Origin: Fusobacterium perfoetens
Lineage (GTDB): Bacteria > Fusobacteriota > Fusobacteriia > Fusobacteriales > Fusobacteriaceae
Assembly (NCBI RefSeq): GCF_021531475.1
Contig: NZ_JADYTX010000017.1
Location: 1-45,108 of the forward strand
Direction of reading: 5' to 3'
DNA: 45,108 bases
Part shown: piece by piece, positions 1 to 45,108 of the stretch
Layout of the letters: each line of letters starts with the position of its first letter
Position numbering within the stretch: the first letter of the stretch is position 1
Translations under genes and position numbers: made by a program
Notes under the pieces: model-generated
What the model saw: only the letters and a program-made list of their open reading frames with translations
Database searches by the model: none
What the model was told of the DNA's origin: nothing

Positions 1-198
1 ATTAGACATACATTACCAACTTTCTTATATTTTTTAATTTGTTGATAATATATATGTGTCCTTTATGGGTATCATATCATGGGCAAAAAGTCGCCCACCT
101 CTATAGGTGGTGCGATGAATTGCCTATTTTTTTGGCAAAACTTTTGAATAATTGTGATATAATAGTAATACAAGGTAATTTTGAGGGAGGTGGATATG

Positions 199-1338
199 AT
201 GAAACAACTAAAAGCATATAAATTCAGAATTTATCCAAGCGATGAACAAAAGCTATTTTTTAGTAAAACTTTTGGTTGTGTCCGTCTTATCTATAATCTT
301 ATGCTAAATGATAGAATTAAAGCATATGAAGAAAGTAAAGGAAATCCTGATAAAAAGATAAAATATCCAACTCCTGCAAAATATAAAAAAGAATATGAAT
401 TTCTAAAAGAAGTTGATAGTCTTGCTCTTGCTAATGCTCAAATGAATTTAGATAAGGCATATAAAAACTTTTTTAGAGATAAGTCTATAGGTTTTCCTAA
501 ATTCAAATCTAAGAAAAATCCTGTACAAAGTTATACAACTAATAATCAAAATGGGACTGTAAACATTTTTGAAAATTGGTTAAAACTTCCAAAACTTAAA
601 GAATTAGTAAAGATTAAAGTTCATAGAAAAATAGAGGGTATAATAAAATCTGCTACTATTTCGCGAAATGGAAGTGGAAAGTATTTTATCTCTTTGTTGT
701 GTGAAGCTGATATTCAAGAATTACCAAAAACTAATTCATCAGTTGGAATTGATTTAGGCATTAAAGATATGGTTATTCTCTCTACTGGAGAAAAAATAAA
801 AAATCTTAAATTTAGAAAACAATTAGAAGATAAAATAAAAAGAGAACAAAGAAAATTATCTAAAAGACTTCTAATAGCTAAAAAAGTAAATAAAAAACTG
901 AGCGAAGCTAAGAACTATCAAAAACAAAGAATTAAAGTAGCTAAGATACACGAAAAAATTATGAATATGAGAACAGATTTCTTAAATAAGTTAAGTATGG
1001 ATATAATCAAAAACCACGATATTATCTGTATTGAAGACTTAAATACAAAAGGATTACTTCATAATCATAAATTAGCAAAATCTATTGCTGATGTATCTTG
1101 GGCTAGTTTTATAAATAAACTTGAATATAAAGCGAAATGGTATGGAAAAGAAATAATAAAAATAGATAGACTATATCCATCAAGTCAAATATGCTCTGTA
1201 TGTGGGAATCGTGATGGTAAGAAAACTCTTGATATAAGGGAGTGGACTTGCCCAGTTTGTTATACTCATCACGATAGAGATATAAATGCAAGTAAAAATA
1301 TATTAGCTGAAGGTCTAAGAATAAGACAAGTAATATAA
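199..1338 (+). CDS. tnpB: RNA-guided endonuclease TnpB
   Basis: A 379-aa TnpB of usual length. The RuvC-like catalytic residues are D185 (GIDLG), E279 (CIEDLN) and D361 (HDRDINASKN). A zinc ribbon lies between the last two (C332/C335 and C351/C354). The family cuts DNA under guidance of an RNA (omega/reRNA) from the element's right end and helps the element persist after excision. The ATG at 199 (or the adjacent ATG at 196) is chosen because GGGAGG at 185-190 lies just upstream; the longer TTG start at 181 would place the ribosome site inside the gene. All key residues are present, so the protein looks active. Confidence 0.9.
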   Translation: MKQLKAYKFRIYPSDEQKLFFSKTFGCVRLIYNLMLNDRIKAYEESKGNPDKKIKYPTPAKYKKEYEFLKEVDSLALANAQMNLDKAYKNFFRDKSIGFPKFKSKKNPVQSYTTNNQNGTVNIFENWLKLPKLKELVKIKVHRKIEGIIKSATISRNGSGKYFISLLCEADIQELPKTNSSVGIDLGIKDMVILSTGEKIKNLKFRKQLEDKIKREQRKLSKRLLIAKKVNKKLSEAKNYQKQRIKVAKIHEKIMNMRTDFLNKLSMDIIKNHDIICIEDLNTKGLLHNHKLAKSIADVSWASFINKLEYKAKWYGKEIIKIDRLYPSSQICSVCGNRDGKKTLDIREWTCPVCYTHHDRDINASKNILAEGLRIRQVI

Positions 1339-1467
1339 AAATATAAAGAACCGTAGGAACTATGGGGATAGCTTGGTAAATATAGTTGTCTAACAAAAGC
1401 AACTACTTCCCAAGAAGAAGCTCCCACTTCAAAAATTACAAGGTAATTTTAAGTGGGAGGGGTTCAC
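1290..1467 (+). ncRNA. Probable TnpB guide RNA scaffold (omegaRNA)
   Basis: TnpB guide RNAs overlap the 3' end of tnpB and run to the right end of the element, with the guide taken from flanking DNA. Here the 3' end of tnpB, the non-coding 1339-1420 segment and the right-end hairpin 1421-1459 fit that layout. The guide would start at about 1468, inside the permease remnant. The 5' boundary is a guess from related elements; no promoter or processing site was identified. Confidence 0.55.
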
Positions 1468-2054
1468 TGTATGGTTGTATAAAATTCGGTTGGGGTCTAG
1501 TTCAAACAGCAGTATGTTTTATGTGGATGGGATTTGTAGCAGGTCTTGTTTATGGATATACTCCTAGTAAGATAGCTAGTTGTTTTGTAAAAGGAATAAA
1601 AGGAATGGCTTCAGCAGCTATGATAGTTGGACTTGGAGCAGCAGTAGCTTTAATTTTACAAGAGGCAAAAGTTCTTGATACAGTTGTTTATGGTTTAGCA
1701 AATATGTTGGAGTGGTTCCCTAACTTCTTAAAAGCTCCAGTTATGTTAATAATGAACGTTATAGTAAATGGATTTGTAACTTCAGGTACTGGACAAGCAG
1801 CAGTAGTTATGCCAGTTATGGTTCCACTTGCTGACGTTTCTGGAATTACAAGACAAACAGCAGTTCTTGCATATAAAATGGGAGATGGATTCTGTAACTA
1901 TGTTTTACCTCATGCTTCAGCATTAATGGGATTTTTGGGAGCAACAGGAATTACGTATGATCGTTGGATGAAATTTATGGGAAAATTATTCCTAATATGG
2001 ATGTTATTAGGTTCAATAATTCTTTCATTTGCTTATTTTACTCAATATGCTTAG
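1468..2054 (+). pseudogene. YfcC-family permease, 5'-truncated remnant
   Basis: About 195 residues remain of the C-terminal part of a YfcC-type (ion transporter superfamily, DcuC/AbgT-like) membrane protein. Recognisable segments are a glycine-rich FVTSGTGQAAVVMP helix and the RQTAVLAYKMGDGF stretch, both well conserved in YfcC. Full-length YfcC is near 480-500 aa, so more than half is missing. Homology runs right up to the right end of the tnpB element. The 60-70 bases left of the element do not encode the missing part: two frames have stops (35-37 and 43-48) and the third reads nothing YfcC-like. This is therefore a broken gene, with loss of sequence or a further rearrangement beyond a simple insertion. 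The open frame upstream of 1468 is element sequence read in frame. Confidence 0.75.
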
Positions 2055-2080
2055 ATAATATTTTAAAATATACCCAAATA

Positions 2081-2117
2081 AAAAATTGCTCAAGTATAAA
2101 ACCTGAGCAATTTTTTT
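2081..2117. terminator. Bidirectional intrinsic terminator
   Basis: AAAAATTGCTCA (2081-2092) pairs with TGAGCAATTTTT starting at 2104, followed by a T-run. On the other strand the A-run becomes a T-run, so it can serve both the permease remnant and the convergent GntR gene. Confidence 0.85.
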
Positions 2118-2123
2118 ATAAGT

Positions 2124-2786
2124 TTAACTATTTTTTTTTGTTTCAAATTTAGGAATCATAAAAGTCATAGATTTTTCTAAATGTTTTCTATTTATCTTTA
2201 GAGCTTTTTTAAGATCTTTATTTTTTATACATTCAAGGATTTGAACGTGATCACCAAAAGCCTCTTCTTTTCTAATAGTATTATCAATAGATAGTTTTCT
2301 AAATCTTTTTAGATATAGATTGATATTATTTATCATTCCCATAACTCTAGGAACTTTTGCTATTTCATATAAAACAAAATTAAATTTTGAGAAAAGTTCA
2401 AAGACTTTTTCAAGATTTTTATTTTCTATTTCAACTTTTGTATCTTCTAAAATTTTTTCAATGGTTTTAATATCATCTTCAGTAGCTTTTTGAATAACTT
2501 CTTCTAGAATTATTCCCTCTAAAGCGATTCTTATTTTATAAACTTCAACAATTTCTTCTTGAGTGAATTTTTTTACAAGTACTCCACCTTTTGCATTAGA
2601 AACAACAAGTCCTTCAAGTTCCAACATTCTAAGAGCCTCTCTTATAGGAGTTCTACTTATTTGAAATTGTTCTGAATACTCAGTTTCTATAATTCTTTCA
2701 CCTTGAGCGATTTTTCCCTCGATAATCATCTCTTTTAACACATCATAAACCTTTTCTCTCATAGATTTACTTTTTTCAATAATCAT
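2124..2786 (-). CDS. FadR-subfamily (FCD) GntR transcriptional regulator
   Basis: A 220-aa regulator. The N-terminal winged helix-turn-helix (about residues 8-75) contains the GntR signature ISRTPIREALRMLELEGLV. The rest is a helical FCD effector domain (about 80-215) with EVYKIRIALEG and FGDHVQILECIKN, the latter carrying the H usually found in the metal/effector pocket. Members typically bind a small organic acid or sugar acid and repress neighbouring catabolic or transport genes. The start at 2786 has AAGGTGAG just upstream. It is divergent from the PTS permease at 3173 and convergent with the YfcC remnant; either could be or have been its target. The effector cannot be read from sequence. 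Confidence 0.85.
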   Translation of the reverse strand: MIIEKSKSMREKVYDVLKEMIIEGKIAQGERIIETEYSEQFQISRTPIREALRMLELEGLVVSNAKGGVLVKKFTQEEIVEVYKIRIALEGIILEEVIQKATEDDIKTIEKILEDTKVEIENKNLEKVFELFSKFNFVLYEIAKVPRVMGMINNINLYLKRFRKLSIDNTIRKEEAFGDHVQILECIKNKDLKKALKINRKHLEKSMTFMIPKFETKKNS

Positions 2787-2812
2787 TCTATCTCACCTTA
2801 AAAATAGTTTTC

Positions 2813-2820
2813 TGTATACA
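2813..2820. promoter_or_regulatory. Possible GntR operator (TGTATACA)
   Basis: A perfect 8-bp palindrome, TGTATACA, lies 27 bp upstream of the regulator's start codon. FCD-type GntR proteins often bind sites of the form TTGTATACAA. Position and sequence fit autoregulation, but 8-bp AT-rich palindromes occur by chance. Confidence 0.35.
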
Positions 2821-3072
2821 TAATACATTTTATACTAAATTATAATAGGTGTCAAGGAATTATTTCTTAATAATTTTATGAAAAAAATTATAAAATTTAA
2901 GTATTTTATTTTTTATGAATTAGTTAATAAATCAAAATTAACAAAAATAATCGATTAATTATGTTAATTAAATTATAGAACGAAAAATGTATTTTGTTAG
3001 ACAAATTCTGAAAGAATTAATGTGTTTTTTTAATTCAGTTTTATTTTAAAATATTCGTTTTATGTAAAAAGA

Positions 3073-3113
3073 TTTCAAAAAAAGCTTGCTTTTTTTGAAA
3101 AATATAATATAAT
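3073..3113 (+). promoter_or_regulatory. PTS permease promoter overlapped by a perfect 13-bp inverted repeat
   Basis: TTTCAAAAAAAGC (3073-3085) and GCTTTTTTTGAAA (3088-3100) form a perfect inverted repeat with a 2-base centre. A promoter reads TTGCTT (3086-3091), 16 bp, TATAAT (3108-3113). The repeat covers the -35 and spacer, where a repressor would block polymerase. The remaining intergenic sequence (2830-3070) is very AT-rich and I see nothing else in it. Confidence 0.6.
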
Positions 3114-3172
3114 AGTGGTATGAGAAGATTTATTATATTTTATGTTTTATAATTTTAAGGAGGATGGTTTTT

Positions 3173-4636
3173 ATGTTCAGTTATTTACAAAAAATCGGTA
3201 AAGCACTGATGGTTCCAGTTGCAGTATTACCTGCAGCAGCGATTTTAATGGGTATTGGATATTGGATTGACCCTATCGGTTGGGGAGGAAACAGCCAATT
3301 AGCAGCATTTTTAATAAAAGCAGGGGCATCTTTAATAGATAATATGCCTATACTATTTGCTGTTGGTGTTGCTTTCGGTCTTTCAAAAGATAAAAATGGT
3401 GCAGCAGCTCTTGCTGGATTAGTTGCTTTTGAAGTTGTTGTTACTTTACTTTCTCCAGGAACTGTAGGAATGTTAACAGGAGCACCTGCTGACGCAGCAT
3501 TTGGAAAAATTAGTAACCAATTCGTAGGAATTCTTTGTGGGGTTATAGCAGGAGAATTATACAATAAATTCCATACATTAGAACTACCTAAATTCTTAGC
3601 TTTCTTCAGTGGAAAAAGATTTGTACCAATTATCACTTCAGTTGTAATGATAGTTGTTTCTTTCATCTTATTATATATTTGGCCAGCAATCTATAATTCA
3701 TTAGTTAGCTTTGGTATTAGCATTGCAAAAATGGGAGCTATCGGAGCAGGAATTTACGCATTCTTCAATAGACTTTTAATCCCTGTTGGATTACACCATG
3801 CTTTAAACTCAGTATTCTGGTTTAACGTTGCAGGAATCAACGATATCGGAAGATTCTGGGGATCACCAGCTGCAGCTTATGAAGGATTACCTGAAGCAGT
3901 TAAAGGTGCTTACCACGTTGGAATGTATCAAGCAGGATTCTTCCCAATCATGATGTTTGGATTATTAGGAGCTTGTCTTGCATTTATAAAAACAGCTAAA
4001 CCTGAAAATAGAGAAAAAGTAAAATCAATAATGTTAGCAGCTGGATTTGCTAGTTTCTTTACAGGAGTAACAGAACCAATTGAATTTGCATTCATGTTCG
4101 TTGCACCAGGATTATACTTAGTACATGCTATCCTTTCTGGAATTTCAGCTTTCTTAGTAGCAAGTTTAAACTATGCAGCTGGATTTGGATTCTCAGCAGG
4201 ACTTGTTGACTTTGTATTATCATTAAAAAATCCTAATGCAAATCAACCAATGATGTTATTAGTAGTTGGAGTAGTATTCTTCGTAATCTATTATGTAGTA
4301 TTCTCTCAAGCTATAAAAATGTTTAACATCAAAACTCCAGGAAGAGAAGATGACGACGATACAGAAGTTATCAACAACTTCAAAGGTGGTTCTTCTTCTA
4401 ATGCTGACTTAGCAGCAGCTTTATTACCTTTATTAGGTGGAGTTGAAAATATCACTTTAATAGATAACTGTACTACAAGATTAAGACTTGAAGTAAAAGA
4501 TACTACAATAGTTAAAGATTCTGAAATTAAAAAATTAGTTCCAGGAATCTTAAAACCAAGTGCAACAGCTGTTCAAGTAATAGTTGGACCACAAGTAGAA
4601 TTTGTTGCTGATGAATTAAAAAAATTAGCTAAATAG
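3173..4636 (+). CDS. nagE: PTS sugar permease EIICB, N-acetylglucosamine/glucose family
   Basis: A 487-aa membrane protein with an N-terminal EIIC channel (about 1-385, about ten hydrophobic segments) and a C-terminal EIIB domain. EIIC shows KRFVPII, LIPVGLHHALNSVFW and the GVTEPIEF motif. EIIB carries the phosphorylated cysteine C433 in NCTTRLRL. No EIIA domain is attached, so a separate EIIA(Glc-like) protein must donate phosphate. The GLHHALNSVFWFNVAGINDI stretch resembles NagE/NagP more than PtsG, hence the GlcNAc preference, but glucose or glucosamine cannot be excluded. The start is at 3173 because AAGGAGG (3157-3163) is 9 nt upstream; the ATG at 3164 touches that site and is unlikely. 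Confidence 0.85.
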   Translation: MFSYLQKIGKALMVPVAVLPAAAILMGIGYWIDPIGWGGNSQLAAFLIKAGASLIDNMPILFAVGVAFGLSKDKNGAAALAGLVAFEVVVTLLSPGTVGMLTGAPADAAFGKISNQFVGILCGVIAGELYNKFHTLELPKFLAFFSGKRFVPIITSVVMIVVSFILLYIWPAIYNSLVSFGISIAKMGAIGAGIYAFFNRLLIPVGLHHALNSVFWFNVAGINDIGRFWGSPAAAYEGLPEAVKGAYHVGMYQAGFFPIMMFGLLGACLAFIKTAKPENREKVKSIMLAAGFASFFTGVTEPIEFAFMFVAPGLYLVHAILSGISAFLVASLNYAAGFGFSAGLVDFVLSLKNPNANQPMMLLVVGVVFFVIYYVVFSQAIKMFNIKTPGREDDDDTEVINNFKGGSSSNADLAAALLPLLGGVENITLIDNCTTRLRLEVKDTTIVKDSEIKKLVPGILKPSATAVQVIVGPQVEFVADELKKLAK

Positions 4637-4659
4637 TAAATAAAATCTATTAAAAATAT

Positions 4660-4705
4660 AAGGTACTGATTTAGAGGGAAACTTCTATCTCAGTACTTTT
4701 TTTAT
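4660..4705 (+). terminator. Intrinsic terminator after the PTS gene
   Basis: AGGTACTGA (4661-4669) pairs with TCAGTACTT (about 4690-4698), with further pairing inside the loop, followed by a T-run. Confidence 0.8.
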
Positions 4706-4769
4706 AAAGCTTAATTTATAATTTTTTTTATGATATAATGATTCTATATTTAAGTTTGAGAGGTAAAAT

Positions 4770-5156
4770 ATGGAAAAAATAATAAAAGTGGTAGCTGCTG
4801 TTATTGAAAATGAAAAAAATGAAATACTTTGTACCTTAAGACCTATAGGAAAAATTTTGGGAAACAATTGGGAATTTCCTGGGGGAAAATTAGAAAAAGG
4901 TGAAACAGAGTTTGATGGAATAAAAAGAGAGATAAAAGAAGAATTAAACTGTGATATTGAGCCTATTGAAATAATAGGAGATGCTTATCATAAATATGAA
5001 AGAGGGACAGTAAATATTATTGCAATAAAATGCAAGCAACTTTCTCCAATAAAACTGAATGAACACGACGCTTGTATTTGGCTTGAAAGAAAGAACTTGA
5101 AATCACTTGTCTGGGCACCAGCAGATATTGAAATAATAGATAAATTTTTGAAATAA
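4770..5156 (+). CDS. mutT: Nudix hydrolase, MutT-like
   Basis: A 128-aa protein with the Nudix box starting GGKLEKGETEF and ending REIKEELN (residues about 37-60). The usual last glycine of the box is replaced by N. Family members hydrolyse nucleoside diphosphate derivatives; small MutT-like enzymes with WEFPGGK remove oxidised (8-oxo-dGTP) or other non-canonical nucleotides. Upstream is GAGAGG and a start at 4770. It is preceded by a terminator and is the first gene of the block leading to thiD, with a 65-bp gap to the next gene, so cotranscription is possible. The exact substrate is not readable. Confidence 0.8.
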   Translation: MEKIIKVVAAVIENEKNEILCTLRPIGKILGNNWEFPGGKLEKGETEFDGIKREIKEELNCDIEPIEIIGDAYHKYERGTVNIIAIKCKQLSPIKLNEHDACIWLERKNLKSLVWAPADIEIIDKFLK

Positions 5157-5221
5157 TCTTCTAACTAAAAATAAATATTTTATGTCTAAAAGCTATAAAA
5201 AAATTTTTTTAGGAGGGATTT

Positions 5222-5938
5222 ATGAAGAAAATAATCTTAGTATTTTTATTAGTTATTGGAAGTTTTTCCTATTCTTTCGGAAAAGAAGAGAGAAATGTAA
5301 TAAGAGTGGTAGGAGAAAGTGTTGTGACAGTTGCTCCAGATACTGTTCGTTTAAATATAGATATCTCTGAAATAAAACCTACATATGATGAGGTCTATCT
5401 TGCATCTTCTAAGACTTTAGATTTTATACAGGATAAACTTAGATCTAAAGGAGTAAAGAAAGAGCAGATAAAAACTACTAATTTTAATATAGATAGTTAT
5501 TATGAAAATGTGAGAAAAGAAGATGGAAGTTATGAAAGAAAATTTATGGGATATAGATATAGCCATAATCTTTATATAGAACTTTCAATAAATGATAAAA
5601 AAATTGGAGAAGTATTAGATGTTTTTAATGGATTAAAAATAGATAATATTGGAATATCTTTAGCATATAAATTAAAAGATGATAGTGAAGTAAAAAATAA
5701 AGCTATGGTAGAGGCATACAATGATGCTTACCAAAAAGCAAAATTGATTGCAAAAACTGGAGATTTTTCTCTTGGAAAAGTGGTTGAAATATATTATAAT
5801 TCAAAAGGAAATAATATAGATGTTATAGATTTTACAGATAGAAACTTAAATCTTATGAAAGCAAGTTCAAACTTTAATTTTCAACCAGAGGATTTAAAAT
5901 ATAAAGATACAGTGACAGTAATATGGAAAATAAAATAG
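5222..5938 (+). CDS. SIMPL-domain (DUF541) exported protein
   Basis: A 238-aa protein with a signal peptide (MKKIILVFLLVIGSFSYSFG, cleavage near residue 20). A DUF541/SIMPL domain follows, recognisable by VVGESVVTVAPDTVRLNIDI and the alternating hydrophobic pattern through the C-terminus. SIMPL proteins are periplasmic or surface-located and form oligomeric rings in the known structure; their molecular role is largely undefined. AGGAGGG precedes the start. It ends 14 bp before thiD, so it may share a transcript with the thiamine genes, but nothing links the functions. Confidence 0.8.
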   Translation: MKKIILVFLLVIGSFSYSFGKEERNVIRVVGESVVTVAPDTVRLNIDISEIKPTYDEVYLASSKTLDFIQDKLRSKGVKKEQIKTTNFNIDSYYENVRKEDGSYERKFMGYRYSHNLYIELSINDKKIGEVLDVFNGLKIDNIGISLAYKLKDDSEVKNKAMVEAYNDAYQKAKLIAKTGDFSLGKVVEIYYNSKGNNIDVIDFTDRNLNLMKASSNFNFQPEDLKYKDTVTVIWKIK

Positions 5939-5952
5939 ATGGAGGAATAGAT

Positions 5953-6759
5953 ATGAAAAAAGTACTGACAATAGCAGGTTCAGATTCTTGTGGAGGAGCA
6001 GGAATACAAGCAGATTTAAAAGCAATGAGTGCTTTAGGAGTTTATGGAATGAGCGTAATCACTGCTGTTACAGCTCAAAATACACAAGGAGTTTTTGGAG
6101 TTCAAGAAATATCAAAAGAGATAATCCAAAAACAAATAGAAGTTATATTTGAAGATATAGAAGTAGATGCAGTAAAAGTTGGAATGCTTTCTAGTAGTGA
6201 AATTACAGAGGCTATTGGAGAGATGTTTAAAAAATACAATGTAAAAAATATAGTTATAGATCCAGTTATGGTTTCAAAAAGTAAATACAAACTTTTAAAA
6301 GATGAGGCTATTGAGGCTTTAAAAAAATTCATAAGTCTTGGAACTTTAGTAACTCCTAATATTCCAGAGGCTGAAATTTTAGCTGATATGAAAATAGAAA
6401 ATGAAGATGAGATGATTGAGGCAGCTAAAAAAATCCAAGGACTTGGAGCAAAAAATATCTTAGTTAAAGGTGGACATAGAGAGGACAACTGTACAGATAT
6501 TCTTTTATTAGAAGATGGAAGAGTTGTAAAATTCCCTGGTGTAAGAATTGATACAATCAATACTCACGGGACAGGTTGCACACTTTCTTCATCAATAGCA
6601 TCATTAATTGCAAAAGGAAATTCTATTGAAGAGGCTGTTAGACTTGGAAAAGAATATATAACTGAGGCAATAAGAAATTCATTCCCAATAGGTCACGGAG
6701 TAGGACCAGTAGGACATTTTGTAGATCTTTATAAGAAAGCTGGAATGAAATATGAGTAA
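5953..6759 (+). CDS. thiD: Hydroxymethylpyrimidine/phosphomethylpyrimidine kinase
   Basis: A 268-aa ribokinase-fold enzyme that phosphorylates HMP and HMP-P to HMP-PP for thiamine synthesis. Signatures are IAGSDSCGGAGIQADLKA at the N-terminus (HMP binding), VIDPVMVSKS, TPNIPEAE, and the anion-hole/ATP motif THGTGCTLSSSIA near residue 200. The start at 5953 is chosen over the longer frame because GGAGGA lies at 5941-5946. It overlaps the next gene by 8 nt (ATGAGTAA), indicating translational coupling. The cytosolic pyrimidine branch made here feeds the ThiE domain encoded next door. Confidence 0.93.
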   Translation: MKKVLTIAGSDSCGGAGIQADLKAMSALGVYGMSVITAVTAQNTQGVFGVQEISKEIIQKQIEVIFEDIEVDAVKVGMLSSSEITEAIGEMFKKYNVKNIVIDPVMVSKSKYKLLKDEAIEALKKFISLGTLVTPNIPEAEILADMKIENEDEMIEAAKKIQGLGAKNILVKGGHREDNCTDILLLEDGRVVKFPGVRIDTINTHGTGCTLSSSIASLIAKGNSIEEAVRLGKEYITEAIRNSFPIGHGVGPVGHFVDLYKKAGMKYE

Positions 6760-8203
6760 GAAAAATATAGATTATTCAGTTTATCTTGTAACAGATAGAG
6801 ATATTTTAGCAGGAAGAGATCTTTGTGAGGCTGTTGAAGAGAGTATAAAAGGTGGAGCTACAGTAGTCCAACTTAGAGAAAAAAAAGTAAGTGACGAAGA
6901 ATTTTTAGAGATTGCTAAAAAATTAAAAAAAGTAACTGATAGATATAATATACCTTTAATAATAAATGATAATGTAAAGGTAGCAAAACTTGTTGATGCT
7001 GACGGAGTTCATATTGGACAAAGTGATGAGGAATTAACAGAGGCTAGAAAAGAACTAGGTGATGATAAAATAATCGGAGTATCAGCAACAAATCTAGAGG
7101 AGGCTCTAAAAGCAGAAAAAGATGGAGCTGATTATCTAGGAATTGGAGCAGTATTTTTTACAGGAAGTAAAAAAGATATAAATATTCCAATGGGGATTGA
7201 AGGATTAAAAGAGATAGTTGATAGAATAAATATTCCAAGTGTTGCAATAGGTGGAGTTCATCTTGATAATGTAAAAGAGGTAATGGGAACAGGCACAGAT
7301 GGAGTGGCTGTTATCTCTGAAATTTTAGGAAAAGAGAATATTTTTGAGGCTACAAAAACTTTGAAAGAATATGTAGGAGGAAAAATGTCAAAAGAATTAT
7401 TCGGAAATATAATTGAAACAATAAGAGAAAAAAATCCTCTTGTTTTTCATATAACAAATACTGTAACTATAAATGATTGTGCAAATATTACTTTAGCTAT
7501 GGGAGGATCTCCACTAATGTCTTTTTGTAAAGAGGAATTAGAAGAGATACTTTCTTTCTCATCAGCTCTTGTAATAAATATTGGAACAATGGAAAAAAAT
7601 ATGAGAAAAATAGTGGTAAAAGCTGGAAAAATAGCTAATAAATTAAATGTTCCAGTAGTTCTTGACCCAGTTGGAGCTGGAGCAAGTAAACCAAGAAAAG
7701 AATTAGTAGAAAGTCTAATAAAAGAAGTTAAGTTTGCAGTAATAAAAGGAAACTTAGCTGAGATAAAAACAATAGCAGGATTAGAAAACTCTAAAAACAG
7801 AGGAGTAGACTCTGTTGAAGTGGAAGAAAATGCTAAAGAGATTGGAAAAAATCTAGCTAAAAAATTAAAAACAGTGATCGCTATAACAGGAAAAGAAGAT
7901 ATTGTAACAGACGGAGAAAGAGTTGCATTAATAAATAATGGAACTGCTATGATGGGAAAAGTAACTGGTACAGGTTGTATGACTGCATCATTAGTTGGTT
8001 GTGCTTGTGGAAGTGGAGTAGATTGTATGTTAGGAGCTGTAACAGCAGTAACTTCTATGGGAATAGCTGGAGAGATTGCAGAGGGGACTTTACTTCAATC
8101 AGAGGGAAATGGAAGTCTAAGAGTAAAAATACTTGATAATATCTTTAATATGACAAAAGAAAGATTTTTAGAAAATGAAAAAATAACTTTGGAAAATTTT
8201 TAA
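6752..8203 (+). CDS. thiEM: Bifunctional thiamine phosphate synthase / hydroxyethylthiazole kinase (ThiE-ThiM fusion)
   Basis: A 483-aa fusion. Residues 1-210 are ThiE (VTDRDILAGR, VVQLREKKVS, IINDNVKVA, DGVHIGQSD, GIGAVFFTGSKKD), which joins HMP-PP and thiazole phosphate. Residues 212-483 are ThiM (PLVFHITNTVTINDCANITLA, VVLDPVGAGAS, VTGTGCMTASLVG), which phosphorylates salvaged hydroxyethylthiazole. The thiazole-phosphate product of one domain is the substrate of the other. The domain order matches yeast THI6. An in-frame ATG at 7385, preceded by GGAGG at 7376-7380, sits exactly at the natural ThiM start, so a free ThiM may also be made. No TPP riboswitch was seen upstream. Confidence 0.92.
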   Translation: MSKKNIDYSVYLVTDRDILAGRDLCEAVEESIKGGATVVQLREKKVSDEEFLEIAKKLKKVTDRYNIPLIINDNVKVAKLVDADGVHIGQSDEELTEARKELGDDKIIGVSATNLEEALKAEKDGADYLGIGAVFFTGSKKDINIPMGIEGLKEIVDRINIPSVAIGGVHLDNVKEVMGTGTDGVAVISEILGKENIFEATKTLKEYVGGKMSKELFGNIIETIREKNPLVFHITNTVTINDCANITLAMGGSPLMSFCKEELEEILSFSSALVINIGTMEKNMRKIVVKAGKIANKLNVPVVLDPVGAGASKPRKELVESLIKEVKFAVIKGNLAEIKTIAGLENSKNRGVDSVEVEENAKEIGKNLAKKLKTVIAITGKEDIVTDGERVALINNGTAMMGKVTGTGCMTASLVGCACGSGVDCMLGAVTAVTSMGIAGEIAEGTLLQSEGNGSLRVKILDNIFNMTKERFLENEKITLENF

Positions 8204-8215
8204 GTAAGGAGTTTT

Positions 8216-8914
8216 ATGAAAAAAATAGATTTTAAAGGAAGTGTTGTATTAAATCCAGTGCCAGTGGTTTTAATAACTAGTAAAAACAGTGAGGGAAAAG
8301 AAAATGTATTTACAGTTGCTTGGACTGGGACAATATGTACAAAACCTCCAATGCTTTCAATCTCTATAAGACCTGAAAGATTATCTTATGAGTATATAAA
8401 AGAAAGTCAAGAGTTTATAGTAAATCTACCGACAGTGGCTCTTACAAAGGAAACAGATTTTTGTGGAGTTCGTTCTGGAAGAGTTGTTGATAAGATAAAA
8501 GAGATGGGATTTACAATGAAAGAGGGAGAACAGGTTGGTTGTTCATATATAGATGAGTGTCCAATAAATATTGAGTGTCGTGTAAAAAGTATTATCCCTC
8601 TTGGAACTCACGATCTGTTTTTGGCAGAGGTTTTGACTTCTCATATAGATGAAAATCTTTTAGATGAAAATGGAAAGATACATTTTGAAGAGGCAAACCT
8701 AATAAACTATTGTCATGGAGAATATTTTCCTATGTCTAAAAAAGTTTTAGGAAGTTTTGGATTTTCTGTTATGAAAGAAAAAACAAAGATAAAAAAGGGG
8801 TTGGTTAATAAAAAAGCTCCTAAAAAAACAGAAGAGAATAAACAAACAGAGGAAAAACCTAAAAAAAGAAAATATGGAAACCGTATGAAAAAGAAAAATG
8901 CTTTAAATAAATAA
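8216..8914 (+). CDS. Flavin reductase-like FMN-binding protein with lysine-rich tail
   Basis: A 232-aa protein. Residues 1-180 form a split-barrel FMN-binding domain of the flavin reductase-like/DIM6-NTAB family: NPVPVVLITS, NVFTVAWTGTICTKPPMLSISIRP, EFIVNLPT. The last 50 residues are a lysine-rich, low-complexity tail that the family does not need and that could bind nucleic acid. AAGGAG precedes the start. It lies 12 bp after thiEM, in the same orientation, so it is probably cotranscribed, but no role in thiamine metabolism follows from that. The substrate is unknown. Confidence 0.8.
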   Translation: MKKIDFKGSVVLNPVPVVLITSKNSEGKENVFTVAWTGTICTKPPMLSISIRPERLSYEYIKESQEFIVNLPTVALTKETDFCGVRSGRVVDKIKEMGFTMKEGEQVGCSYIDECPINIECRVKSIIPLGTHDLFLAEVLTSHIDENLLDENGKIHFEEANLINYCHGEYFPMSKKVLGSFGFSVMKEKTKIKKGLVNKKAPKKTEENKQTEEKPKKRKYGNRMKKKNALNK

Positions 8915-8988
8915 TTTTTGGTTAGATATAAAAAAATTTTTCTAATAAAATTGAAAAAATAGCTATTTTCATAAAAAAATAATAATCA

Positions 8989-9018
8989 TTGGAAAAATTA
9001 TAGAAAATATGTTAGAAT
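8989..9018 (+). promoter_or_regulatory. Candidate promoter of the DUF1846 gene
   Basis: TTGGAA (8989-8994), 18 bp, TAGAAT (9013-9018). A 14-bp palindrome, AAAATAGCTATTTT, lies just upstream at 8956-8969. The promoter match is moderate and the palindrome is of unknown use. Confidence 0.4.
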
Positions 9019-9053
9019 GTGTGGTTGATAAAATTTATTATAAGGAGATATTT

Positions 9054-10574
9054 ATGAAAATAGGATTTGATCACAATAAATACCTTGAAGAACAATCTAA
9101 ATTTATTTTGGAAAGAGTAAATAATTATGATAAGTTATATTTAGAATTTGGTGGAAAATTATTTTTTGATTTACATGCAAAAAGAGTTTTACCGGGATTT
9201 GATGAAAATGCTAAAATAAAACTATTGCATAGATTAAAAGAAAAAGTAGAGGTTATTATCTGCGTATATGCTGGGGATATTGAGAGAAACAAAATCAGAG
9301 GAGATTTTGGAATCACTTATGATATGGACGTTTTAAAGCTTATTGATGACCTTAGAGATTATGACTTACAAGTAAATAGTGTTGTAATAACAAGATTTGA
9401 AGATCAGCCAGCAACAAAAGTATTCATAAATAAACTTGAGCATAGAGGAATAAAAGTATATAGACACAGAACAACAAAAGGTTATCCAACAGATGTTGAT
9501 ACAATAGTAAGTGAAGAAGGATATGGAAAAAATCCTTACATTGAAACAACTAAACCAATAGTAGTTGTTACAGCTCCAGGACCTGGAAGTGGAAAACTTG
9601 CTACTTGCTTAAATCAACTTTATCACGAAGGAAAAAAAGGAATAAAAGCAGGATATTCTAAATTTGAAACTTTCCCTGTTTGGAACGTTCCTTTAAAACA
9701 CCCTTTAAATATAGCTTATGAGGCAGCAACTGTTGATTTAAAAGATGTAAATATGATAGACCCATTCCATTTAGAGGCTTATGGAAAAATGGCAGTAAAC
9801 TACAACAGAGACGTTGAGGCTTTCCCAGTTCTTAAAAGAATAATCGAAAGAATAACAGGAAATCCATCTGAATATAAATCTCCAACAGATATGGGAGTAA
9901 ATAGAGTTGGATATGGAATAATTGATGATGAAGTTGTAAGACGTGCATCAGAACAAGAAGTAATCAGAAGATATTTAAACGCTGGTTGTGAATATAAAAA
10001 AGGATATATCGACCAAGAAACTTTCCAAAGAGCTAGAATGATAATGGAAGGTCTTCAACTTAAAGAGGAAGATAGAGCAGTTTTAGTAGCAGCTAGAAAA
10101 CGTTTGGAAAAAATAAAAAAAGCTAATAAAAATAATTTGAATAAAACAATGCCATCAGCTGTGGCAATTCAATTAGATGATGGAACTTTAATAACTGGTA
10201 AGAGTTCAGAAACAATGTGTGCAGCAGCATCAGCACTTTTAAACTCTGTAAAATATCTAGCTGGTCTTGAAGATGAAGTTCATTTACTTGCTCAAGAAAC
10301 TTTAGAGCCTATAATGAATTTAAAAATTAATAACTTTGGAAGTAAAAAAGCTACTCTTAACTGTGAAGAAGTATTAATAGCATTAAGTATTTGTGCTTTA
10401 ACAGATGAAAGAGCTAAAAATGCAATAGAACAACTTCCAAAATTAAAAGGTTCTCAAGCTCACTCTACTATAATTTTAGGAAAAGTAGATGAACAACTTT
10501 TAAGAAAACTTGGAATGGACGTAACTTGTGATATGGTATTCCCAACAGAGAACTTATACTATAACGAATTGTAA
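9054..10574 (+). CDS. DUF1846 (UPF0371) family protein
   Basis: A 506-aa protein of the usual length for DUF1846, a family found across Firmicutes and Fusobacteria. Recognisable segments are the N-terminal [12 protein letters not shown]...[32 protein letters not shown] (a P-loop-like glycine stretch around residue 180), and [16 protein letters not shown]. Structures exist for the family but no established biochemical role; a nucleotide or phosphate-binding enzyme is plausible from GPGSGKLAT. The start at 9054 follows AAGGAG (9043-9048); the longer frame from 9009 has no ribosome site. It has its own promoter and terminator, so it is probably monocistronic. Confidence 0.85.
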
Positions 10575-10589
10575 TATGAGATTATTAAG

Positions 10590-10622
10590 AAGTGGAGATA
10601 ATTTTTGTCTTCACTTTTTTTG
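10590..10622 (+). terminator. Intrinsic terminator after the DUF1846 gene
   Basis: AAGTGGAGA (10590-10598) pairs with TCTTCACTT (10608-10616), followed by a T-run. Confidence 0.8.
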
Positions 10623-10651
10623 TGTAAAAAAATAAAAAAAACTTAAAAAAA

Positions 10652-10694
10652 TTAGCACTCAACTATTGACATTGCTAATAAAAAGTACTATCAT
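10652..10694 (+). promoter_or_regulatory. CIRCE element and promoter of hsp20
   Basis: TTAGCACTC (10652-10660), a 9-bp spacer, then CATTGCTAA (10670-10678). The CIRCE consensus is TTAGCACTC-N9-GAGTGCTAA, so the left arm is perfect, the spacing exact, and the right arm 7/9. The promoter TTGACA (10666-10671), 17 bp, TATCAT (10689-10694) overlaps the right arm, so HrcA binding would block it. Confidence 0.85.
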
Positions 10695-10783
10695 ATAGTT
10701 ATCAAAAGGAAAGAAAATAAAAAATTATATCAGACTACTCGTTAAGAGCATAAAGGTATAACATAAAAGAGGAGTTGATTGAT

Positions 10784-11212
10784 ATGTTACCAAGTATTTT
10801 TAACAGAGGATTTATGAATGACTTTTTTGATGATGATTTTTTAATGGACTTCAGAGGAAATAAAACAAATAACCTAATGAAATCAGATATAAAAGAGATG
10901 GAAAATAGTTATTTGTTAGAAGTGGAACTTCCTGGATTTGATAAAAACGAGATAAAAGCAGAAGTAAAAAATGGATATCTAGTTATCGAGGCTAAGCACG
11001 ATGAAAACAAAGATGAAAAAGACCAAGAAGGAAAATATATAAGAAAAGAAAGATATTCTGGATATTGCACTAGAAGTTTCTATGTAGGTGAAGGATTAAC
11101 TGAAAAAGACATAAAAGGAAAATTTGAAAATGGTATTTTATGCTTAGAAGTTCCTAAAAAAGAGCCTGAAAAAGCAGTTGAAGAAAAGAAATATATCCAA
11201 ATAGAAGGATAA
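10784..11212 (+). CDS. Small heat shock protein, Hsp20/alpha-crystallin family
   Basis: A 142-aa ATP-independent holdase chaperone. The alpha-crystallin domain spans about residues 35-125: MENSYLLEVELPGFDKNEI, YLVIEAKHDENKDE, and FENGILCLEVPKKEPE, with the conserved G-I-L motif. The acidic N-terminal region (FFDDDFLMDF) and the short tail YIQIEG are typical of the class A bacterial type. The start at 10784 is 9 nt after GAGGAG (10769-10774). It is monocistronic, with a terminator just downstream. The CIRCE site predicts derepression when HrcA is inactivated by heat or misfolded protein. Confidence 0.92.
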   Translation: MLPSIFNRGFMNDFFDDDFLMDFRGNKTNNLMKSDIKEMENSYLLEVELPGFDKNEIKAEVKNGYLVIEAKHDENKDEKDQEGKYIRKERYSGYCTRSFYVGEGLTEKDIKGKFENGILCLEVPKKEPEKAVEEKKYIQIEG

Positions 11213-11235
11213 TTAACCTCCTTGATAGATAGAAA

Positions 11236-11299
11236 GTAAAAGAAGAGCTGTTGCAAGTTGATGATTTTTAACCATTAATTTGCTCAGCTCTTTTTTTTC
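11236..11299 (+). terminator. Intrinsic terminator after hsp20
   Basis: AAGAGCTG-TT-GCAA pairs with TTTGC-T-CAGCTCTT and is followed by eight T. Confidence 0.85.
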
Positions 11300-11328
11300 T
11301 TGACATGAAAAAAAATAGATGTTAATAT
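11300..11328 (+). promoter_or_regulatory. Promoter of the queuosine operon
   Basis: TTGACA (11300-11305), 17 bp, TAATAT (11323-11328). Transcription would start near 11335, placing the riboswitch aptamer at the very 5' end of the RNA. Confidence 0.8.
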
Positions 11329-11339
11329 GTATAAGCAAA

Positions 11340-11382
11340 AGACAGTTCATTTGTACCATCCTGTCTATAAACAAAACTAGGG
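11340..11382 (+). promoter_or_regulatory. preQ1 riboswitch aptamer (class I-like)
   Basis: Stem P1 is AGACAG (11340-11345) with CTGTCT (11361-11366). The loop contains ACC, supplying the C that would pair with preQ1. An A-rich tail ATAAACAAAACTAGGG follows, very like the conserved tail of class I preQ1 aptamers. ACTAG in the tail can form a short pseudoknot with TTTGT in the loop (one mismatch). It precedes an operon that makes preQ1, as expected. The loop is a little longer than in the best-studied examples. Confidence 0.75.
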
Positions 11383-11420
11383 CTATTTTTTTATTGCAAT
11401 TTTTTGGATAATTAAAATAG

Positions 11421-11490
11421 ATGAACTGTTGCAGATTGTGTAGAAATAAATTTTTACATAATTTTATGATGCAGCAGTTTTTATTTTATC
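11421..11490 (+). terminator. Riboswitch expression platform: antiterminator/terminator switch
   Basis: The terminator is AACTGTTGCA (11424-11433) with TGCAGCAGTT (11470-11479), extended by an inner stem (TGTA/TACA, AAAT/ATTT), then a T-rich run. ATGAACTGT (11421-11429) is also a perfect complement of ACAGTTCAT (11342-11350) in the aptamer's P1/loop, and the pairing can extend further with G-U pairs. So without ligand the aptamer strand captures the terminator's 5' arm and transcription continues. With preQ1 bound, the terminator forms. This predicts an OFF switch. Confidence 0.75.
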
Positions 11491-11543
11491 TAAAAATACT
11501 ATAAAAAATTAATAGTCTCTTTTTAAAAAAATAATAACAATTT

Positions 11544-11585
11544 AAAGGAGGTTATACCACTTAAATATTTTAGTGGCTTAAAAAA
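11544..11585 (+). promoter_or_regulatory. Unusual queD ribosome-binding region: Shine-Dalgarno and AUG separated by a hairpin
   Basis: AAAGGAGG (11544-11551) is 34 nt from the queD ATG. Between them CCACT (11557-11561) pairs with AGTGG (11572-11576), with AAA/TTT pairing inside. Folding this hairpin shortens the effective spacing to about 14 nt. An in-frame stop at 11571 rules out an earlier start. Confidence 0.6.
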
Positions 11586-12011
11586 ATGTATAGTTTAGTA
11601 AGTGAAGCAAGTTTTGATAGTGCACATTTTTTAGCACAATATGAGGGAAAATGTAGAAATATCCACGGACATCGTTGGACTGTAAAAGTTGAAATATTTG
11701 GAGAAAAACTTCAGGAAAATGGAAGTAAAAGAGAAATGCTTATTGATTTCGGAGAACTAAAAAGTGAATTAAAAAAACTAGTAGATTTTTATGATCATTC
11801 TCTTATTATTGAAAAAAATACAATGAGAAAAATTACTTTGAATGCTCTTAAGGAAGACGGATTCAGAATTATAGAGGTTGAGTTTAGACCGACTGCAGAA
11901 AATTTTGCAAAAAATTTTTATGATTATTTTATAGAAAAAGGTTTTTCTGTAAAAAGTATTTCTGTTTATGAAACACCGAATAATTGTGCTATATACAGTG
12001 AGATGATGTAA
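11586..12011 (+). CDS. queD: 6-carboxy-5,6,7,8-tetrahydropterin synthase
   Basis: A 141-aa PTPS-fold enzyme that converts 7,8-dihydroneopterin triphosphate to CPH4, the second step of queuosine precursor synthesis. Zinc ligands H14 (FDSAHFL) and H27/H29 (NIHGHRW), catalytic C23 (GKCRN), and the later DH (FYDHS) and ETPNN motifs are visible. The protein begins where other QueD proteins begin, supporting the ATG at 11586 despite the distant ribosome site. The stop codon directly abuts the queE start. First gene of queD-queE-folE-queC-queF. Confidence 0.93.
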   Translation: MYSLVSEASFDSAHFLAQYEGKCRNIHGHRWTVKVEIFGEKLQENGSKREMLIDFGELKSELKKLVDFYDHSLIIEKNTMRKITLNALKEDGFRIIEVEFRPTAENFAKNFYDYFIEKGFSVKSISVYETPNNCAIYSEMM

Positions 12012-12680
12012 ATGATAAATTATAAAGTTGTTGAAATTTTTGAAAGTATTAATGGAGAGGGGAAAAAAGCAGGACAATTAGCACTTTTTATAAGATTTCA
12101 AAAATGTAATTTAAATTGCAGTTATTGTGATACAAAATGGGCAAACAGCGATGATTCTCCTTATACTCTTATGAATTTGGAAGAATTATACAAAAAAGTT
12201 GTGGAAAGTGGGATAAAGAACGTAACAATTACAGGAGGAGAGCCACTTCTTCAAGAAAATATTGAAATATTTTTAAAAAAGTTAGCTGAAAATCCCGAAA
12301 TAAATGTTGAAATAGAAACAAACGGAAGTATAAATTTAAAAAGGTTTGGAGAAATAAAAAATGCTCCATCATTTACAATGGATTATAAACTTCCAAAAAG
12401 TAATATGGAAAAATTTATGGATCTAGAAAATTTTAAATATTTAAAAGAGAAAGATACCGTAAAGTTTGTAGTAAGCAATATTGATGATCTTGAGAGAGCG
12501 AGGGAAATAATTGAAAAATATTCTCTTGTTGAAAAATGTGCAGTATATATAAGTCCTGTTTTTGGAAAGATAGAATTGTCTTCCATGGTTGATTTTATGA
12601 AAAAATATAAAATGAACGGTGTAAATATGCAATTACAAATTCATAAAATAATTTGGGACCCAGAAACAAAAGGAGTTTAA
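12012..12680 (+). CDS. queE: 7-carboxy-7-deazaguanine synthase (radical SAM)
   Basis: A 222-aa radical SAM enzyme that rearranges CPH4 to 7-carboxy-7-deazaguanine. The [4Fe-4S] cluster motif is C32-x3-C36-x2-C39 ([12 protein letters not shown]). Before it lies [20 protein letters not shown], which is typical of QueE, and after it the glycine-rich [10 protein letters not shown] for SAM binding. Length fits the compact QueE type. Start and queD stop are adjacent with no gap, implying coupled translation. It uses the QueD product and hands its product to QueC, both encoded in this operon. Confidence 0.93.
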
Positions 12681-12682
12681 AG

Positions 12683-13255
12683 ATGGATACAGAAGCAATA
12701 AAATTTCATATAAAGGGATTGATTACAGCTTTGGGAGAAAATTCTGAAAGAGAAGGTCTGAAAGAAACTCCAGAGAGAGTTGCAAAAATGTTTGAAGAGA
12801 TTTTTGAGGGAACAAAATATACAAATGATGAGATTGTCTCTATGTTTAATAAAACTTTTGAAGATGATGTGGTTTCAGAAAATGAAAATATGGTTATCGT
12901 GAGGGATATTGATATTTTTAGTTTTTGCGAACACCATTTAGCACTTATGTATGATATGAGTGTAACAGTTGCTTATATTCCAAAAGGAAAAGTAATCGGA
13001 CTAAGCAAAATTGCAAGAATATGTGATATGGTGAGCAAAAGGCTTCAACTTCAAGAGAGAATAGGAAAAGATATAGCTTACATAATGGAAAAAGTTACAG
13101 GCTCTTCAGATGTAGCAGTTTTGATAAAAGGAAAACATAGTTGTATGACAATGAGAGGAATTAAAAAAAATAATAGTTTTACAGAAACAATTGTTTTTAA
13201 TGGAAAATTTAAAAATAATTTTATGTTGCAAAATAAATTATACAACATGATTTAG
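12683..13255 (+). CDS. folE: GTP cyclohydrolase I
   Basis: A 190-aa enzyme that opens GTP to dihydroneopterin triphosphate, the entry step for both folate and queuosine. Zinc ligands C82 and H85 (FCEHHLALM) and C154 ([10 protein letters not shown]) are present, plus LSKIARI and the [10 protein letters not shown] helix. The start at 12683 follows AAAAGGAG (12668-12674), 2 nt past the queE stop. Its place between queE and queC indicates it is dedicated here to the queuosine pathway. It would be switched off with it by preQ1. Confidence 0.95.
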
Positions 13256-13264
13256 GAGGAAAGA

Positions 13265-13975
13265 ATGAAAGCGTTGATTTTATTTAGTGGTGGAATAGAT
13301 AGTACAACTTGTTTAGCAATGGCTATTGAAAAATATGGAAGAGAAAATGTTATTGCTTTAAGTACTTTGTATGGACAAAAACATACAAAAGAATTAAAGG
13401 CAGCAAGGGATATAGCAAAATATTATAATGTAGAACTTTTAGAAATTGATTTGACAAAAATATTTGCATATAGTAGCTGTTCTTTGTTGGCTCATTCAGA
13501 TAAAAAAATACCACATAGCAGTTATGCAAATCAGTTGAAAGAAGCAGAAGGAGAAACAGTTTCAACTTATGTTCCTTTCAGAAATGGATTATTTTTGTCA
13601 GTGGCAGCAAGTATAGCACTTTCTAAAGATTGTGATGTCATTTTATACGGAGCTCACGGTGATGATGCAGCAGGAAATGCTTATCCTGACTGTAGCAAAG
13701 AATTTAACGATGCTATAAATTTGGCAATTTATGAGGGAAGTGGAAAAAAATTAAAAGTCGAAGCTCCTTTTGTAGATATGCATAAAAAAGATATAGTAAA
13801 AATTGGACTTGATTTAAAAGTACCATATGAATTAACGTGGAGCTGTTATGAAGGAAAAGAATTTTCATGTGGAGAATGTGGAACTTGTATAGATAGAGAA
13901 AGAGCTTTTGAATTAAATGGGACAGTTGACCCATTGGTAAAATTAAGGGAGGAAAAAAATGAGAGAATTAGATAA
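13265..13975 (+). CDS. queC: 7-cyano-7-deazaguanine (preQ0) synthase
   Basis: A 236-aa ATP-dependent enzyme that turns 7-carboxy-7-deazaguanine plus ammonia into preQ0. The PP-loop motif is SGGIDSTT (residues 8-15). The C-terminal zinc site uses the cysteines in [32 protein letters not shown] is the substrate-binding stretch typical of QueC. AGGAGG lies directly upstream. The 3' end overlaps queF by 17 nt. Confidence 0.95.
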
Positions 13976-14441
13976 TTTAACACTTTTAGGAAATCAAGGA
14001 GTGAAATATCCTCGGGATTATGCACCTGAGGTGCTAGAAACTTTTGATAATAAACATGTTGAAAATGACTATTTTGTAAAATTTAATTGTCCTGAGTTTA
14101 CAAGCCTTTGTCCAATCACAGGTCAGCCTGATTTTGCAAATATAGTAATTTCTTATGTGCCAAATATAAAAATGGTTGAAAGTAAATCTTTAAAATTGTA
14201 TTTATTTAGTTTTAGAAATCATGGGGATTTCCATGAAGATTGTATAAATATAATAATGAAAGACTTAATAAAGTTGATGGATCCAAAATATATAGAAGTA
14301 TGGGGAAAATTTACTCCAAGAGGAGGAATCTCAATTGATCCATACTGTAATTATGGAAAAAAAGGGACAAAATGGGAGGAGATAGCTTTTAATCGTATGT
14401 CTAACCACGATTTATATCCTGAAAAAGTAGATAATAGATAA
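13959..14441 (+). CDS. queF: NADPH-dependent preQ0 reductase
   Basis: A 160-aa unimodular (YkvM-type) QueF that reduces the nitrile preQ0 to the amine preQ1, the ligand predicted for the riboswitch at the head of this operon. Catalytic C51 ([12 protein letters not shown]), D58 and the E74-S-K-S-L-K-L-Y motif that binds NADPH/substrate are visible, as is [10 protein letters not shown]. The start overlaps queC and follows GGGAGG. As the last enzyme before tRNA insertion, it closes a feedback loop at the RNA level. No tgt, queA or queG lies nearby. Confidence 0.95.
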
Positions 14442-14482
14442 AATATTTGTAATATTTTCTATTAATTGAATAGAAGTAAAAG

Positions 14483-14514
14483 AAGAGCTAGGATTTGTTT
14501 CCTAGCTCTTTTAT
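14483..14514. terminator. Strong intrinsic terminator, shared by convergent genes
   Basis: AAGAGCTAGGA (14483-14493) pairs with TCCTAGCTCTT (14500-14510) and is followed by T. It sits between queF and the convergent response regulator gene and can act in both directions. Confidence 0.9.
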
Positions 14515-14518
14515 AGTT

Positions 14519-15133
14519 TTATTTCCATAAATATTTATTTTTTGGTCTTCCAATTTTTCCATAGATTATCTTCATATGAATTTTTTCACATTCAACAAGA
14601 TAATTCATATATTTATTGACTGTTTTAGGAGCTAGTCCAGTGATTTCAGAAATCTCTTCAATAGTTATATATCTATCAAGATTTTCCATTTTTTCTTTTA
14701 TCAGAATAATAGTGTTTTGGTTGATTCCTTTTCTATAATCAAAATTTAATTTTTCTTTTGATTTTTCATTAGTTTTTAGATGTACATTAACTCTTGAATA
14801 AAGATCCAAAACTTTTATTGGCTTAATAGCAAAATCATTTGCTCCAACTTCAAAGAATTGTTCAGCTACTTTTTCCTCTCCCTCAATAGTGAGAGCAATA
14901 ATAGGAACATCTTTGTTAATTTGACGAATAAGTTTTACTCCTAGAATTCCATTTATATAAGGAAGATGGTAATCAATAATAATGATATCTATATTATTAT
15001 CAGAATTTATTATTTTTAATCCCTCTTCTACATTATGAGCTACAAGAGTATCCCAATCTTTTATTTTAAAAAATTCAGAGATGGCAAAAAGTATCTCTTC
15101 TGAATCATCTATAATTAAAATCTTATTTTTCAT
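14519..15133 (-). CDS. DNA-binding response regulator
   Basis: A 204-aa regulator. The receiver domain (about 1-120) has acidic D9/D10, phospho-acceptor D54 (IIIDYHLPYI), T/S in IIALTIEG and K in FAIKPIK. A linker follows, then a C-terminal helix-turn-helix (about 145-204: YITIEEISEITGLAPKTVNKYMNYLVE), resembling the DNA-binding part of CitB/DcuR-type regulators. The ATG at 15133 follows AAGGAGAG and overlaps the kinase gene by 11 nt, so the pair is translationally coupled. Likely targets are the two repeat-bearing promoters at 16612 and 19137; this is inference from position and shared sequence. Confidence 0.88.
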   Translation of the reverse strand: MKNKILIIDDSEEILFAISEFFKIKDWDTLVAHNVEEGLKIINSDNNIDIIIIDYHLPYINGILGVKLIRQINKDVPIIALTIEGEEKVAEQFFEVGANDFAIKPIKVLDLYSRVNVHLKTNEKSKEKLNFDYRKGINQNTIILIKEKMENLDRYITIEEISEITGLAPKTVNKYMNYLVECEKIHMKIIYGKIGRPKNKYLWK

Positions 15134-16520
15134 TTTTAATACTCTCCTTTCCAAGAACTATAAAAAATTTAGTTCCATAATTTTTTTTACTTTTTACAAA
15201 GACTTTACTTTTATGTTCTTCAAGAACTTTTTTTACAAAATTTAATCCAATTCCAGATGAACTCTTAGTGGAATATCCTTTATTAAAAATATTTTTCATC
15301 TGAAATTTATCCATTCCAATTCCATTATCTTCAACAATAATTAAAACAGAAGAAGAGTAACTTTTAACAACAATATTTATTACTCCATCTTTTTTATTTC
15401 CAATAGCCTCATAAGAGTTTATTATCAAATTTATTATAGCTCTTGAAAAAACTATCTTATTTACTTTAAGTTTTATGTTAGGACAATAATTTTTAAATTT
15501 TATATAGTTTATTGAGTTATGAGTAGAAAGATAAGAGAAAATAAAATCAAAAACCTTTTGTAACTTTAAAGCATTTTTAGTAGAATCTCTTAAAATTTCT
15601 GAAATCATAATATTACATCTATCTAAAGAGGCATCAATTCTTTTGAAATAATCTAATTTTCTAGGATTTTCTTCGTCCATATTAAGAATCTCTACAAGAG
15701 TTCCTATTGAAAAAAGAGGAGTTTTTAAATCGTGTACTAAATATTGAATCTCTTTTAAATATCTATTTTCAGTTTCTTGTATGGCTAATTCTGAAAGAGT
15801 CTGATTTATCTGTTTTTCATTTTCGTAGATATTTTTTGTTTTCTCTTGATCAAGAAATAATAAGAGCAAAGTTATAGAGAAAATAAAAAATATAATGAAA
15901 AGACAAAATCCTATAAAATCTAATAAAAAAGAGGCATCTAAAAGATCAGCCATAGCTTTTAAATCAAAAAATATTTCACCAGTATTTGCATATTCTAAAA
16001 AGGAGAAATATTTAGTGATCTCGAGCCACTGTATTCCTATAAAGATTAAAAATAATACCATATTTCTTTTAAATAAACTAATATTTTTAAATCTTTGATT
16101 GGAGTGGATAGATATATATATCATTTCAAGAATAGCCACTTTTCCAAAATAATAATCCATATCATAATAATATTTATAAACTAAAAGATATATTATTTGA
16201 ATCAAGAAAAATCCAAATAAAATTTTAAGAAAATAATTCTGTTTTTTATTTAGTTCTATCTCAGTTGAATCCATTAGTAAAAATACAGACAAAAAAATTG
16301 GGAACAGAGTAAGAGTATTAAAAAAAACTAGATAAAAAGCAGAATAGATAAGATATTCAATACTCCATAAATCTACAATTTTATTAAAATACTTATAGAT
16401 ATTGAATATGTAAGGTAGCAAAAAATTTGGTAAGATAATACTAAAAGCCACCATAATGATTCCCCAAATAGATTCTTTTTTATTAAGTTTTATTTCAAAA
16501 AATTTATTTAAATTTTCCAT
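15123..16520 (-). CDS. Membrane sensor histidine kinase
   Basis: A 465-aa kinase. The N-terminal 225 residues hold six or seven hydrophobic segments with little extracytoplasmic sequence, suggesting it senses something in or near the membrane. A short coiled-coil leads to the H-box LVHDLKTPLFSIG (H263). The HATPase domain has NLIINSYEAI (N-box), EDNGIGMD (G1), FNKGYSTK (F) and SSGIGLNFVKKV (G2). The start is ATG 16520 with a GGGG run upstream; the TTG at 16532 is less likely. It is transcribed divergently from ggt and partners the response regulator that overlaps its 3' end. The signal is unknown. Confidence 0.9.
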   Translation of the reverse strand: MENLNKFFEIKLNKKESIWGIIMVAFSIILPNFLLPYIFNIYKYFNKIVDLWSIEYLIYSAFYLVFFNTLTLFPIFLSVFLLMDSTEIELNKKQNYFLKILFGFFLIQIIYLLVYKYYYDMDYYFGKVAILEMIYISIHSNQRFKNISLFKRNMVLFLIFIGIQWLEITKYFSFLEYANTGEIFFDLKAMADLLDASFLLDFIGFCLFIIFFIFSITLLLLFLDQEKTKNIYENEKQINQTLSELAIQETENRYLKEIQYLVHDLKTPLFSIGTLVEILNMDEENPRKLDYFKRIDASLDRCNIMISEILRDSTKNALKLQKVFDFIFSYLSTHNSINYIKFKNYCPNIKLKVNKIVFSRAIINLIINSYEAIGNKKDGVINIVVKSYSSSVLIIVEDNGIGMDKFQMKNIFNKGYSTKSSSGIGLNFVKKVLEEHKSKVFVKSKKNYGTKFFIVLGKESIKNEK

Positions 16521-16561
16521 AAATAGCCCCAAAATACTTAAAAATAATTATTCTATCTAAT

Positions 16562-16590
16562 ATTATAACTAAAAAATGAAATAATTGCAA
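16562..16590 (-). promoter_or_regulatory. Promoter of the two-component operon
   Basis: On the minus strand: TTGCAA (16590-16585), 17 bp, TATAAT (16567-16562), 42 bp upstream of the kinase start. Confidence 0.65.
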
Positions 16591-16611
16591 AAAAATAAAA
16601 AATATTCTTGA

Positions 16612-16676
16612 GAGAAAAAAGAGAAAAAAGAGAAAAAATAAAAATAAATTTACAAAACAAAAAAATGTAGTATACT
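16612..16676 (+). promoter_or_regulatory. Triple GAGAAAAAA repeat and promoter of the ggt operon
   Basis: GAGAAAAAA occurs three times in exact tandem (16612-16620, 16621-16629, 16630-16638). The promoter TTTACA (16649-16654), 16 bp, TATACT (16671-16676) follows. The third repeat starts 19 nt before the -35. The same array, distance and promoter type recur at 19137-19201. Position upstream of the -35 fits an activator binding site. Confidence 0.7.
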
Positions 16677-16748
16677 TATTAGTAAGAGAACAAAAAATAT
16701 TAAAAATAATCTTTTAAATTTTAAATAAAACATAAAGGGGGTAAGTTT

Positions 16749-18506
16749 ATGAAAAAAAGACTTTTTTTCGCAGCTGTTATAGCATCATTTGCATTAAGTT
16801 TAACAGCTTGTAGTGGATCATCTAAAAAAGATGTTGTTAATCCTCAAAATTTTGTTGTAAAAGAGGTAAAGGATTGGAGACCTTATGATGCTCAAGGAGA
16901 AATGATAAGGGAAGATAGGGGAGCTTATGGAAAAGTAGGAATTGTTTCTACAAGTAAATTTGAAGCAAGTAAAATAGGACTTGATATAATTAAAAAAGGT
17001 GGAAATGCTATTGACGCTGCAGTAGCTGCTGGATTTGCTTTAGGAGTATGTGAACCTAACTCATCTGGACTTGGTGGTGGAGGATTTATGACAATCAGAA
17101 TCGCCAAAACAGGTGAAACTATATTTATAGACTTTAGAGAAAGAGCTCCTAAAAAAGCAACTGCAGAGATGTGGAAAGTTGACAAAGATGGAAAAGTAGT
17201 AGGAAATCAAAAGAAAGAGGGAGGAAAAGCAGCAGGTATCCCTGGTGAAGTTGCAGGACTTTTATATGCCCTTGAAAAATATGGAACAATGTCAAGAGAG
17301 GAAGTAATCAGACCTTCAGTTAATTTAGCAAGAAATGGATTTTATGTAACTCCTACATTATCAGGAGATATGAAAAATCAATTTGATATGATGGAAAAAT
17401 ATCCAGAAACTGGAAAAGTATTTTTAAATGATGGATTCCCATATGAAGTTGGAGAAAAATTTACTAATCCAGATATGGCAAAAACTTTAGAAATAATAAT
17501 AGAAAAAGGTAAAGATGGATTCTATAAAGGTGAAGTAGGAAAAGCTATAGTTAAATCTTTAAATAAACACGATGGATTATTTACAATGGAAGATTTAGCA
17601 AACTATAAACCTATTATTAGAAAACCAGTTGTAGGAAATTATAGAGGTTATGAAATAATTTCTTCTCCATCTCCAAGTTCTGGTGGAGCAATAGTAATTG
17701 AAATATTAAATATCTTAGAAAACTTTAACGTAGGAGAAATGGAAGTTAACTCTCCAGAATATTTACATCTATTCTCTGAAGCATATAAATTAGCTTATGC
17801 TGATAGAGCAAAATATATGGGAGATAGCGACTATATTCCAGTTCCTATGAAAGGATTTGTATCAAAAGATTATGCTAAAGAAGTTTCTAAATATATAGAT
17901 ATGAAACAATCTAAACCAAGTAAAGCTCACGACCCTTGGCAATATGAATCAGAAGATACAACTCACTACTCAATAGCTGACAAAGAAGGAAATATGGTTT
18001 CTATTACAAAAACAGTTAATGGATTATTTGGAAACAGTGTAGTTGTAGATGGATATGGATTTGTTTTAAATAATGAAATGGACGACTTTGTAACAGGAGC
18101 TGGACATCCAAACTCAGTTATGCCAGGGAAAACTCCTCTTAGCTCAATGTCACCAACAATAGTTCTTAAAGACGGAAAACCATTTATGGTTTTAGGTTCT
18201 CCAGGAGCAACTAAAATAATAAGTACAGTTTCTCAAGTAATCAGTAGAGTAATTGACCACGGAATGGGAATGCAAGAAGCTATCGATGCTCCAAGACTTT
18301 ATGATAATACATCTGATGTAATTAATGTTGAATCAAGAGTTTCTGAAAAAACAGTTAAGAAACTAGAGAAAATGGGACATAAAGTTGTAACAACTGAGGA
18401 TTGGGACAGAGGAATGGGTTCAGTTCAAGGTGTACTATATAGAGAAGATGGTCTATTAGAAGGTGGAGCAGACCCAAGAAGAGACGGAAAAGCACTAGGA
18501 TTCTAG
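16749..18506 (+). CDS. ggt: Gamma-glutamyltransferase, predicted lipoprotein
   Basis: A 585-aa precursor of an Ntn-hydrolase. An N-terminal signal with lipobox LTAC (lipidated C21) places it in the envelope. Autocatalytic cleavage should expose T404 in DTTHYS as the nucleophile, leaving a large and a small subunit. Further signatures are GGGGFMTIR, FIDFRERAP, NNEMDDF and PLSSMSPTIV. The family hydrolyses or transfers gamma-glutamyl groups from glutathione or gamma-glutamyl peptides; the related CapD and PghL/GGT enzymes act on poly-gamma-glutamate. Its neighbours pgsBCW make the latter plausible, but glutathione use is equally possible. GGGGG precedes the start; a 24-bp gap separates it from the DUF6305 gene. 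Confidence 0.92.
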   Translation: MKKRLFFAAVIASFALSLTACSGSSKKDVVNPQNFVVKEVKDWRPYDAQGEMIREDRGAYGKVGIVSTSKFEASKIGLDIIKKGGNAIDAAVAAGFALGVCEPNSSGLGGGGFMTIRIAKTGETIFIDFRERAPKKATAEMWKVDKDGKVVGNQKKEGGKAAGIPGEVAGLLYALEKYGTMSREEVIRPSVNLARNGFYVTPTLSGDMKNQFDMMEKYPETGKVFLNDGFPYEVGEKFTNPDMAKTLEIIIEKGKDGFYKGEVGKAIVKSLNKHDGLFTMEDLANYKPIIRKPVVGNYRGYEIISSPSPSSGGAIVIEILNILENFNVGEMEVNSPEYLHLFSEAYKLAYADRAKYMGDSDYIPVPMKGFVSKDYAKEVSKYIDMKQSKPSKAHDPWQYESEDTTHYSIADKEGNMVSITKTVNGLFGNSVVVDGYGFVLNNEMDDFVTGAGHPNSVMPGKTPLSSMSPTIVLKDGKPFMVLGSPGATKIISTVSQVISRVIDHGMGMQEAIDAPRLYDNTSDVINVESRVSEKTVKKLEKMGHKVVTTEDWDRGMGSVQGVLYREDGLLEGGADPRRDGKALGF

Positions 18507-18530
18507 TAAAAGTTTAGGAGGCATTAAAGA

Positions 18531-19064
18531 ATGAAAAAATTATTATTACTATCAACATTTTTATTATCAACAGCAGCAGCTTTAGCGGCAAACTTTGATA
18601 AACCAATACTATTGACATCAGTAGGACAAAGTGCAGATGTACAAATGGTAAAAGCATTATTAAAGAAAGGTCAAATAGAAGCAAACTTTGACAAATCAGT
18701 AACAGCAGAAGGATTAAAAGGAGAAAAAACTTTAATACTAGCAATAGGAGGAAGTTCAAAAGGTCTAGGAGCAGCAGGAATAAAAGCTGAAGATGAGATA
18801 GCAAGAACAGAAAAGTTAATAAAAGAAGCTAAAGCTCAAGGAGTAAAAATAATAGGAATGCATATAGGAGGAGCAGCAAGAAGAGGAGAATTATCAGATA
18901 AATTCGTAAACGCAGCAGCTCCACATTCAGACTATCTAATTGTAGTATCAGAAGGAAATAAAGACGGAGCATTTACAAAGATAGCAGAAGAAAATAAAAT
19001 ACCAATGGACACAGTAGAAAAAATAACAGGAGCTTTAGAACCACTAAAAAAAGCTTTTGAATAA
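18531..19064 (+). CDS. DUF6305-family exported protein
   Basis: A 177-aa protein with an N-terminal signal peptide (LLLLSTFLLSTAAALAA, cleavage near residue 19). The mature domain alternates beta and alpha segments in a Rossmann-like pattern: KPILLTSVGQSADVQMVKALL, KTLILAIGGSSKGLGAAG, VKIIGMHIGGAARRGELSD, SDYLIVVSEGNKDG. It matches my memory of DUF6305, which has no assigned function. Glycine-rich loops at the strand ends suggest ligand binding in the periplasm. It is cotranscribed with ggt and ends at a strong terminator before the permease gene. A solute-binding or enzyme-accessory role is inferred only from context. Confidence 0.7.
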   Translation: MKKLLLLSTFLLSTAAALAANFDKPILLTSVGQSADVQMVKALLKKGQIEANFDKSVTAEGLKGEKTLILAIGGSSKGLGAAGIKAEDEIARTEKLIKEAKAQGVKIIGMHIGGAARRGELSDKFVNAAAPHSDYLIVVSEGNKDGAFTKIAEENKIPMDTVEKITGALEPLKKAFE

Positions 19065-19089
19065 TAATTAATCTTGGTGAAAGTTATGA

Positions 19090-19130
19090 AATGGCAATCT
19101 CAGTTTTAAAACTGGGGTTGCTATTTTTCT
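19090..19130 (+). terminator. Intrinsic terminator between the ggt unit and the permease unit
   Basis: ATGGCAATCTCAGTTTT pairs with AAAACTGGGGTTGCTAT along its whole length (with G-U pairs), followed by a T-run. It separates the two transcription units. Confidence 0.9.
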
Positions 19131-19136
19131 AAAGAG

Positions 19137-19201
19137 AGAAAAAAGAGAAAAAAGAGAAATAAAAGTTAAAGATTTACAACAATAAAAAATATGGTATATT
19201 T
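19137..19201 (+). promoter_or_regulatory. GAGAAAAAA repeats and promoter of the permease operon
   Basis: Two exact GAGAAAAAA copies (19137-19145, 19146-19154) and a partial third (19155-19161). Then TTTACA (19174-19179), 16 bp, TATATT (19196-19201). The third repeat starts 19 nt before the -35, the same geometry as at the ggt promoter. The rest of the gap to the start codon (19202-19292) is an A-rich leader ending in a GGGGG ribosome site. Confidence 0.7.
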
Positions 19202-19292
19202 ATAGTAGGTAGTTAACAACCGAATTATACTAAAATAATATAAAAAAAATAAAAATAAAACAAAAAAATAATAAAAAAAGGGGGAAAGTTAT

Positions 19293-20564
19293 ATGTCAAT
19301 AGAACTTATACTATTTTTAACTATGGTAATTGTATTTATGGCATCTTGCTTTGTACTAAAATTACCAGTAAGTATTGCGATGGTTTTAGCATCGATTTCA
19401 GCTATGATTGTATCTGGAAACGGAATACCAGTAAGACATTTAGTAGAGGGGTGTTTCGGGTATATAGATACTATTTTGGTTATTGCAACAGCAATGGTTT
19501 TTATGAAGGTAGTCCAAGAAATTGGAACTTTAAATGCTTTGAGTGCTTCAATGCTTAAAAAGTTTCATAAAACACCAGCTATATTGTTAATAATTTTAAT
19601 GTTTATATCTATGTTCCCAGGAATGATAACAGGATCATCAACAGCATCTGTTTTAACAGCAGGAAGCATAGTAGCACCAATTTTAATGTTAATAGGAATT
19701 CCTATAACAGAAGCTGCTACAATAATCGCTATTGGTGGACTTTGTGGAATGATAGCACCTCCAGTAAACGTTCCAGCTATGATAATAGGTGGAGGAATTG
19801 ATATGCCATATGTAGGATTTACTATTCCACTTCTTATTTTAACAATACCAGTTGCTATATTCTCAGTTTTATATTTAGGATTAAAATATGTTAAAACTAT
19901 AGATTATGACAAGGTAGAAAAAGAGATTGACCAAACAGCTGTAACTGAGTATGGATTTAAACTATATATTCCAGTAATAGCAGTAGTTATATTAATGATA
20001 GTTGATAAAGTTTTCCCAAGAGTATTTGGATTAGGAATGCCATTAATATTTATGATAGGTACAGTAATTGGATTATTCTGTGGAAAGAAAGTTAATCTTG
20101 TAACAGTATCAAAAGAAGCGATAAATCAATGTTTACCAGTATTAGGAATATTAATGGGTGTAGGAATGTTTATTCAAACTATGACTTTAACAGGTGTCAG
20201 AGGATACATTGTTGTAAATAGTTTAAGTCTTCCATCAGCTATGCTATTTGTAGCTATGGCAATAACAATACCTTTATTTGGTGCAGTATCATCATATGGT
20301 GCAGCGTCTGTACTAGGAGTTCCTTTCTTAATGGCTTTCCTATCATACAACCAAATTATAACAGGATCAGCAATATCTTTTATAGCAGCTTTAGGAGATT
20401 TGATGCCTCCAACAGCATTAGCTGGAATATTTGCTGCTCAGATAGTTGGAATGGATAAATATACACCTGTTTTGAAAAAATCTTTGGTTCCCGGAATAGT
20501 AGTGATATTATATTCAATAGTTATAATATTATTATCTAACAAATTAGGAAGTATTATATTTTAG
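19293..20564 (+). CDS. DctM-like (TRAP large-permease/IT superfamily) transporter
   Basis: A 423-aa integral membrane protein with about 10-12 hydrophobic helices and re-entrant glycine/proline loops: GMITGSSTASVLTAGSIVAP, GGLCGMIAPPVNVPAMIIGGG, SSYGAASVLGVPFL, GDLMPPTALAGI. These double, pseudo-symmetric loops are characteristic of the IT superfamily including TRAP DctM subunits, which import organic acids with sodium. Canonical DctP (binding protein) and DctQ (four-helix) partners are absent; a 48-aa membrane protein follows instead. It has its own promoter with the GAGAAAAAA array. Given ggt and the hydrolase nearby, glutamate or another acidic amino acid is a reasonable substrate guess, not a demonstrated one. 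Confidence 0.75.
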   Translation: MSIELILFLTMVIVFMASCFVLKLPVSIAMVLASISAMIVSGNGIPVRHLVEGCFGYIDTILVIATAMVFMKVVQEIGTLNALSASMLKKFHKTPAILLIILMFISMFPGMITGSSTASVLTAGSIVAPILMLIGIPITEAATIIAIGGLCGMIAPPVNVPAMIIGGGIDMPYVGFTIPLLILTIPVAIFSVLYLGLKYVKTIDYDKVEKEIDQTAVTEYGFKLYIPVIAVVILMIVDKVFPRVFGLGMPLIFMIGTVIGLFCGKKVNLVTVSKEAINQCLPVLGILMGVGMFIQTMTLTGVRGYIVVNSLSLPSAMLFVAMAITIPLFGAVSSYGAASVLGVPFLMAFLSYNQIITGSAISFIAALGDLMPPTALAGIFAAQIVGMDKYTPVLKKSLVPGIVVILYSIVIILLSNKLGSIIF

Positions 20565-20592
20565 TTTTTTATAAAAAAAGAGGTGGATAAAA

Positions 20593-20739
20593 ATGATGAT
20601 GTATATATATTTAGCAATAATTTTATACGTTTTAGTATTAGTTGTGCTAAACTTACTAACTGAAAAAAATATACCAAAACAATTGAATGCTGCATTAGTA
20701 ATAATACCATTACTTTTAAGAATATTAAGAATAAAATAA
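20593..20739 (+). CDS. 48-aa small membrane protein
   Basis: Short open frame starting at ATG 20593 (or 20596), with AGAGGTGG upstream and stop TAA at 20737-20739. It has an N-terminal hydrophobic helix (YIYLAIILYVLVLVVLNLL) and a second hydrophobic stretch (ALVIIPLLLRIL) with a basic C-terminus, so one or two membrane passes. It lies 28 bp after the permease and 13 bp before the hydrolase, each with its own ribosome site. Its position suggests a small partner or stabiliser of the permease, in the place DctQ would take in a TRAP operon. I do not recognise a family. Confidence 0.65.
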   Translation: MMMYIYLAIILYVLVLVVLNLLTEKNIPKQLNAALVIIPLLLRILRIK

Positions 20740-20752
20740 GGGGGAAATAAAA

Positions 20753-21880
20753 ATGGAAGGAAATAAAAAAACAGGAATAGCTATAATTTTTCTCTCTTTA
20801 GCAATTGCATTTACTGCAGGAAAAGAATTTCTTAAAATGAGAGAGCCAGAACCTATTGTAAAAGGAGAGGGAGTAACATCTGTACAAAAATTAAGTGATT
20901 ATTTACCGTCGCTAAAAGGAACATCTGGGGATAGTGATGTCTATATATTTAAAGGAGAAGAACCAGGAGGAAGCACTTTAGTTCTTGGAGGAACTCACGG
21001 AAATGAGCCGTCAGGACTTATAGGTGCAACACTTTTAGTAGAAAATGCTAAAGTTAAAAAAGGAACTTTATATGTACTTCCAAGAACAAATGGAAGTGGA
21101 CTTACTCATAACGACCCACAAGAAGGTTCTCCACAAAGATATACAATAAAAACTCCTTTTGGAGAAAGATGGTTTAGATTTGGTTCAAGAGCAACAAATC
21201 CTTTAGATCAATGGCCAGATCCAGATGTTTATGTACACGCAGCTTCTGGACAAAATCTATCAGGAAGTGAAACAAGAAATATAAATAGAGCTTATCCTGG
21301 AAGACCAGACGGAACTTATACAGAAAAAGTGGCTTATGCTATCACTGAAATGATAAGACAAAATGATATTAATTTAACAATAGATTTACACGAAGCATCT
21401 CCAGAATATCCAGTTATCAATGCTATTGTTTCTCACGAAAGAGCAATGGGAATCGCTTCACAAGTGGCTATGAATTTAGAATTTGAAGATATAGCAATAA
21501 GTTTGGAACCATCTCCAGTAAGTTTAAGAGGATTAACTCATAGAGAGTTAGGAGACTACACAGATACTTATGCAGTTCTTATGGAATCTGCTAATGCCTC
21601 TCAAGGAAGACTTAGAGGAAAAACTGATGCTAATCTAGTTTTAACAGGAAAAGACCCAAGATATGTTGAAGCTGCAAAACTTGGAAGATTATATGTTCCT
21701 TATGATGAAAATGGACATCCATTAGAAGAAAGAGTAGGAAGACATCTTTCAGGAATTATGCAATTTATCACTGTTATGGGAGAAAATGAACCTGATAAAG
21801 AAATGATAGTTGAAGGTGTACCAATCTATGCTGACTTAATGGAAAATGGAATAGGACACTATTTAAAAGAAGTAAAATAG
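20753..21880 (+). CDS. Membrane-anchored zinc hydrolase of the AstE/AspA (succinylglutamate desuccinylase/aspartoacylase, M14-like) family
   Basis: A 375-aa protein with an N-terminal hydrophobic signal anchor (about residues 7-23), so the catalytic domain is outside the cytoplasm. Zinc ligands are H82 and E85 in GGTHGNEPSG and H213 in TIDLHEASPEYP. A glutamate in VLMESANAS (about 283) is the likely general base. The family removes acyl or amino-acid groups from N-acyl aspartate/glutamate or from peptides. Extracytoplasmic location distinguishes it from the cytosolic metabolic members. Together with ggt and a DctM-like permease it could release acidic amino acids for uptake. GGGGG precedes the start. 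The substrate is unknown. Confidence 0.75.
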   Translation: MEGNKKTGIAIIFLSLAIAFTAGKEFLKMREPEPIVKGEGVTSVQKLSDYLPSLKGTSGDSDVYIFKGEEPGGSTLVLGGTHGNEPSGLIGATLLVENAKVKKGTLYVLPRTNGSGLTHNDPQEGSPQRYTIKTPFGERWFRFGSRATNPLDQWPDPDVYVHAASGQNLSGSETRNINRAYPGRPDGTYTEKVAYAITEMIRQNDINLTIDLHEASPEYPVINAIVSHERAMGIASQVAMNLEFEDIAISLEPSPVSLRGLTHRELGDYTDTYAVLMESANASQGRLRGKTDANLVLTGKDPRYVEAAKLGRLYVPYDENGHPLEERVGRHLSGIMQFITVMGENEPDKEMIVEGVPIYADLMENGIGHYLKEVK

Positions 21881-21891
21881 AATAATAAAAT

Positions 21892-21935
21892 AAGCTGTTG
21901 CAGAAAAACTATTAAAAGTTCGCAACAGCTTTTTT
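21892..21935 (+). terminator. Intrinsic terminator before pgsB
   Basis: AAGCTGTTGC (21892-21901) pairs with GCAACAGCTT (21922-21931), followed by a T-run. It separates the hydrolase from the pgs genes; the 75 bp after it must hold the pgsB promoter, but I see no good -35. Confidence 0.9.
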
Positions 21936-22008
21936 ATAAAACATATAGAAAATATTATAAAAAAGATGTAAAATATTTGTGTTAGTAAATTTTTTATGGG
22001 AGGAATTT

Positions 22009-23151
22009 ATGGAAAAATTTATTTTAATTTTAATAAGTATGTATTTTGGTTATCTTTTTTATGAAAAAATGATGACTGAAAAAAGAAGAAAAAAATTGAA
22101 ATATGTGATTCACATAAATGGAATAAGAGGAAAATCTACAACTTCTAGATTGATTGACGCTGGAATGAGAGCTAGAGGATATAAAGTTTTTACTAAAATC
22201 ACTGGAACTTCTCCAAGAATTATAGATACTTTTGGAGAGGAAAAAGAGATTTTAAGAAAGGGAAAGGCAAATATAAGGGAGCAGATAAAGGCTATAAAAT
22301 GGGCTGACAGAGAAAATGCAGAAGTGTTAGTTTTGGAATGTATGGCAGTAAATCCAGAACTTCAAAATATCTGTGAAAATAAAATATTAAAAGCTGATAT
22401 TTGTGTAATCACTAATGTAAGAGAAGACCATCTTGATGAAATGGGGGAAAGTCTAGATGAGATAGCTAAGTCTTTAAGCAATACGATGCCTACTAATGGA
22501 GTCTTATTTACAAGTGATAAAAAATATGTAGATTTTTTTAGAGAGATAGGAAATAAAAAAGGAACAAAAGTTTTTTTGGCAGAAGAAAAAGAAGAATATA
22601 GGGAAATTGATTTTCCAAGTAATGTGGCAGTGGCTTTAGCAGTTTGTAAATATGCTGGAGTTGATGAAAAAAAAGCTTTAGAAAGAATGAGAAACTATTA
22701 TAAAGATCCTGGTTGTTTAAAGACTCTTTGTTATAAAAATCAAATGGACAAAAAAATATATTTTGTTAATGCTATGGCTGCTAATGATCCAAATTCAACT
22801 GAAATAATTTTAGAAAATATTTCAAAAAAAGATTATTTCAAAAATAGGAAATATTTATTGATTAATAACAGAAAAGATAGGGTTAGTCGTTGGGAACAGT
22901 ATATAAAATTTGCTAAAAAAATGGAAGAGAGATTTGATAAAATAATTGTTTCTGGAGAGAGTAAAGATTTGTTTTATAAATATATTACTAAAGAAAATAT
23001 TTCAAAAGATAAAATTGAAATATTAGAAGATAAAAATTATTTTGATAAAATTGATGAAGATATTTTAATAGTGGCAGTTGGCAATATTTGTGGATATGGA
23101 AAAAGTTTAGTGGAATATATAGAGAAAAAGGGGGAGGTTGTAGATGGTTAA
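22009..23151 (+). CDS. pgsB: Poly-gamma-glutamate synthase subunit PgsB/CapB
   Basis: A 380-aa ATP-dependent amide ligase related to Mur ligases. An N-terminal membrane helix (about 3-18) is followed by the nucleotide-binding loop HINGIRGKSTTSRLI (G38-T45). LVLECMAVNPELQ, VITNVREDHLDEMG and the C-terminal VAVGNICGYGKSLVEY are CapB hallmarks. With PgsC it polymerises glutamate through gamma-carboxyl links at the membrane. The start at 22009 follows GGGAGGA (21998-22004). Overlaps pgsC by 8 nt. Fusobacterium nucleatum is reported to produce polyglutamate, so a working system is expected. Confidence 0.93.
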   Translation: MEKFILILISMYFGYLFYEKMMTEKRRKKLKYVIHINGIRGKSTTSRLIDAGMRARGYKVFTKITGTSPRIIDTFGEEKEILRKGKANIREQIKAIKWADRENAEVLVLECMAVNPELQNICENKILKADICVITNVREDHLDEMGESLDEIAKSLSNTMPTNGVLFTSDKKYVDFFREIGNKKGTKVFLAEEKEEYREIDFPSNVAVALAVCKYAGVDEKKALERMRNYYKDPGCLKTLCYKNQMDKKIYFVNAMAANDPNSTEIILENISKKDYFKNRKYLLINNRKDRVSRWEQYIKFAKKMEERFDKIIVSGESKDLFYKYITKENISKDKIEILEDKNYFDKIDEDILIVAVGNICGYGKSLVEYIEKKGEVVDG

Positions 23152-23599
23152 TGAAATAATTATACTGGGGATTATAATAAGTATAATTTTTTATGAAATA
23201 ACTGAAATATCTCCAGGAGGGCTTATAGTACCAGCTTATTTAGCTTTTTATATGGATAATCCTAAAAGAGTGATAGTAACAATACTTTCTGGTATAATAA
23301 CATATTTTATTGTAAAAGTTATTTCAGATAGAACAATTCTTTATGGTAGAAGAAAATTTACAGTATATGTTTTGGTTGGATTTTTAATGAGAGAGGTGTT
23401 AAAACAATTTAATATCTTTTTAGAAGGATATGATATTTTTATTCTTGGAGGAAATATTATAGGGGTAATCATTCCAGCCATAATGGCTAGAGATATTGAA
23501 AGGAATGGAATGATAAAAAGTATATTTTCATTGTTGATGTTATCTACTTTTATAAAAGCTGTTGTAGAGATTGTATATGAGGTAGGTGGATTATATTGA
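23144..23599 (+). CDS. pgsC: Poly-gamma-glutamate synthase subunit PgsC/CapC
   Basis: A 151-aa membrane protein with four or five hydrophobic segments and the CapC signature EITEISPGGLIVPAYLAFY near the N-terminus, which also matches the usual family length of about 150 aa. It forms the synthase core with PgsB. It overlaps pgsB by 8 nt at its start and pgsW by 4 nt at its end, so the three are translated together. Confidence 0.93.
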   Translation: MVNEIIILGIIISIIFYEITEISPGGLIVPAYLAFYMDNPKRVIVTILSGIITYFIVKVISDRTILYGRRKFTVYVLVGFLMREVLKQFNIFLEGYDIFILGGNIIGVIIPAIMARDIERNGMIKSIFSLLMLSTFIKAVVEIVYEVGGLY

Positions 23600-24687
23600 G
23601 AACAAAAAAAGATTTAATTTTATTGGTACTTTGTAGCTTGATTTTAATTTTTATACATTATGGTTTAAAGAATAGAGATATAAAAGTAAAAAATAAATTT
23701 TATAATGAGATGGTTTTATCAGCTAAAAATATGGAAAAATTAACTAATGAAATAAAAGCTGAAAAAATAAGAAGAGGAATTTTCATTGATAAAAATATAG
23801 ATAAAAATCTTACTGGTCTTATGGGAGAAGAGTGGAGTGGAATATCTACTACTTTGGGAAATGAAGAGGCTAAAAGAACAAGTATAAATCCAGATTTTTC
23901 AGCTCTTATAGTAAAAAATCTTAAAGAACTAAAATTAAAAGAGGGAGATGTGGTAGTTGCCAATATGTCAAGCTCTTTTCCAGCTCTTAATCTTGCTCTT
24001 ATTTCAGCTCTTGATACATTAAAACTAAAGGGAGTTTTAATAAATAGTGTTGGTTCTTCTAATTATGGTGGAAATTTAGAAGAATTTGATTATCTCGATA
24101 TGGAAAATCATCTTTATAAAAAAGGGCTTATAAAAAATAGAAGTGAATCTTTTTCGTTTGGTGGAATAAATGATATTGGAAAAGAATTTGAGGAAAGTAC
24201 AAAAGAGAGAATAAAAGATAAAAATCAAGAATATGGGCTAAAATTTTTCTATGAGGAAGAACTTGATAAAAATATAGAGGAAAGGTACAGATATTATCAA
24301 GAAAAAAGTGGTGGAAAAATAGGAGCTTTTGTGAATGTGGGAGGAAATCTTTTATCTCTTGGAAAAAATGCTGATATAGTAATAAATACAAAAGTTTTAT
24401 TAAATAAAGAAAAAAATCTAAATGTAAAGGGTGGATTAGTTGGAAAGTTTTTAGAGGACAACAAACCAGTTTTATACCTTTTGAATATAAAAGGGATTGC
24501 TCTTGCAAATGGAATTTTAATCGATCCTGTTCCATTTCCTGAGATAGGAACTTCACAAGTCTATTATGAGAAACAGACAAATTTATCTTATAATATTGCA
24601 ATAGTAATTATTTTTTTGTTGTTTGTTGGAAAAATTTTATTTGTTAATAAAAAATTTAAAAAAGTAGAAAATATAGAAAAAACATAA
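23596..24687 (+). CDS. pgsW: Poly-gamma-glutamate system protein PgsW
   Basis: A 363-aa protein with an N-terminal membrane helix (about 7-23) and a C-terminal one (about 333-350), and a large domain between them. Segments such as TGLMGEEWSGISTTLGNEEAK, VVVANMSSSFPALNLALI, INSVGSSNYGGN and GAFVNVGGN match the PgsW family, which accompanies pgsBC in many bacteria that lack the classical pgsA/capA. Its exact role is unestablished; it probably takes the place of PgsA in assembly or export. The start at 23596 is a TTG inside the pgsC stop region. No capA/pgsA homologue is present here. Confidence 0.85.
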   Translation: MRTKKDLILLVLCSLILIFIHYGLKNRDIKVKNKFYNEMVLSAKNMEKLTNEIKAEKIRRGIFIDKNIDKNLTGLMGEEWSGISTTLGNEEAKRTSINPDFSALIVKNLKELKLKEGDVVVANMSSSFPALNLALISALDTLKLKGVLINSVGSSNYGGNLEEFDYLDMENHLYKKGLIKNRSESFSFGGINDIGKEFEESTKERIKDKNQEYGLKFFYEEELDKNIEERYRYYQEKSGGKIGAFVNVGGNLLSLGKNADIVINTKVLLNKEKNLNVKGGLVGKFLEDNKPVLYLLNIKGIALANGILIDPVPFPEIGTSQVYYEKQTNLSYNIAIVIIFLLFVGKILFVNKKFKKVENIEKT

Positions 24688-24754
24688 ATCACGAGTGTTA
24701 TTTTATTGAGAAAAATATGTTTTTTTATAAAATAATAATCTAGGATATATAAAA

Positions 24755-24811
24755 TAAAAAAGCTTACCTTTTTATTTTGGAATTTTCAAAATTTTAGGTA
24801 TGGCTTTTTTA
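24755..24811. terminator. Bidirectional terminator between pgsW and the AlbA_2 gene
   Basis: AAAAAAGC-T-TACCT pairs with AGGTA-TG-GCTTTTTT, with A-run before and T-run after. It serves convergent genes. Confidence 0.7.
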
Positions 24812-24824
24812 ATAAAGTTTAAAA

Positions 24825-26288
24825 TTATTTGATTTTTAATTCTAAATGGTGCTTAGGATCACTTTTATCTCCAATTCTTATAATTAATCCTTTTTCAATT
24901 AAATTTTTTATTCTTCTATTAATTGTTGTTGCTGATTTATTGATTTCTTTTTCTAGTTCTTTTCTATTTGCTTGTCCTCTATTAGCAATATATAAAATAA
25001 TTTTTTTGTCTGTAGAATCTAATTTAGACCAAGCTTCTTCTCCAATAGAACTTTCTAATTTATCACTTTGTCTTAATTTTCTCATAATGATATTATTTTT
25101 TAAAATTAATTTTACACTATTATTAGGTTCAGAATACTGCGGTTCATCTAAGAAAAATATTTTCATATCTTCGTATATTCTTTTAACCCCTTCGTTAAGT
25201 TCTCTTACCCAGCCAAATTCTGTTAAAACTCTGGCTATTCTAGGATTTCTCGAGTATCTAGTTTCTTTTATATTTTCTAAAGTAACAATATTAGGAAGTT
25301 TTCCAGGACTTGTAATTTCAAGTCTATCATTAAACATTGCAACCATTATATAGTTTCCTTGAAAAGAATATTCTCTATGAGTTATTGCATTAACTATTCC
25401 TTCTAACCAAGCAAATTCAGGATATTCAGGAACGACTAAAAATTTGCCAGTTTCTTTATTTAAGCTCATAAAATCTCTTAATTGTAAAGAAATCACCTCT
25501 CTAGTTTTTGGAATTATTTTTAACAAAGAATCTTCTATATTTATATCTTTTATAATATTAATTCTTTCTCCAACCTGCATAGAATTTCCATCATATCTTA
25601 AAAATCTAACTCTACAATTTGGATAAAATTCAGTTACATTTTTAGAAAATAGTAGAATAGCTCCGTTAGTTAAATATTTTTTATTATCTTTTTCTTTAAG
25701 AAAACCTCTAGCTTTTAAAACTTGTTCATCAGATAAATTTAAAGCAGATATTTTTTCTTTATATTCTTTTAAAAGTTCTAAATCTAAATCTTCTAATGTG
25801 GCTTCTTTATTTAATTCATCCTCGTAACGTCTTGTGTTTTTAGAATATTCTAAATTAATTAAATCTTCACCTTTTAACTCTTTACTTCTATCACCTATTC
25901 TTAGATAAGTAGTGCCATTTTTTGTTCTAATTATTCTTTCAGTTTCAGCTTCTATATGAAATAAGAATATTTCATCAATTTCTCCATTTTTATTTTCAAA
26001 GGTCAATATTTCTAATTTATAATTAGGCATAGGAGAACAACACTCTTTAGGAGAAGAGATGATATCATTATATTTATCGTGAGGTAGACTCTTCATTCCT
26101 TCAAATTCTCTTTTTTTATCACTTACTCCAACTATTATAACCCCACCCTCAGCATTGGCAAAAGCGGAAAAATGAGGAGCCAAATCACTGGCTTTTATTT
26201 TAGATGATTTAACGTCAAAGTATTTATTTTCTGCTTTTGTTTTGATATATTCAATATCTATTAAAGGATTTATTTTTGAATGTTCCAT
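24825..26288 (-). CDS. AlbA_2-domain, ATPase-like transcriptional regulator
   Basis: A 487-aa protein of the COG2865 type. The N-terminal AlbA_2 (Schlafen AlbA_2) domain spans about 10-150: EFANAEGG-like FANAEGGVIIVGVSD and TYLRIGDRSKEL. A GHKL/HATPase_c_4-type region covers about 290-400 (EGIVNAITHREYSFQGNYIMV, DRLEITSPGKLPNIV, RNPRIARVL). A C-terminal helix-turn-helix (about 425-475) reads TDKKIILYIANRGQANRKELEKEINKS, split here as two contacts. These proteins are annotated as regulators or RNA/DNA-binding proteins with poorly known roles, often near defence or mobile DNA. AAAGGAGGAAG precedes the ATG at 26288. The five-copy repeat upstream suggests autoregulation. Confidence 0.8.
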   Translation of the reverse strand: MEHSKINPLIDIEYIKTKAENKYFDVKSSKIKASDLAPHFSAFANAEGGVIIVGVSDKKREFEGMKSLPHDKYNDIISSPKECCSPMPNYKLEILTFENKNGEIDEIFLFHIEAETERIIRTKNGTTYLRIGDRSKELKGEDLINLEYSKNTRRYEDELNKEATLEDLDLELLKEYKEKISALNLSDEQVLKARGFLKEKDNKKYLTNGAILLFSKNVTEFYPNCRVRFLRYDGNSMQVGERINIIKDINIEDSLLKIIPKTREVISLQLRDFMSLNKETGKFLVVPEYPEFAWLEGIVNAITHREYSFQGNYIMVAMFNDRLEITSPGKLPNIVTLENIKETRYSRNPRIARVLTEFGWVRELNEGVKRIYEDMKIFFLDEPQYSEPNNSVKLILKNNIIMRKLRQSDKLESSIGEEAWSKLDSTDKKIILYIANRGQANRKELEKEINKSATTINRRIKNLIEKGLIIRIGDKSDPKHHLELKIK

Positions 26289-26310
26289 TTTATTCTTCCT
26301 CCTTTTTTAA

Positions 26311-26470
26311 CCTAACTATTTTATAAATAGACCTAACCATTTTTTTTATACCTAACCATTTTTATAAAGTTTAATTTATTGTTGTATAATATTTAAAAAT
26401 AAGGTTTTATAAAAAAATTTTTTATAAAATCTAAATAGACCTAACCATTTTATAAATAGACCTAACCATT
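26311..26470. repeat. Five-copy CCTAACCATT repeat array in the AlbA_2 promoter region
   Basis: CCTAACCATT or one-base variants occur at 26311 (CCTAACTATT), 26332, 26351, 26440 and 26461, all in the same orientation. Copies 1-2 and 4-5 are 21 bp apart and share the longer unit ending ATAAATAGA; copies 2-3 are 19 bp apart. Two helical turns of spacing put the copies on one face of DNA. The gap between copies 3 and 4 holds the likely promoter of the minus-strand gene (TATTAT around 26386-26391 on the minus strand). Confidence 0.75.
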
Positions 26471-26528
26471 TTATGGAAAATAAAAAACAAAATTTACAAT
26501 TAAAGTATAACATAATAAAAAAGAAAAT

Positions 26529-26568
26529 ACACCTAAAATCTCAAATAAGACTTTAGGTGTAGTATTTT
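26529..26568 (-). terminator. Terminator after the YwqK-like gene
   Basis: On the minus strand ACACCTAAA (26560-26552) pairs with TTTAGGTGT (26537-26529), followed by a T-rich run. Confidence 0.75.
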
Positions 26569-27234
26569 TTATCTTTCTTCAGGTCTTATAAAACCTTTAT
26601 CTTTATAGTCTTCGGAAAAAATAAGTTTTCCATTTTCATCATAAGTTTTCCAGATACCAACTCTTTTTCCTTGTAAATAATTGCCCTCTTCTTTTAATTT
26701 TCCATTATCATAATAAGAAGTACATTTTCCAGTTTTGTATCCATTTTCATAGTTTACTGAATATCTAAGATTTCCATTTTCATAGAACTCTTTGTACTCT
26801 CCTTGAAAAACTCCTAAAGAGTAATTTTCGATTCTTGCTAGTTTTCCATCAGAATAGTAGTATTTAAAATCTCCAAAAGGTTGATTTTTTATAAAGTTTC
26901 CCTCTAATTTAAGAGTACCATCTTCATAGAATTTTTTAGCAATTCCATATTTTTGACCTTTTACAAAGCAAATCTCTTCTTTAATAATACCAGTAGAATA
27001 AAACTCCCTATATACTCCATTTATTTTTCCACGAGAGATAGGAAAAACTCTTCTTATACTATCTTTACTCAAAGAAAGGTCGATAATCTCTCCAGTTCCG
27101 CTAGCAGTAACAGTGGAAAGTCTATAAGGATTTTCAGAAGAAGTTGTATTTAGGCTAGTACAAGCCCCTTGAAATAAAAGAGATGATAAAATAAAAAACT
27201 TAATTCCATTATTTAACAAGTAGTTCTTCTTCAT
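26569..27234 (-). CDS. MORN-like repeat (YwqK family) lipoprotein
   Basis: A 221-aa lipoprotein: signal sequence with lipobox FQGAC (cysteine near residue 25). About six repeats of about 22 aa follow, each of the form G.(W/Y)(K/R).(Y/F)Y.(D/N)GKL..E..Y..G, from residue 68 to the end. Such MORN-variant repeats form beta-rich solenoids and are common in fusobacterial surface proteins. The database label toxin-antitoxin system YwqK antitoxin has no support here, as no toxin is adjacent. The ATG at 27234 overlaps the preceding gene by 26 nt with only a weak ribosome site, so translation is probably coupled. Confidence 0.75.
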   Translation of the reverse strand: MKKNYLLNNGIKFFILSSLLFQGACTSLNTTSSENPYRLSTVTASGTGEIIDLSLSKDSIRRVFPISRGKINGVYREFYSTGIIKEEICFVKGQKYGIAKKFYEDGTLKLEGNFIKNQPFGDFKYYYSDGKLARIENYSLGVFQGEYKEFYENGNLRYSVNYENGYKTGKCTSYYDNGKLKEEGNYLQGKRVGIWKTYDENGKLIFSEDYKDKGFIRPEER

Positions 27235-27820
27235 CTTCAACTAATTTTTCCTCTCCTTTAGCTACAGGAGCAGTGTTCATTGGTTCGATAGGTTGAATAT
27301 ATTCCATAGCATTTACATTAGTTTTGATAGTTTCTAATCTTTTTAATAGGTCGCTAGTATATTCAACGAAAGTATATTTAGATTGTTTGAATATATCTTC
27401 TAAAGATGCTGTAACTATAATATATAGCATTCCATCATTAACAAAAGATGCTTTTTCAGTTACATTTCCTATTGCGATATTAGCAGTGTAATCTCTTAAT
27501 TCTTTTAGAGAACCAGTATATATTCTTTTTGAATAAGTGTCAACAAGAGCTAATTGTTGTTGGAAGTAACCATCTATTTTTTGGTTCATTTTAGATTTCA
27601 GATCATTAAGAGCTTGTTCTCTAGCTCTTTCTTCAGTAACGAAAGGTCCAGCTGAAGAGATTCTAGCTTTACCGATTCCGTAAATTTCTCTAGTAACATC
27701 TACTGTATTAGCGATTTTTTCCTCTGCAATAGAAGGTTGTTTTTGGCTAGTAGGTAAGCTAGGAAGCCCAGAACACCCGATCATTGTAGTAGCTAATATT
27801 GCGAACATTATTTTTTTCAT
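27209..27820 (-). CDS. LPP20-like lipoprotein
   Basis: A 203-aa lipoprotein: MKKIMFAILATTMIGC signal with lipobox MIGC (C16). A domain follows with YGIGKARISS, EERAREQALNDLKSKM and VTEKASFVNDGMLYIIVTASLEDI, the pattern of LPP20/FlgT-N-like lipoproteins, in which an early AR..A...A helix packs on a small sheet. The tail is acidic. The start at 27820 follows GGAGGG. First gene of a two-gene lipoprotein operon. Function unknown; envelope location is predicted from the lipobox. Confidence 0.75.
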   Translation of the reverse strand: MKKIMFAILATTMIGCSGLPSLPTSQKQPSIAEEKIANTVDVTREIYGIGKARISSAGPFVTEERAREQALNDLKSKMNQKIDGYFQQQLALVDTYSKRIYTGSLKELRDYTANIAIGNVTEKASFVNDGMLYIIVTASLEDIFKQSKYTFVEYTSDLLKRLETIKTNVNAMEYIQPIEPMNTAPVAKGEEKLVEDEEELLVK

Positions 27821-27959
27821 TGTATCACCCTCCAAGATATTATAATATTATTTTTTTTATGTAATTTAAACAAAAGACATAAAAATTATATCTAACATTA
27901 TAAGATGAATTTTACAAAATTTTTATACTATTATTTTATAGCAAATTAAAAATTATTGC

Positions 27960-28096
27960 AAATTATTATTGAAATTTTTAGAAAAATTTTATAAAATAAA
28001 ATCTTAGGAGCTAATTTTCGGGAGGGAGATTTTTCTGAAAATTGTATTAAAAAAGTGAATAACTAAATAAAAAATAAATTTTAAAGGAGGGAGAAA
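27960..28096 (+). promoter_or_regulatory. accDA-pfkA leader region
   Basis: An AT-rich upstream region with an inverted repeat AATTTTC (28013-28019) / GAAAATT (28036-28042) flanking a purine-rich GGGAGGGAG, which resembles a second ribosome site but has no ATG, GTG or TTG frame of note. A strong AAAGGAGGG precedes accD. I cannot identify a fatty-acid regulator site. Confidence 0.3.
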
Positions 28097-28981
28097 ATGA
28101 GATTTTTTTCTCTAAGAAAGAAAAAATATGCAACTTTAACAGTAAAAGACGAAGTCGATGAAAACAGAATGCTTGAGGAAGATAAGAAAAATACTGGTAT
28201 CACTGAAGAGCCTTCTGATCTTTGGGAAAAATGCCCAGAATGTGGGGAGATAGTTTTAAAGAAAGATATCGGAAGAAACCTATACAGATGTCCAAACTGT
28301 GGTCATTATTATAGAATGAGTGCTAGAGAAAGAATAGACTTACTTATTGATGGTGGAACATTTGTAGAAGAAGATGCAAATCTTCAAACAGAAGACTTTT
28401 TAGGATTTGAGGGGTACAAGACAAAAGTTGAAAAAGCAGAGGGAAAAACAGGTATAAATGAGGCTGTTGTTTCTGGAATAGGAAAAATAAAAGGCATCGA
28501 AGTAAGTATAGCTGTAATGGACTTTGATTTCCTTGGTGGAAGTATGGGTTCAGTTGTTGGAGAAAAAATAACAAGAGCTTTAGAAAGAGCGTTAGAAAAA
28601 AGAATACCAGCTATTGTAGTATCAAGTTCTGGAGGAGCTAGAATGTATGAAGGAATAGTTTCTCTTATGCAGATGGCGAAAACATCAGCAGCAGTTCACA
28701 GACTTAAAAAAGCTGGAATACCATATATTTCTATCCCTGTAAATCCTACAACAGGAGGAGTTACAGCATCTTTTGCTATGCTTGGTGACGTTATAATAAC
28801 TGAGCCAAAAGCATTAATAGGTTTTGCTGGACAAAGGGTTATAGAACAAACAATAAAACAAAAACTTCCAAAAGGATTCCAAACAAGTGAATTTTTATTA
28901 AAACACGGAATGCTTGATATAATAACAAAAAGAGAAGAGATGAAAGATACAGTAGCAAAAGTTTTAAGTAACTTGGTCTAA
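28097..28981 (+). CDS. accD: Acetyl-CoA carboxylase carboxyltransferase subunit beta
   Basis: A 294-aa subunit. It has an N-terminal C4 zinc ribbon (C46, C49, C65, C68: CPECGE and CPNCGH) and a crotonase-fold carboxyltransferase domain with SSSGGARMYEGIVSLMQMAKT and GGVTASFAMLGDVIITEPKALIGFAGQRVI. With AccA it moves the carboxyl group from biotin to acetyl-CoA, making malonyl-CoA for fatty acid synthesis. AAAGGAGGG precedes the start. Gene order accD-accA-pfkA resembles the accDA-pfkA arrangement of Bacillus subtilis. The biotin carrier and carboxylase genes are not in the window. Confidence 0.96.
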   Translation: MRFFSLRKKKYATLTVKDEVDENRMLEEDKKNTGITEEPSDLWEKCPECGEIVLKKDIGRNLYRCPNCGHYYRMSARERIDLLIDGGTFVEEDANLQTEDFLGFEGYKTKVEKAEGKTGINEAVVSGIGKIKGIEVSIAVMDFDFLGGSMGSVVGEKITRALERALEKRIPAIVVSSSGGARMYEGIVSLMQMAKTSAAVHRLKKAGIPYISIPVNPTTGGVTASFAMLGDVIITEPKALIGFAGQRVIEQTIKQKLPKGFQTSEFLLKHGMLDIITKREEMKDTVAKVLSNLV

Positions 28982-28997
28982 GTTAGGAGGTAATAAA

Positions 28998-29993
28998 TTG
29001 GATTTTGAAAAACAACTTTCGGATATAGAAAATAAAATAAAAGAACTAGAAGATTTTGCTAAATCAAAAAATGTTGATTTATCAGATGAGATAGAAGAAC
29101 AAAAAGAGCTTTATAACCAAAAAATAAAAGAGATTTATTCAAATCTTACTGACTGGGATAAAGTTTCTATTGCAAGACACCCTAATAGACCAAATACTTT
29201 GGACTATATCAGAGGAATAACAGAAGATTTCGTTGAACTTCACGGAGATAGACTTTATGGAGATGACCCTGCTATTGTAGGTGGACTTTGTAAAATTGAT
29301 GGACAAAAATTTGTAATCATTGGTCATCAAAAAGGAAGAGACATTAATGAAAAAATCCGTAGAAACTTTGGAATGGCTAACCCAGAAGGATATAGAAAAG
29401 CTTTAAGACTTATGAGAATAGCTCAAAGATTTAATATTCCTATCTTGACTTTAGTTGATACTGCTGGAGCTTTCCCAGGAATTGAGGCAGAAGAGAGAGG
29501 TCAAGGAGAGGCAATCGCTAGAAACCTTATGAAAATGTTTGGAGTGAGAGTGCCAATCATCTCTGTTATAATCGGAGAAGGAGGAAGTGGAGGAGCTTTA
29601 GCCCTTGCTGTTGCAGATAAAGTTTTAATGTTAGAACACTCAATATATTCAGTTATATCTCCAGAAGGTTGTGCTGCAATACTTTTCAAAAATGGAGCTT
29701 TAGCTGAAAAAGCAGCAAACAACTTAAAAATTTCAGCACAAAACCTAAAAAAATTAGGAATAATAGATGACATAATAGAAGAACCAACTGGAGGAGCACA
29801 TCGTGATATTTTATGTGCACAAATTAACCTAAAAAAAGCAGTTCTCTCATCAATTTCTGAATTAAAGAAAATAAATGTAGATACTTTATTGAAAAATAGA
29901 TATAATAAATTTAGACAAATGGGATTTTATCTAGAAGAAGTCGATGAAGAAATAACAGAAAAAACTTCACAAAATAACATAGAAAATAATTAA
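28998..29993 (+). CDS. accA: Acetyl-CoA carboxylase carboxyltransferase subunit alpha
   Basis: A 331-aa subunit of the carboxyltransferase. The N-terminal coiled-coil helix (KQLSDIENKIKELED) is followed by the core domain with VSIARHPNRPNTLDYI, VDTAGAFPGIEAEERGQGEAIARNL, IGEGGSGGALALAVADKVLMLEHSIYSVISPEGCAAI. The start is a TTG at 28998, 7 nt after AGGAGG; no ATG is available at the conserved N-terminus. It lies 16 bp after accD and forms the alpha2-beta2 complex with its product. A C-terminal acidic tail of about 20 residues is extra. Confidence 0.96.
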   Translation: MDFEKQLSDIENKIKELEDFAKSKNVDLSDEIEEQKELYNQKIKEIYSNLTDWDKVSIARHPNRPNTLDYIRGITEDFVELHGDRLYGDDPAIVGGLCKIDGQKFVIIGHQKGRDINEKIRRNFGMANPEGYRKALRLMRIAQRFNIPILTLVDTAGAFPGIEAEERGQGEAIARNLMKMFGVRVPIISVIIGEGGSGGALALAVADKVLMLEHSIYSVISPEGCAAILFKNGALAEKAANNLKISAQNLKKLGIIDDIIEEPTGGAHRDILCAQINLKKAVLSSISELKKINVDTLLKNRYNKFRQMGFYLEEVDEEITEKTSQNNIENN

Positions 29994-30033
29994 AATTTAT
30001 CATATTTATAAAAAATTTTTCGGAGGTTGAGTG

Positions 30034-30999
30034 ATGAAAAAAATAGCAATCCTTACAAGTGGTGGAGACTCTCCAGGAATGAATACAGCCATAAGAGCTG
30101 CTGCAAAAATGGCTCAGTATAAAGGAATGGAAGTTTATGGAGTAAGAAGAGGATACCACGGAATGTTAATGGACGAGATCTTCTTAATGGACGGTCGTTT
30201 CTTATCTGGAATAATTGAAAAAGGTGGAACAGCTTTACTTACAGCAAGATGTCCAGAATTTAAAGATCCTAAATACAGAGCAATCGCTGCTGAAAACTTA
30301 AAAAGAAGAGGAATTGAAGGACTTATTGTTATTGGAGGAGACGGTTCTTATAGAGGAGCAGATCTTTTATCTAAAGAACACGGAATAAAAGTTGTTGGAC
30401 TTCCTGGAACTATAGACAATGATATAATCGGAACAGATTTTACAATAGGATTTGACACTTGTTTAAATACTATATTAGATGCTATATCTAAATTAAGAGA
30501 TACAGCAACTTCTCACGAAAGAACAATACTTGTAGAAGTAATGGGAAGAAGAGCAGGGGACTTAGCAGTTCATTCTTGTATCTGTGGTGGAGGAGACGGA
30601 ATACTTATTCCTGAAGTTGAAAACTCTATTGAAATGTTAGCTTTCCAAATCAAACAAAGAAGAAATACTGGAAGATTACACGACATCGTTCTTGTAGCTG
30701 AAGGTGTTGGAAATATATTTGAAGTAGAAAAACAATTAAAAGAAAAAGTTACAACAGAAGTAAGAACAGTTATCTTAGGACACGTTCAAAGAGGAGGAAC
30801 TCCTAGTGGAAGAGATAGAATGTTAGCTACTCAAATGGCAGTAAAAGCTGTTGAAACTCTAGAGGCTGGAGAAGGTGGAGTTATGATCGGTATAGAAAGA
30901 GGAGATCTTGTTGCTCACCCAATCTCTTATGCTTGGGAAGGAACTAAGAGAAATAACATCTTAGATCTATATCGTATAGCTGATATATTCTCAAGATAA
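30034..30999 (+). CDS. pfkA: ATP-dependent 6-phosphofructokinase
   Basis: A 321-aa enzyme of usual length, converting fructose 6-phosphate to fructose 1,6-bisphosphate. Motifs: TSGGDSPGMNTAIR (ATP loop), VIGGDGSYRGA, LPGTIDNDI (catalytic Asp, about residue 126), EVMGRRAGDLA and GHVQRGGTPSGRDR. The GGDGS stretch marks the ATP rather than PPi type. The start is ATG 30034, 6 nt after GGAGGT; the GTG at 30031 would be too close. Follows accA by 40 bp and is probably cotranscribed, tying glycolytic flux to malonyl-CoA supply. A terminator follows. Confidence 0.96.
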   Translation: MKKIAILTSGGDSPGMNTAIRAAAKMAQYKGMEVYGVRRGYHGMLMDEIFLMDGRFLSGIIEKGGTALLTARCPEFKDPKYRAIAAENLKRRGIEGLIVIGGDGSYRGADLLSKEHGIKVVGLPGTIDNDIIGTDFTIGFDTCLNTILDAISKLRDTATSHERTILVEVMGRRAGDLAVHSCICGGGDGILIPEVENSIEMLAFQIKQRRNTGRLHDIVLVAEGVGNIFEVEKQLKEKVTTEVRTVILGHVQRGGTPSGRDRMLATQMAVKAVETLEAGEGGVMIGIERGDLVAHPISYAWEGTKRNNILDLYRIADIFSR

Positions 31000-31013
31000 T
31001 ATAAATAAAAAAT

Positions 31014-31058
31014 AAAGACTGACTGAGATGCTACTTAATCAAAGTTGGTCTTTTTTTT
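31014..31058 (+). terminator. Terminator after pfkA
   Basis: AAAGACTGACT (31014-31024) pairs with AGTTGGTCTTT (31043-31053) using two G-U pairs, followed by a T-run. Confidence 0.85.
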
Positions 31059-31077
31059 ATTAAAAAATTACAAAAAA

Positions 31078-31110
31078 ATATCTTGTAAAAAATAAAAGAT
31101 ATGATATAAT
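31078..31110 (+). promoter_or_regulatory. Promoter of the purine permease gene with flanking inverted repeat
   Basis: TTGTAA (31083-31088), 16 bp, TATAAT (31105-31110). ATATCTT (31078-31084) and AAGATAT (31096-31102) form an inverted repeat across the -35 and spacer; it may be an operator. Confidence 0.55.
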
Positions 31111-31154
31111 GTTGTGGTTTTGTTTTTTTGAAAATTAAAAATAAGGAGAGGAAA

Positions 31155-32462
31155 ATGTTAGAGACAAAAAACGAAAATATCTATCAATTGGAAGGAAGAG
31201 TTCCTTTAAAAATTGCTGTGCCTTTAGGTGTGCAACACTTACTTGCTATGTTTTTAGGAAATATTTCACCACTTATTATTGTATGTGGAATGTTACAAAT
31301 GGAAACTGGTTTAAAAACATCTCTTATTCAAAATGCTATGTTTATTGCAGGGGTAACAACACTTATTCAAATCTACCCAGTTTTAAAAATTGGTAGTGGA
31401 CTTCCAGGAGTTATGGGAACAAGTTCTGGATTTTTAGGAAGTTGTAAAGCAATAGGTGCAAGTTATGGTTATGGTGCTATTATGGGAGCATCTATATTTG
31501 GTGCTATTTTTGAAATGATTTTAGGATATTTCATAAAACCACTTAAAAAATTATTCCCACCAATAGTAACAAGTCTTGTAGTAATATCAATCGGACTTTC
31601 TCTTTTACCAGTTGGGATAAGATATTTTGGTGGTGGATTTACAAAAGAGTTTGGAGACCCTAAACACCTTATTGTAGGAACTACAGTTATTTTGTTAGTA
31701 ATTATTTTCAATCAATTTAAAAATAGAGTAATAAGATCATCAGCTATCTTAATTAGTATAGTTATTGGTTATGCTTTGGCAATTCTTATGGGAATGGTAG
31801 ATTTTACAGCTGTAAAAGAGGCTGCTTGGATAAGTCTTCCTAAATTTATGCCTGTAAAAATAGTATTTAATACTCACGCAATCATAGCAATGGTTATTAT
31901 GTATATAGCTACTGCTGTTGAAACTGTTGGAGATTTATCAGGAATCGCTAACGGAGGACTTGACAGAGAACCAACTGACCAAGAATTATCTGGTGGAGTT
32001 ATTGCTGACGGATTTGGAAGTTTAATCGCTGCTTTCTTTGGAGTTTTACCAAATACAACATTTAGCCAAAACGTTGGACTAGTAGCAGTTACAAAAGTAG
32101 TAAATAGATTTGTTATAGGAACTGGAGCAATAGTTCTTGTACTTATGGGATTTATTCCAAAATTAAGTGCAATATTTACAGTAATGCCTCAATCAGTTCT
32201 TGGAGGAGCTGCAGTTGTAATGTTTGCTATGATATTTGTAAGTGGATTAAAATCTCTATTAAGAGAAGAGATAGATGACAGAAAAGGTTTAATTATCGCT
32301 ATATCTTTAGGACTTGGAGTAGGAATCGGAAACGTTCCAGAACTTCTTGGACAATTACCAGCTTGGGTAGGACAAATATTCGCTCAAAACGGAATCATTA
32401 TGACATTCGTTATAGCAACAGCTTTAAATTTATTATTACCAACAAAAAAAGCTGATAAATAA
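31155..32462 (+). CDS. NCS2 nucleobase permease, probably xanthine/urate
   Basis: A 435-aa membrane protein of the nucleobase-cation symporter-2 family with about 14 hydrophobic segments. Diagnostic parts: VPLGVQHLLAMFLGNISP (first helix, QH motif), TAVETVGDLSGIA (substrate-contacting E), and LPNTTFSQNVGLVAVTKVVNRF. The QNVGLV stretch is typical of xanthine/uric acid permeases rather than uracil permeases. The start at 31155 follows AAGGAGAGG; the upstream 9-codon extension is not needed. Directly upstream of a molybdenum hydroxylase operon, supporting purine import for catabolism. Confidence 0.85.
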   Translation: MLETKNENIYQLEGRVPLKIAVPLGVQHLLAMFLGNISPLIIVCGMLQMETGLKTSLIQNAMFIAGVTTLIQIYPVLKIGSGLPGVMGTSSGFLGSCKAIGASYGYGAIMGASIFGAIFEMILGYFIKPLKKLFPPIVTSLVVISIGLSLLPVGIRYFGGGFTKEFGDPKHLIVGTTVILLVIIFNQFKNRVIRSSAILISIVIGYALAILMGMVDFTAVKEAAWISLPKFMPVKIVFNTHAIIAMVIMYIATAVETVGDLSGIANGGLDREPTDQELSGGVIADGFGSLIAAFFGVLPNTTFSQNVGLVAVTKVVNRFVIGTGAIVLVLMGFIPKLSAIFTVMPQSVLGGAAVVMFAMIFVSGLKSLLREEIDDRKGLIIAISLGLGVGIGNVPELLGQLPAWVGQIFAQNGIIMTFVIATALNLLLPTKKADK

Positions 32463-32498
32463 TGTATATAGACAATAATATTTTCAGTGATAAAAATA

Positions 32499-32527
32499 TT
32501 GAAAATATTAAAAAACAATGGTAAAAT
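32499..32527 (+). promoter_or_regulatory. Promoter of the molybdenum hydroxylase operon
   Basis: TTGAAA (32499-32504), 17 bp, TAAAAT (32522-32527). It overlaps a 10-bp inverted repeat, AATATTTTCA (32477-32486) / TGAAAATATT (32500-32509), that follows the permease stop codon. Transcription would start near 32534. Confidence 0.65.
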
Positions 32528-32539
32528 TAAAAAAATAAT

Positions 32540-32634
32540 AAAAATAAGGGAGAGGAGAGTTGAAAGAAACAGTTGATGAAGATTGATTGTTCCATTCTAA
32601 ACGAAAGTTTAGAAATATCAACTCTTTTTTCTTG
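32540..32634 (+). promoter_or_regulatory. Structured leader RNA with terminator-like closing stem (candidate riboswitch or attenuator)
   Basis: Closing stem AGAGTTGA (32556-32563) with TCAACTCT (32618-32625), followed by a T-run (32626-32630). Inside are a possible hairpin AACA/TGTT (32567-32570 with 32588-32591) and a strong hairpin TTCTAAAC (32595-32602) / GTTTAGAA (32607-32614) capped by GAAA. This makes a three-way junction in which the outer stem doubles as a terminator. It does not match the purine, Moco, preQ1 or TPP consensus that I know. It lies between a promoter and the start codon of the operon. Confidence 0.5.
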
Positions 32635-32650
32635 GATAAGGTGGTGTTAA

Positions 32651-33442
32651 ATGCTAACAATAAAAGATTATATCCTAGTTGAAAATTTAGAAGAGGCTTA
32701 TAAATTAAACCAAAATATAAATAATGTTATTCTTGGTGGAACTGGTTGGTTAAAATTACAAAATAGAAATATAGGAAAAGCAATAGATTTATCAAACTTA
32801 GGGCTTGATAAAATAATTGAAGATGATGAAAAATATGTAATCGGTTGTATGACAACTTTAAGGGATATAGAGCTTAACAAATCTTTAAACGAATTTACAA
32901 AGGGAGCTATAAAAGAGAGCTTAAGACATATAGTGGGAGTTCAATTTAGAAACTCTGTAACAATAGGTGGAAGTATCTACAGTAGATTTGGATTTTCAGA
33001 TATACTTACTTCACTTTTAGCTCTTGATACTTATGTAGAGATGTATAAAGGTGGAATTATCCCTTTAAAAGATTTTGTAGATATGAAATATGATAAAGAT
33101 ATATTGGTAAATATAATTATAAAAAAATCTAAAAGATTGGTTGGATATTCATCTTTTAGAAATCAAACAACAGACTTCCCTGTCCTAACTTGTGGGGTGG
33201 CAATCCTTGACAATGGAAAAGTATTGGCAAGTATCGGAGCAAGACCACATAGAGCAAGAGTTGTGGAAGATAGTGAAAATATTTTAGAAGTTAAATCAAT
33301 GGAAAATATAGAAAAATTTGCAAAATATGTAAGTAACTCTTTAAAATTTGATAGTAATATGAGAGCAAGTGGAGAGTATAGAAAACATCTTACAGAAGTT
33401 TTAGTGAAGAGAACTTTAAAAAATCTAGTGGAGGTAAAATAA
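32651..33442 (+). CDS. Molybdenum hydroxylase FAD-binding subunit (XdhB/CoxM type)
   Basis: A 263-aa subunit of the xanthine dehydrogenase family. The FAD-binding half carries VILGGTGWL near residue 28 and IVGVQFRNSVTIGGSIYSR (about 97-115), and the C-terminal half is the CO-dehydrogenase flavoprotein domain with RPHRARVVED. It passes electrons from the iron-sulfur subunit to NAD or another acceptor. AAGGTGG is 6 nt before the ATG. Stop and next start overlap (TAATG). The three-subunit split form is the one common in anaerobes, often in selenium-dependent hydroxylases. Confidence 0.88.
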   Translation: MLTIKDYILVENLEEAYKLNQNINNVILGGTGWLKLQNRNIGKAIDLSNLGLDKIIEDDEKYVIGCMTTLRDIELNKSLNEFTKGAIKESLRHIVGVQFRNSVTIGGSIYSRFGFSDILTSLLALDTYVEMYKGGIIPLKDFVDMKYDKDILVNIIIKKSKRLVGYSSFRNQTTDFPVLTCGVAILDNGKVLASIGARPHRARVVEDSENILEVKSMENIEKFAKYVSNSLKFDSNMRASGEYRKHLTEVLVKRTLKNLVEVK

Positions 33443-33906
33443 TGGAAATAAAATTTTGGCTTAATGGAAAATTAATAGAAGATACAATAGAACCAGATAC
33501 TCCGCTACTTGAATATGTAAGATCAAAAGGGTGCTTAAGTGTAAAAAGAGGTTGTGAAACATCAAACTGCGGACTTTGTACTCTTTGGATAGATGAAAAG
33601 CCTGTACTTTCTTGTACAGTCCTAGCTGTAAGAGCTAATGGAAAAAAAGTTACAACTCTTGAGGGTCTACAAGATGAGGCTTATGAATTTGGAAAATTTA
33701 TGGCTGGAGAGGGAGCAGACCAATGTGGATACTGCAACCCTGGATTTATAATGAATGTACTTGCAATGGCAAGAGAGTTAAAAGAGTTTTCTGACGAGGA
33801 TATAAAAGAATATTTAGTTGGAAATCTTTGCAGATGTACAGGATATATGGGACAGTTTAGAGCTGTAAAAAAATATTTAGATTATAAAATGGGAGGTAAA
33901 AAATAA
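33442..33906 (+). CDS. Molybdenum hydroxylase [2Fe-2S] subunit
   Basis: A 154-aa protein with two [2Fe-2S] clusters: the plant-ferredoxin-type C38, C43, C46, C58 near the N-terminus, and the C-terminal helical cluster C95-G-Y-C98 ... C130-R-C132. It carries electrons from the molybdenum centre to the FAD subunit. Overlaps both neighbours by TAATG junctions, so the three subunits are made in equal amounts. Confidence 0.93.
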   Translation: MEIKFWLNGKLIEDTIEPDTPLLEYVRSKGCLSVKRGCETSNCGLCTLWIDEKPVLSCTVLAVRANGKKVTTLEGLQDEAYEFGKFMAGEGADQCGYCNPGFIMNVLAMARELKEFSDEDIKEYLVGNLCRCTGYMGQFRAVKKYLDYKMGGKK

Positions 33907-36191
33907 TGAAAGTAGTTAATACCTCAGTTATAAAAAAAGATGCTATGGCACTTGTTACAGGAAAACCTGTGTACACTGACGATATAGCTCCAAGTGATTG
34001 TCTAGTTATAAAACTTTTAAGAAGTCCTTATGCACACGCACTTATAGAGGATATAAATATAGATATTGCAAAAAAAGTGCCAGGAATTGAGTGTATCTTT
34101 ACATATAAAGATGTGCCAAATAAAAGATTTACTTTGGCTGGTCAAACTTATCCAGAGCCAAGTCCATATGATAGACTTATCCTTGACAAAAGATTAAGAT
34201 TTGTAGGAGACGTTGTGGCAATAGTTGCTGGAGAAAATGAAAAAGCTGTAGAAAAAGCTATAAAACTTATAAAAGTAAAATATGATGTACAAGAGCCAAT
34301 CTTGGATTTTAGAAAATCTAAAGATAGCAATATCTTAATCCACCCAGAAGAAAACTGGAAAGCTCTTTGTCCAGTAGGTGCTGACAACAAAAGAAATCTT
34401 TGTGCTAGTGCAACAGACGGAGATCAAAATATAGATAAAGTTTTTGCTGAATGTGATGTAGTTTTACAAAATACTTATCATACAAAGGCAAATCAACAAG
34501 CTCCAATGGAAACTTTTAGAGCTTATGCCACAAAAGATATGTTTGGAAGACTTAATATAGTTTCATCTACACAAATACCTTTCCACGTAAGAAGAATAGT
34601 GGCAAACGCCCTTGATATATCAAAATCAAATATAAGAGTGATAAAACCAAGAATCGGTGGAGGATTTGGAGCAAAACAAACAGCAGTAATGGAGATTTAT
34701 CCAGCTTTTGTAACTTATATGACTGGAAAAAATTCAAAACTTATCTTCACAAGAGAGGAAAGTCAAACAGCATCTAGCCCAAGACACGAAATGGAAGTTA
34801 CTGTAAAAATCGGAGCTACAAAAGATGGAAAAATAAAAGCTATTGATCTATACACACTTTCAAATACAGGAGCTTACGGAGAACACGGTCCAACAACAGT
34901 AGGACTTAGTGGACATAAATCTATTCCATTATATAGTAAAGCAGATTCATACAGATTTACTTATGATGTAGTTTATACAAATACTATGTCAGCTGGAGCA
35001 TATAGAGGTTACGGAGCTACTCAAGGAATATTTGCTATTGAATCAATAATTGATGAGTTAGCAGAAAAACTAGGAATGAATCCTATTGAACTAAGAGAAA
35101 AAAATATGGTAAGAGAGGGAGATTTTATGCCAGCTTATTATGGAGAAACTGCCAATAGCTGTGCTTTAGATAGATGTCTTGCTCGTGCTAAAAAAATGAT
35201 AGACTGGGATTCTAAATATCCACGTCGTGATATGGGAAATGGAAAAGTTAGAGGAGTAGGACTTGGATTTTCTATGCAAGGGTCTTCTATATCAAATGTT
35301 GACGTTGGTTCTGTTGCAATAAAAGTAGGAGATGATGGATTCTATAATCTTATGGTAGGTGCAACAGATATGGGAACTGGTTGTGATACAGTCCTTGCTC
35401 AAATAGCTGCTGAATGTTTAGATTGTAGCGTAGACAATATCATAACTCAAGGGGTTGATACAGATGTATCTCCATATGATTCTGGTTCTTACGCATCAAG
35501 TACAACTTATCTAACTGGAATGGCTGTTGTAAAAACTTGTGAAAAACTTATTGAAAGAATAAAAGAAAAAGGAGCTGAATATATAGGCTCATCAGTTGAA
35601 GATGTAGACTTTGACGGAAAAAGAGTATATGATTTAGCAACTAATAAAGAAATTTCTCTAAAAGATATAGCAAATAAAGCTTTTTGCAATAATACAAATA
35701 TTTTATATGCAAGCGAATCTCACTCTTCAAAAGTATCTCCACCACCATATATGGTAGGAATTGCAGAGGTAGAAGTTGACACAGAAACTGGAAAAGTAGA
35801 TATTATAAATTATAAAGCTGTGGTTGACTGTGGAACTGTTGTAAATCCTAATCTTGCAAGAATACAAACAGAGGGAGGAATCGTTCAAGGAATAGGAATG
35901 GCTCTTTATGAAGATGTAGTCTATACTGAGAAAGGAAATTTACAAACAGGTTCATTTATGCAATATAAAATCCCTACAAGAATGGATATTGGAGAAGTGG
36001 AAGTACAGTTTGAAAGTAGCTACGAGCCAACAGGTCCATTTGGTGTAAAATCAATAGGGGAAGTTGTAATAAATACTTCATCTCCAGCTATTGCTAACGC
36101 TGTATATAACGCTGTTGGTGTAAGAATAAGAGAACTTCCAATAACTCCAGAAAAAGTATTTATGGGAATGAAAAAATTAAATGAAAATTAA
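33906..36191 (+). CDS. Molybdenum hydroxylase large subunit (xanthine dehydrogenase-like)
   Basis: A 761-aa catalytic subunit with the aldehyde oxidase/xanthine dehydrogenase a/b-hammerhead domain (about 1-120) and the molybdopterin-binding domain. Seen: RIGGGFGAKQ, SAGAYRGYGATQGIFAIE (arginine that contacts purines), ATDMGTGCDTVLAQIA, DSGSYASSTTY, and the catalytic glutamate in GPFGVKSIGEVVINTSS near residue 720. Substrate is probably xanthine or a related purine given the NCS2 permease upstream, but the family also oxidises nicotinate and aldehydes. No separate sulfur or selenium insertion gene is in view. Confidence 0.88.
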   Translation: MKVVNTSVIKKDAMALVTGKPVYTDDIAPSDCLVIKLLRSPYAHALIEDINIDIAKKVPGIECIFTYKDVPNKRFTLAGQTYPEPSPYDRLILDKRLRFVGDVVAIVAGENEKAVEKAIKLIKVKYDVQEPILDFRKSKDSNILIHPEENWKALCPVGADNKRNLCASATDGDQNIDKVFAECDVVLQNTYHTKANQQAPMETFRAYATKDMFGRLNIVSSTQIPFHVRRIVANALDISKSNIRVIKPRIGGGFGAKQTAVMEIYPAFVTYMTGKNSKLIFTREESQTASSPRHEMEVTVKIGATKDGKIKAIDLYTLSNTGAYGEHGPTTVGLSGHKSIPLYSKADSYRFTYDVVYTNTMSAGAYRGYGATQGIFAIESIIDELAEKLGMNPIELREKNMVREGDFMPAYYGETANSCALDRCLARAKKMIDWDSKYPRRDMGNGKVRGVGLGFSMQGSSISNVDVGSVAIKVGDDGFYNLMVGATDMGTGCDTVLAQIAAECLDCSVDNIITQGVDTDVSPYDSGSYASSTTYLTGMAVVKTCEKLIERIKEKGAEYIGSSVEDVDFDGKRVYDLATNKEISLKDIANKAFCNNTNILYASESHSSKVSPPPYMVGIAEVEVDTETGKVDIINYKAVVDCGTVVNPNLARIQTEGGIVQGIGMALYEDVVYTEKGNLQTGSFMQYKIPTRMDIGEVEVQFESSYEPTGPFGVKSIGEVVINTSSPAIANAVYNAVGVRIRELPITPEKVFMGMKKLNEN

Positions 36192-36765
36192 TCTGGTTTT
36201 GTTAGCTAGTGGAAATAGCAAAAGATTTGGTAGTAATAAACTACTTTATAAGATAAATGGAAAAGAGATGTTTAAATATTCGGTGGATTTAGCTGATGAT
36301 TTAAAAAAATCTTTGAAAGAGACTATAAAAAATATAATAGTGGTGTCTAAATATCAAGAGATAAAAGAATATGTACTTTCTAAAAATATGATTTATGTAG
36401 AAAATCCTCAAAGTGAATTGGGGATTTCTACCTCTATTATCTTTGGGATTTCTGAAAGTGAAAAATCTGAAAGTGATTATATAATGTTTATGGTATGTGA
36501 CCAGCCCTATACAAAAAGCTCCACTATAGAGAATTTTATCAAAAGTTTTCTAAAAAGTGATAAAGGGATAGGTGCTGTGGCTTTTGAAAAAATAATGGGA
36601 AATCCTTGTATTTTTTCTTGGAAGTATCTTGAGAATTTAAAAAAACTCTCTGGAGATATTGGTGGAAAAAAGATAATAAAAGAAAATCTTGATGATGTGT
36701 ATATTTACGAGGTATCAACTAAAAAAGAATTGGAAGATATAGATTTTTTGAATAAAAATACTTGA
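36181..36765 (+). CDS. mocA: Molybdenum cofactor cytidylyltransferase-like protein
   Basis: A 194-aa nucleotidyltransferase of the MobA/MocA family. Nucleotide-binding LLASGNSKRFGSNKLL sits at residues 6-21, and FMVCDQPYTKSSTI supplies the metal-binding D near residue 102. It would attach CMP (or another nucleotide) to molybdopterin, the form used by xanthine dehydrogenase-type enzymes, so it serves the three preceding genes. It overlaps the large-subunit gene by 11 nt. Its TGA stop lies inside the -35 box of the infC promoter, and no terminator separates them. Confidence 0.85.
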   Translation: MKINLVLLASGNSKRFGSNKLLYKINGKEMFKYSVDLADDLKKSLKETIKNIIVVSKYQEIKEYVLSKNMIYVENPQSELGISTSIIFGISESEKSESDYIMFMVCDQPYTKSSTIENFIKSFLKSDKGIGAVAFEKIMGNPCIFSWKYLENLKKLSGDIGGKKIIKENLDDVYIYEVSTKKELEDIDFLNKNT

Positions 36766-36790
36766 CAGAATAGGAAATATATAGTATACT
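36762..36790 (+). promoter_or_regulatory. Promoter of infC-rpmI-rplT
   Basis: TTGACA (36762-36767), 17 bp, TATACT (36785-36790): a near-consensus promoter whose -35 overlaps the mocA stop codon. Confidence 0.9.
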
Positions 36791-36810
36791 ATCATAGTTG
36801 AATTAATGAA

Positions 36811-36924
36811 GTAGAAACTCCCGTTTCTCACCTTACAGGCTACGAGCTTTTATAAGGTAACGAGTAATTAAAATAATAATTATTTTGATTTTATAACGGG
36901 GTTGGTCTGACCTCGTTTTTTTAT
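36811..36924 (+). promoter_or_regulatory. L20-type leader with terminator and antiterminator
   Basis: Terminator: AACGGGGT (36895-36902) with ACCTCGTT (36910-36917) and T-run. Competing pairing: CCCGTT (36820-36825) is complementary to AACGGG (36895-36900), and the same CCCGTT also lies in a 5' hairpin AGAAAC (36813-36818)/GTTTCT (36823-36828). A middle stem is ACCTTA (36830-36835)/TAAGGT (36853-36858). This fits autoregulation in which L20 stabilises a leader fold that permits termination, as known for the Bacillus infC operon. Confidence 0.75.
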
Positions 36925-36952
36925 ATGATTATCTTATTAGGAGGTGTCGGCT

Positions 36953-37456
36953 ATTTCTGACAAAATTAGAATTAACGAAAAAATAAAAGGGAAAGAATTT
37001 AGAATCATATCTAATTCTGGAGAACAACTAGGAATAATGACAGCTAATGAGGCTTTAGATATGGCAAGAAGAGAAAATCTAGATTTAGTAGAGATTTCTC
37101 CAAATGCAGCTCCACCAGTTTGCAAAATAATGGATTTTGGAAAATATAAATATGAGCAAACTAGAAAAGCTAAAGATGCTAAGAAAAAACAAAAACAAAT
37201 AGTTGTTAAAGAAGTTAAGTTAAGAACAAGAATAGATACTCACGATTTAGAAACAAAAATCAACAGTATCAAAAAATTCTTAGAAAAAGATAATAAAGTT
37301 AAAGTTACTTTAGTACAATTCGGAAGAGAGAGAAGTTACGAAGATATGGGAATAGAACTTCTTGATGACGTAGCTAGTAAATTTGATGGATTTGCTGAAG
37401 TTGAAAAAAGATATAAAGATGCACAAAAGCATTTATTATTGTCACTAAAAAAATAG
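36953..37456 (+). CDS. infC: Translation initiation factor IF-3, AUU start
   Basis: A 167-aa protein with the N-terminal domain (DKIRINEKIKGKEFRIISNSGEQLGIM), a lysine-rich linker (about 80-95) and the C-terminal ribosome-binding domain (EVKLRTRIDTHDLETKI, VTLVQFGRERSY). It binds the 30S subunit and rejects non-standard start codons. No ATG fits: the GTG at 36944 overlaps AGGAGG (36939-36944). The ATT at 36953, 8 nt downstream, gives the correct IF-3 N-terminus. An AUU start is well known for infC in Escherichia coli and gives self-limiting translation. Confidence 0.92.
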   Translation: MSDKIRINEKIKGKEFRIISNSGEQLGIMTANEALDMARRENLDLVEISPNAAPPVCKIMDFGKYKYEQTRKAKDAKKKQKQIVVKEVKLRTRIDTHDLETKINSIKKFLEKDNKVKVTLVQFGRERSYEDMGIELLDDVASKFDGFAEVEKRYKDAQKHLLLSLKK

Positions 37457-37485
37457 GTTTGTAATTTGAGAGGAGGAACACAAAA

Positions 37486-37695
37486 ATGCCAAAAATGAAA
37501 ACTCATAGAGGAACAGCTAAAAGAATCAAAGTAACAGGAAAAGGGAAATATGTTGCTAAACACTCAGGAAAAAGCCACATATTAACTAAAAAAACTAGAA
37601 AAAGAAAAAATAGAATGAAAAAAGACTTTGTAATTTTAGATAACGTGCATAAAACAGCTATGGTTAGATTATTACCATACGGAGTTGGAAGATAA
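37486..37695 (+). CDS. rpmI: 50S ribosomal protein L35
   Basis: A 69-aa basic protein: [36 protein letters not shown] and VRLLPYG, all standard for bL35. GAGGAGG precedes the start. Second gene of the conserved infC-rpmI-rplT operon, 29 bp after infC. Confidence 0.97.
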
Positions 37696-37732
37696 TTCGA
37701 TTTTCGGATATATAAATTAGAGGAGGATAATA

Positions 37733-38083
37733 ATGAGAGTTAAAACTGGAATAGTAAGAAGAAGAAAACATAAAAAAGTTTTAAAAGCTGCTAAAGGATT
37801 TAGAGGAGCATCTGGTGACGTTATAAAACAAGCTAAACAAGCTGTTATGAGAGCTATGGCTTACTCTACAAGAGATAGAAAAGTTAACAAAAGAAAAATG
37901 AGACAATTATGGATCATAAGAATAAACGCTGGAGCAAGATTAAACGGAATGACTTACTCTACATTTATGAATGGTCTTAAAAAAGCTGGAATCCTTTTAG
38001 ACAGAAAAGTTTTAGCTGATATGGCTTTAAACAACGCTGAAGGATTTGCAAAATTAGCTGCAACTGCTAAAGCTGCATTATAA
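37733..38083 (+). CDS. rplT: 50S ribosomal protein L20
   Basis: A 116-aa assembly protein of the large subunit: RVKTGIVRRRKHKKVLKAAKGFRG, RDRKVNKRKMRQLWIIRINAGARLNGMTYS. In related operons free L20 binds the leader and represses the operon, matching the leader upstream of infC. GAGGAGG precedes the start; a terminator follows. Confidence 0.97.
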   Translation: MRVKTGIVRRRKHKKVLKAAKGFRGASGDVIKQAKQAVMRAMAYSTRDRKVNKRKMRQLWIIRINAGARLNGMTYSTFMNGLKKAGILLDRKVLADMALNNAEGFAKLAATAKAAL

Positions 38084-38104
38084 TTTTTAAATATTATATA
38101 AATC

Positions 38105-38131
38105 AAGACAGAGTAATCTGTCTTTTTTTAT
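38105..38131 (+). terminator. Terminator after rplT
   Basis: AAGACAGA (38105-38112) pairs with TCTGTCTT (38117-38124), followed by a T-run. Confidence 0.9.
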
Positions 38132-38197
38132 TTTTTGTATATTAAATAGATGTCAAAATAAATGTAAAAAAAACTAAATTTCTTAAAAAATTGAATT

Positions 38198-38479
38198 ATG
38201 ATAAAAATTACTGAAGAAATAGCATTGGAAACTACTAAAGTAGCAGATAAATTTTTTTCCAAACATAAAGAAGTCTATGAGAAATTTATTGAAAATATAA
38301 AAAGTTACTATCATTATAAAAACCAAAATATTGATATAAAAGCAATGAAAACCTATAAAAATCTTTATAGAATGAGAATAAATGATTATAGAGTTGTTTA
38401 TAAATTAGTTAATGGTGAGATAATAGTAGTAAGTGTTGTTGCTGTGGCATCAAGGGGACAGATATATAAGGATTTTTAA
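38198..38479 (+). CDS. RelE/ParE-family toxin, no antitoxin visible
   Basis: A 93-aa protein with the RelE/ParE fold pattern: an N-terminal helical part (FFSKHKEVYEKFIENIK), then the strands YRMRINDYRVVYKLVNGEIIVVSVVAVASRGQIY, where the R-N-DYR-Y motif is typical of type II mRNA-cleaving or gyrase-targeting toxins. Normal antitoxin genes sit directly before or after; here the upstream 70 bases hold no open frame and the downstream gene is on the other strand with an excisionase-like sequence. No ribosome site precedes the ATG, which suggests weak expression. Either a degenerate or a solitary toxin. Confidence 0.65.
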   Translation: MIKITEEIALETTKVADKFFSKHKEVYEKFIENIKSYYHYKNQNIDIKAMKTYKNLYRMRINDYRVVYKLVNGEIIVVSVVAVASRGQIYKDF

Positions 38480-38488
38480 GAAAAAAAG

Positions 38489-38518
38489 ATAAGGAGAAGT
38501 TGCATCTCCTTATTTTTT
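38489..38518. terminator. Bidirectional terminator
   Basis: AAGGAGA (38491-38497) pairs with TCTCCTT (38505-38511), with A-rich sequence before and T-run after, between convergent genes. Confidence 0.8.
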
Positions 38519-38521
38519 ATA

Positions 38522-38803
38522 TTAAGATTCTATTTCTACTAAGTTTAAAATACATTTAGTCATAATTATATTTCTACTTCCTACTTTAAAAGCTACCAAT
38601 TTTTTATCTTCAATAGCTCTATAGATAGTAGTTTTTCCAACATTAAGATAATTAGCTAGTTTTATAACAGATGTATTATCCCCAAGTTTTTTTAATGCGT
38701 CATCTAGAAACTGAGATTCCACTTCGTTTTGAGGTGTTGCCAGTTTTATTATCTCCTCGTTAGATAAAAAATCAAAATTTTTGTTTCTATTAATTTTAGC
38801 CAT
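38522..38803 (-). CDS. Excisionase/AlpA-like DNA-binding protein
   Basis: A 93-aa protein whose C-terminal half is an excisionase-type (helix_turn_helix_17) domain: VIKLANYLNVGKTTIYRAIEDKKLVAFKVGSRNII, a helix-turn-helix followed by the short wing typical of Xis/AlpA. The N-terminal 45 residues are unrelated and acidic. GGAGG lies before the ATG. In integrated elements such proteins control excision or transcription of the excision genes. AAATTACG sites at 38831 and 38861 lie in its promoter region and may be bound by it. Confidence 0.65.
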   Translation of the reverse strand: MAKINRNKNFDFLSNEEIIKLATPQNEVESQFLDDALKKLGDNTSVIKLANYLNVGKTTIYRAIEDKKLVAFKVGSRNIIMTKCILNLVEIES

Positions 38804-38830
38804 AATGCTACCTCCTTTAAAAATTTAAAA

Positions 38831-38874
38831 AAATTACGAATACCAATAACTACATATTAAAAATTACGTAATTT
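38831..38874. promoter_or_regulatory. Candidate operator: 14-bp palindrome and half-site
   Basis: AAATTACGTAATTT (38861-38874) is a perfect palindrome; the half AAATTACG recurs at 38831-38838, exactly 30 bp before it. Both lie upstream of the minus-strand excisionase-like gene. Confidence 0.45.
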
Positions 38875-38879
38875 ATGGA

Positions 38880-38995
38880 AGAAAGCTAGAATTAGCAAGT
38901 GATGTTGAACGCTAAAAAACGACACTGTTTGAACGAAGTGAGTTTGTCGTTTTTAGTGAAATGAGCTTAGCTAAGTCAGATTTCTGAAATATGGA
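38880..38995. repeat. Long imperfect hairpin in non-coding DNA
   Basis: Core: CTAAAAAACGACA (38912-38924) pairs with TGTCGTTTTTAG (38945-38956) with one bulged A. An outer, imperfect part pairs AGAAAGCTAGAATTAGCAAG with CTTAGCTAAGTCAGATTTCT. The remaining part of this non-coding stretch (38996-39075) shows nothing I can name. It may be a terminator, an RNA, or a replication/recombination site of the element. Confidence 0.5.
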
Positions 38996-39075
38996 GTAAT
39001 TTTTAGATATATAATCCTAGTAGTTAATCAATTTATTGAAGTCTGTAGTAATTCTTAACTTTTTTTCTAAACTAA

Positions 39076-39315
39076 CTATATTTTTGAATTAAGATATTCG
39101 ATAAACTCTATTGCATCATAGTACCCCAGAGCATCAAACTCATATGGGCTACAAGAAAAATAATCTATCCCTTTTGCCTCACAGAAGTTAAGTTTTAAAG
39201 CCTCTCTAGCCTCCTCCCTATCAATACCAAACTTTTTAGCAATCTCAGAGCATAGCCCAAATATTGTTCTCATCTGTTTAATTGTCAAGTGATAACGATA
39301 ATTAGTAAAATCCAT
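39076..39315 (-). CDS. Small phage-type helical protein
   Basis: A 79-aa protein: TIKQMRTIFGLCSEIAKKFGIDREEAREALKLNF, then FSCSPYEFDALGYYDAIEFIEYLNSKI. This helical pattern (a KQ.R.IF.L helix, a central E..R..LK helix, an FS.S...A.EFIE.L end) resembles a C-terminal domain found in phage replication or nuclease-associated proteins. It overlaps the upstream gene by 14 nt. I cannot assign a function. Confidence 0.6.
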   Translation of the reverse strand: MDFTNYRYHLTIKQMRTIFGLCSEIAKKFGIDREEAREALKLNFCEAKGIDYFSCSPYEFDALGYYDAIEFIEYLNSKI

Positions 39316-39496
39316 TTTTTTCCTCCCTCTCTTTTAAACTAAAATATAATTTCTCAAGTTGCTCCCTCACTTCCAAAGGCGAGTGATTAAAATACCATTT
39401 ATGAAAATGTAAAAATTTTTTAAGGCTCTCGGCGTCATCAAAAGACAAAGCCCTATAGTAAAATGCCTCATATGATCTGCTCATCTTAAAATCCAT
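39302..39496 (-). CDS. Hypothetical small protein
   Basis: A 64-aa charged, aromatic-rich protein (MSRSYEAFYYRALSFDDAESLKKFLHFHKWYF). The AAGGAGGGAC upstream sequence gives a good ribosome site; an ATG at 39484 is an alternative start. Translationally coupled to the 79-aa gene downstream. Not recognised. Confidence 0.55.
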   Translation of the reverse strand: MDFKMSRSYEAFYYRALSFDDAESLKKFLHFHKWYFNHSPLEVREQLEKLYFSLKEREEKNGFY

Positions 39497-39891
39497 AGTC
39501 CCTCCTTGGCTACATTTTATTTTTTTTAAATCTATATAAATATTATGATTATCTTTTTATTTAGTAGGTTGTAGAAAACCAGTGTCTACCTCCTAAACTT
39601 TTTTATTTGATAGAGTTATAGTTAAAATCTACCCTTTGTAGTCAAAATAATATTATTCATACATATATTAGATTAGATAATAACAAATAGTATATTAAGA
39701 AAAGTAACTATAATAATAAAAAATATATTTTCTGACTACATTTTAAATATTAATAATATAGTTTAGCTATTTTAAAAGAGTTAGGTAGTAGACAAAGTTT
39801 TTTTGATATTACTACGTCTTATTTAATTTTAGTTTTTATTAAATGTTAGATAAAAGGTTTTAGGCTACAACAAAGGCTACAAAGGTTACAC
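39497..39891. other. 395-bp non-coding region downstream of the primase gene, with short repeats
   Basis: GGCTACA occurs at 39508-39514, 39863-39869 and 39875-39881, with GGTTACA at 39884-39890; the last three are about 10-12 bp apart. TGTAGTCA (about 39626-39633) and TGACTACA (about 39733-39740) form a widely spaced inverted repeat. The rest is very AT-rich with no open frame. Such repeats plus AT-rich DNA beside a replication gene could be a replication origin. Confidence 0.4.
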
Positions 39892-42708
39892 CTAGTCTAT
39901 AGCTAAAAAATCTTTTTTAAAAATATCATTTTTCATAATCTCACAAGCTTTTACAATGATGTTTTCTTTGGTAAAATCCCCCTTAGGAAATCTCACAGAT
40001 ACTCTGTCGTTTATGATAAATCCCTCCTCTATAAGTTGTCTCTTAAGTCCTCTCATATCCAGAAGTTCAAGGGTAGAGTTAGTAAGTAAGTGTTCTTCTG
40101 CAATAGCTTTGTAAAGTAGGGAAAATCTCACAAAATGTCTATCCCCCTTAATCTGATAAAAAAGACTCGTATCTTTTCCAGATTCTTTTACAAGTTCCAA
40201 AAGTTCTAAAAAGTTGGCAGTAGGTGTGTAATAATTAGATAGTTTTTTATTTAAAAATTTATAAAAATCTTCTAAAATCTCATCTTTTAGAGGGATTATA
40301 CATTCCAAGGCTCTAAGCCCTGTAAAAATACATAGTCCATTATAAAGCTGTCTCTCGTCATCTACACTTTGAAGATGATAACGGACTTCCCATTGAGGAA
40401 ATTTTATTTTTTCTCTGTTAAGTCTATAAAAGAGAGCATATTTCCCCAACTTCTCCAAATAATCTGTGGTTTTAAAAATATTAAAAATCTTGCTTTCACA
40501 TTTATTCTCCTTTGTAAGTTTTATGCTTATCATTCTATTTTTTACAGATACATCAGATAGCTCAGATTCTCCAGATATAATAAGCGGTGTACAGAGTTTA
40601 AATTCAGTAAGCTTTGAGGTTATATTTCCTTGGTTTATGGTTTTGTTGTCATAGACAGAACGGATTGTGGCATATAGATCCTCTGCTTTTTCCTTTTGAC
40701 GAGACCCTGTGATTTTTACCTCATCTATCGCCCAAGGGGTTATATTAGAACAACTTGAAAAGCTACGTATCTGATGATTTGATAAGGTTACTAGAGATTT
40801 AATATTTTCCCTTGTACCAAACATAATCCTAGAGATAAACTCTATAAACTCAGTTTTACCAATGGAAGTTGTTCCGCTTACCTCAAGTATTGGGTATGCT
40901 CCATCTATGTGAAATCTTCCTAATGCCCAACAAATCCCCAGTAAACTTTCATTTCTATCTTTTCTAAGGCTCAAAAGGTTCTCATCTAACCAAAATTTTT
41001 CCTCATCAGTAAAATCTTTTATTTCCTCTAGAGGTTTTATTTTTAAATCAGCTTTACTACAGATAACAGGAGAGGTAGGGTCATAGTATTTGTCATTAAT
41101 TATCCCATAGTGTTCTATCTCCTCAATATATTTTTCGGCATTTTCTTCCAAAATCCAGCTCCAAAAATTGGGAATAATAGTGATACTACCTAAAAAATAC
41201 CCTATATTTTCAAGGATTCCATTTTTTGTGATAAGGTCTGTCTTCTTGGCAAAAAACTCCCTCTCACGTCCATTGGTTATGACAAAGCCTCCAATATAGT
41301 TATCAGAAAACTTTGTAATCCTTAAAAGAAAATCTGTTATTTTGGTAGTTAAGTTGTAGTAATATCCGTCCTCTCCTTTGCTAAAAGGGGAAATCTTTTT
41401 ATTTAAGTCTTTTTTAATATCTTCACTAAAGTTAATTTTTATAGGATTATCTATTATTTTTATAAGCCTTTCTTTTCCAAGGTTTATTAAATCTTGATTG
41501 GTTTGATTAGTTTCGTTTAACTGATTATTAGTTAATCTATTTTCTAAAGTGTTATTATGTAGGTTAATTTCTTTTGATAGATTGTTAGTAGGCTTATTTT
41601 CTAAAGATTTACTACTTAGGTAAGTTTGATTAATATTATCTGATTTATTATCGGTAGATTTATTTTTTAGTCCACTTGTCAATACTTCGTTAAAGTCTTT
41701 ATAAATTCCTAAATCTACTTCAAATAATTTATCTTTATTACTTTTAATACTAGATAAAATCTTAATTATCTCATCTTTAGATTTTTTTCCTTGGGTGTCG
41801 TTATCAGTTGCTATTATTATCTTCTCGAAACTAGAGAGCCAATCTTTTTGATGTTCGATAGATTTTAAGTTACCAGCTCCAAAAGGCAAACTTACAACAC
41901 TCTCAAATCCCACTTCCAAAGCACTTAATAAATCAATCTCCCCCTCAACTATAATTACATAGCTAAAATCCTTTACAAGTTGCCAACCTAAAAGATAATC
42001 GCTTTGGCTTTCCCTTTCAGAAAATATCTTTTTATCAATAGTTCTATATTTTATACCAATCACTTTTTTGCCGTTGGTAAGTGGCATCATCATAGTATTA
42101 CTTTTTCCAAGTCTTGCAAACTTCTTAAGATATTTATCACTTATACCACGACTAGCAAGATATTTTATCCATTCATCATTTAGAAATTTATCTTTTCTAG
42201 CAAGGAATATAGAGGTTAAATCTATATTTTTTTTAATTTCTTTATTAAAAGAGTTATTATCAGTAAAATTATTAGCTCTACCATTTGATAAAGTTTTATC
42301 TCCACCTAAAGAACCATCTTTAAAATCTTGGGGGATTTCTCCCCCTAAACATCTATCTTTATTTTCTATGTCTCTAGCAAAATCTTTTGAGTTTTTTCCC
42401 TCCTCTTTATAATATTTTTTTATATCTCCATTTAAAGAACTATCCTTGGAGTTAAGGGGATTATCTCCCCTTAAACTTCCATTGTTTTTAGTTTCTACTC
42501 TATAAAATCTCCTAAGCTCTGGTATCTCCCCAATATCAAAACCATATTTTGATAAATCCTCTACACGTCCCCCAATATTATTTGAGAAACAAAAGTAAAC
42601 TCCCTCTGCTATATTTATTGTAAAGTCTGGATTTTCTTTAACTTTATCACAGATTGGACAATACTTAAATCTAAGTTGATTTCCCTGTCTTGTATAATTA
42701 TAATTCAT
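39892..42708 (-). CDS. Primase-helicase (Toprim plus DUF927-type ATPase)
   Basis: A 938-aa protein. N-terminal CHC2-like zinc finger (C17, C20, C40); repeat-rich linker (75-147); Toprim domain with E255 in IVEGEIDLL and IATDNDTQG (302-308); a second repeat-rich linker (346-407); a C-terminal helicase-like ATPase with Walker A GTTSIGKTE (612-620) and acidic WAIDEVK (659-665), as in DUF927 proteins. It would prime and unwind DNA for replication of the element. The start at 42708 follows GGGGGAGA; the frame extends 9 codons upstream without a ribosome site. Confidence 0.85.
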   Translation of the reverse strand: MNYNYTRQGNQLRFKYCPICDKVKENPDFTINIAEGVYFCFSNNIGGRVEDLSKYGFDIGEIPELRRFYRVETKNNGSLRGDNPLNSKDSSLNGDIKKYYKEEGKNSKDFARDIENKDRCLGGEIPQDFKDGSLGGDKTLSNGRANNFTDNNSFNKEIKKNIDLTSIFLARKDKFLNDEWIKYLASRGISDKYLKKFARLGKSNTMMMPLTNGKKVIGIKYRTIDKKIFSERESQSDYLLGWQLVKDFSYVIIVEGEIDLLSALEVGFESVVSLPFGAGNLKSIEHQKDWLSSFEKIIIATDNDTQGKKSKDEIIKILSSIKSNKDKLFEVDLGIYKDFNEVLTSGLKNKSTDNKSDNINQTYLSSKSLENKPTNNLSKEINLHNNTLENRLTNNQLNETNQTNQDLINLGKERLIKIIDNPIKINFSEDIKKDLNKKISPFSKGEDGYYYNLTTKITDFLLRITKFSDNYIGGFVITNGREREFFAKKTDLITKNGILENIGYFLGSITIIPNFWSWILEENAEKYIEEIEHYGIINDKYYDPTSPVICSKADLKIKPLEEIKDFTDEEKFWLDENLLSLRKDRNESLLGICWALGRFHIDGAYPILEVSGTTSIGKTEFIEFISRIMFGTRENIKSLVTLSNHQIRSFSSCSNITPWAIDEVKITGSRQKEKAEDLYATIRSVYDNKTINQGNITSKLTEFKLCTPLIISGESELSDVSVKNRMISIKLTKENKCESKIFNIFKTTDYLEKLGKYALFYRLNREKIKFPQWEVRYHLQSVDDERQLYNGLCIFTGLRALECIIPLKDEILEDFYKFLNKKLSNYYTPTANFLELLELVKESGKDTSLFYQIKGDRHFVRFSLLYKAIAEEHLLTNSTLELLDMRGLKRQLIEEGFIINDRVSVRFPKGDFTKENIIVKACEIMKNDIFKKDFLAID

Positions 42709-42791
42709 TTTCTCCCCCTTTCTTCTCTCCCACAAAAATATTAAAAATTTTTCTAAACCATTATATCTATTTATTTTAACTTATCTATCCC

Positions 42792-43523
42792 CTAAGCTAA
42801 AAATTCTTTTTTTAATAAATCCAAGAAATATACTTGCCCCTTTCCTGTGATACGAGTAGTTGTTGAGATTATATCTCCAGTTACTGCTTTAACAACCCTT
42901 TCTGCCACCTTAAAAAGCCCTTTTTGTACTGCTGTCTGTGTTGGTTCTGTGGAATTTTTCAAGATAAATCCTTTTTCTCTAAACCATCTATATAGTTTTT
43001 TCTCTCCAAGGTGTATCCCCTCAGTAGCTATTAACTTTGAAAACTCCCTAACTAACAAGCAATCACTGGCTTTTTCGATAGTCTCAGCAAAAGAAACTCT
43101 TGGAGCATCATTTTCTATCTTTTTTTCTAAAATATCTATTTTTTCTTTATATCCAAGTATTTTCTTATTTTGTATTAGTATTGCTCTAGCCATCACTATT
43201 TCATCAGAGTTCCAAGCCTCTTCACATTTTATAAAGTACATACGAGCCTCTTTACCTTTCTCATTTCTTTGTAACATTGAGATCTCCTTAGCCATAGATA
43301 TTTTCATTAAATGGTCTGTTATTTTTCTTATTCCACCAAAGGCTGTATCGTCTTGGACATTTTTGTCCATCACGATAAAATCAACATTTTCAATAAATCC
43401 ATATTCACTCATTCTATCAAACCATTTTTTATATGGAGTTAATACCTCTAAAAATCTATGTAACTCTCTACCGCTTACAAGTTGTTCTCCGTCTCTTTCT
43501 TGAACCTTAATTAATTCTGTCAT
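42792..43523 (-). CDS. Phage antirepressor (AntA/AntB and KilAC domains)
   Basis: A 243-aa protein. N-terminal AntA/AntB domain (about 5-95): VSGRELHRFLEVLTPYKKWFDRMSEYGFIENVDF. A coiled region follows, then a C-terminal KilAC domain (about 125-240): SDCLLVREFSKLIATEGIHLGEKKLYRWFREKGFIL, and TRITGKGQVYFLDLL. Antirepressors of this type bind and disarm the lysogeny repressor. It directly follows the Cro-like gene (1-bp gap), in the same transcript. It offers an induction route that does not need repressor cleavage. Confidence 0.85.
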   Translation of the reverse strand: MTELIKVQERDGEQLVSGRELHRFLEVLTPYKKWFDRMSEYGFIENVDFIVMDKNVQDDTAFGGIRKITDHLMKISMAKEISMLQRNEKGKEARMYFIKCEEAWNSDEIVMARAILIQNKKILGYKEKIDILEKKIENDAPRVSFAETIEKASDCLLVREFSKLIATEGIHLGEKKLYRWFREKGFILKNSTEPTQTAVQKGLFKVAERVVKAVTGDIISTTTRITGKGQVYFLDLLKKEFLA

Positions 43524-43524
43524 A

Positions 43525-43725
43525 TTATTCCTCCTCTAATAAATCTGATATTTGGCATTTTAAAACTTTTACAATCAACCCCAGAGTTTTCAATCTAGGC
43601 TCTCCATTTTGGTTCACTAATCTTGTTATAGTTCCCTCAGAAATTCCAGATTTTTTAGATAATTCTCTGTGGCTTAGACAATTTTCAATCATCTTTTCTC
43701 TAAATTTCCTTTCATTAAACCTCAT
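43525..43725 (-). CDS. Cro-like XRE-family DNA-binding protein
   Basis: A 66-aa protein that is almost entirely an XRE helix-turn-helix: CLSHRELSKKSGISEGTITRLVNQNGEPRLKTLGLIVKVL. It is divergent from the CI-type gene across a shared operator region, the classical switch arrangement, and heads the antirepressor-primase transcript. Confidence 0.85.
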   Translation of the reverse strand: MRFNERKFREKMIENCLSHRELSKKSGISEGTITRLVNQNGEPRLKTLGLIVKVLKCQISDLLEEE

Positions 43726-43761
43726 TTCAAAGCTCCTTTTTATTAAAATATTTTATAATTT

Positions 43762-43868
43762 GTTCAGACTGTTGAACGTTTTTTATATTTTAATTATACC
43801 CTATATTTTTTAATTGTCAACTACTTTTTTAAATAAATTTTGACAAAACGTTCAAACTATTGTACAAT
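43762..43868. promoter_or_regulatory. Divergent CI/Cro switch: two 16-bp operators and two promoters
   Basis: Operators: GTTCAGACTGTTGAAC (43762-43777) and GTTCAAACTATTGTAC (43850-43865), both 16 bp, with one mismatch in the second dyad. CI promoter: TTGACA (43840-43845), 17 bp, TACAAT (43863-43868), with the right operator between and over its elements. Cro promoter on the minus strand: TTGACA (43820-43815), 16 bp, TATAAT (43798-43793), with the left operator just past its start site. Confidence 0.8.
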
Positions 43869-43893
43869 ATTATAAAAAGAAAGAGGTGATTAA

Positions 43894-44493
43894 ATGTTAA
43901 AAAGTAATTTAAAAGTGCTATTAGCTGAGAGAAATATATCAATAACTCAAGTTTCCAATGATACTGGGATTTCAAGGACAACTCTTACTTCATTGATGTC
44001 TGTTGCTAAAGGGATTCAGTTTGAAACTATGAATGCTCTTTGTAATTATCTAAAGATAACTCCTAGTGATCTGTTTATATATGTCCCTTATGATATAGAG
44101 ATAAAGTTAGATAGTTTTAAATATAAGTATGGTTCTTCTAATAATTTTTTCTCTTTTTTTATAGAAGTTTTAAAAGAAAATAGAAAATATGTAATTTTAT
44201 TTAATGGGTATATTTATAATTTTGAAAAAGATTTTGATATTCAATTGGATTTATATCAAGAATTAGAAACCGAAGAGGATAAAGACGATTTTAAAAATAT
44301 AAAATATTATTTAGAAAAACTTCCTATACAATTTTTTGTTGATATAGAAAATCAAATTAGAAAAATATTTGTAGAAGAGTTAGAATTTTCTGATTTCTAT
44401 GATAAAATCAATGAAGAAATCCCATTTATAGATGATAAAATAAAAGAGGAAGATTTATATATCAAATTTGATTGGTCTTTTCTTGATAAATAA
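43894..44493 (+). CDS. CI-type repressor without a peptidase domain
   Basis: A 199-aa protein: an XRE helix-turn-helix at 1-65 (ISITQVSNDTGISRTTLTSLMSVAKGIQFETMNALCNYLKI), then about 130 residues of acidic, aromatic-rich sequence. There is no S24/LexA serine-lysine peptidase motif, so it should not self-cleave after DNA damage. It probably holds the element silent by binding the two operators and is relieved by the AntA/KilAC protein encoded opposite. GAGGTG precedes the start. The C-terminal domain is not recognised; it may be for dimerisation or antirepressor binding. Confidence 0.75.
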   Translation: MLKSNLKVLLAERNISITQVSNDTGISRTTLTSLMSVAKGIQFETMNALCNYLKITPSDLFIYVPYDIEIKLDSFKYKYGSSNNFFSFFIEVLKENRKYVILFNGYIYNFEKDFDIQLDLYQELETEEDKDDFKNIKYYLEKLPIQFFVDIENQIRKIFVEELEFSDFYDKINEEIPFIDDKIKEEDLYIKFDWSFLDK

Positions 44494-44556
44494 TAAAAAT
44501 TCAGTTACTAATTAAAACTTTTCTCAGACCTAATCACTCTATAAATCTAGCTATTA

Positions 44557-44592
44557 GAAAAGGAGGGATTCTTTTCCCTCCTAAAAGATTTT
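44557..44592. terminator. Hairpin terminator
   Basis: AGGAGGGA (44561-44568) pairs with TCCCTCCT (44575-44582), flanked by A-rich and T-rich runs, between convergent genes. Confidence 0.75.
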
Positions 44593-44660
44593 TCTTATTA
44601 TTTTTTCAATGATTTTAGCAAGTATCTCTATTAGCCTATACTTATAGAAATTGTCCATAT

Positions 44661-44966
44661 CTATTTACCGTTAGTGACGTAATATTCAAAAGCCATTATT
44701 TCAGCTTTTTCCTTACCGATTCTCGCTATAGATTGCTCACTAGATTTTATCTCTTTGTTAATTTGAGTAATCCATTCATCAAAAGATTCATAAGGACAAC
44801 CAACAGGAAGTTCTTCTCCGTCAGTTCTCATTTTTTCAAGAGTTTTAAGAGTTAATTTATCATCAGCTAACTCCTTAGTATACCCAACCTCTCTTTTTAT
44901 AGACTCTTTTAGTTTGTCTAAAGATTCTTGAACAATCACTTTTGCCTCTTCTACTGATAATGCCAT
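44661..44966 (-). CDS. Hypothetical protein
   Basis: A 101-aa protein rich in charged helices: VEEAKVIVQESLDKLKESIKREVGY and INKEIKSSEQSIARIGKEKAEIMAFEYYV, probably two antiparallel or coiled-coil helices joined by a loop (ELPVGCPYESFDEWI). AAAGGAGGTACG gives a strong ribosome site before the ATG at 44966. Not recognised. Location in the phage-like element suggests an element-encoded accessory or tail/regulatory protein, without further support. The 142 bp after it, to the window edge, is AT-rich and probably its promoter. Confidence 0.65.
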   Translation of the reverse strand: MALSVEEAKVIVQESLDKLKESIKREVGYTKELADDKLTLKTLEKMRTDGEELPVGCPYESFDEWITQINKEIKSSEQSIARIGKEKAEIMAFEYYVTNGK

Positions 44967-45108
44967 ATCCGTACCTCCTTTAATTTATTTGTTTTATCTT
45001 TATAACCTATTGTATCATAAAGAATATTAAAGACTAACTATTAAATGTCAAGTCAAAAATAAAAAAATTAAATAAATTTGTTAATTTAAAAAAATGCATC
45101 ACAAAAAT

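What the first reader, a model, noticed from the sequence alone, without database searches (positions are those of the whole stretch)
14519..24687. A compact envelope gamma-glutamyl / polyglutamate locus next to its own two-component system
Seen: kinase and response regulator, ggt with lipobox and T404, DUF6305 protein, DctM-like permease, 48-aa membrane protein, membrane-anchored AstE/AspA-type hydrolase, pgsB-pgsC-pgsW, in one 10-kb block with no unrelated gene. Known: PgsBC make poly-gamma-glutamate, GGT-family enzymes (CapD, PghL) cut or transfer it, and Fusobacterium nucleatum is reported to make polyglutamate. Inferred: the block both makes polyglutamate and, under kinase control, cuts gamma-glutamyl material outside the cell and imports the acidic products. 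I know of no description of all these parts as one system.
Basis: partly seen in the sequence, partly recalled or inferred. Interest (0 to 1): 0.85.

Follow-up and report, generated by a model that had tools for sequence, protein, structure and literature searches.

The report
Conserved polyglutamate make-cut-sense gene cluster
A ten-gene cluster for making a glutamate polymer, cutting gamma-glutamyl bonds outside the cell, taking up the products and sensing something outside the cell is kept together in anaerobic bacteria of several phyla, with its own conserved DNA control site, so it looks like one undescribed system rather than chance neighbours.

Summary
All ten genes are present at the stated places, and the locus is far from unique to this genome. 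In 98 Fusobacteriota genomes, strong PgsB, DUF6305 and the AstE-like hydrolase occur in exactly the same 17 genomes, in the same order; 16 of the 17 also carry the kinase and regulator next door. The same gene set, in rearranged order, recurs in Bacillota, Spirochaetota and other phyla.

New here: a conserved direct repeat, (GAGAAAAAA)x3, sits at fixed phase (37 bp) before the -35 box of ggt and of the permease. In this genome it occurs nowhere else. It follows the two-component genes across genera and phyla, and is missing from a locus that lacks them and from two stand-alone ggt genes. This is probably the regulator's operator.

In 11 of 291 sampled Clostridia genomes DUF6305 lies outside this locus; in nine of them a related kinase lies beside it, which suggests that DUF6305 is the kinase's outer sensor partner.

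Best reading: polyglutamate is made (PgsBCW), cut (lid-less GGT plus Zn-amidase) and re-imported, with cutting and uptake switched by the kinase. Here pgsBCW itself has no operator. No enzyme activity was tested. New variant of a known kind.

The parts
14519..15133 (-). Response regulator: receiver domain plus winged HTH with the conserved GRPK tail
   Evidence: PF00072 9.9e-22; regulators from other loci and phyla align over the full length
15123..16520 (-). Sensor histidine kinase with an N-terminal hydrophobic membrane region
   Evidence: HisKA 6.5e-09, HATPase_c 5e-14; adjacent to the regulator in 16 of 17 Fusobacteriota loci
16612..16638 (+). Proposed regulator operator: (GAGAAAAAA)x3 direct repeat before the ggt promoter
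   Evidence: about 0.01 expected by chance in the window; only locus sites in the genome; 37 bp from its first base to the -35 box
16649..16676 (+). ggt promoter-like site TTTACA-16-TATACT
   Evidence: spacing to the repeat conserved
16749..18506 (+). ggt: secreted lipoprotein gamma-glutamyltransferase, lid-loop-less, catalytic T404
18531..19064 (+). DUF6305 protein with signal peptide; predicted sensor partner of the kinase
   Evidence: PF19823; AlphaFold2 pLDDT 96.7; separate DUF6305-HK-RR clusters
19084..19135 (+). Terminator-like hairpin between DUF6305 and the permease
   Evidence: -22.1 kcal/mol followed by a T run
19136..19159 (+). Second copy of the proposed operator, before the permease promoter
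   Evidence: exact match; 37 bp from its first base to TTTACA
19173..19200 (+). Permease promoter-like site TTTACA-16-TATATT with TG before the -10
19293..20564 (+). DctM-like permease (ion-transporter type, 423 aa)
   Evidence: PF06808 39.8 bits; weak similarity to the isethionate TRAP permease 9pym
20593..20739 (+). 48-aa hydrophobic membrane protein, next after the permease in 70 of 71 tested loci
20753..21880 (+). Membrane-anchored AstE/AspA-type zinc amidase (H82, E85, H213, E278, N178, R179 invariant)
   Evidence: PF24827; 23-sequence alignment A5
21886..21940 (+). Terminator-like hairpin between the hydrolase and pgsB
   Evidence: -16.6 kcal/mol
22009..23151 (+). pgsB: poly-gamma-glutamate synthase ligase
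   Evidence: TIGR04012 417.9 bits
23144..23599 (+). pgsC: membrane subunit
   Evidence: TIGR04011 134 bits; PF14102
23596..24687 (+). pgsW: TM helix - alpha/beta domain - TM helix; takes the place of PgsA/CapA, which the genome lacks
   Evidence: TIGR04332 328 bits; AlphaFold2 pLDDT 92.4; no PF09587 match in the genome

Best explanation
This is one system. PgsB and PgsC with PgsW polymerise glutamate into a gamma-linked chain at the inner membrane and pass it out. Outside, the lipoprotein GGT takes gamma-glutamyl units off chains and the membrane-anchored zinc amidase (in many species with a second, shorter one) cleaves N-acyl-glutamate bonds; gamma-Glu-Glu is such a bond. The DctM-like permease with its constant 48-aa partner brings the released acidic products back. 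DUF6305 is an exported single-domain protein that reads the extracellular gamma-glutamyl pool for the kinase. The response regulator then binds the (GAGAAAAAA)n repeat 37 bp before the -35 box and switches on ggt-DUF6305 and permease-48aa-hydrolase. The result would be a polyglutamate coat that doubles as a retrievable glutamate store. Shown by sequence: gene set, co-inheritance, catalytic residues, conserved phased repeat tied to the two-component genes. Inferred: substrate identities, DUF6305 sensing, activation rather than repression, storage role.
For: Strong PgsB, DUF6305 and the hydrolase in the same 17 of 98 genomes, PgsW in 16 (the 17th is cut by a contig end), all in one locus. Outside Fusobacteriota, of 33 loci with at least 7.5 kb on both sides of the hydrolase, 32 have GGT, 31 DUF6305, 33 permease and 48-aa gene, 25 PgsB/C/W, 21-22 HK/RR. 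Where PgsB is not adjacent, a strong PgsB lies elsewhere in 19 of 25 genomes (16 over the cut-off, three more at 190-222 bits). GGTs whose loop could be measured lack the lid loop (15 residues; 25 in E. coli), a feature linked to acting on polymers (PMC8062742, PMC9073855). AspA/AstE catalytic residues invariant. Repeat. DUF6305-HK-RR clusters beside peptide-binding protein, transporter and peptidase genes.
Against: No activity was measured. Lid-less GGTs also occur outside the locus (L109, L111), so this feature does not diagnose the substrate. In this genome pgsBCW has no repeat before it and lies behind a terminator. T. vincentii (L113), most other Spirochaetota loci and one Fusobacteriota locus (G052) have DUF6305 with no kinase nearby, so sensing for this kinase cannot be its only role, unless the kinase lies elsewhere in those genomes, which was not checked. 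In the Clostridia sample DUF6305 in its other context occurs without PgsW. Six of 25 genomes with a hydrolase locus showed no strong PgsB; completeness was not given for them. The DUF6305 fold matches are generic.
Confidence: 0.5

Rival explanations
1. Coat maturation: GGT and the amidase set the length of the polymer or transfer it to an envelope acceptor (as a CapD-type GGT does), and the permease carries something else. Recovery of glutamate is not the purpose.
For: GGT is a predicted lipoprotein and the amidase is membrane-anchored, so both sit next to the synthase; a CapD-type GGT is known to anchor polyglutamate (PMC8062742). Gene linkage fits equally well.
Against: The permease-48aa-hydrolase trio is the most constant part of the locus (contiguous in 64 of 70), and the repeat here precedes ggt and the permease but not pgs.
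Confidence: 0.2
2. Foraging: GGT, amidase and permease serve glutathione, gamma-glutamyl peptides or polyglutamate from food, host or other bacteria; PgsBCW makes a coat and is only co-inherited.
For: Fusobacterium and Treponema are reported to use glutathione (PMC4808752, PMC12940168). DUF6305-HK-RR clusters elsewhere sit with peptide-binding, AbgT and peptidase genes. pgsBCW here has no repeat.
Against: In the sampled Fusobacteriota every strong PgsB lies in this locus and every DUF6305/hydrolase genome has PgsB; outside, most hydrolase genomes keep PgsB even when it is not adjacent. A pure forager would not need that link.
Confidence: 0.22
3. Chance neighbours: separate operons that happen to be side by side.
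For: Separate promoter regions and terminators in this genome.
Against: Same set in 17 Fusobacteriota genomes and in several other phyla with rearranged order.
Confidence: 0.02

Closest known systems
Bacillus PgsBCA(E)/CapBCA polyglutamate synthesis with GGT and PgdS degradation
   Same: PgsB and PgsC families; a secreted lid-less GGT; make-then-degrade logic reported for B. subtilis (PMC8062742)
   Different: No PgsA/CapA in this genome, PgsW instead; AstE/AspA-type amidase rather than PgdS; dedicated permease, 48-aa protein, DUF6305 and a linked two-component system with a conserved operator-like repeat
TRAP transporters (DctPQM)
   Same: Permease matches DctM weakly and has a small membrane partner
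   Different: No DctP or DctQ family match in the locus; partner is 48 aa; DUF6305 is a single alpha/beta domain, not a DctP-type binding protein
Aspartoacylase / succinylglutamate desuccinylase (AspA/AstE)
   Same: Zinc and catalytic residue pattern invariant; both cleave N-acyl amino-acid bonds
   Different: Membrane-anchored and exported by sequence, linked to polyglutamate genes; substrate untested
Phage PghP polyglutamate hydrolase (PF05908)
   Same: A zinc enzyme that cuts gamma-glutamyl links (PMC4497714)
   Different: Pfam gives PF24827, not PF05908

Membership tests
Poly-gamma-glutamate synthase (PgsBC type) | PgsB and PgsC over curated cut-offs | tested here: met
   TIGR04012 417.9 bits (cut-off 222.7), TIGR04011 134 bits (cut-off 96.45)
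Poly-gamma-glutamate synthase (PgsBC type) | PgsA/CapA third subunit (PF09587) | tested here: not met
   No match in the own genome; positive control genomes ring. PgsW (TIGR04332) is present instead. So it is filed as a PgsBC-type synthase with another third subunit, not as PgsBCA
Poly-gamma-glutamate synthase (PgsBC type) | Polymer made in the cell | not testable with these tools
   needs chemistry
Gamma-glutamyltransferase | Family score and catalytic Thr of the small subunit | tested here: met
   TIGR00066 561.7 bits; T404
Lid-loop-negative GGT | Short loop between NNxxDDF and PLSSM | tested here: met
   15 residues, as in the Bacillus GGT 4y23, against 25 in E. coli
GGT acting on polyglutamate | Hydrolysis of gamma-PGA | not testable with these tools
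   no assay
AspA/AstE zinc amidases | HxxE...H zinc ligands, catalytic Glu, NR substrate pair | tested here: met
   H82, E85, H213, E278, N178, R179 invariant in 23 sequences; roles assigned from knowledge of aspartoacylase
TRAP transporter | DctP-type binding protein and DctQ subunit with DctM | tested here: not met
   only DctM matched among the locus proteins
Two-component system | HisKA/HATPase_c kinase and receiver-HTH regulator encoded together | tested here: met
   conserved pairing
PghP-type hydrolase (PF05908) | PF05908 match | tested here: not met
   no match at E <= 0.001

The most novel reading that the evidence does not exclude
A self-contained external glutamate store in anaerobes of several phyla: cells polymerise glutamate outside, read the gamma-glutamyl pool through DUF6305 acting with a dedicated kinase, and take the glutamate back through a new kind of permease pair, all under one conserved operator. 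DUF6305 would then be the first member of a new class of kinase-linked extracytoplasmic sensor proteins.
Probability: 0.35. Interest if true: 0.85.

Novelty: new variant of a known kind. Interest (0 to 1): 0.72.

Why it matters
Polyglutamate is studied mostly in Bacillus. This locus suggests that many anaerobes, including gut and oral groups, carry a PgsW-type system that comes with its own cutting, uptake and sensing genes. It gives a testable job to a domain of unknown function and to a 48-aa protein, a candidate operator that can be tested directly, and a clear prediction for which organisms should make the polymer.

Tried and rejected
Chance adjacency: rejected. DUF6305 as a DctP-like binding protein: not supported by its size, its single-domain fold or its separate pairing with kinases. 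Naming DUF6305 or PgsW by fold: only generic alpha/beta matches (DUF6305 best Z 9.3, tied rows; PgsW no Foldseek match at E <= 0.001), so no function is claimed from them. SGNH hydrolase for DUF6305: weak Foldseek rows, TM about 0.38, not pursued. Lid-loop absence as a locus-specific mark: rejected, stand-alone GGTs lack it too. The reversed-pattern control for the repeat search is not independent, because the repeat reads nearly the same backwards. Literature for DUF6305 and TIGR04332 by name: none in the held library.
Full report
What is there. Ten genes fill 14.5-24.7 kb of the window. On the minus strand: a response regulator and a histidine kinase. On the plus strand: ggt, DUF6305, a DctM-like permease, a 48-aa membrane protein, an AstE/AspA-type hydrolase, pgsB, pgsC and pgsW. 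PgsB, PgsC, PgsW and GGT pass curated cut-offs. The genome has one GGT and no PgsA/CapA. Hairpins followed by T runs split the plus-strand genes into three units: ggt-DUF6305, permease-48aa-hydrolase, pgsBCW.

It is conserved in the phylum. Of 98 Fusobacteriota genomes, GGT occurs in 23, DUF6305 over the cut-off in 17, a close hydrolase in 17, PgsB over the cut-off in 17 and PgsW in 16 (the 17th locus, G012, is cut by a contig end). The 17 are the same genomes, in seven genera. Gene order is nearly constant; some add a second GGT or a second, shorter hydrolase, and one (G028) has a DUF6305 and permease that read as broken. The kinase and regulator sit beside the block in 16 of 17; G052 is the exception. 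These counts are not phylogenetically independent, but the patchy spread over genera makes simple inheritance of a fixed neighbourhood an unlikely explanation.

It is conserved outside the phylum. A scan with the hydrolase alignment found 197 relatives; the best 80 loci were kept. They come from Fusobacteriota, Bacillota, Spirochaetota, Synergistota, a deltaproteobacterial bin and an Armatimonadota bin. The same families recur around the hydrolase in rearranged order. Of 33 non-Fusobacteriota loci with at least 7.5 kb on both sides, 32 have GGT, 31 DUF6305, 33 permease and 48-aa gene, 25 PgsB, PgsC and PgsW, 21 HK and 22 RR; the 48-aa gene is next after the permease in 70 of 71. Where PgsB was not adjacent, a strong PgsB lay elsewhere in 19 of 25 genomes (16 over the cut-off, plus G103, G104 and G121 at 190, 219 and 222 bits). 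In a hydrolase tree the Treponema vincentii copy falls inside the Fusobacteriota with starred support, consistent with transfer.

The control site. Upstream of ggt and of the permease lies GAGAAAAAAGAGAAAAAAGAGAAA (16612-16635, 19136-19159; 0.01 matches expected in the window by shuffling). In the whole genome, with up to two mismatches, it is found only there. Related 9-bp repeats stand before the first ggt in the two-component-bearing Fusobacteriota loci examined, in L104 in a weaker form, and are absent from the two-component-less locus L107 and from two stand-alone ggt genes, L109 and L111. A search of 22 genomes gives exact or one-mismatch hits almost only at the locus; two-mismatch hits elsewhere are scattered. 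The first base of the repeat lies exactly 37 bp before a TTTACA/TTTACT/TTTGCA -35 box in seven promoters including both in the window, with a -10-like box at +59/60; two others fit 37 plus one or two repeat units; L105 and L104 keep the -10 position without a clear -35; L098 does not fit. A weight matrix built from Fusobacteriota sites alone finds matches at p < 0.01 in 22 of 37 loci with kinase and regulator, against 8 of 38 without; several of the 8 are cut by contig ends. Four of the 37 (L112, L115-L117) are Fusobacteriota, the clade of the training sites, so the independent count is 18 of 33; AT content and phylogeny remain confounders. Binding itself is inferred.

DUF6305. It has a signal peptide and is predicted with high confidence as one alpha/beta domain (pLDDT 96.7) with invariant residues including S15, K58, H92, R98, R99 and D104 (numbering of the trimmed construct in A3). 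Fold matches are generic. Four Bacillota loci carry three copies in tandem in one protein. In 291 Clostridia genomes DUF6305 occurs in 13 and PgsW in two of these. In the other 11 genomes a more divergent DUF6305, with an N-terminal hydrophobic stretch, lies outside this gene set; in nine of them a related kinase lies next to it, and in two the contig ends just after it. Neighbours there include a family-5 peptide-binding protein, AbgT or DUF3798-ABC transporter genes and M20-type peptidases. In two such loci (L198, L200) a strong match to the repeat lies before the divergently transcribed operon, in L198 with a peptidase and ABC transporter, in L200 with a permease. This suggests that DUF6305 works with this kinase family as an outer sensing part. 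Against: some loci keep DUF6305 with no kinase nearby.

Enzymes. The GGT aligns to E. coli and Bacillus GGTs with the catalytic Thr at 404 and without the lid loop; lid-less GGTs are the ones associated with polymer hydrolysis (PMC8062742, PMC9073855), but stand-alone GGTs here lack it too. The hydrolase keeps the AspA/AstE zinc and catalytic residues in 23 sequences. From known chemistry, gamma-Glu-Glu is an N-acyl-glutamate, the bond class this family cleaves; that is inference. PgsW is predicted as TM helix, alpha/beta domain, TM helix without a significant PDB match; positive charges at both ends suggest that the domain faces outward (inference).

Verdict. The linkage claim is strongly supported and the regulatory link well supported. 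The chemistry is inferred. I put 0.5 on the make-cut-sense-retrieve reading, with coat maturation and foraging as the serious rivals. The held literature names neither DUF6305 nor TIGR04332, and searches on polyglutamate with Fusobacterium returned mainly reviews and Bacillus papers; subscription journals are mostly missing, so an existing description cannot be excluded.

Noticed in passing
window 11586-14441: Queuosine-type genes (QueE-, FolE-, QueC- and QueF-like ORFs) lie directly upstream of the locus; names are by eye from the translations.
   Followed up: no
window 36803-38083: Ribosomal protein L20 leader (Rfam RF00558, 64.1 bits) before infC-, rpmI- and rplT-like ORFs; ordinary.
   Followed up: partly
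window 38198-42735: Small RelE-like and excisionase-like ORFs and a 947-aa primase/helicase-like ORF, possibly a small integrated element; by eye only.
   Followed up: no
L153, L161, L164, L177: DUF6305 triplicated in tandem within single proteins of 564-618 aa next to permease, 48-aa gene and hydrolase.
   Followed up: partly
L198-L209: A second cluster type in Clostridia: peptide-binding protein - DUF6305-like - kinase - regulator beside AbgT, ABC or other transporter genes and peptidases.
   Followed up: partly
L113 (Treponema vincentii): Locus 78% identical in the hydrolase, nested inside the Fusobacteriota in the tree, without the kinase and regulator nearby: probable transfer.
   Followed up: partly
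L101 (G028) 8217-10077: DUF6305 and permease appear broken by frame changes in one genome, while GGTs, hydrolase and pgs genes stay intact; could be sequencing error.
   Followed up: no

What the first reader, a model, noticed from the sequence alone, without database searches (positions are those of the whole stretch)
16612..19201. Two promoters with the same GAGAAAAAA direct-repeat array at identical spacing
Upstream of ggt: three exact 9-bp tandem copies, then TTTACA-16-TATACT. Upstream of the permease: two exact copies plus a partial third, then TTTACA-16-TATATT. In both, the third repeat starts 19 nt before the -35. Such matched geometry, 2.5 kb apart, on units separated by a strong terminator, is hard to explain by chance even in AT-rich DNA. 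The simplest reader is the adjacent response regulator acting as an activator; repeats of 9-10 bp fit a protein binding in tandem on one DNA face.
Basis: seen in the sequence. Interest (0 to 1): 0.82.

Follow-up and report, generated by a model that had tools for sequence, protein, structure and literature searches.

The report
Operator array for polyglutamate-gene two-component regulator
The repeated GAGAAAAAA boxes in front of two promoters are real and most likely the landing site of the neighbouring two-component regulator, because the same boxes at the same spacing sit in front of the same polyglutamate-related genes in distant bacteria that carry this regulator.

Summary
Confirmed. Three 9-bp GAGAAAAAA copies precede ggt; two plus a one-mismatch third precede the permease. 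In both, the third copy starts 19 nt before TTTACA. In this genome the array occurs only there. All 16 Fusobacteriaceae genomes of 61 with a close homologue of the adjacent response regulator (RR) carry the array before the first ggt of the same ggt-DUF6305-permease-M14-pgsBCW cluster; in 15 of 16 the last repeat is 19 nt from a -35-like hexamer. The array points at ggt whether the two-component genes are divergent (8) or co-directional (8). A cluster without the RR (G051) has no array. In Lachnospirales (48-58% GC) RR homologues at 36-46% identity also sit in pgs/ggt clusters, and the array recurs before ggt and DUF6305-permease operons, mostly as two repeats flush with TAGACA-17-TATNAT, one helical turn nearer. 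The RR's DNA-binding domain resembles DpiA/DcuR below curated cut-offs; MaeR of that family binds three tandem repeats, two of them 1 bp apart. Best explanation: an RR operator activating a gamma-glutamyl/poly-gamma-glutamate regulon. Binding is untested. The second array is unique to this genome among the Fusobacteria examined.

The parts
16612..16638 (+). array 1: three exact tandem GAGAAAAAA copies upstream of ggt
   Evidence: conserved in 16/16 genomes with the RR
16649..16654 (+). -35-like TTTACA, 19 nt from start of third repeat
16671..16676 (+). -10-like TATACT
19136..19162 (+). array 2: two exact copies plus GAGAAATAA upstream of permease
   Evidence: not present at this place in the 15 other Fusobacteriaceae clusters with the RR
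19173..19178 (+). -35-like TTTACA of the second promoter
19195..19200 (+). -10-like TATATT of the second promoter, TG before it
19088..19127 (+). hairpin with T-rich 3' part between DUF6305 and permease (terminator or attenuator)
   Evidence: -22.1 kcal/mol, z -6.96; a hairpin downstream of DUF6305 is predicted in all 16 clusters
14519..15154 (-). response regulator: receiver domain + winged HTH (DpiA-like, sub-threshold); proposed binder of the arrays
15123..16532 (-). membrane histidine kinase (HisKA + HATPase_c), at least four hydrophobic segments
16749..18506 (+). gamma-glutamyltranspeptidase (ggt)
18531..19064 (+). DUF6305 protein
19293..20564 (+). DctM-like permease (weak DcuC similarity)
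20753..21880 (+). AstE/AspA-type (M14-like) carboxypeptidase-like protein
21979..23151 (+). PgsB, poly-gamma-glutamate synthase
   Evidence: TIGR04012, 417.8 bits
23144..23599 (+). PgsC
   Evidence: TIGR04011, 134 bits
23596..24687 (+). poly-gamma-glutamate system protein (PgsW-like)
   Evidence: TIGR04332, 328 bits

Best explanation
The arrays are operators of the adjacent two-component system. The membrane kinase phosphorylates the RR, whose C-terminal winged helix binds three head-to-tail 9-bp boxes (GAGAAAAAA) ending 10 bp upstream of a sigma70-type -35 and activates transcription of ggt-DUF6305 and, in this genome through a second copy of the operator, of permease-M14-pgsBCW. The regulon handles gamma-glutamyl compounds and poly-gamma-glutamate. 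Shown: array, geometry, conservation, co-occurrence with the RR, near-confinement to these operons. Inferred: binding by the RR, activation rather than repression, the signal, and the role of the regulon.
For: (1) 16 of 16 Fusobacteriaceae genomes with a close RR homologue have the array in front of the first ggt, although GGT there is only 51-92% identical to the window's and the flanks have diverged. (2) Last repeat to -35-like hexamer is 19 nt in 15 of 16; in G047 the last clear copy is 28 nt away, one 9-bp unit further (and sequences). (3) Array orientation follows ggt in 8 divergent and 8 co-directional layouts. (4) Array + N10 + TTTRCW, up to 3 mismatches, in 61 genomes: 15 sites, 14 at this locus. 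(5) Controls without the RR lack the array: the G051 cluster and ggt paralogues of G036, G015 and G002. (6) Other phylum: a matrix from Fusobacteria alone gives the top hit in front of ggt, M14/ggt or DUF6305 operons in 7 of the 10 Lachnospirales RR loci that have these genes, and the second hit in an eighth, L092. In a genome-wide search of 10 genomes with the clostridial form, all 10 sites with 0-2 mismatches and 2 of 3 with 3 mismatches are in front of such operons. (7) The RR DNA-binding domain matches DcuR and DpiA weakly; MaeR of that family binds three tandem repeats, the first two separated by 1 bp, hence 9-bp period (PMC5457438, section 12). (8) The other HTH gene near the cluster (24825-26288) has no homologue in any of the 26 cluster loci tested.
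Against: No binding data. The RR's DNA-binding domain reaches no curated cut-off. L093 (RR + pgs + start of ggt) shows no array in the sequence held. The reversed-pattern control gave 14 hits against 13 forward hits at up to 3 mismatches, so the mismatch level and position, not the raw count, carry the argument. The 24-nt array alone (up to 2 mismatches) also occurs at other places in 9 of 45 genomes without the RR, as background in A-rich DNA. The Fusobacteria matrix also scores RBS-start regions highly (L121 13803, 28 bits). In L092 its best hit was elsewhere (17418). The clostridial pattern was written from the sites found, so only its genome-wide confinement is new information.
Confidence: 0.82

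Rival explanations
1. The array is bound by another, unlinked transcription factor of these bacteria.
For: No binding was tested; the RR's DNA-binding domain is only weakly assigned.
Against: Presence tracks the RR: 16/16 with it; the RR-less G051 cluster and ggt paralogues without it lack the array. The RR is the only DNA-binding protein found common to the clusters, and the association holds in a second phylum.
Confidence: 0.08
2. No specific protein: phased A-tracts act as bent DNA or as an UP element for RNA polymerase.
For: A-rich boxes near a helical period, upstream of the -35.
Against: G at positions 1 and 3 of each unit is highly conserved, while the A-tract is broken in several species (GAGAATAAA, GAGAACAAA, GAGGAAAAA). 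The copies persist in genomes of 48-58% GC. 9 bp is off the helical repeat. The array is rare at promoters genome-wide.
Confidence: 0.06
3. A hypermutable tandem repeat for phase variation by changes in copy number.
For: Exact head-to-tail repeats upstream of a promoter for surface-polymer genes; copy number 2-5 across species.
Against: Copies are diverged in many species, the distance to the -35 is fixed, and the number is three in most Fusobacteria. Strain-level variation could not be tested with one genome per species.
Confidence: 0.03
4. Chance, or a recent promoter duplication without function, explains the matched pair.
For: AT-rich DNA (array 1 region 15% GC); array 2 is confined to this genome among Fusobacteria.
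Against: Shuffles never reach it; deep conservation of array 1. Array 2 from third repeat to -35 is more like the ggt promoters of another genus (22/25 to G025, G027, G028) than array 1 of the same genome (18/25), which does not favour a recent local copy.
Confidence: 0.01

Closest known systems
MaeR of the MaeKR system, Lactobacillus casei (citrate-family RR; PMC5457438)
   Same: RR with an adjacent target operon; three tandem AT-rich direct repeats in the promoter, the first two separated by 1 bp (8+1 = 9-bp period); mutation of the repeats reduces binding and acetyl phosphate enhances it (section 12 read).
   Different: MaeR repeat is TTATT(A/T)AA, not GAGAAAAAA; MaeK lacks HisKA/HATPase_c Pfam domains and has Cache and PAS domains (passages), whereas the kinase here has HisKA and HATPase_c; regulon is malate use.
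DpiA / DcuR response regulators (Pfam HTH_64)
   Same: C-terminal winged helix ending in G-R-P-x-x-x-Y in the RRs here; weak matches to the DcuR (7e-5) and DpiA (7e-4) models over the whole domain; HTH_64 hit in 16 of 16 Fusobacterial members at E up to 5.
   Different: All HTH_64 scores seen are below the gathering score of 27 bits (best 26.2) and all NCBIfam scores far below cut-off.
Known regulation of poly-gamma-glutamate in Bacillus (DegSU, ComPA, AtxA/AcpAB; recalled, no call)
   Same: Control of pgs/cap genes by dedicated regulators.
   Different: None is recalled to use this RR or operator; not tested here.
Poly-gamma-glutamate production by Fusobacterium nucleatum (Candela et al. 2009)
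   Same: Genus reported to make the polymer; seen only as a citation and statement in PMC3815933 (passages).
   Different: Regulation is not described in what was seen.

Membership tests
Citrate-family RR (CitB/DpiA/DcuR/MaeR) | Receiver domain | tested here: met
   PF00072, 1.1e-21
Citrate-family RR (CitB/DpiA/DcuR/MaeR) | DpiA-like HTH domain above Pfam gathering score | tested here: not met
   window protein 15.6 bits, best member seen 26.2, cut-off 27
Citrate-family RR (CitB/DpiA/DcuR/MaeR) | Cognate kinase with extracellular Cache/PAS sensor and SPOB_a-type dimerisation domain | tested here: not met
   Pfam finds HisKA + HATPase_c and no Cache or PAS
Citrate-family RR (CitB/DpiA/DcuR/MaeR) | Binding to tandem AT-rich direct repeats | not testable with these tools
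   array conservation is consistent with it
OmpR/PhoB-family RR | Trans_reg_C winged-helix domain | tested here: not met
   Pfam lists no Trans_reg_C hit at E up to 0.001
Poly-gamma-glutamate (pgs/cap) locus | PgsB and PgsC above cut-off | tested here: met
   TIGR04012 417.8 bits (cut-off 222.7), TIGR04011 134 bits (cut-off 96.45)
Conserved RR operator (regulon motif) | Same motif and promoter spacing before orthologous operons of relatives | tested here: met
   16/16 with array, 15/16 at 19 nt
Conserved RR operator (regulon motif) | Direct binding by the regulator | not testable with these tools
   needs footprinting

The most novel reading that the evidence does not exclude
A so far undescribed regulatory module, RR plus 9-bp tandem operator plus ggt/permease/pgs genes, is conserved between Fusobacteriota and Lachnospirales.
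Probability: 0.4. Interest if true: 0.65.

Novelty: new member of a known kind. Interest (0 to 1): 0.55.

Why it matters
It gives a specific, testable operator and regulator for poly-gamma-glutamate and gamma-glutamyl metabolism genes in Fusobacteria and gut Clostridia, for which no regulator was found in the paper searches made. The two fixed promoter geometries, differing by one helical turn, make the RR a neat case for how a tandem-binding regulator contacts RNA polymerase.

Tried and rejected
Intrinsic curvature/UP element, phase variation, chance and an unlinked factor were considered (see rivals). The Schlafen/AlbA-HTH gene next to the cluster was rejected as binder: no homologue in 26 cluster loci. 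Structure search of the RR model (pLDDT 85, pTM 0.58) mainly found receiver domains and OmpR-type RRs and did not name the DNA-binding domain; the sequence search of the PDB likewise. Large Clostridia samples (397 and 392 genomes) scored only about 7-8 RR candidates per genome, so absence there means little. Outside Fusobacteriaceae no RR homologue at 1e-40 was found in the 37 other genomes of the phylum sample of 98. Paper searches for DUF6305, for the repeat itself and for pgsB with two-component systems in Lachnospiraceae found nothing; two searches on citrate-family RRs gave listings only.

Copy-number variation among strains could not be tested (one genome per species). In one search the rows of G029 and G047 were placed by hand: G029 by +18, which was wrong (its last unit GATAAATAA puts TTTACT at 19 nt), and G047 by +9, which takes a degenerate fourth copy as the last one. 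The per-column counts printed therefore include a misplaced G029 row.

Full report
Observation. The window is contig 17 of a 2.02-Mb genome. Array 1 (16612-16638) has three exact GAGAAAAAA units, array 2 (19136-19162) two exact units and GAGAAATAA. Both are followed, 19 nt after the start of the third unit, by TTTACA, a 16-nt spacer and TATACT or TATATT. The 24-nt array with up to 3 mismatches is found in the genome only here. Shuffles of the two upstream regions never came near. A strong hairpin separates DUF6305 and the permease.

Surroundings. On the minus strand lie a response regulator and a membrane histidine kinase; on the plus strand ggt, DUF6305, a DctM-like permease, an AstE/M14-like protein, PgsB, PgsC and a PgsW-like protein. 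It is thus a poly-gamma-glutamate locus with gamma-glutamyl-processing genes and its own two-component system.

Relatives in the family. Of 61 genomes, 16 (own included) have a strong RR homologue (20 pass the 1e-15 cut, the four others weakly, at about 5e-17 to 4e-16). 17 have the permease: the same 16 and G051. In all 16 the cluster is the same in outline, and the best array in the 10.6-17 kb read is the one in front of the first ggt. The 16 genomes fall in 6 genera. In 8 the kinase-RR genes are divergent from ggt, in 8 they run with it; the array always points at ggt. Positions 1 and 3 of the units are nearly always G, while position 4 may be G and position 6 T or C.

Geometry. In 15 of 16 the last unit starts 19 nt before a -35-like hexamer: TTTACA (own, G011, G004, G006, G013, G008), TTTACT (G025-G029), TTTGCA (G002), TTTAAA (G015) and the weak TGATAT (G033) and TATGAA (G031, whose third unit is also degenerate). 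G029 has five units. In G047 the last clear unit is 28 nt from TTTACA, one unit further. The composite pattern with up to 3 mismatches gives 15 sites in 61 genomes, 14 of them at this locus; 3 of the 16 RR genomes (G033, G047, G031) are missed by it and one genome without the RR (G037) has a 3-mismatch hit.

Controls. G051 has the ggt-DUF6305-permease-pgs genes, no RR homologue, and no array upstream of ggt. The ggt paralogues of G036, G015 and G002 away from the RR have none. Without the promoter part, the 24-nt array occurs elsewhere in 9 of 45 genomes without the RR at 1-2 mismatches; all 7 exact sites in the 61 genomes are at this locus.

Second array. Only the window's genome has an array in front of the permease: the DUF6305-permease gap is 231 nt here and 57-97 nt in most others (G002 has a second ggt there). 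From third unit to -35, array 2 matches the ggt promoters of G025, G027 and G028 at 22 of 25 and its own ggt promoter at 18 of 25. All 16 clusters have a predicted hairpin after DUF6305, so array 2 gives permease-M14-pgs its own controlled start (inference).

Second phylum. A scan of named genomes with the RR alignment gave Fusobacterium, Cetobacterium and a Fusobacteriaceae MAG, and then [Clostridium] symbiosum, Clostridium transplantifaecale and a Lachnospiraceae MAG at 41-45%, followed by weaker receiver-domain hits. With further searches I had 12 RR loci in 10 genomes; 10 of the 12 have pgs, ggt, DUF6305 or permease genes in the stretch read. The exceptions are L125 (contig ends after the RR) and L129 (a 36-37% RR elsewhere, no array). 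The Fusobacteria-only matrix puts its best hit in front of such an operon in L091, L121, L122, L124, L126, L127 and L128, and its second best in L092. L125 has an array-like stretch after the RR; L093 and L123 give no convincing hit with the matrix (L123 has a five-mismatch match to the clostridial form at the contig edge). L121, L126 and L128 have arrays in front of both the M14/ggt or ggt operon and the DUF6305-permease operon, as in the window. Most clostridial promoters have two units, GAGAAAAAT-GAGAAAAAA, directly followed by TAGACA-17-TATNAT or similar; the ggt promoter of L126 has three units and TGGATC-17-TATAAT at 19 nt. The two layouts differ by 10 bp. Genome-wide in the 10 genomes, all 10 sites with 0-2 mismatches and 2 of 3 with 3 mismatches are in front of ggt, M14 or DUF6305 operons; the reversed control gave 14 hits whose mismatch numbers are not shown.

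Mechanism. The RR is a receiver plus winged helix. Its domain resembles DcuR and DpiA below cut-offs. MaeR, named by its authors as citrate family, binds three tandem repeats with 1 bp between the first two, better when phosphorylated (PMC5457438, section 12). So RR binding to head-to-tail 9-bp boxes has a precedent. Position upstream of the -35 and weak -35 hexamers in several species suggest activation; this is inference. The kinase differs from MaeK/DcuS types, so family membership is not claimed.

Verdict.

Noticed in passing
L061 (G027) 7717-9574: DUF6305 and the permease each read as two overlapping or abutting pieces in different frames, suggesting frameshifts or assembly errors in that genome.
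   Followed up: no
window 24825-26288: Schlafen/AlbA_2 + winged-HTH gene downstream of pgsW on the other strand; no homologue in 26 related cluster loci.
   Followed up: partly
window 11586-14441: Run of genes that look like queuosine/pterin synthesis (QueD, QueE, FolE, QueC, QueF by eye, names recalled) directly before the two-component genes.
   Followed up: no
L140 and L124 (G062): C. transplantifaecale has two RR loci and three arrays, one in front of a second ggt about 5 kb from the first.
   Followed up: partly
L051, L058, L060-L063: M14 to pgsB gap of roughly 690-850 nt in several relatives against 98 nt in the window; may hold an extra gene.
   Followed up: no
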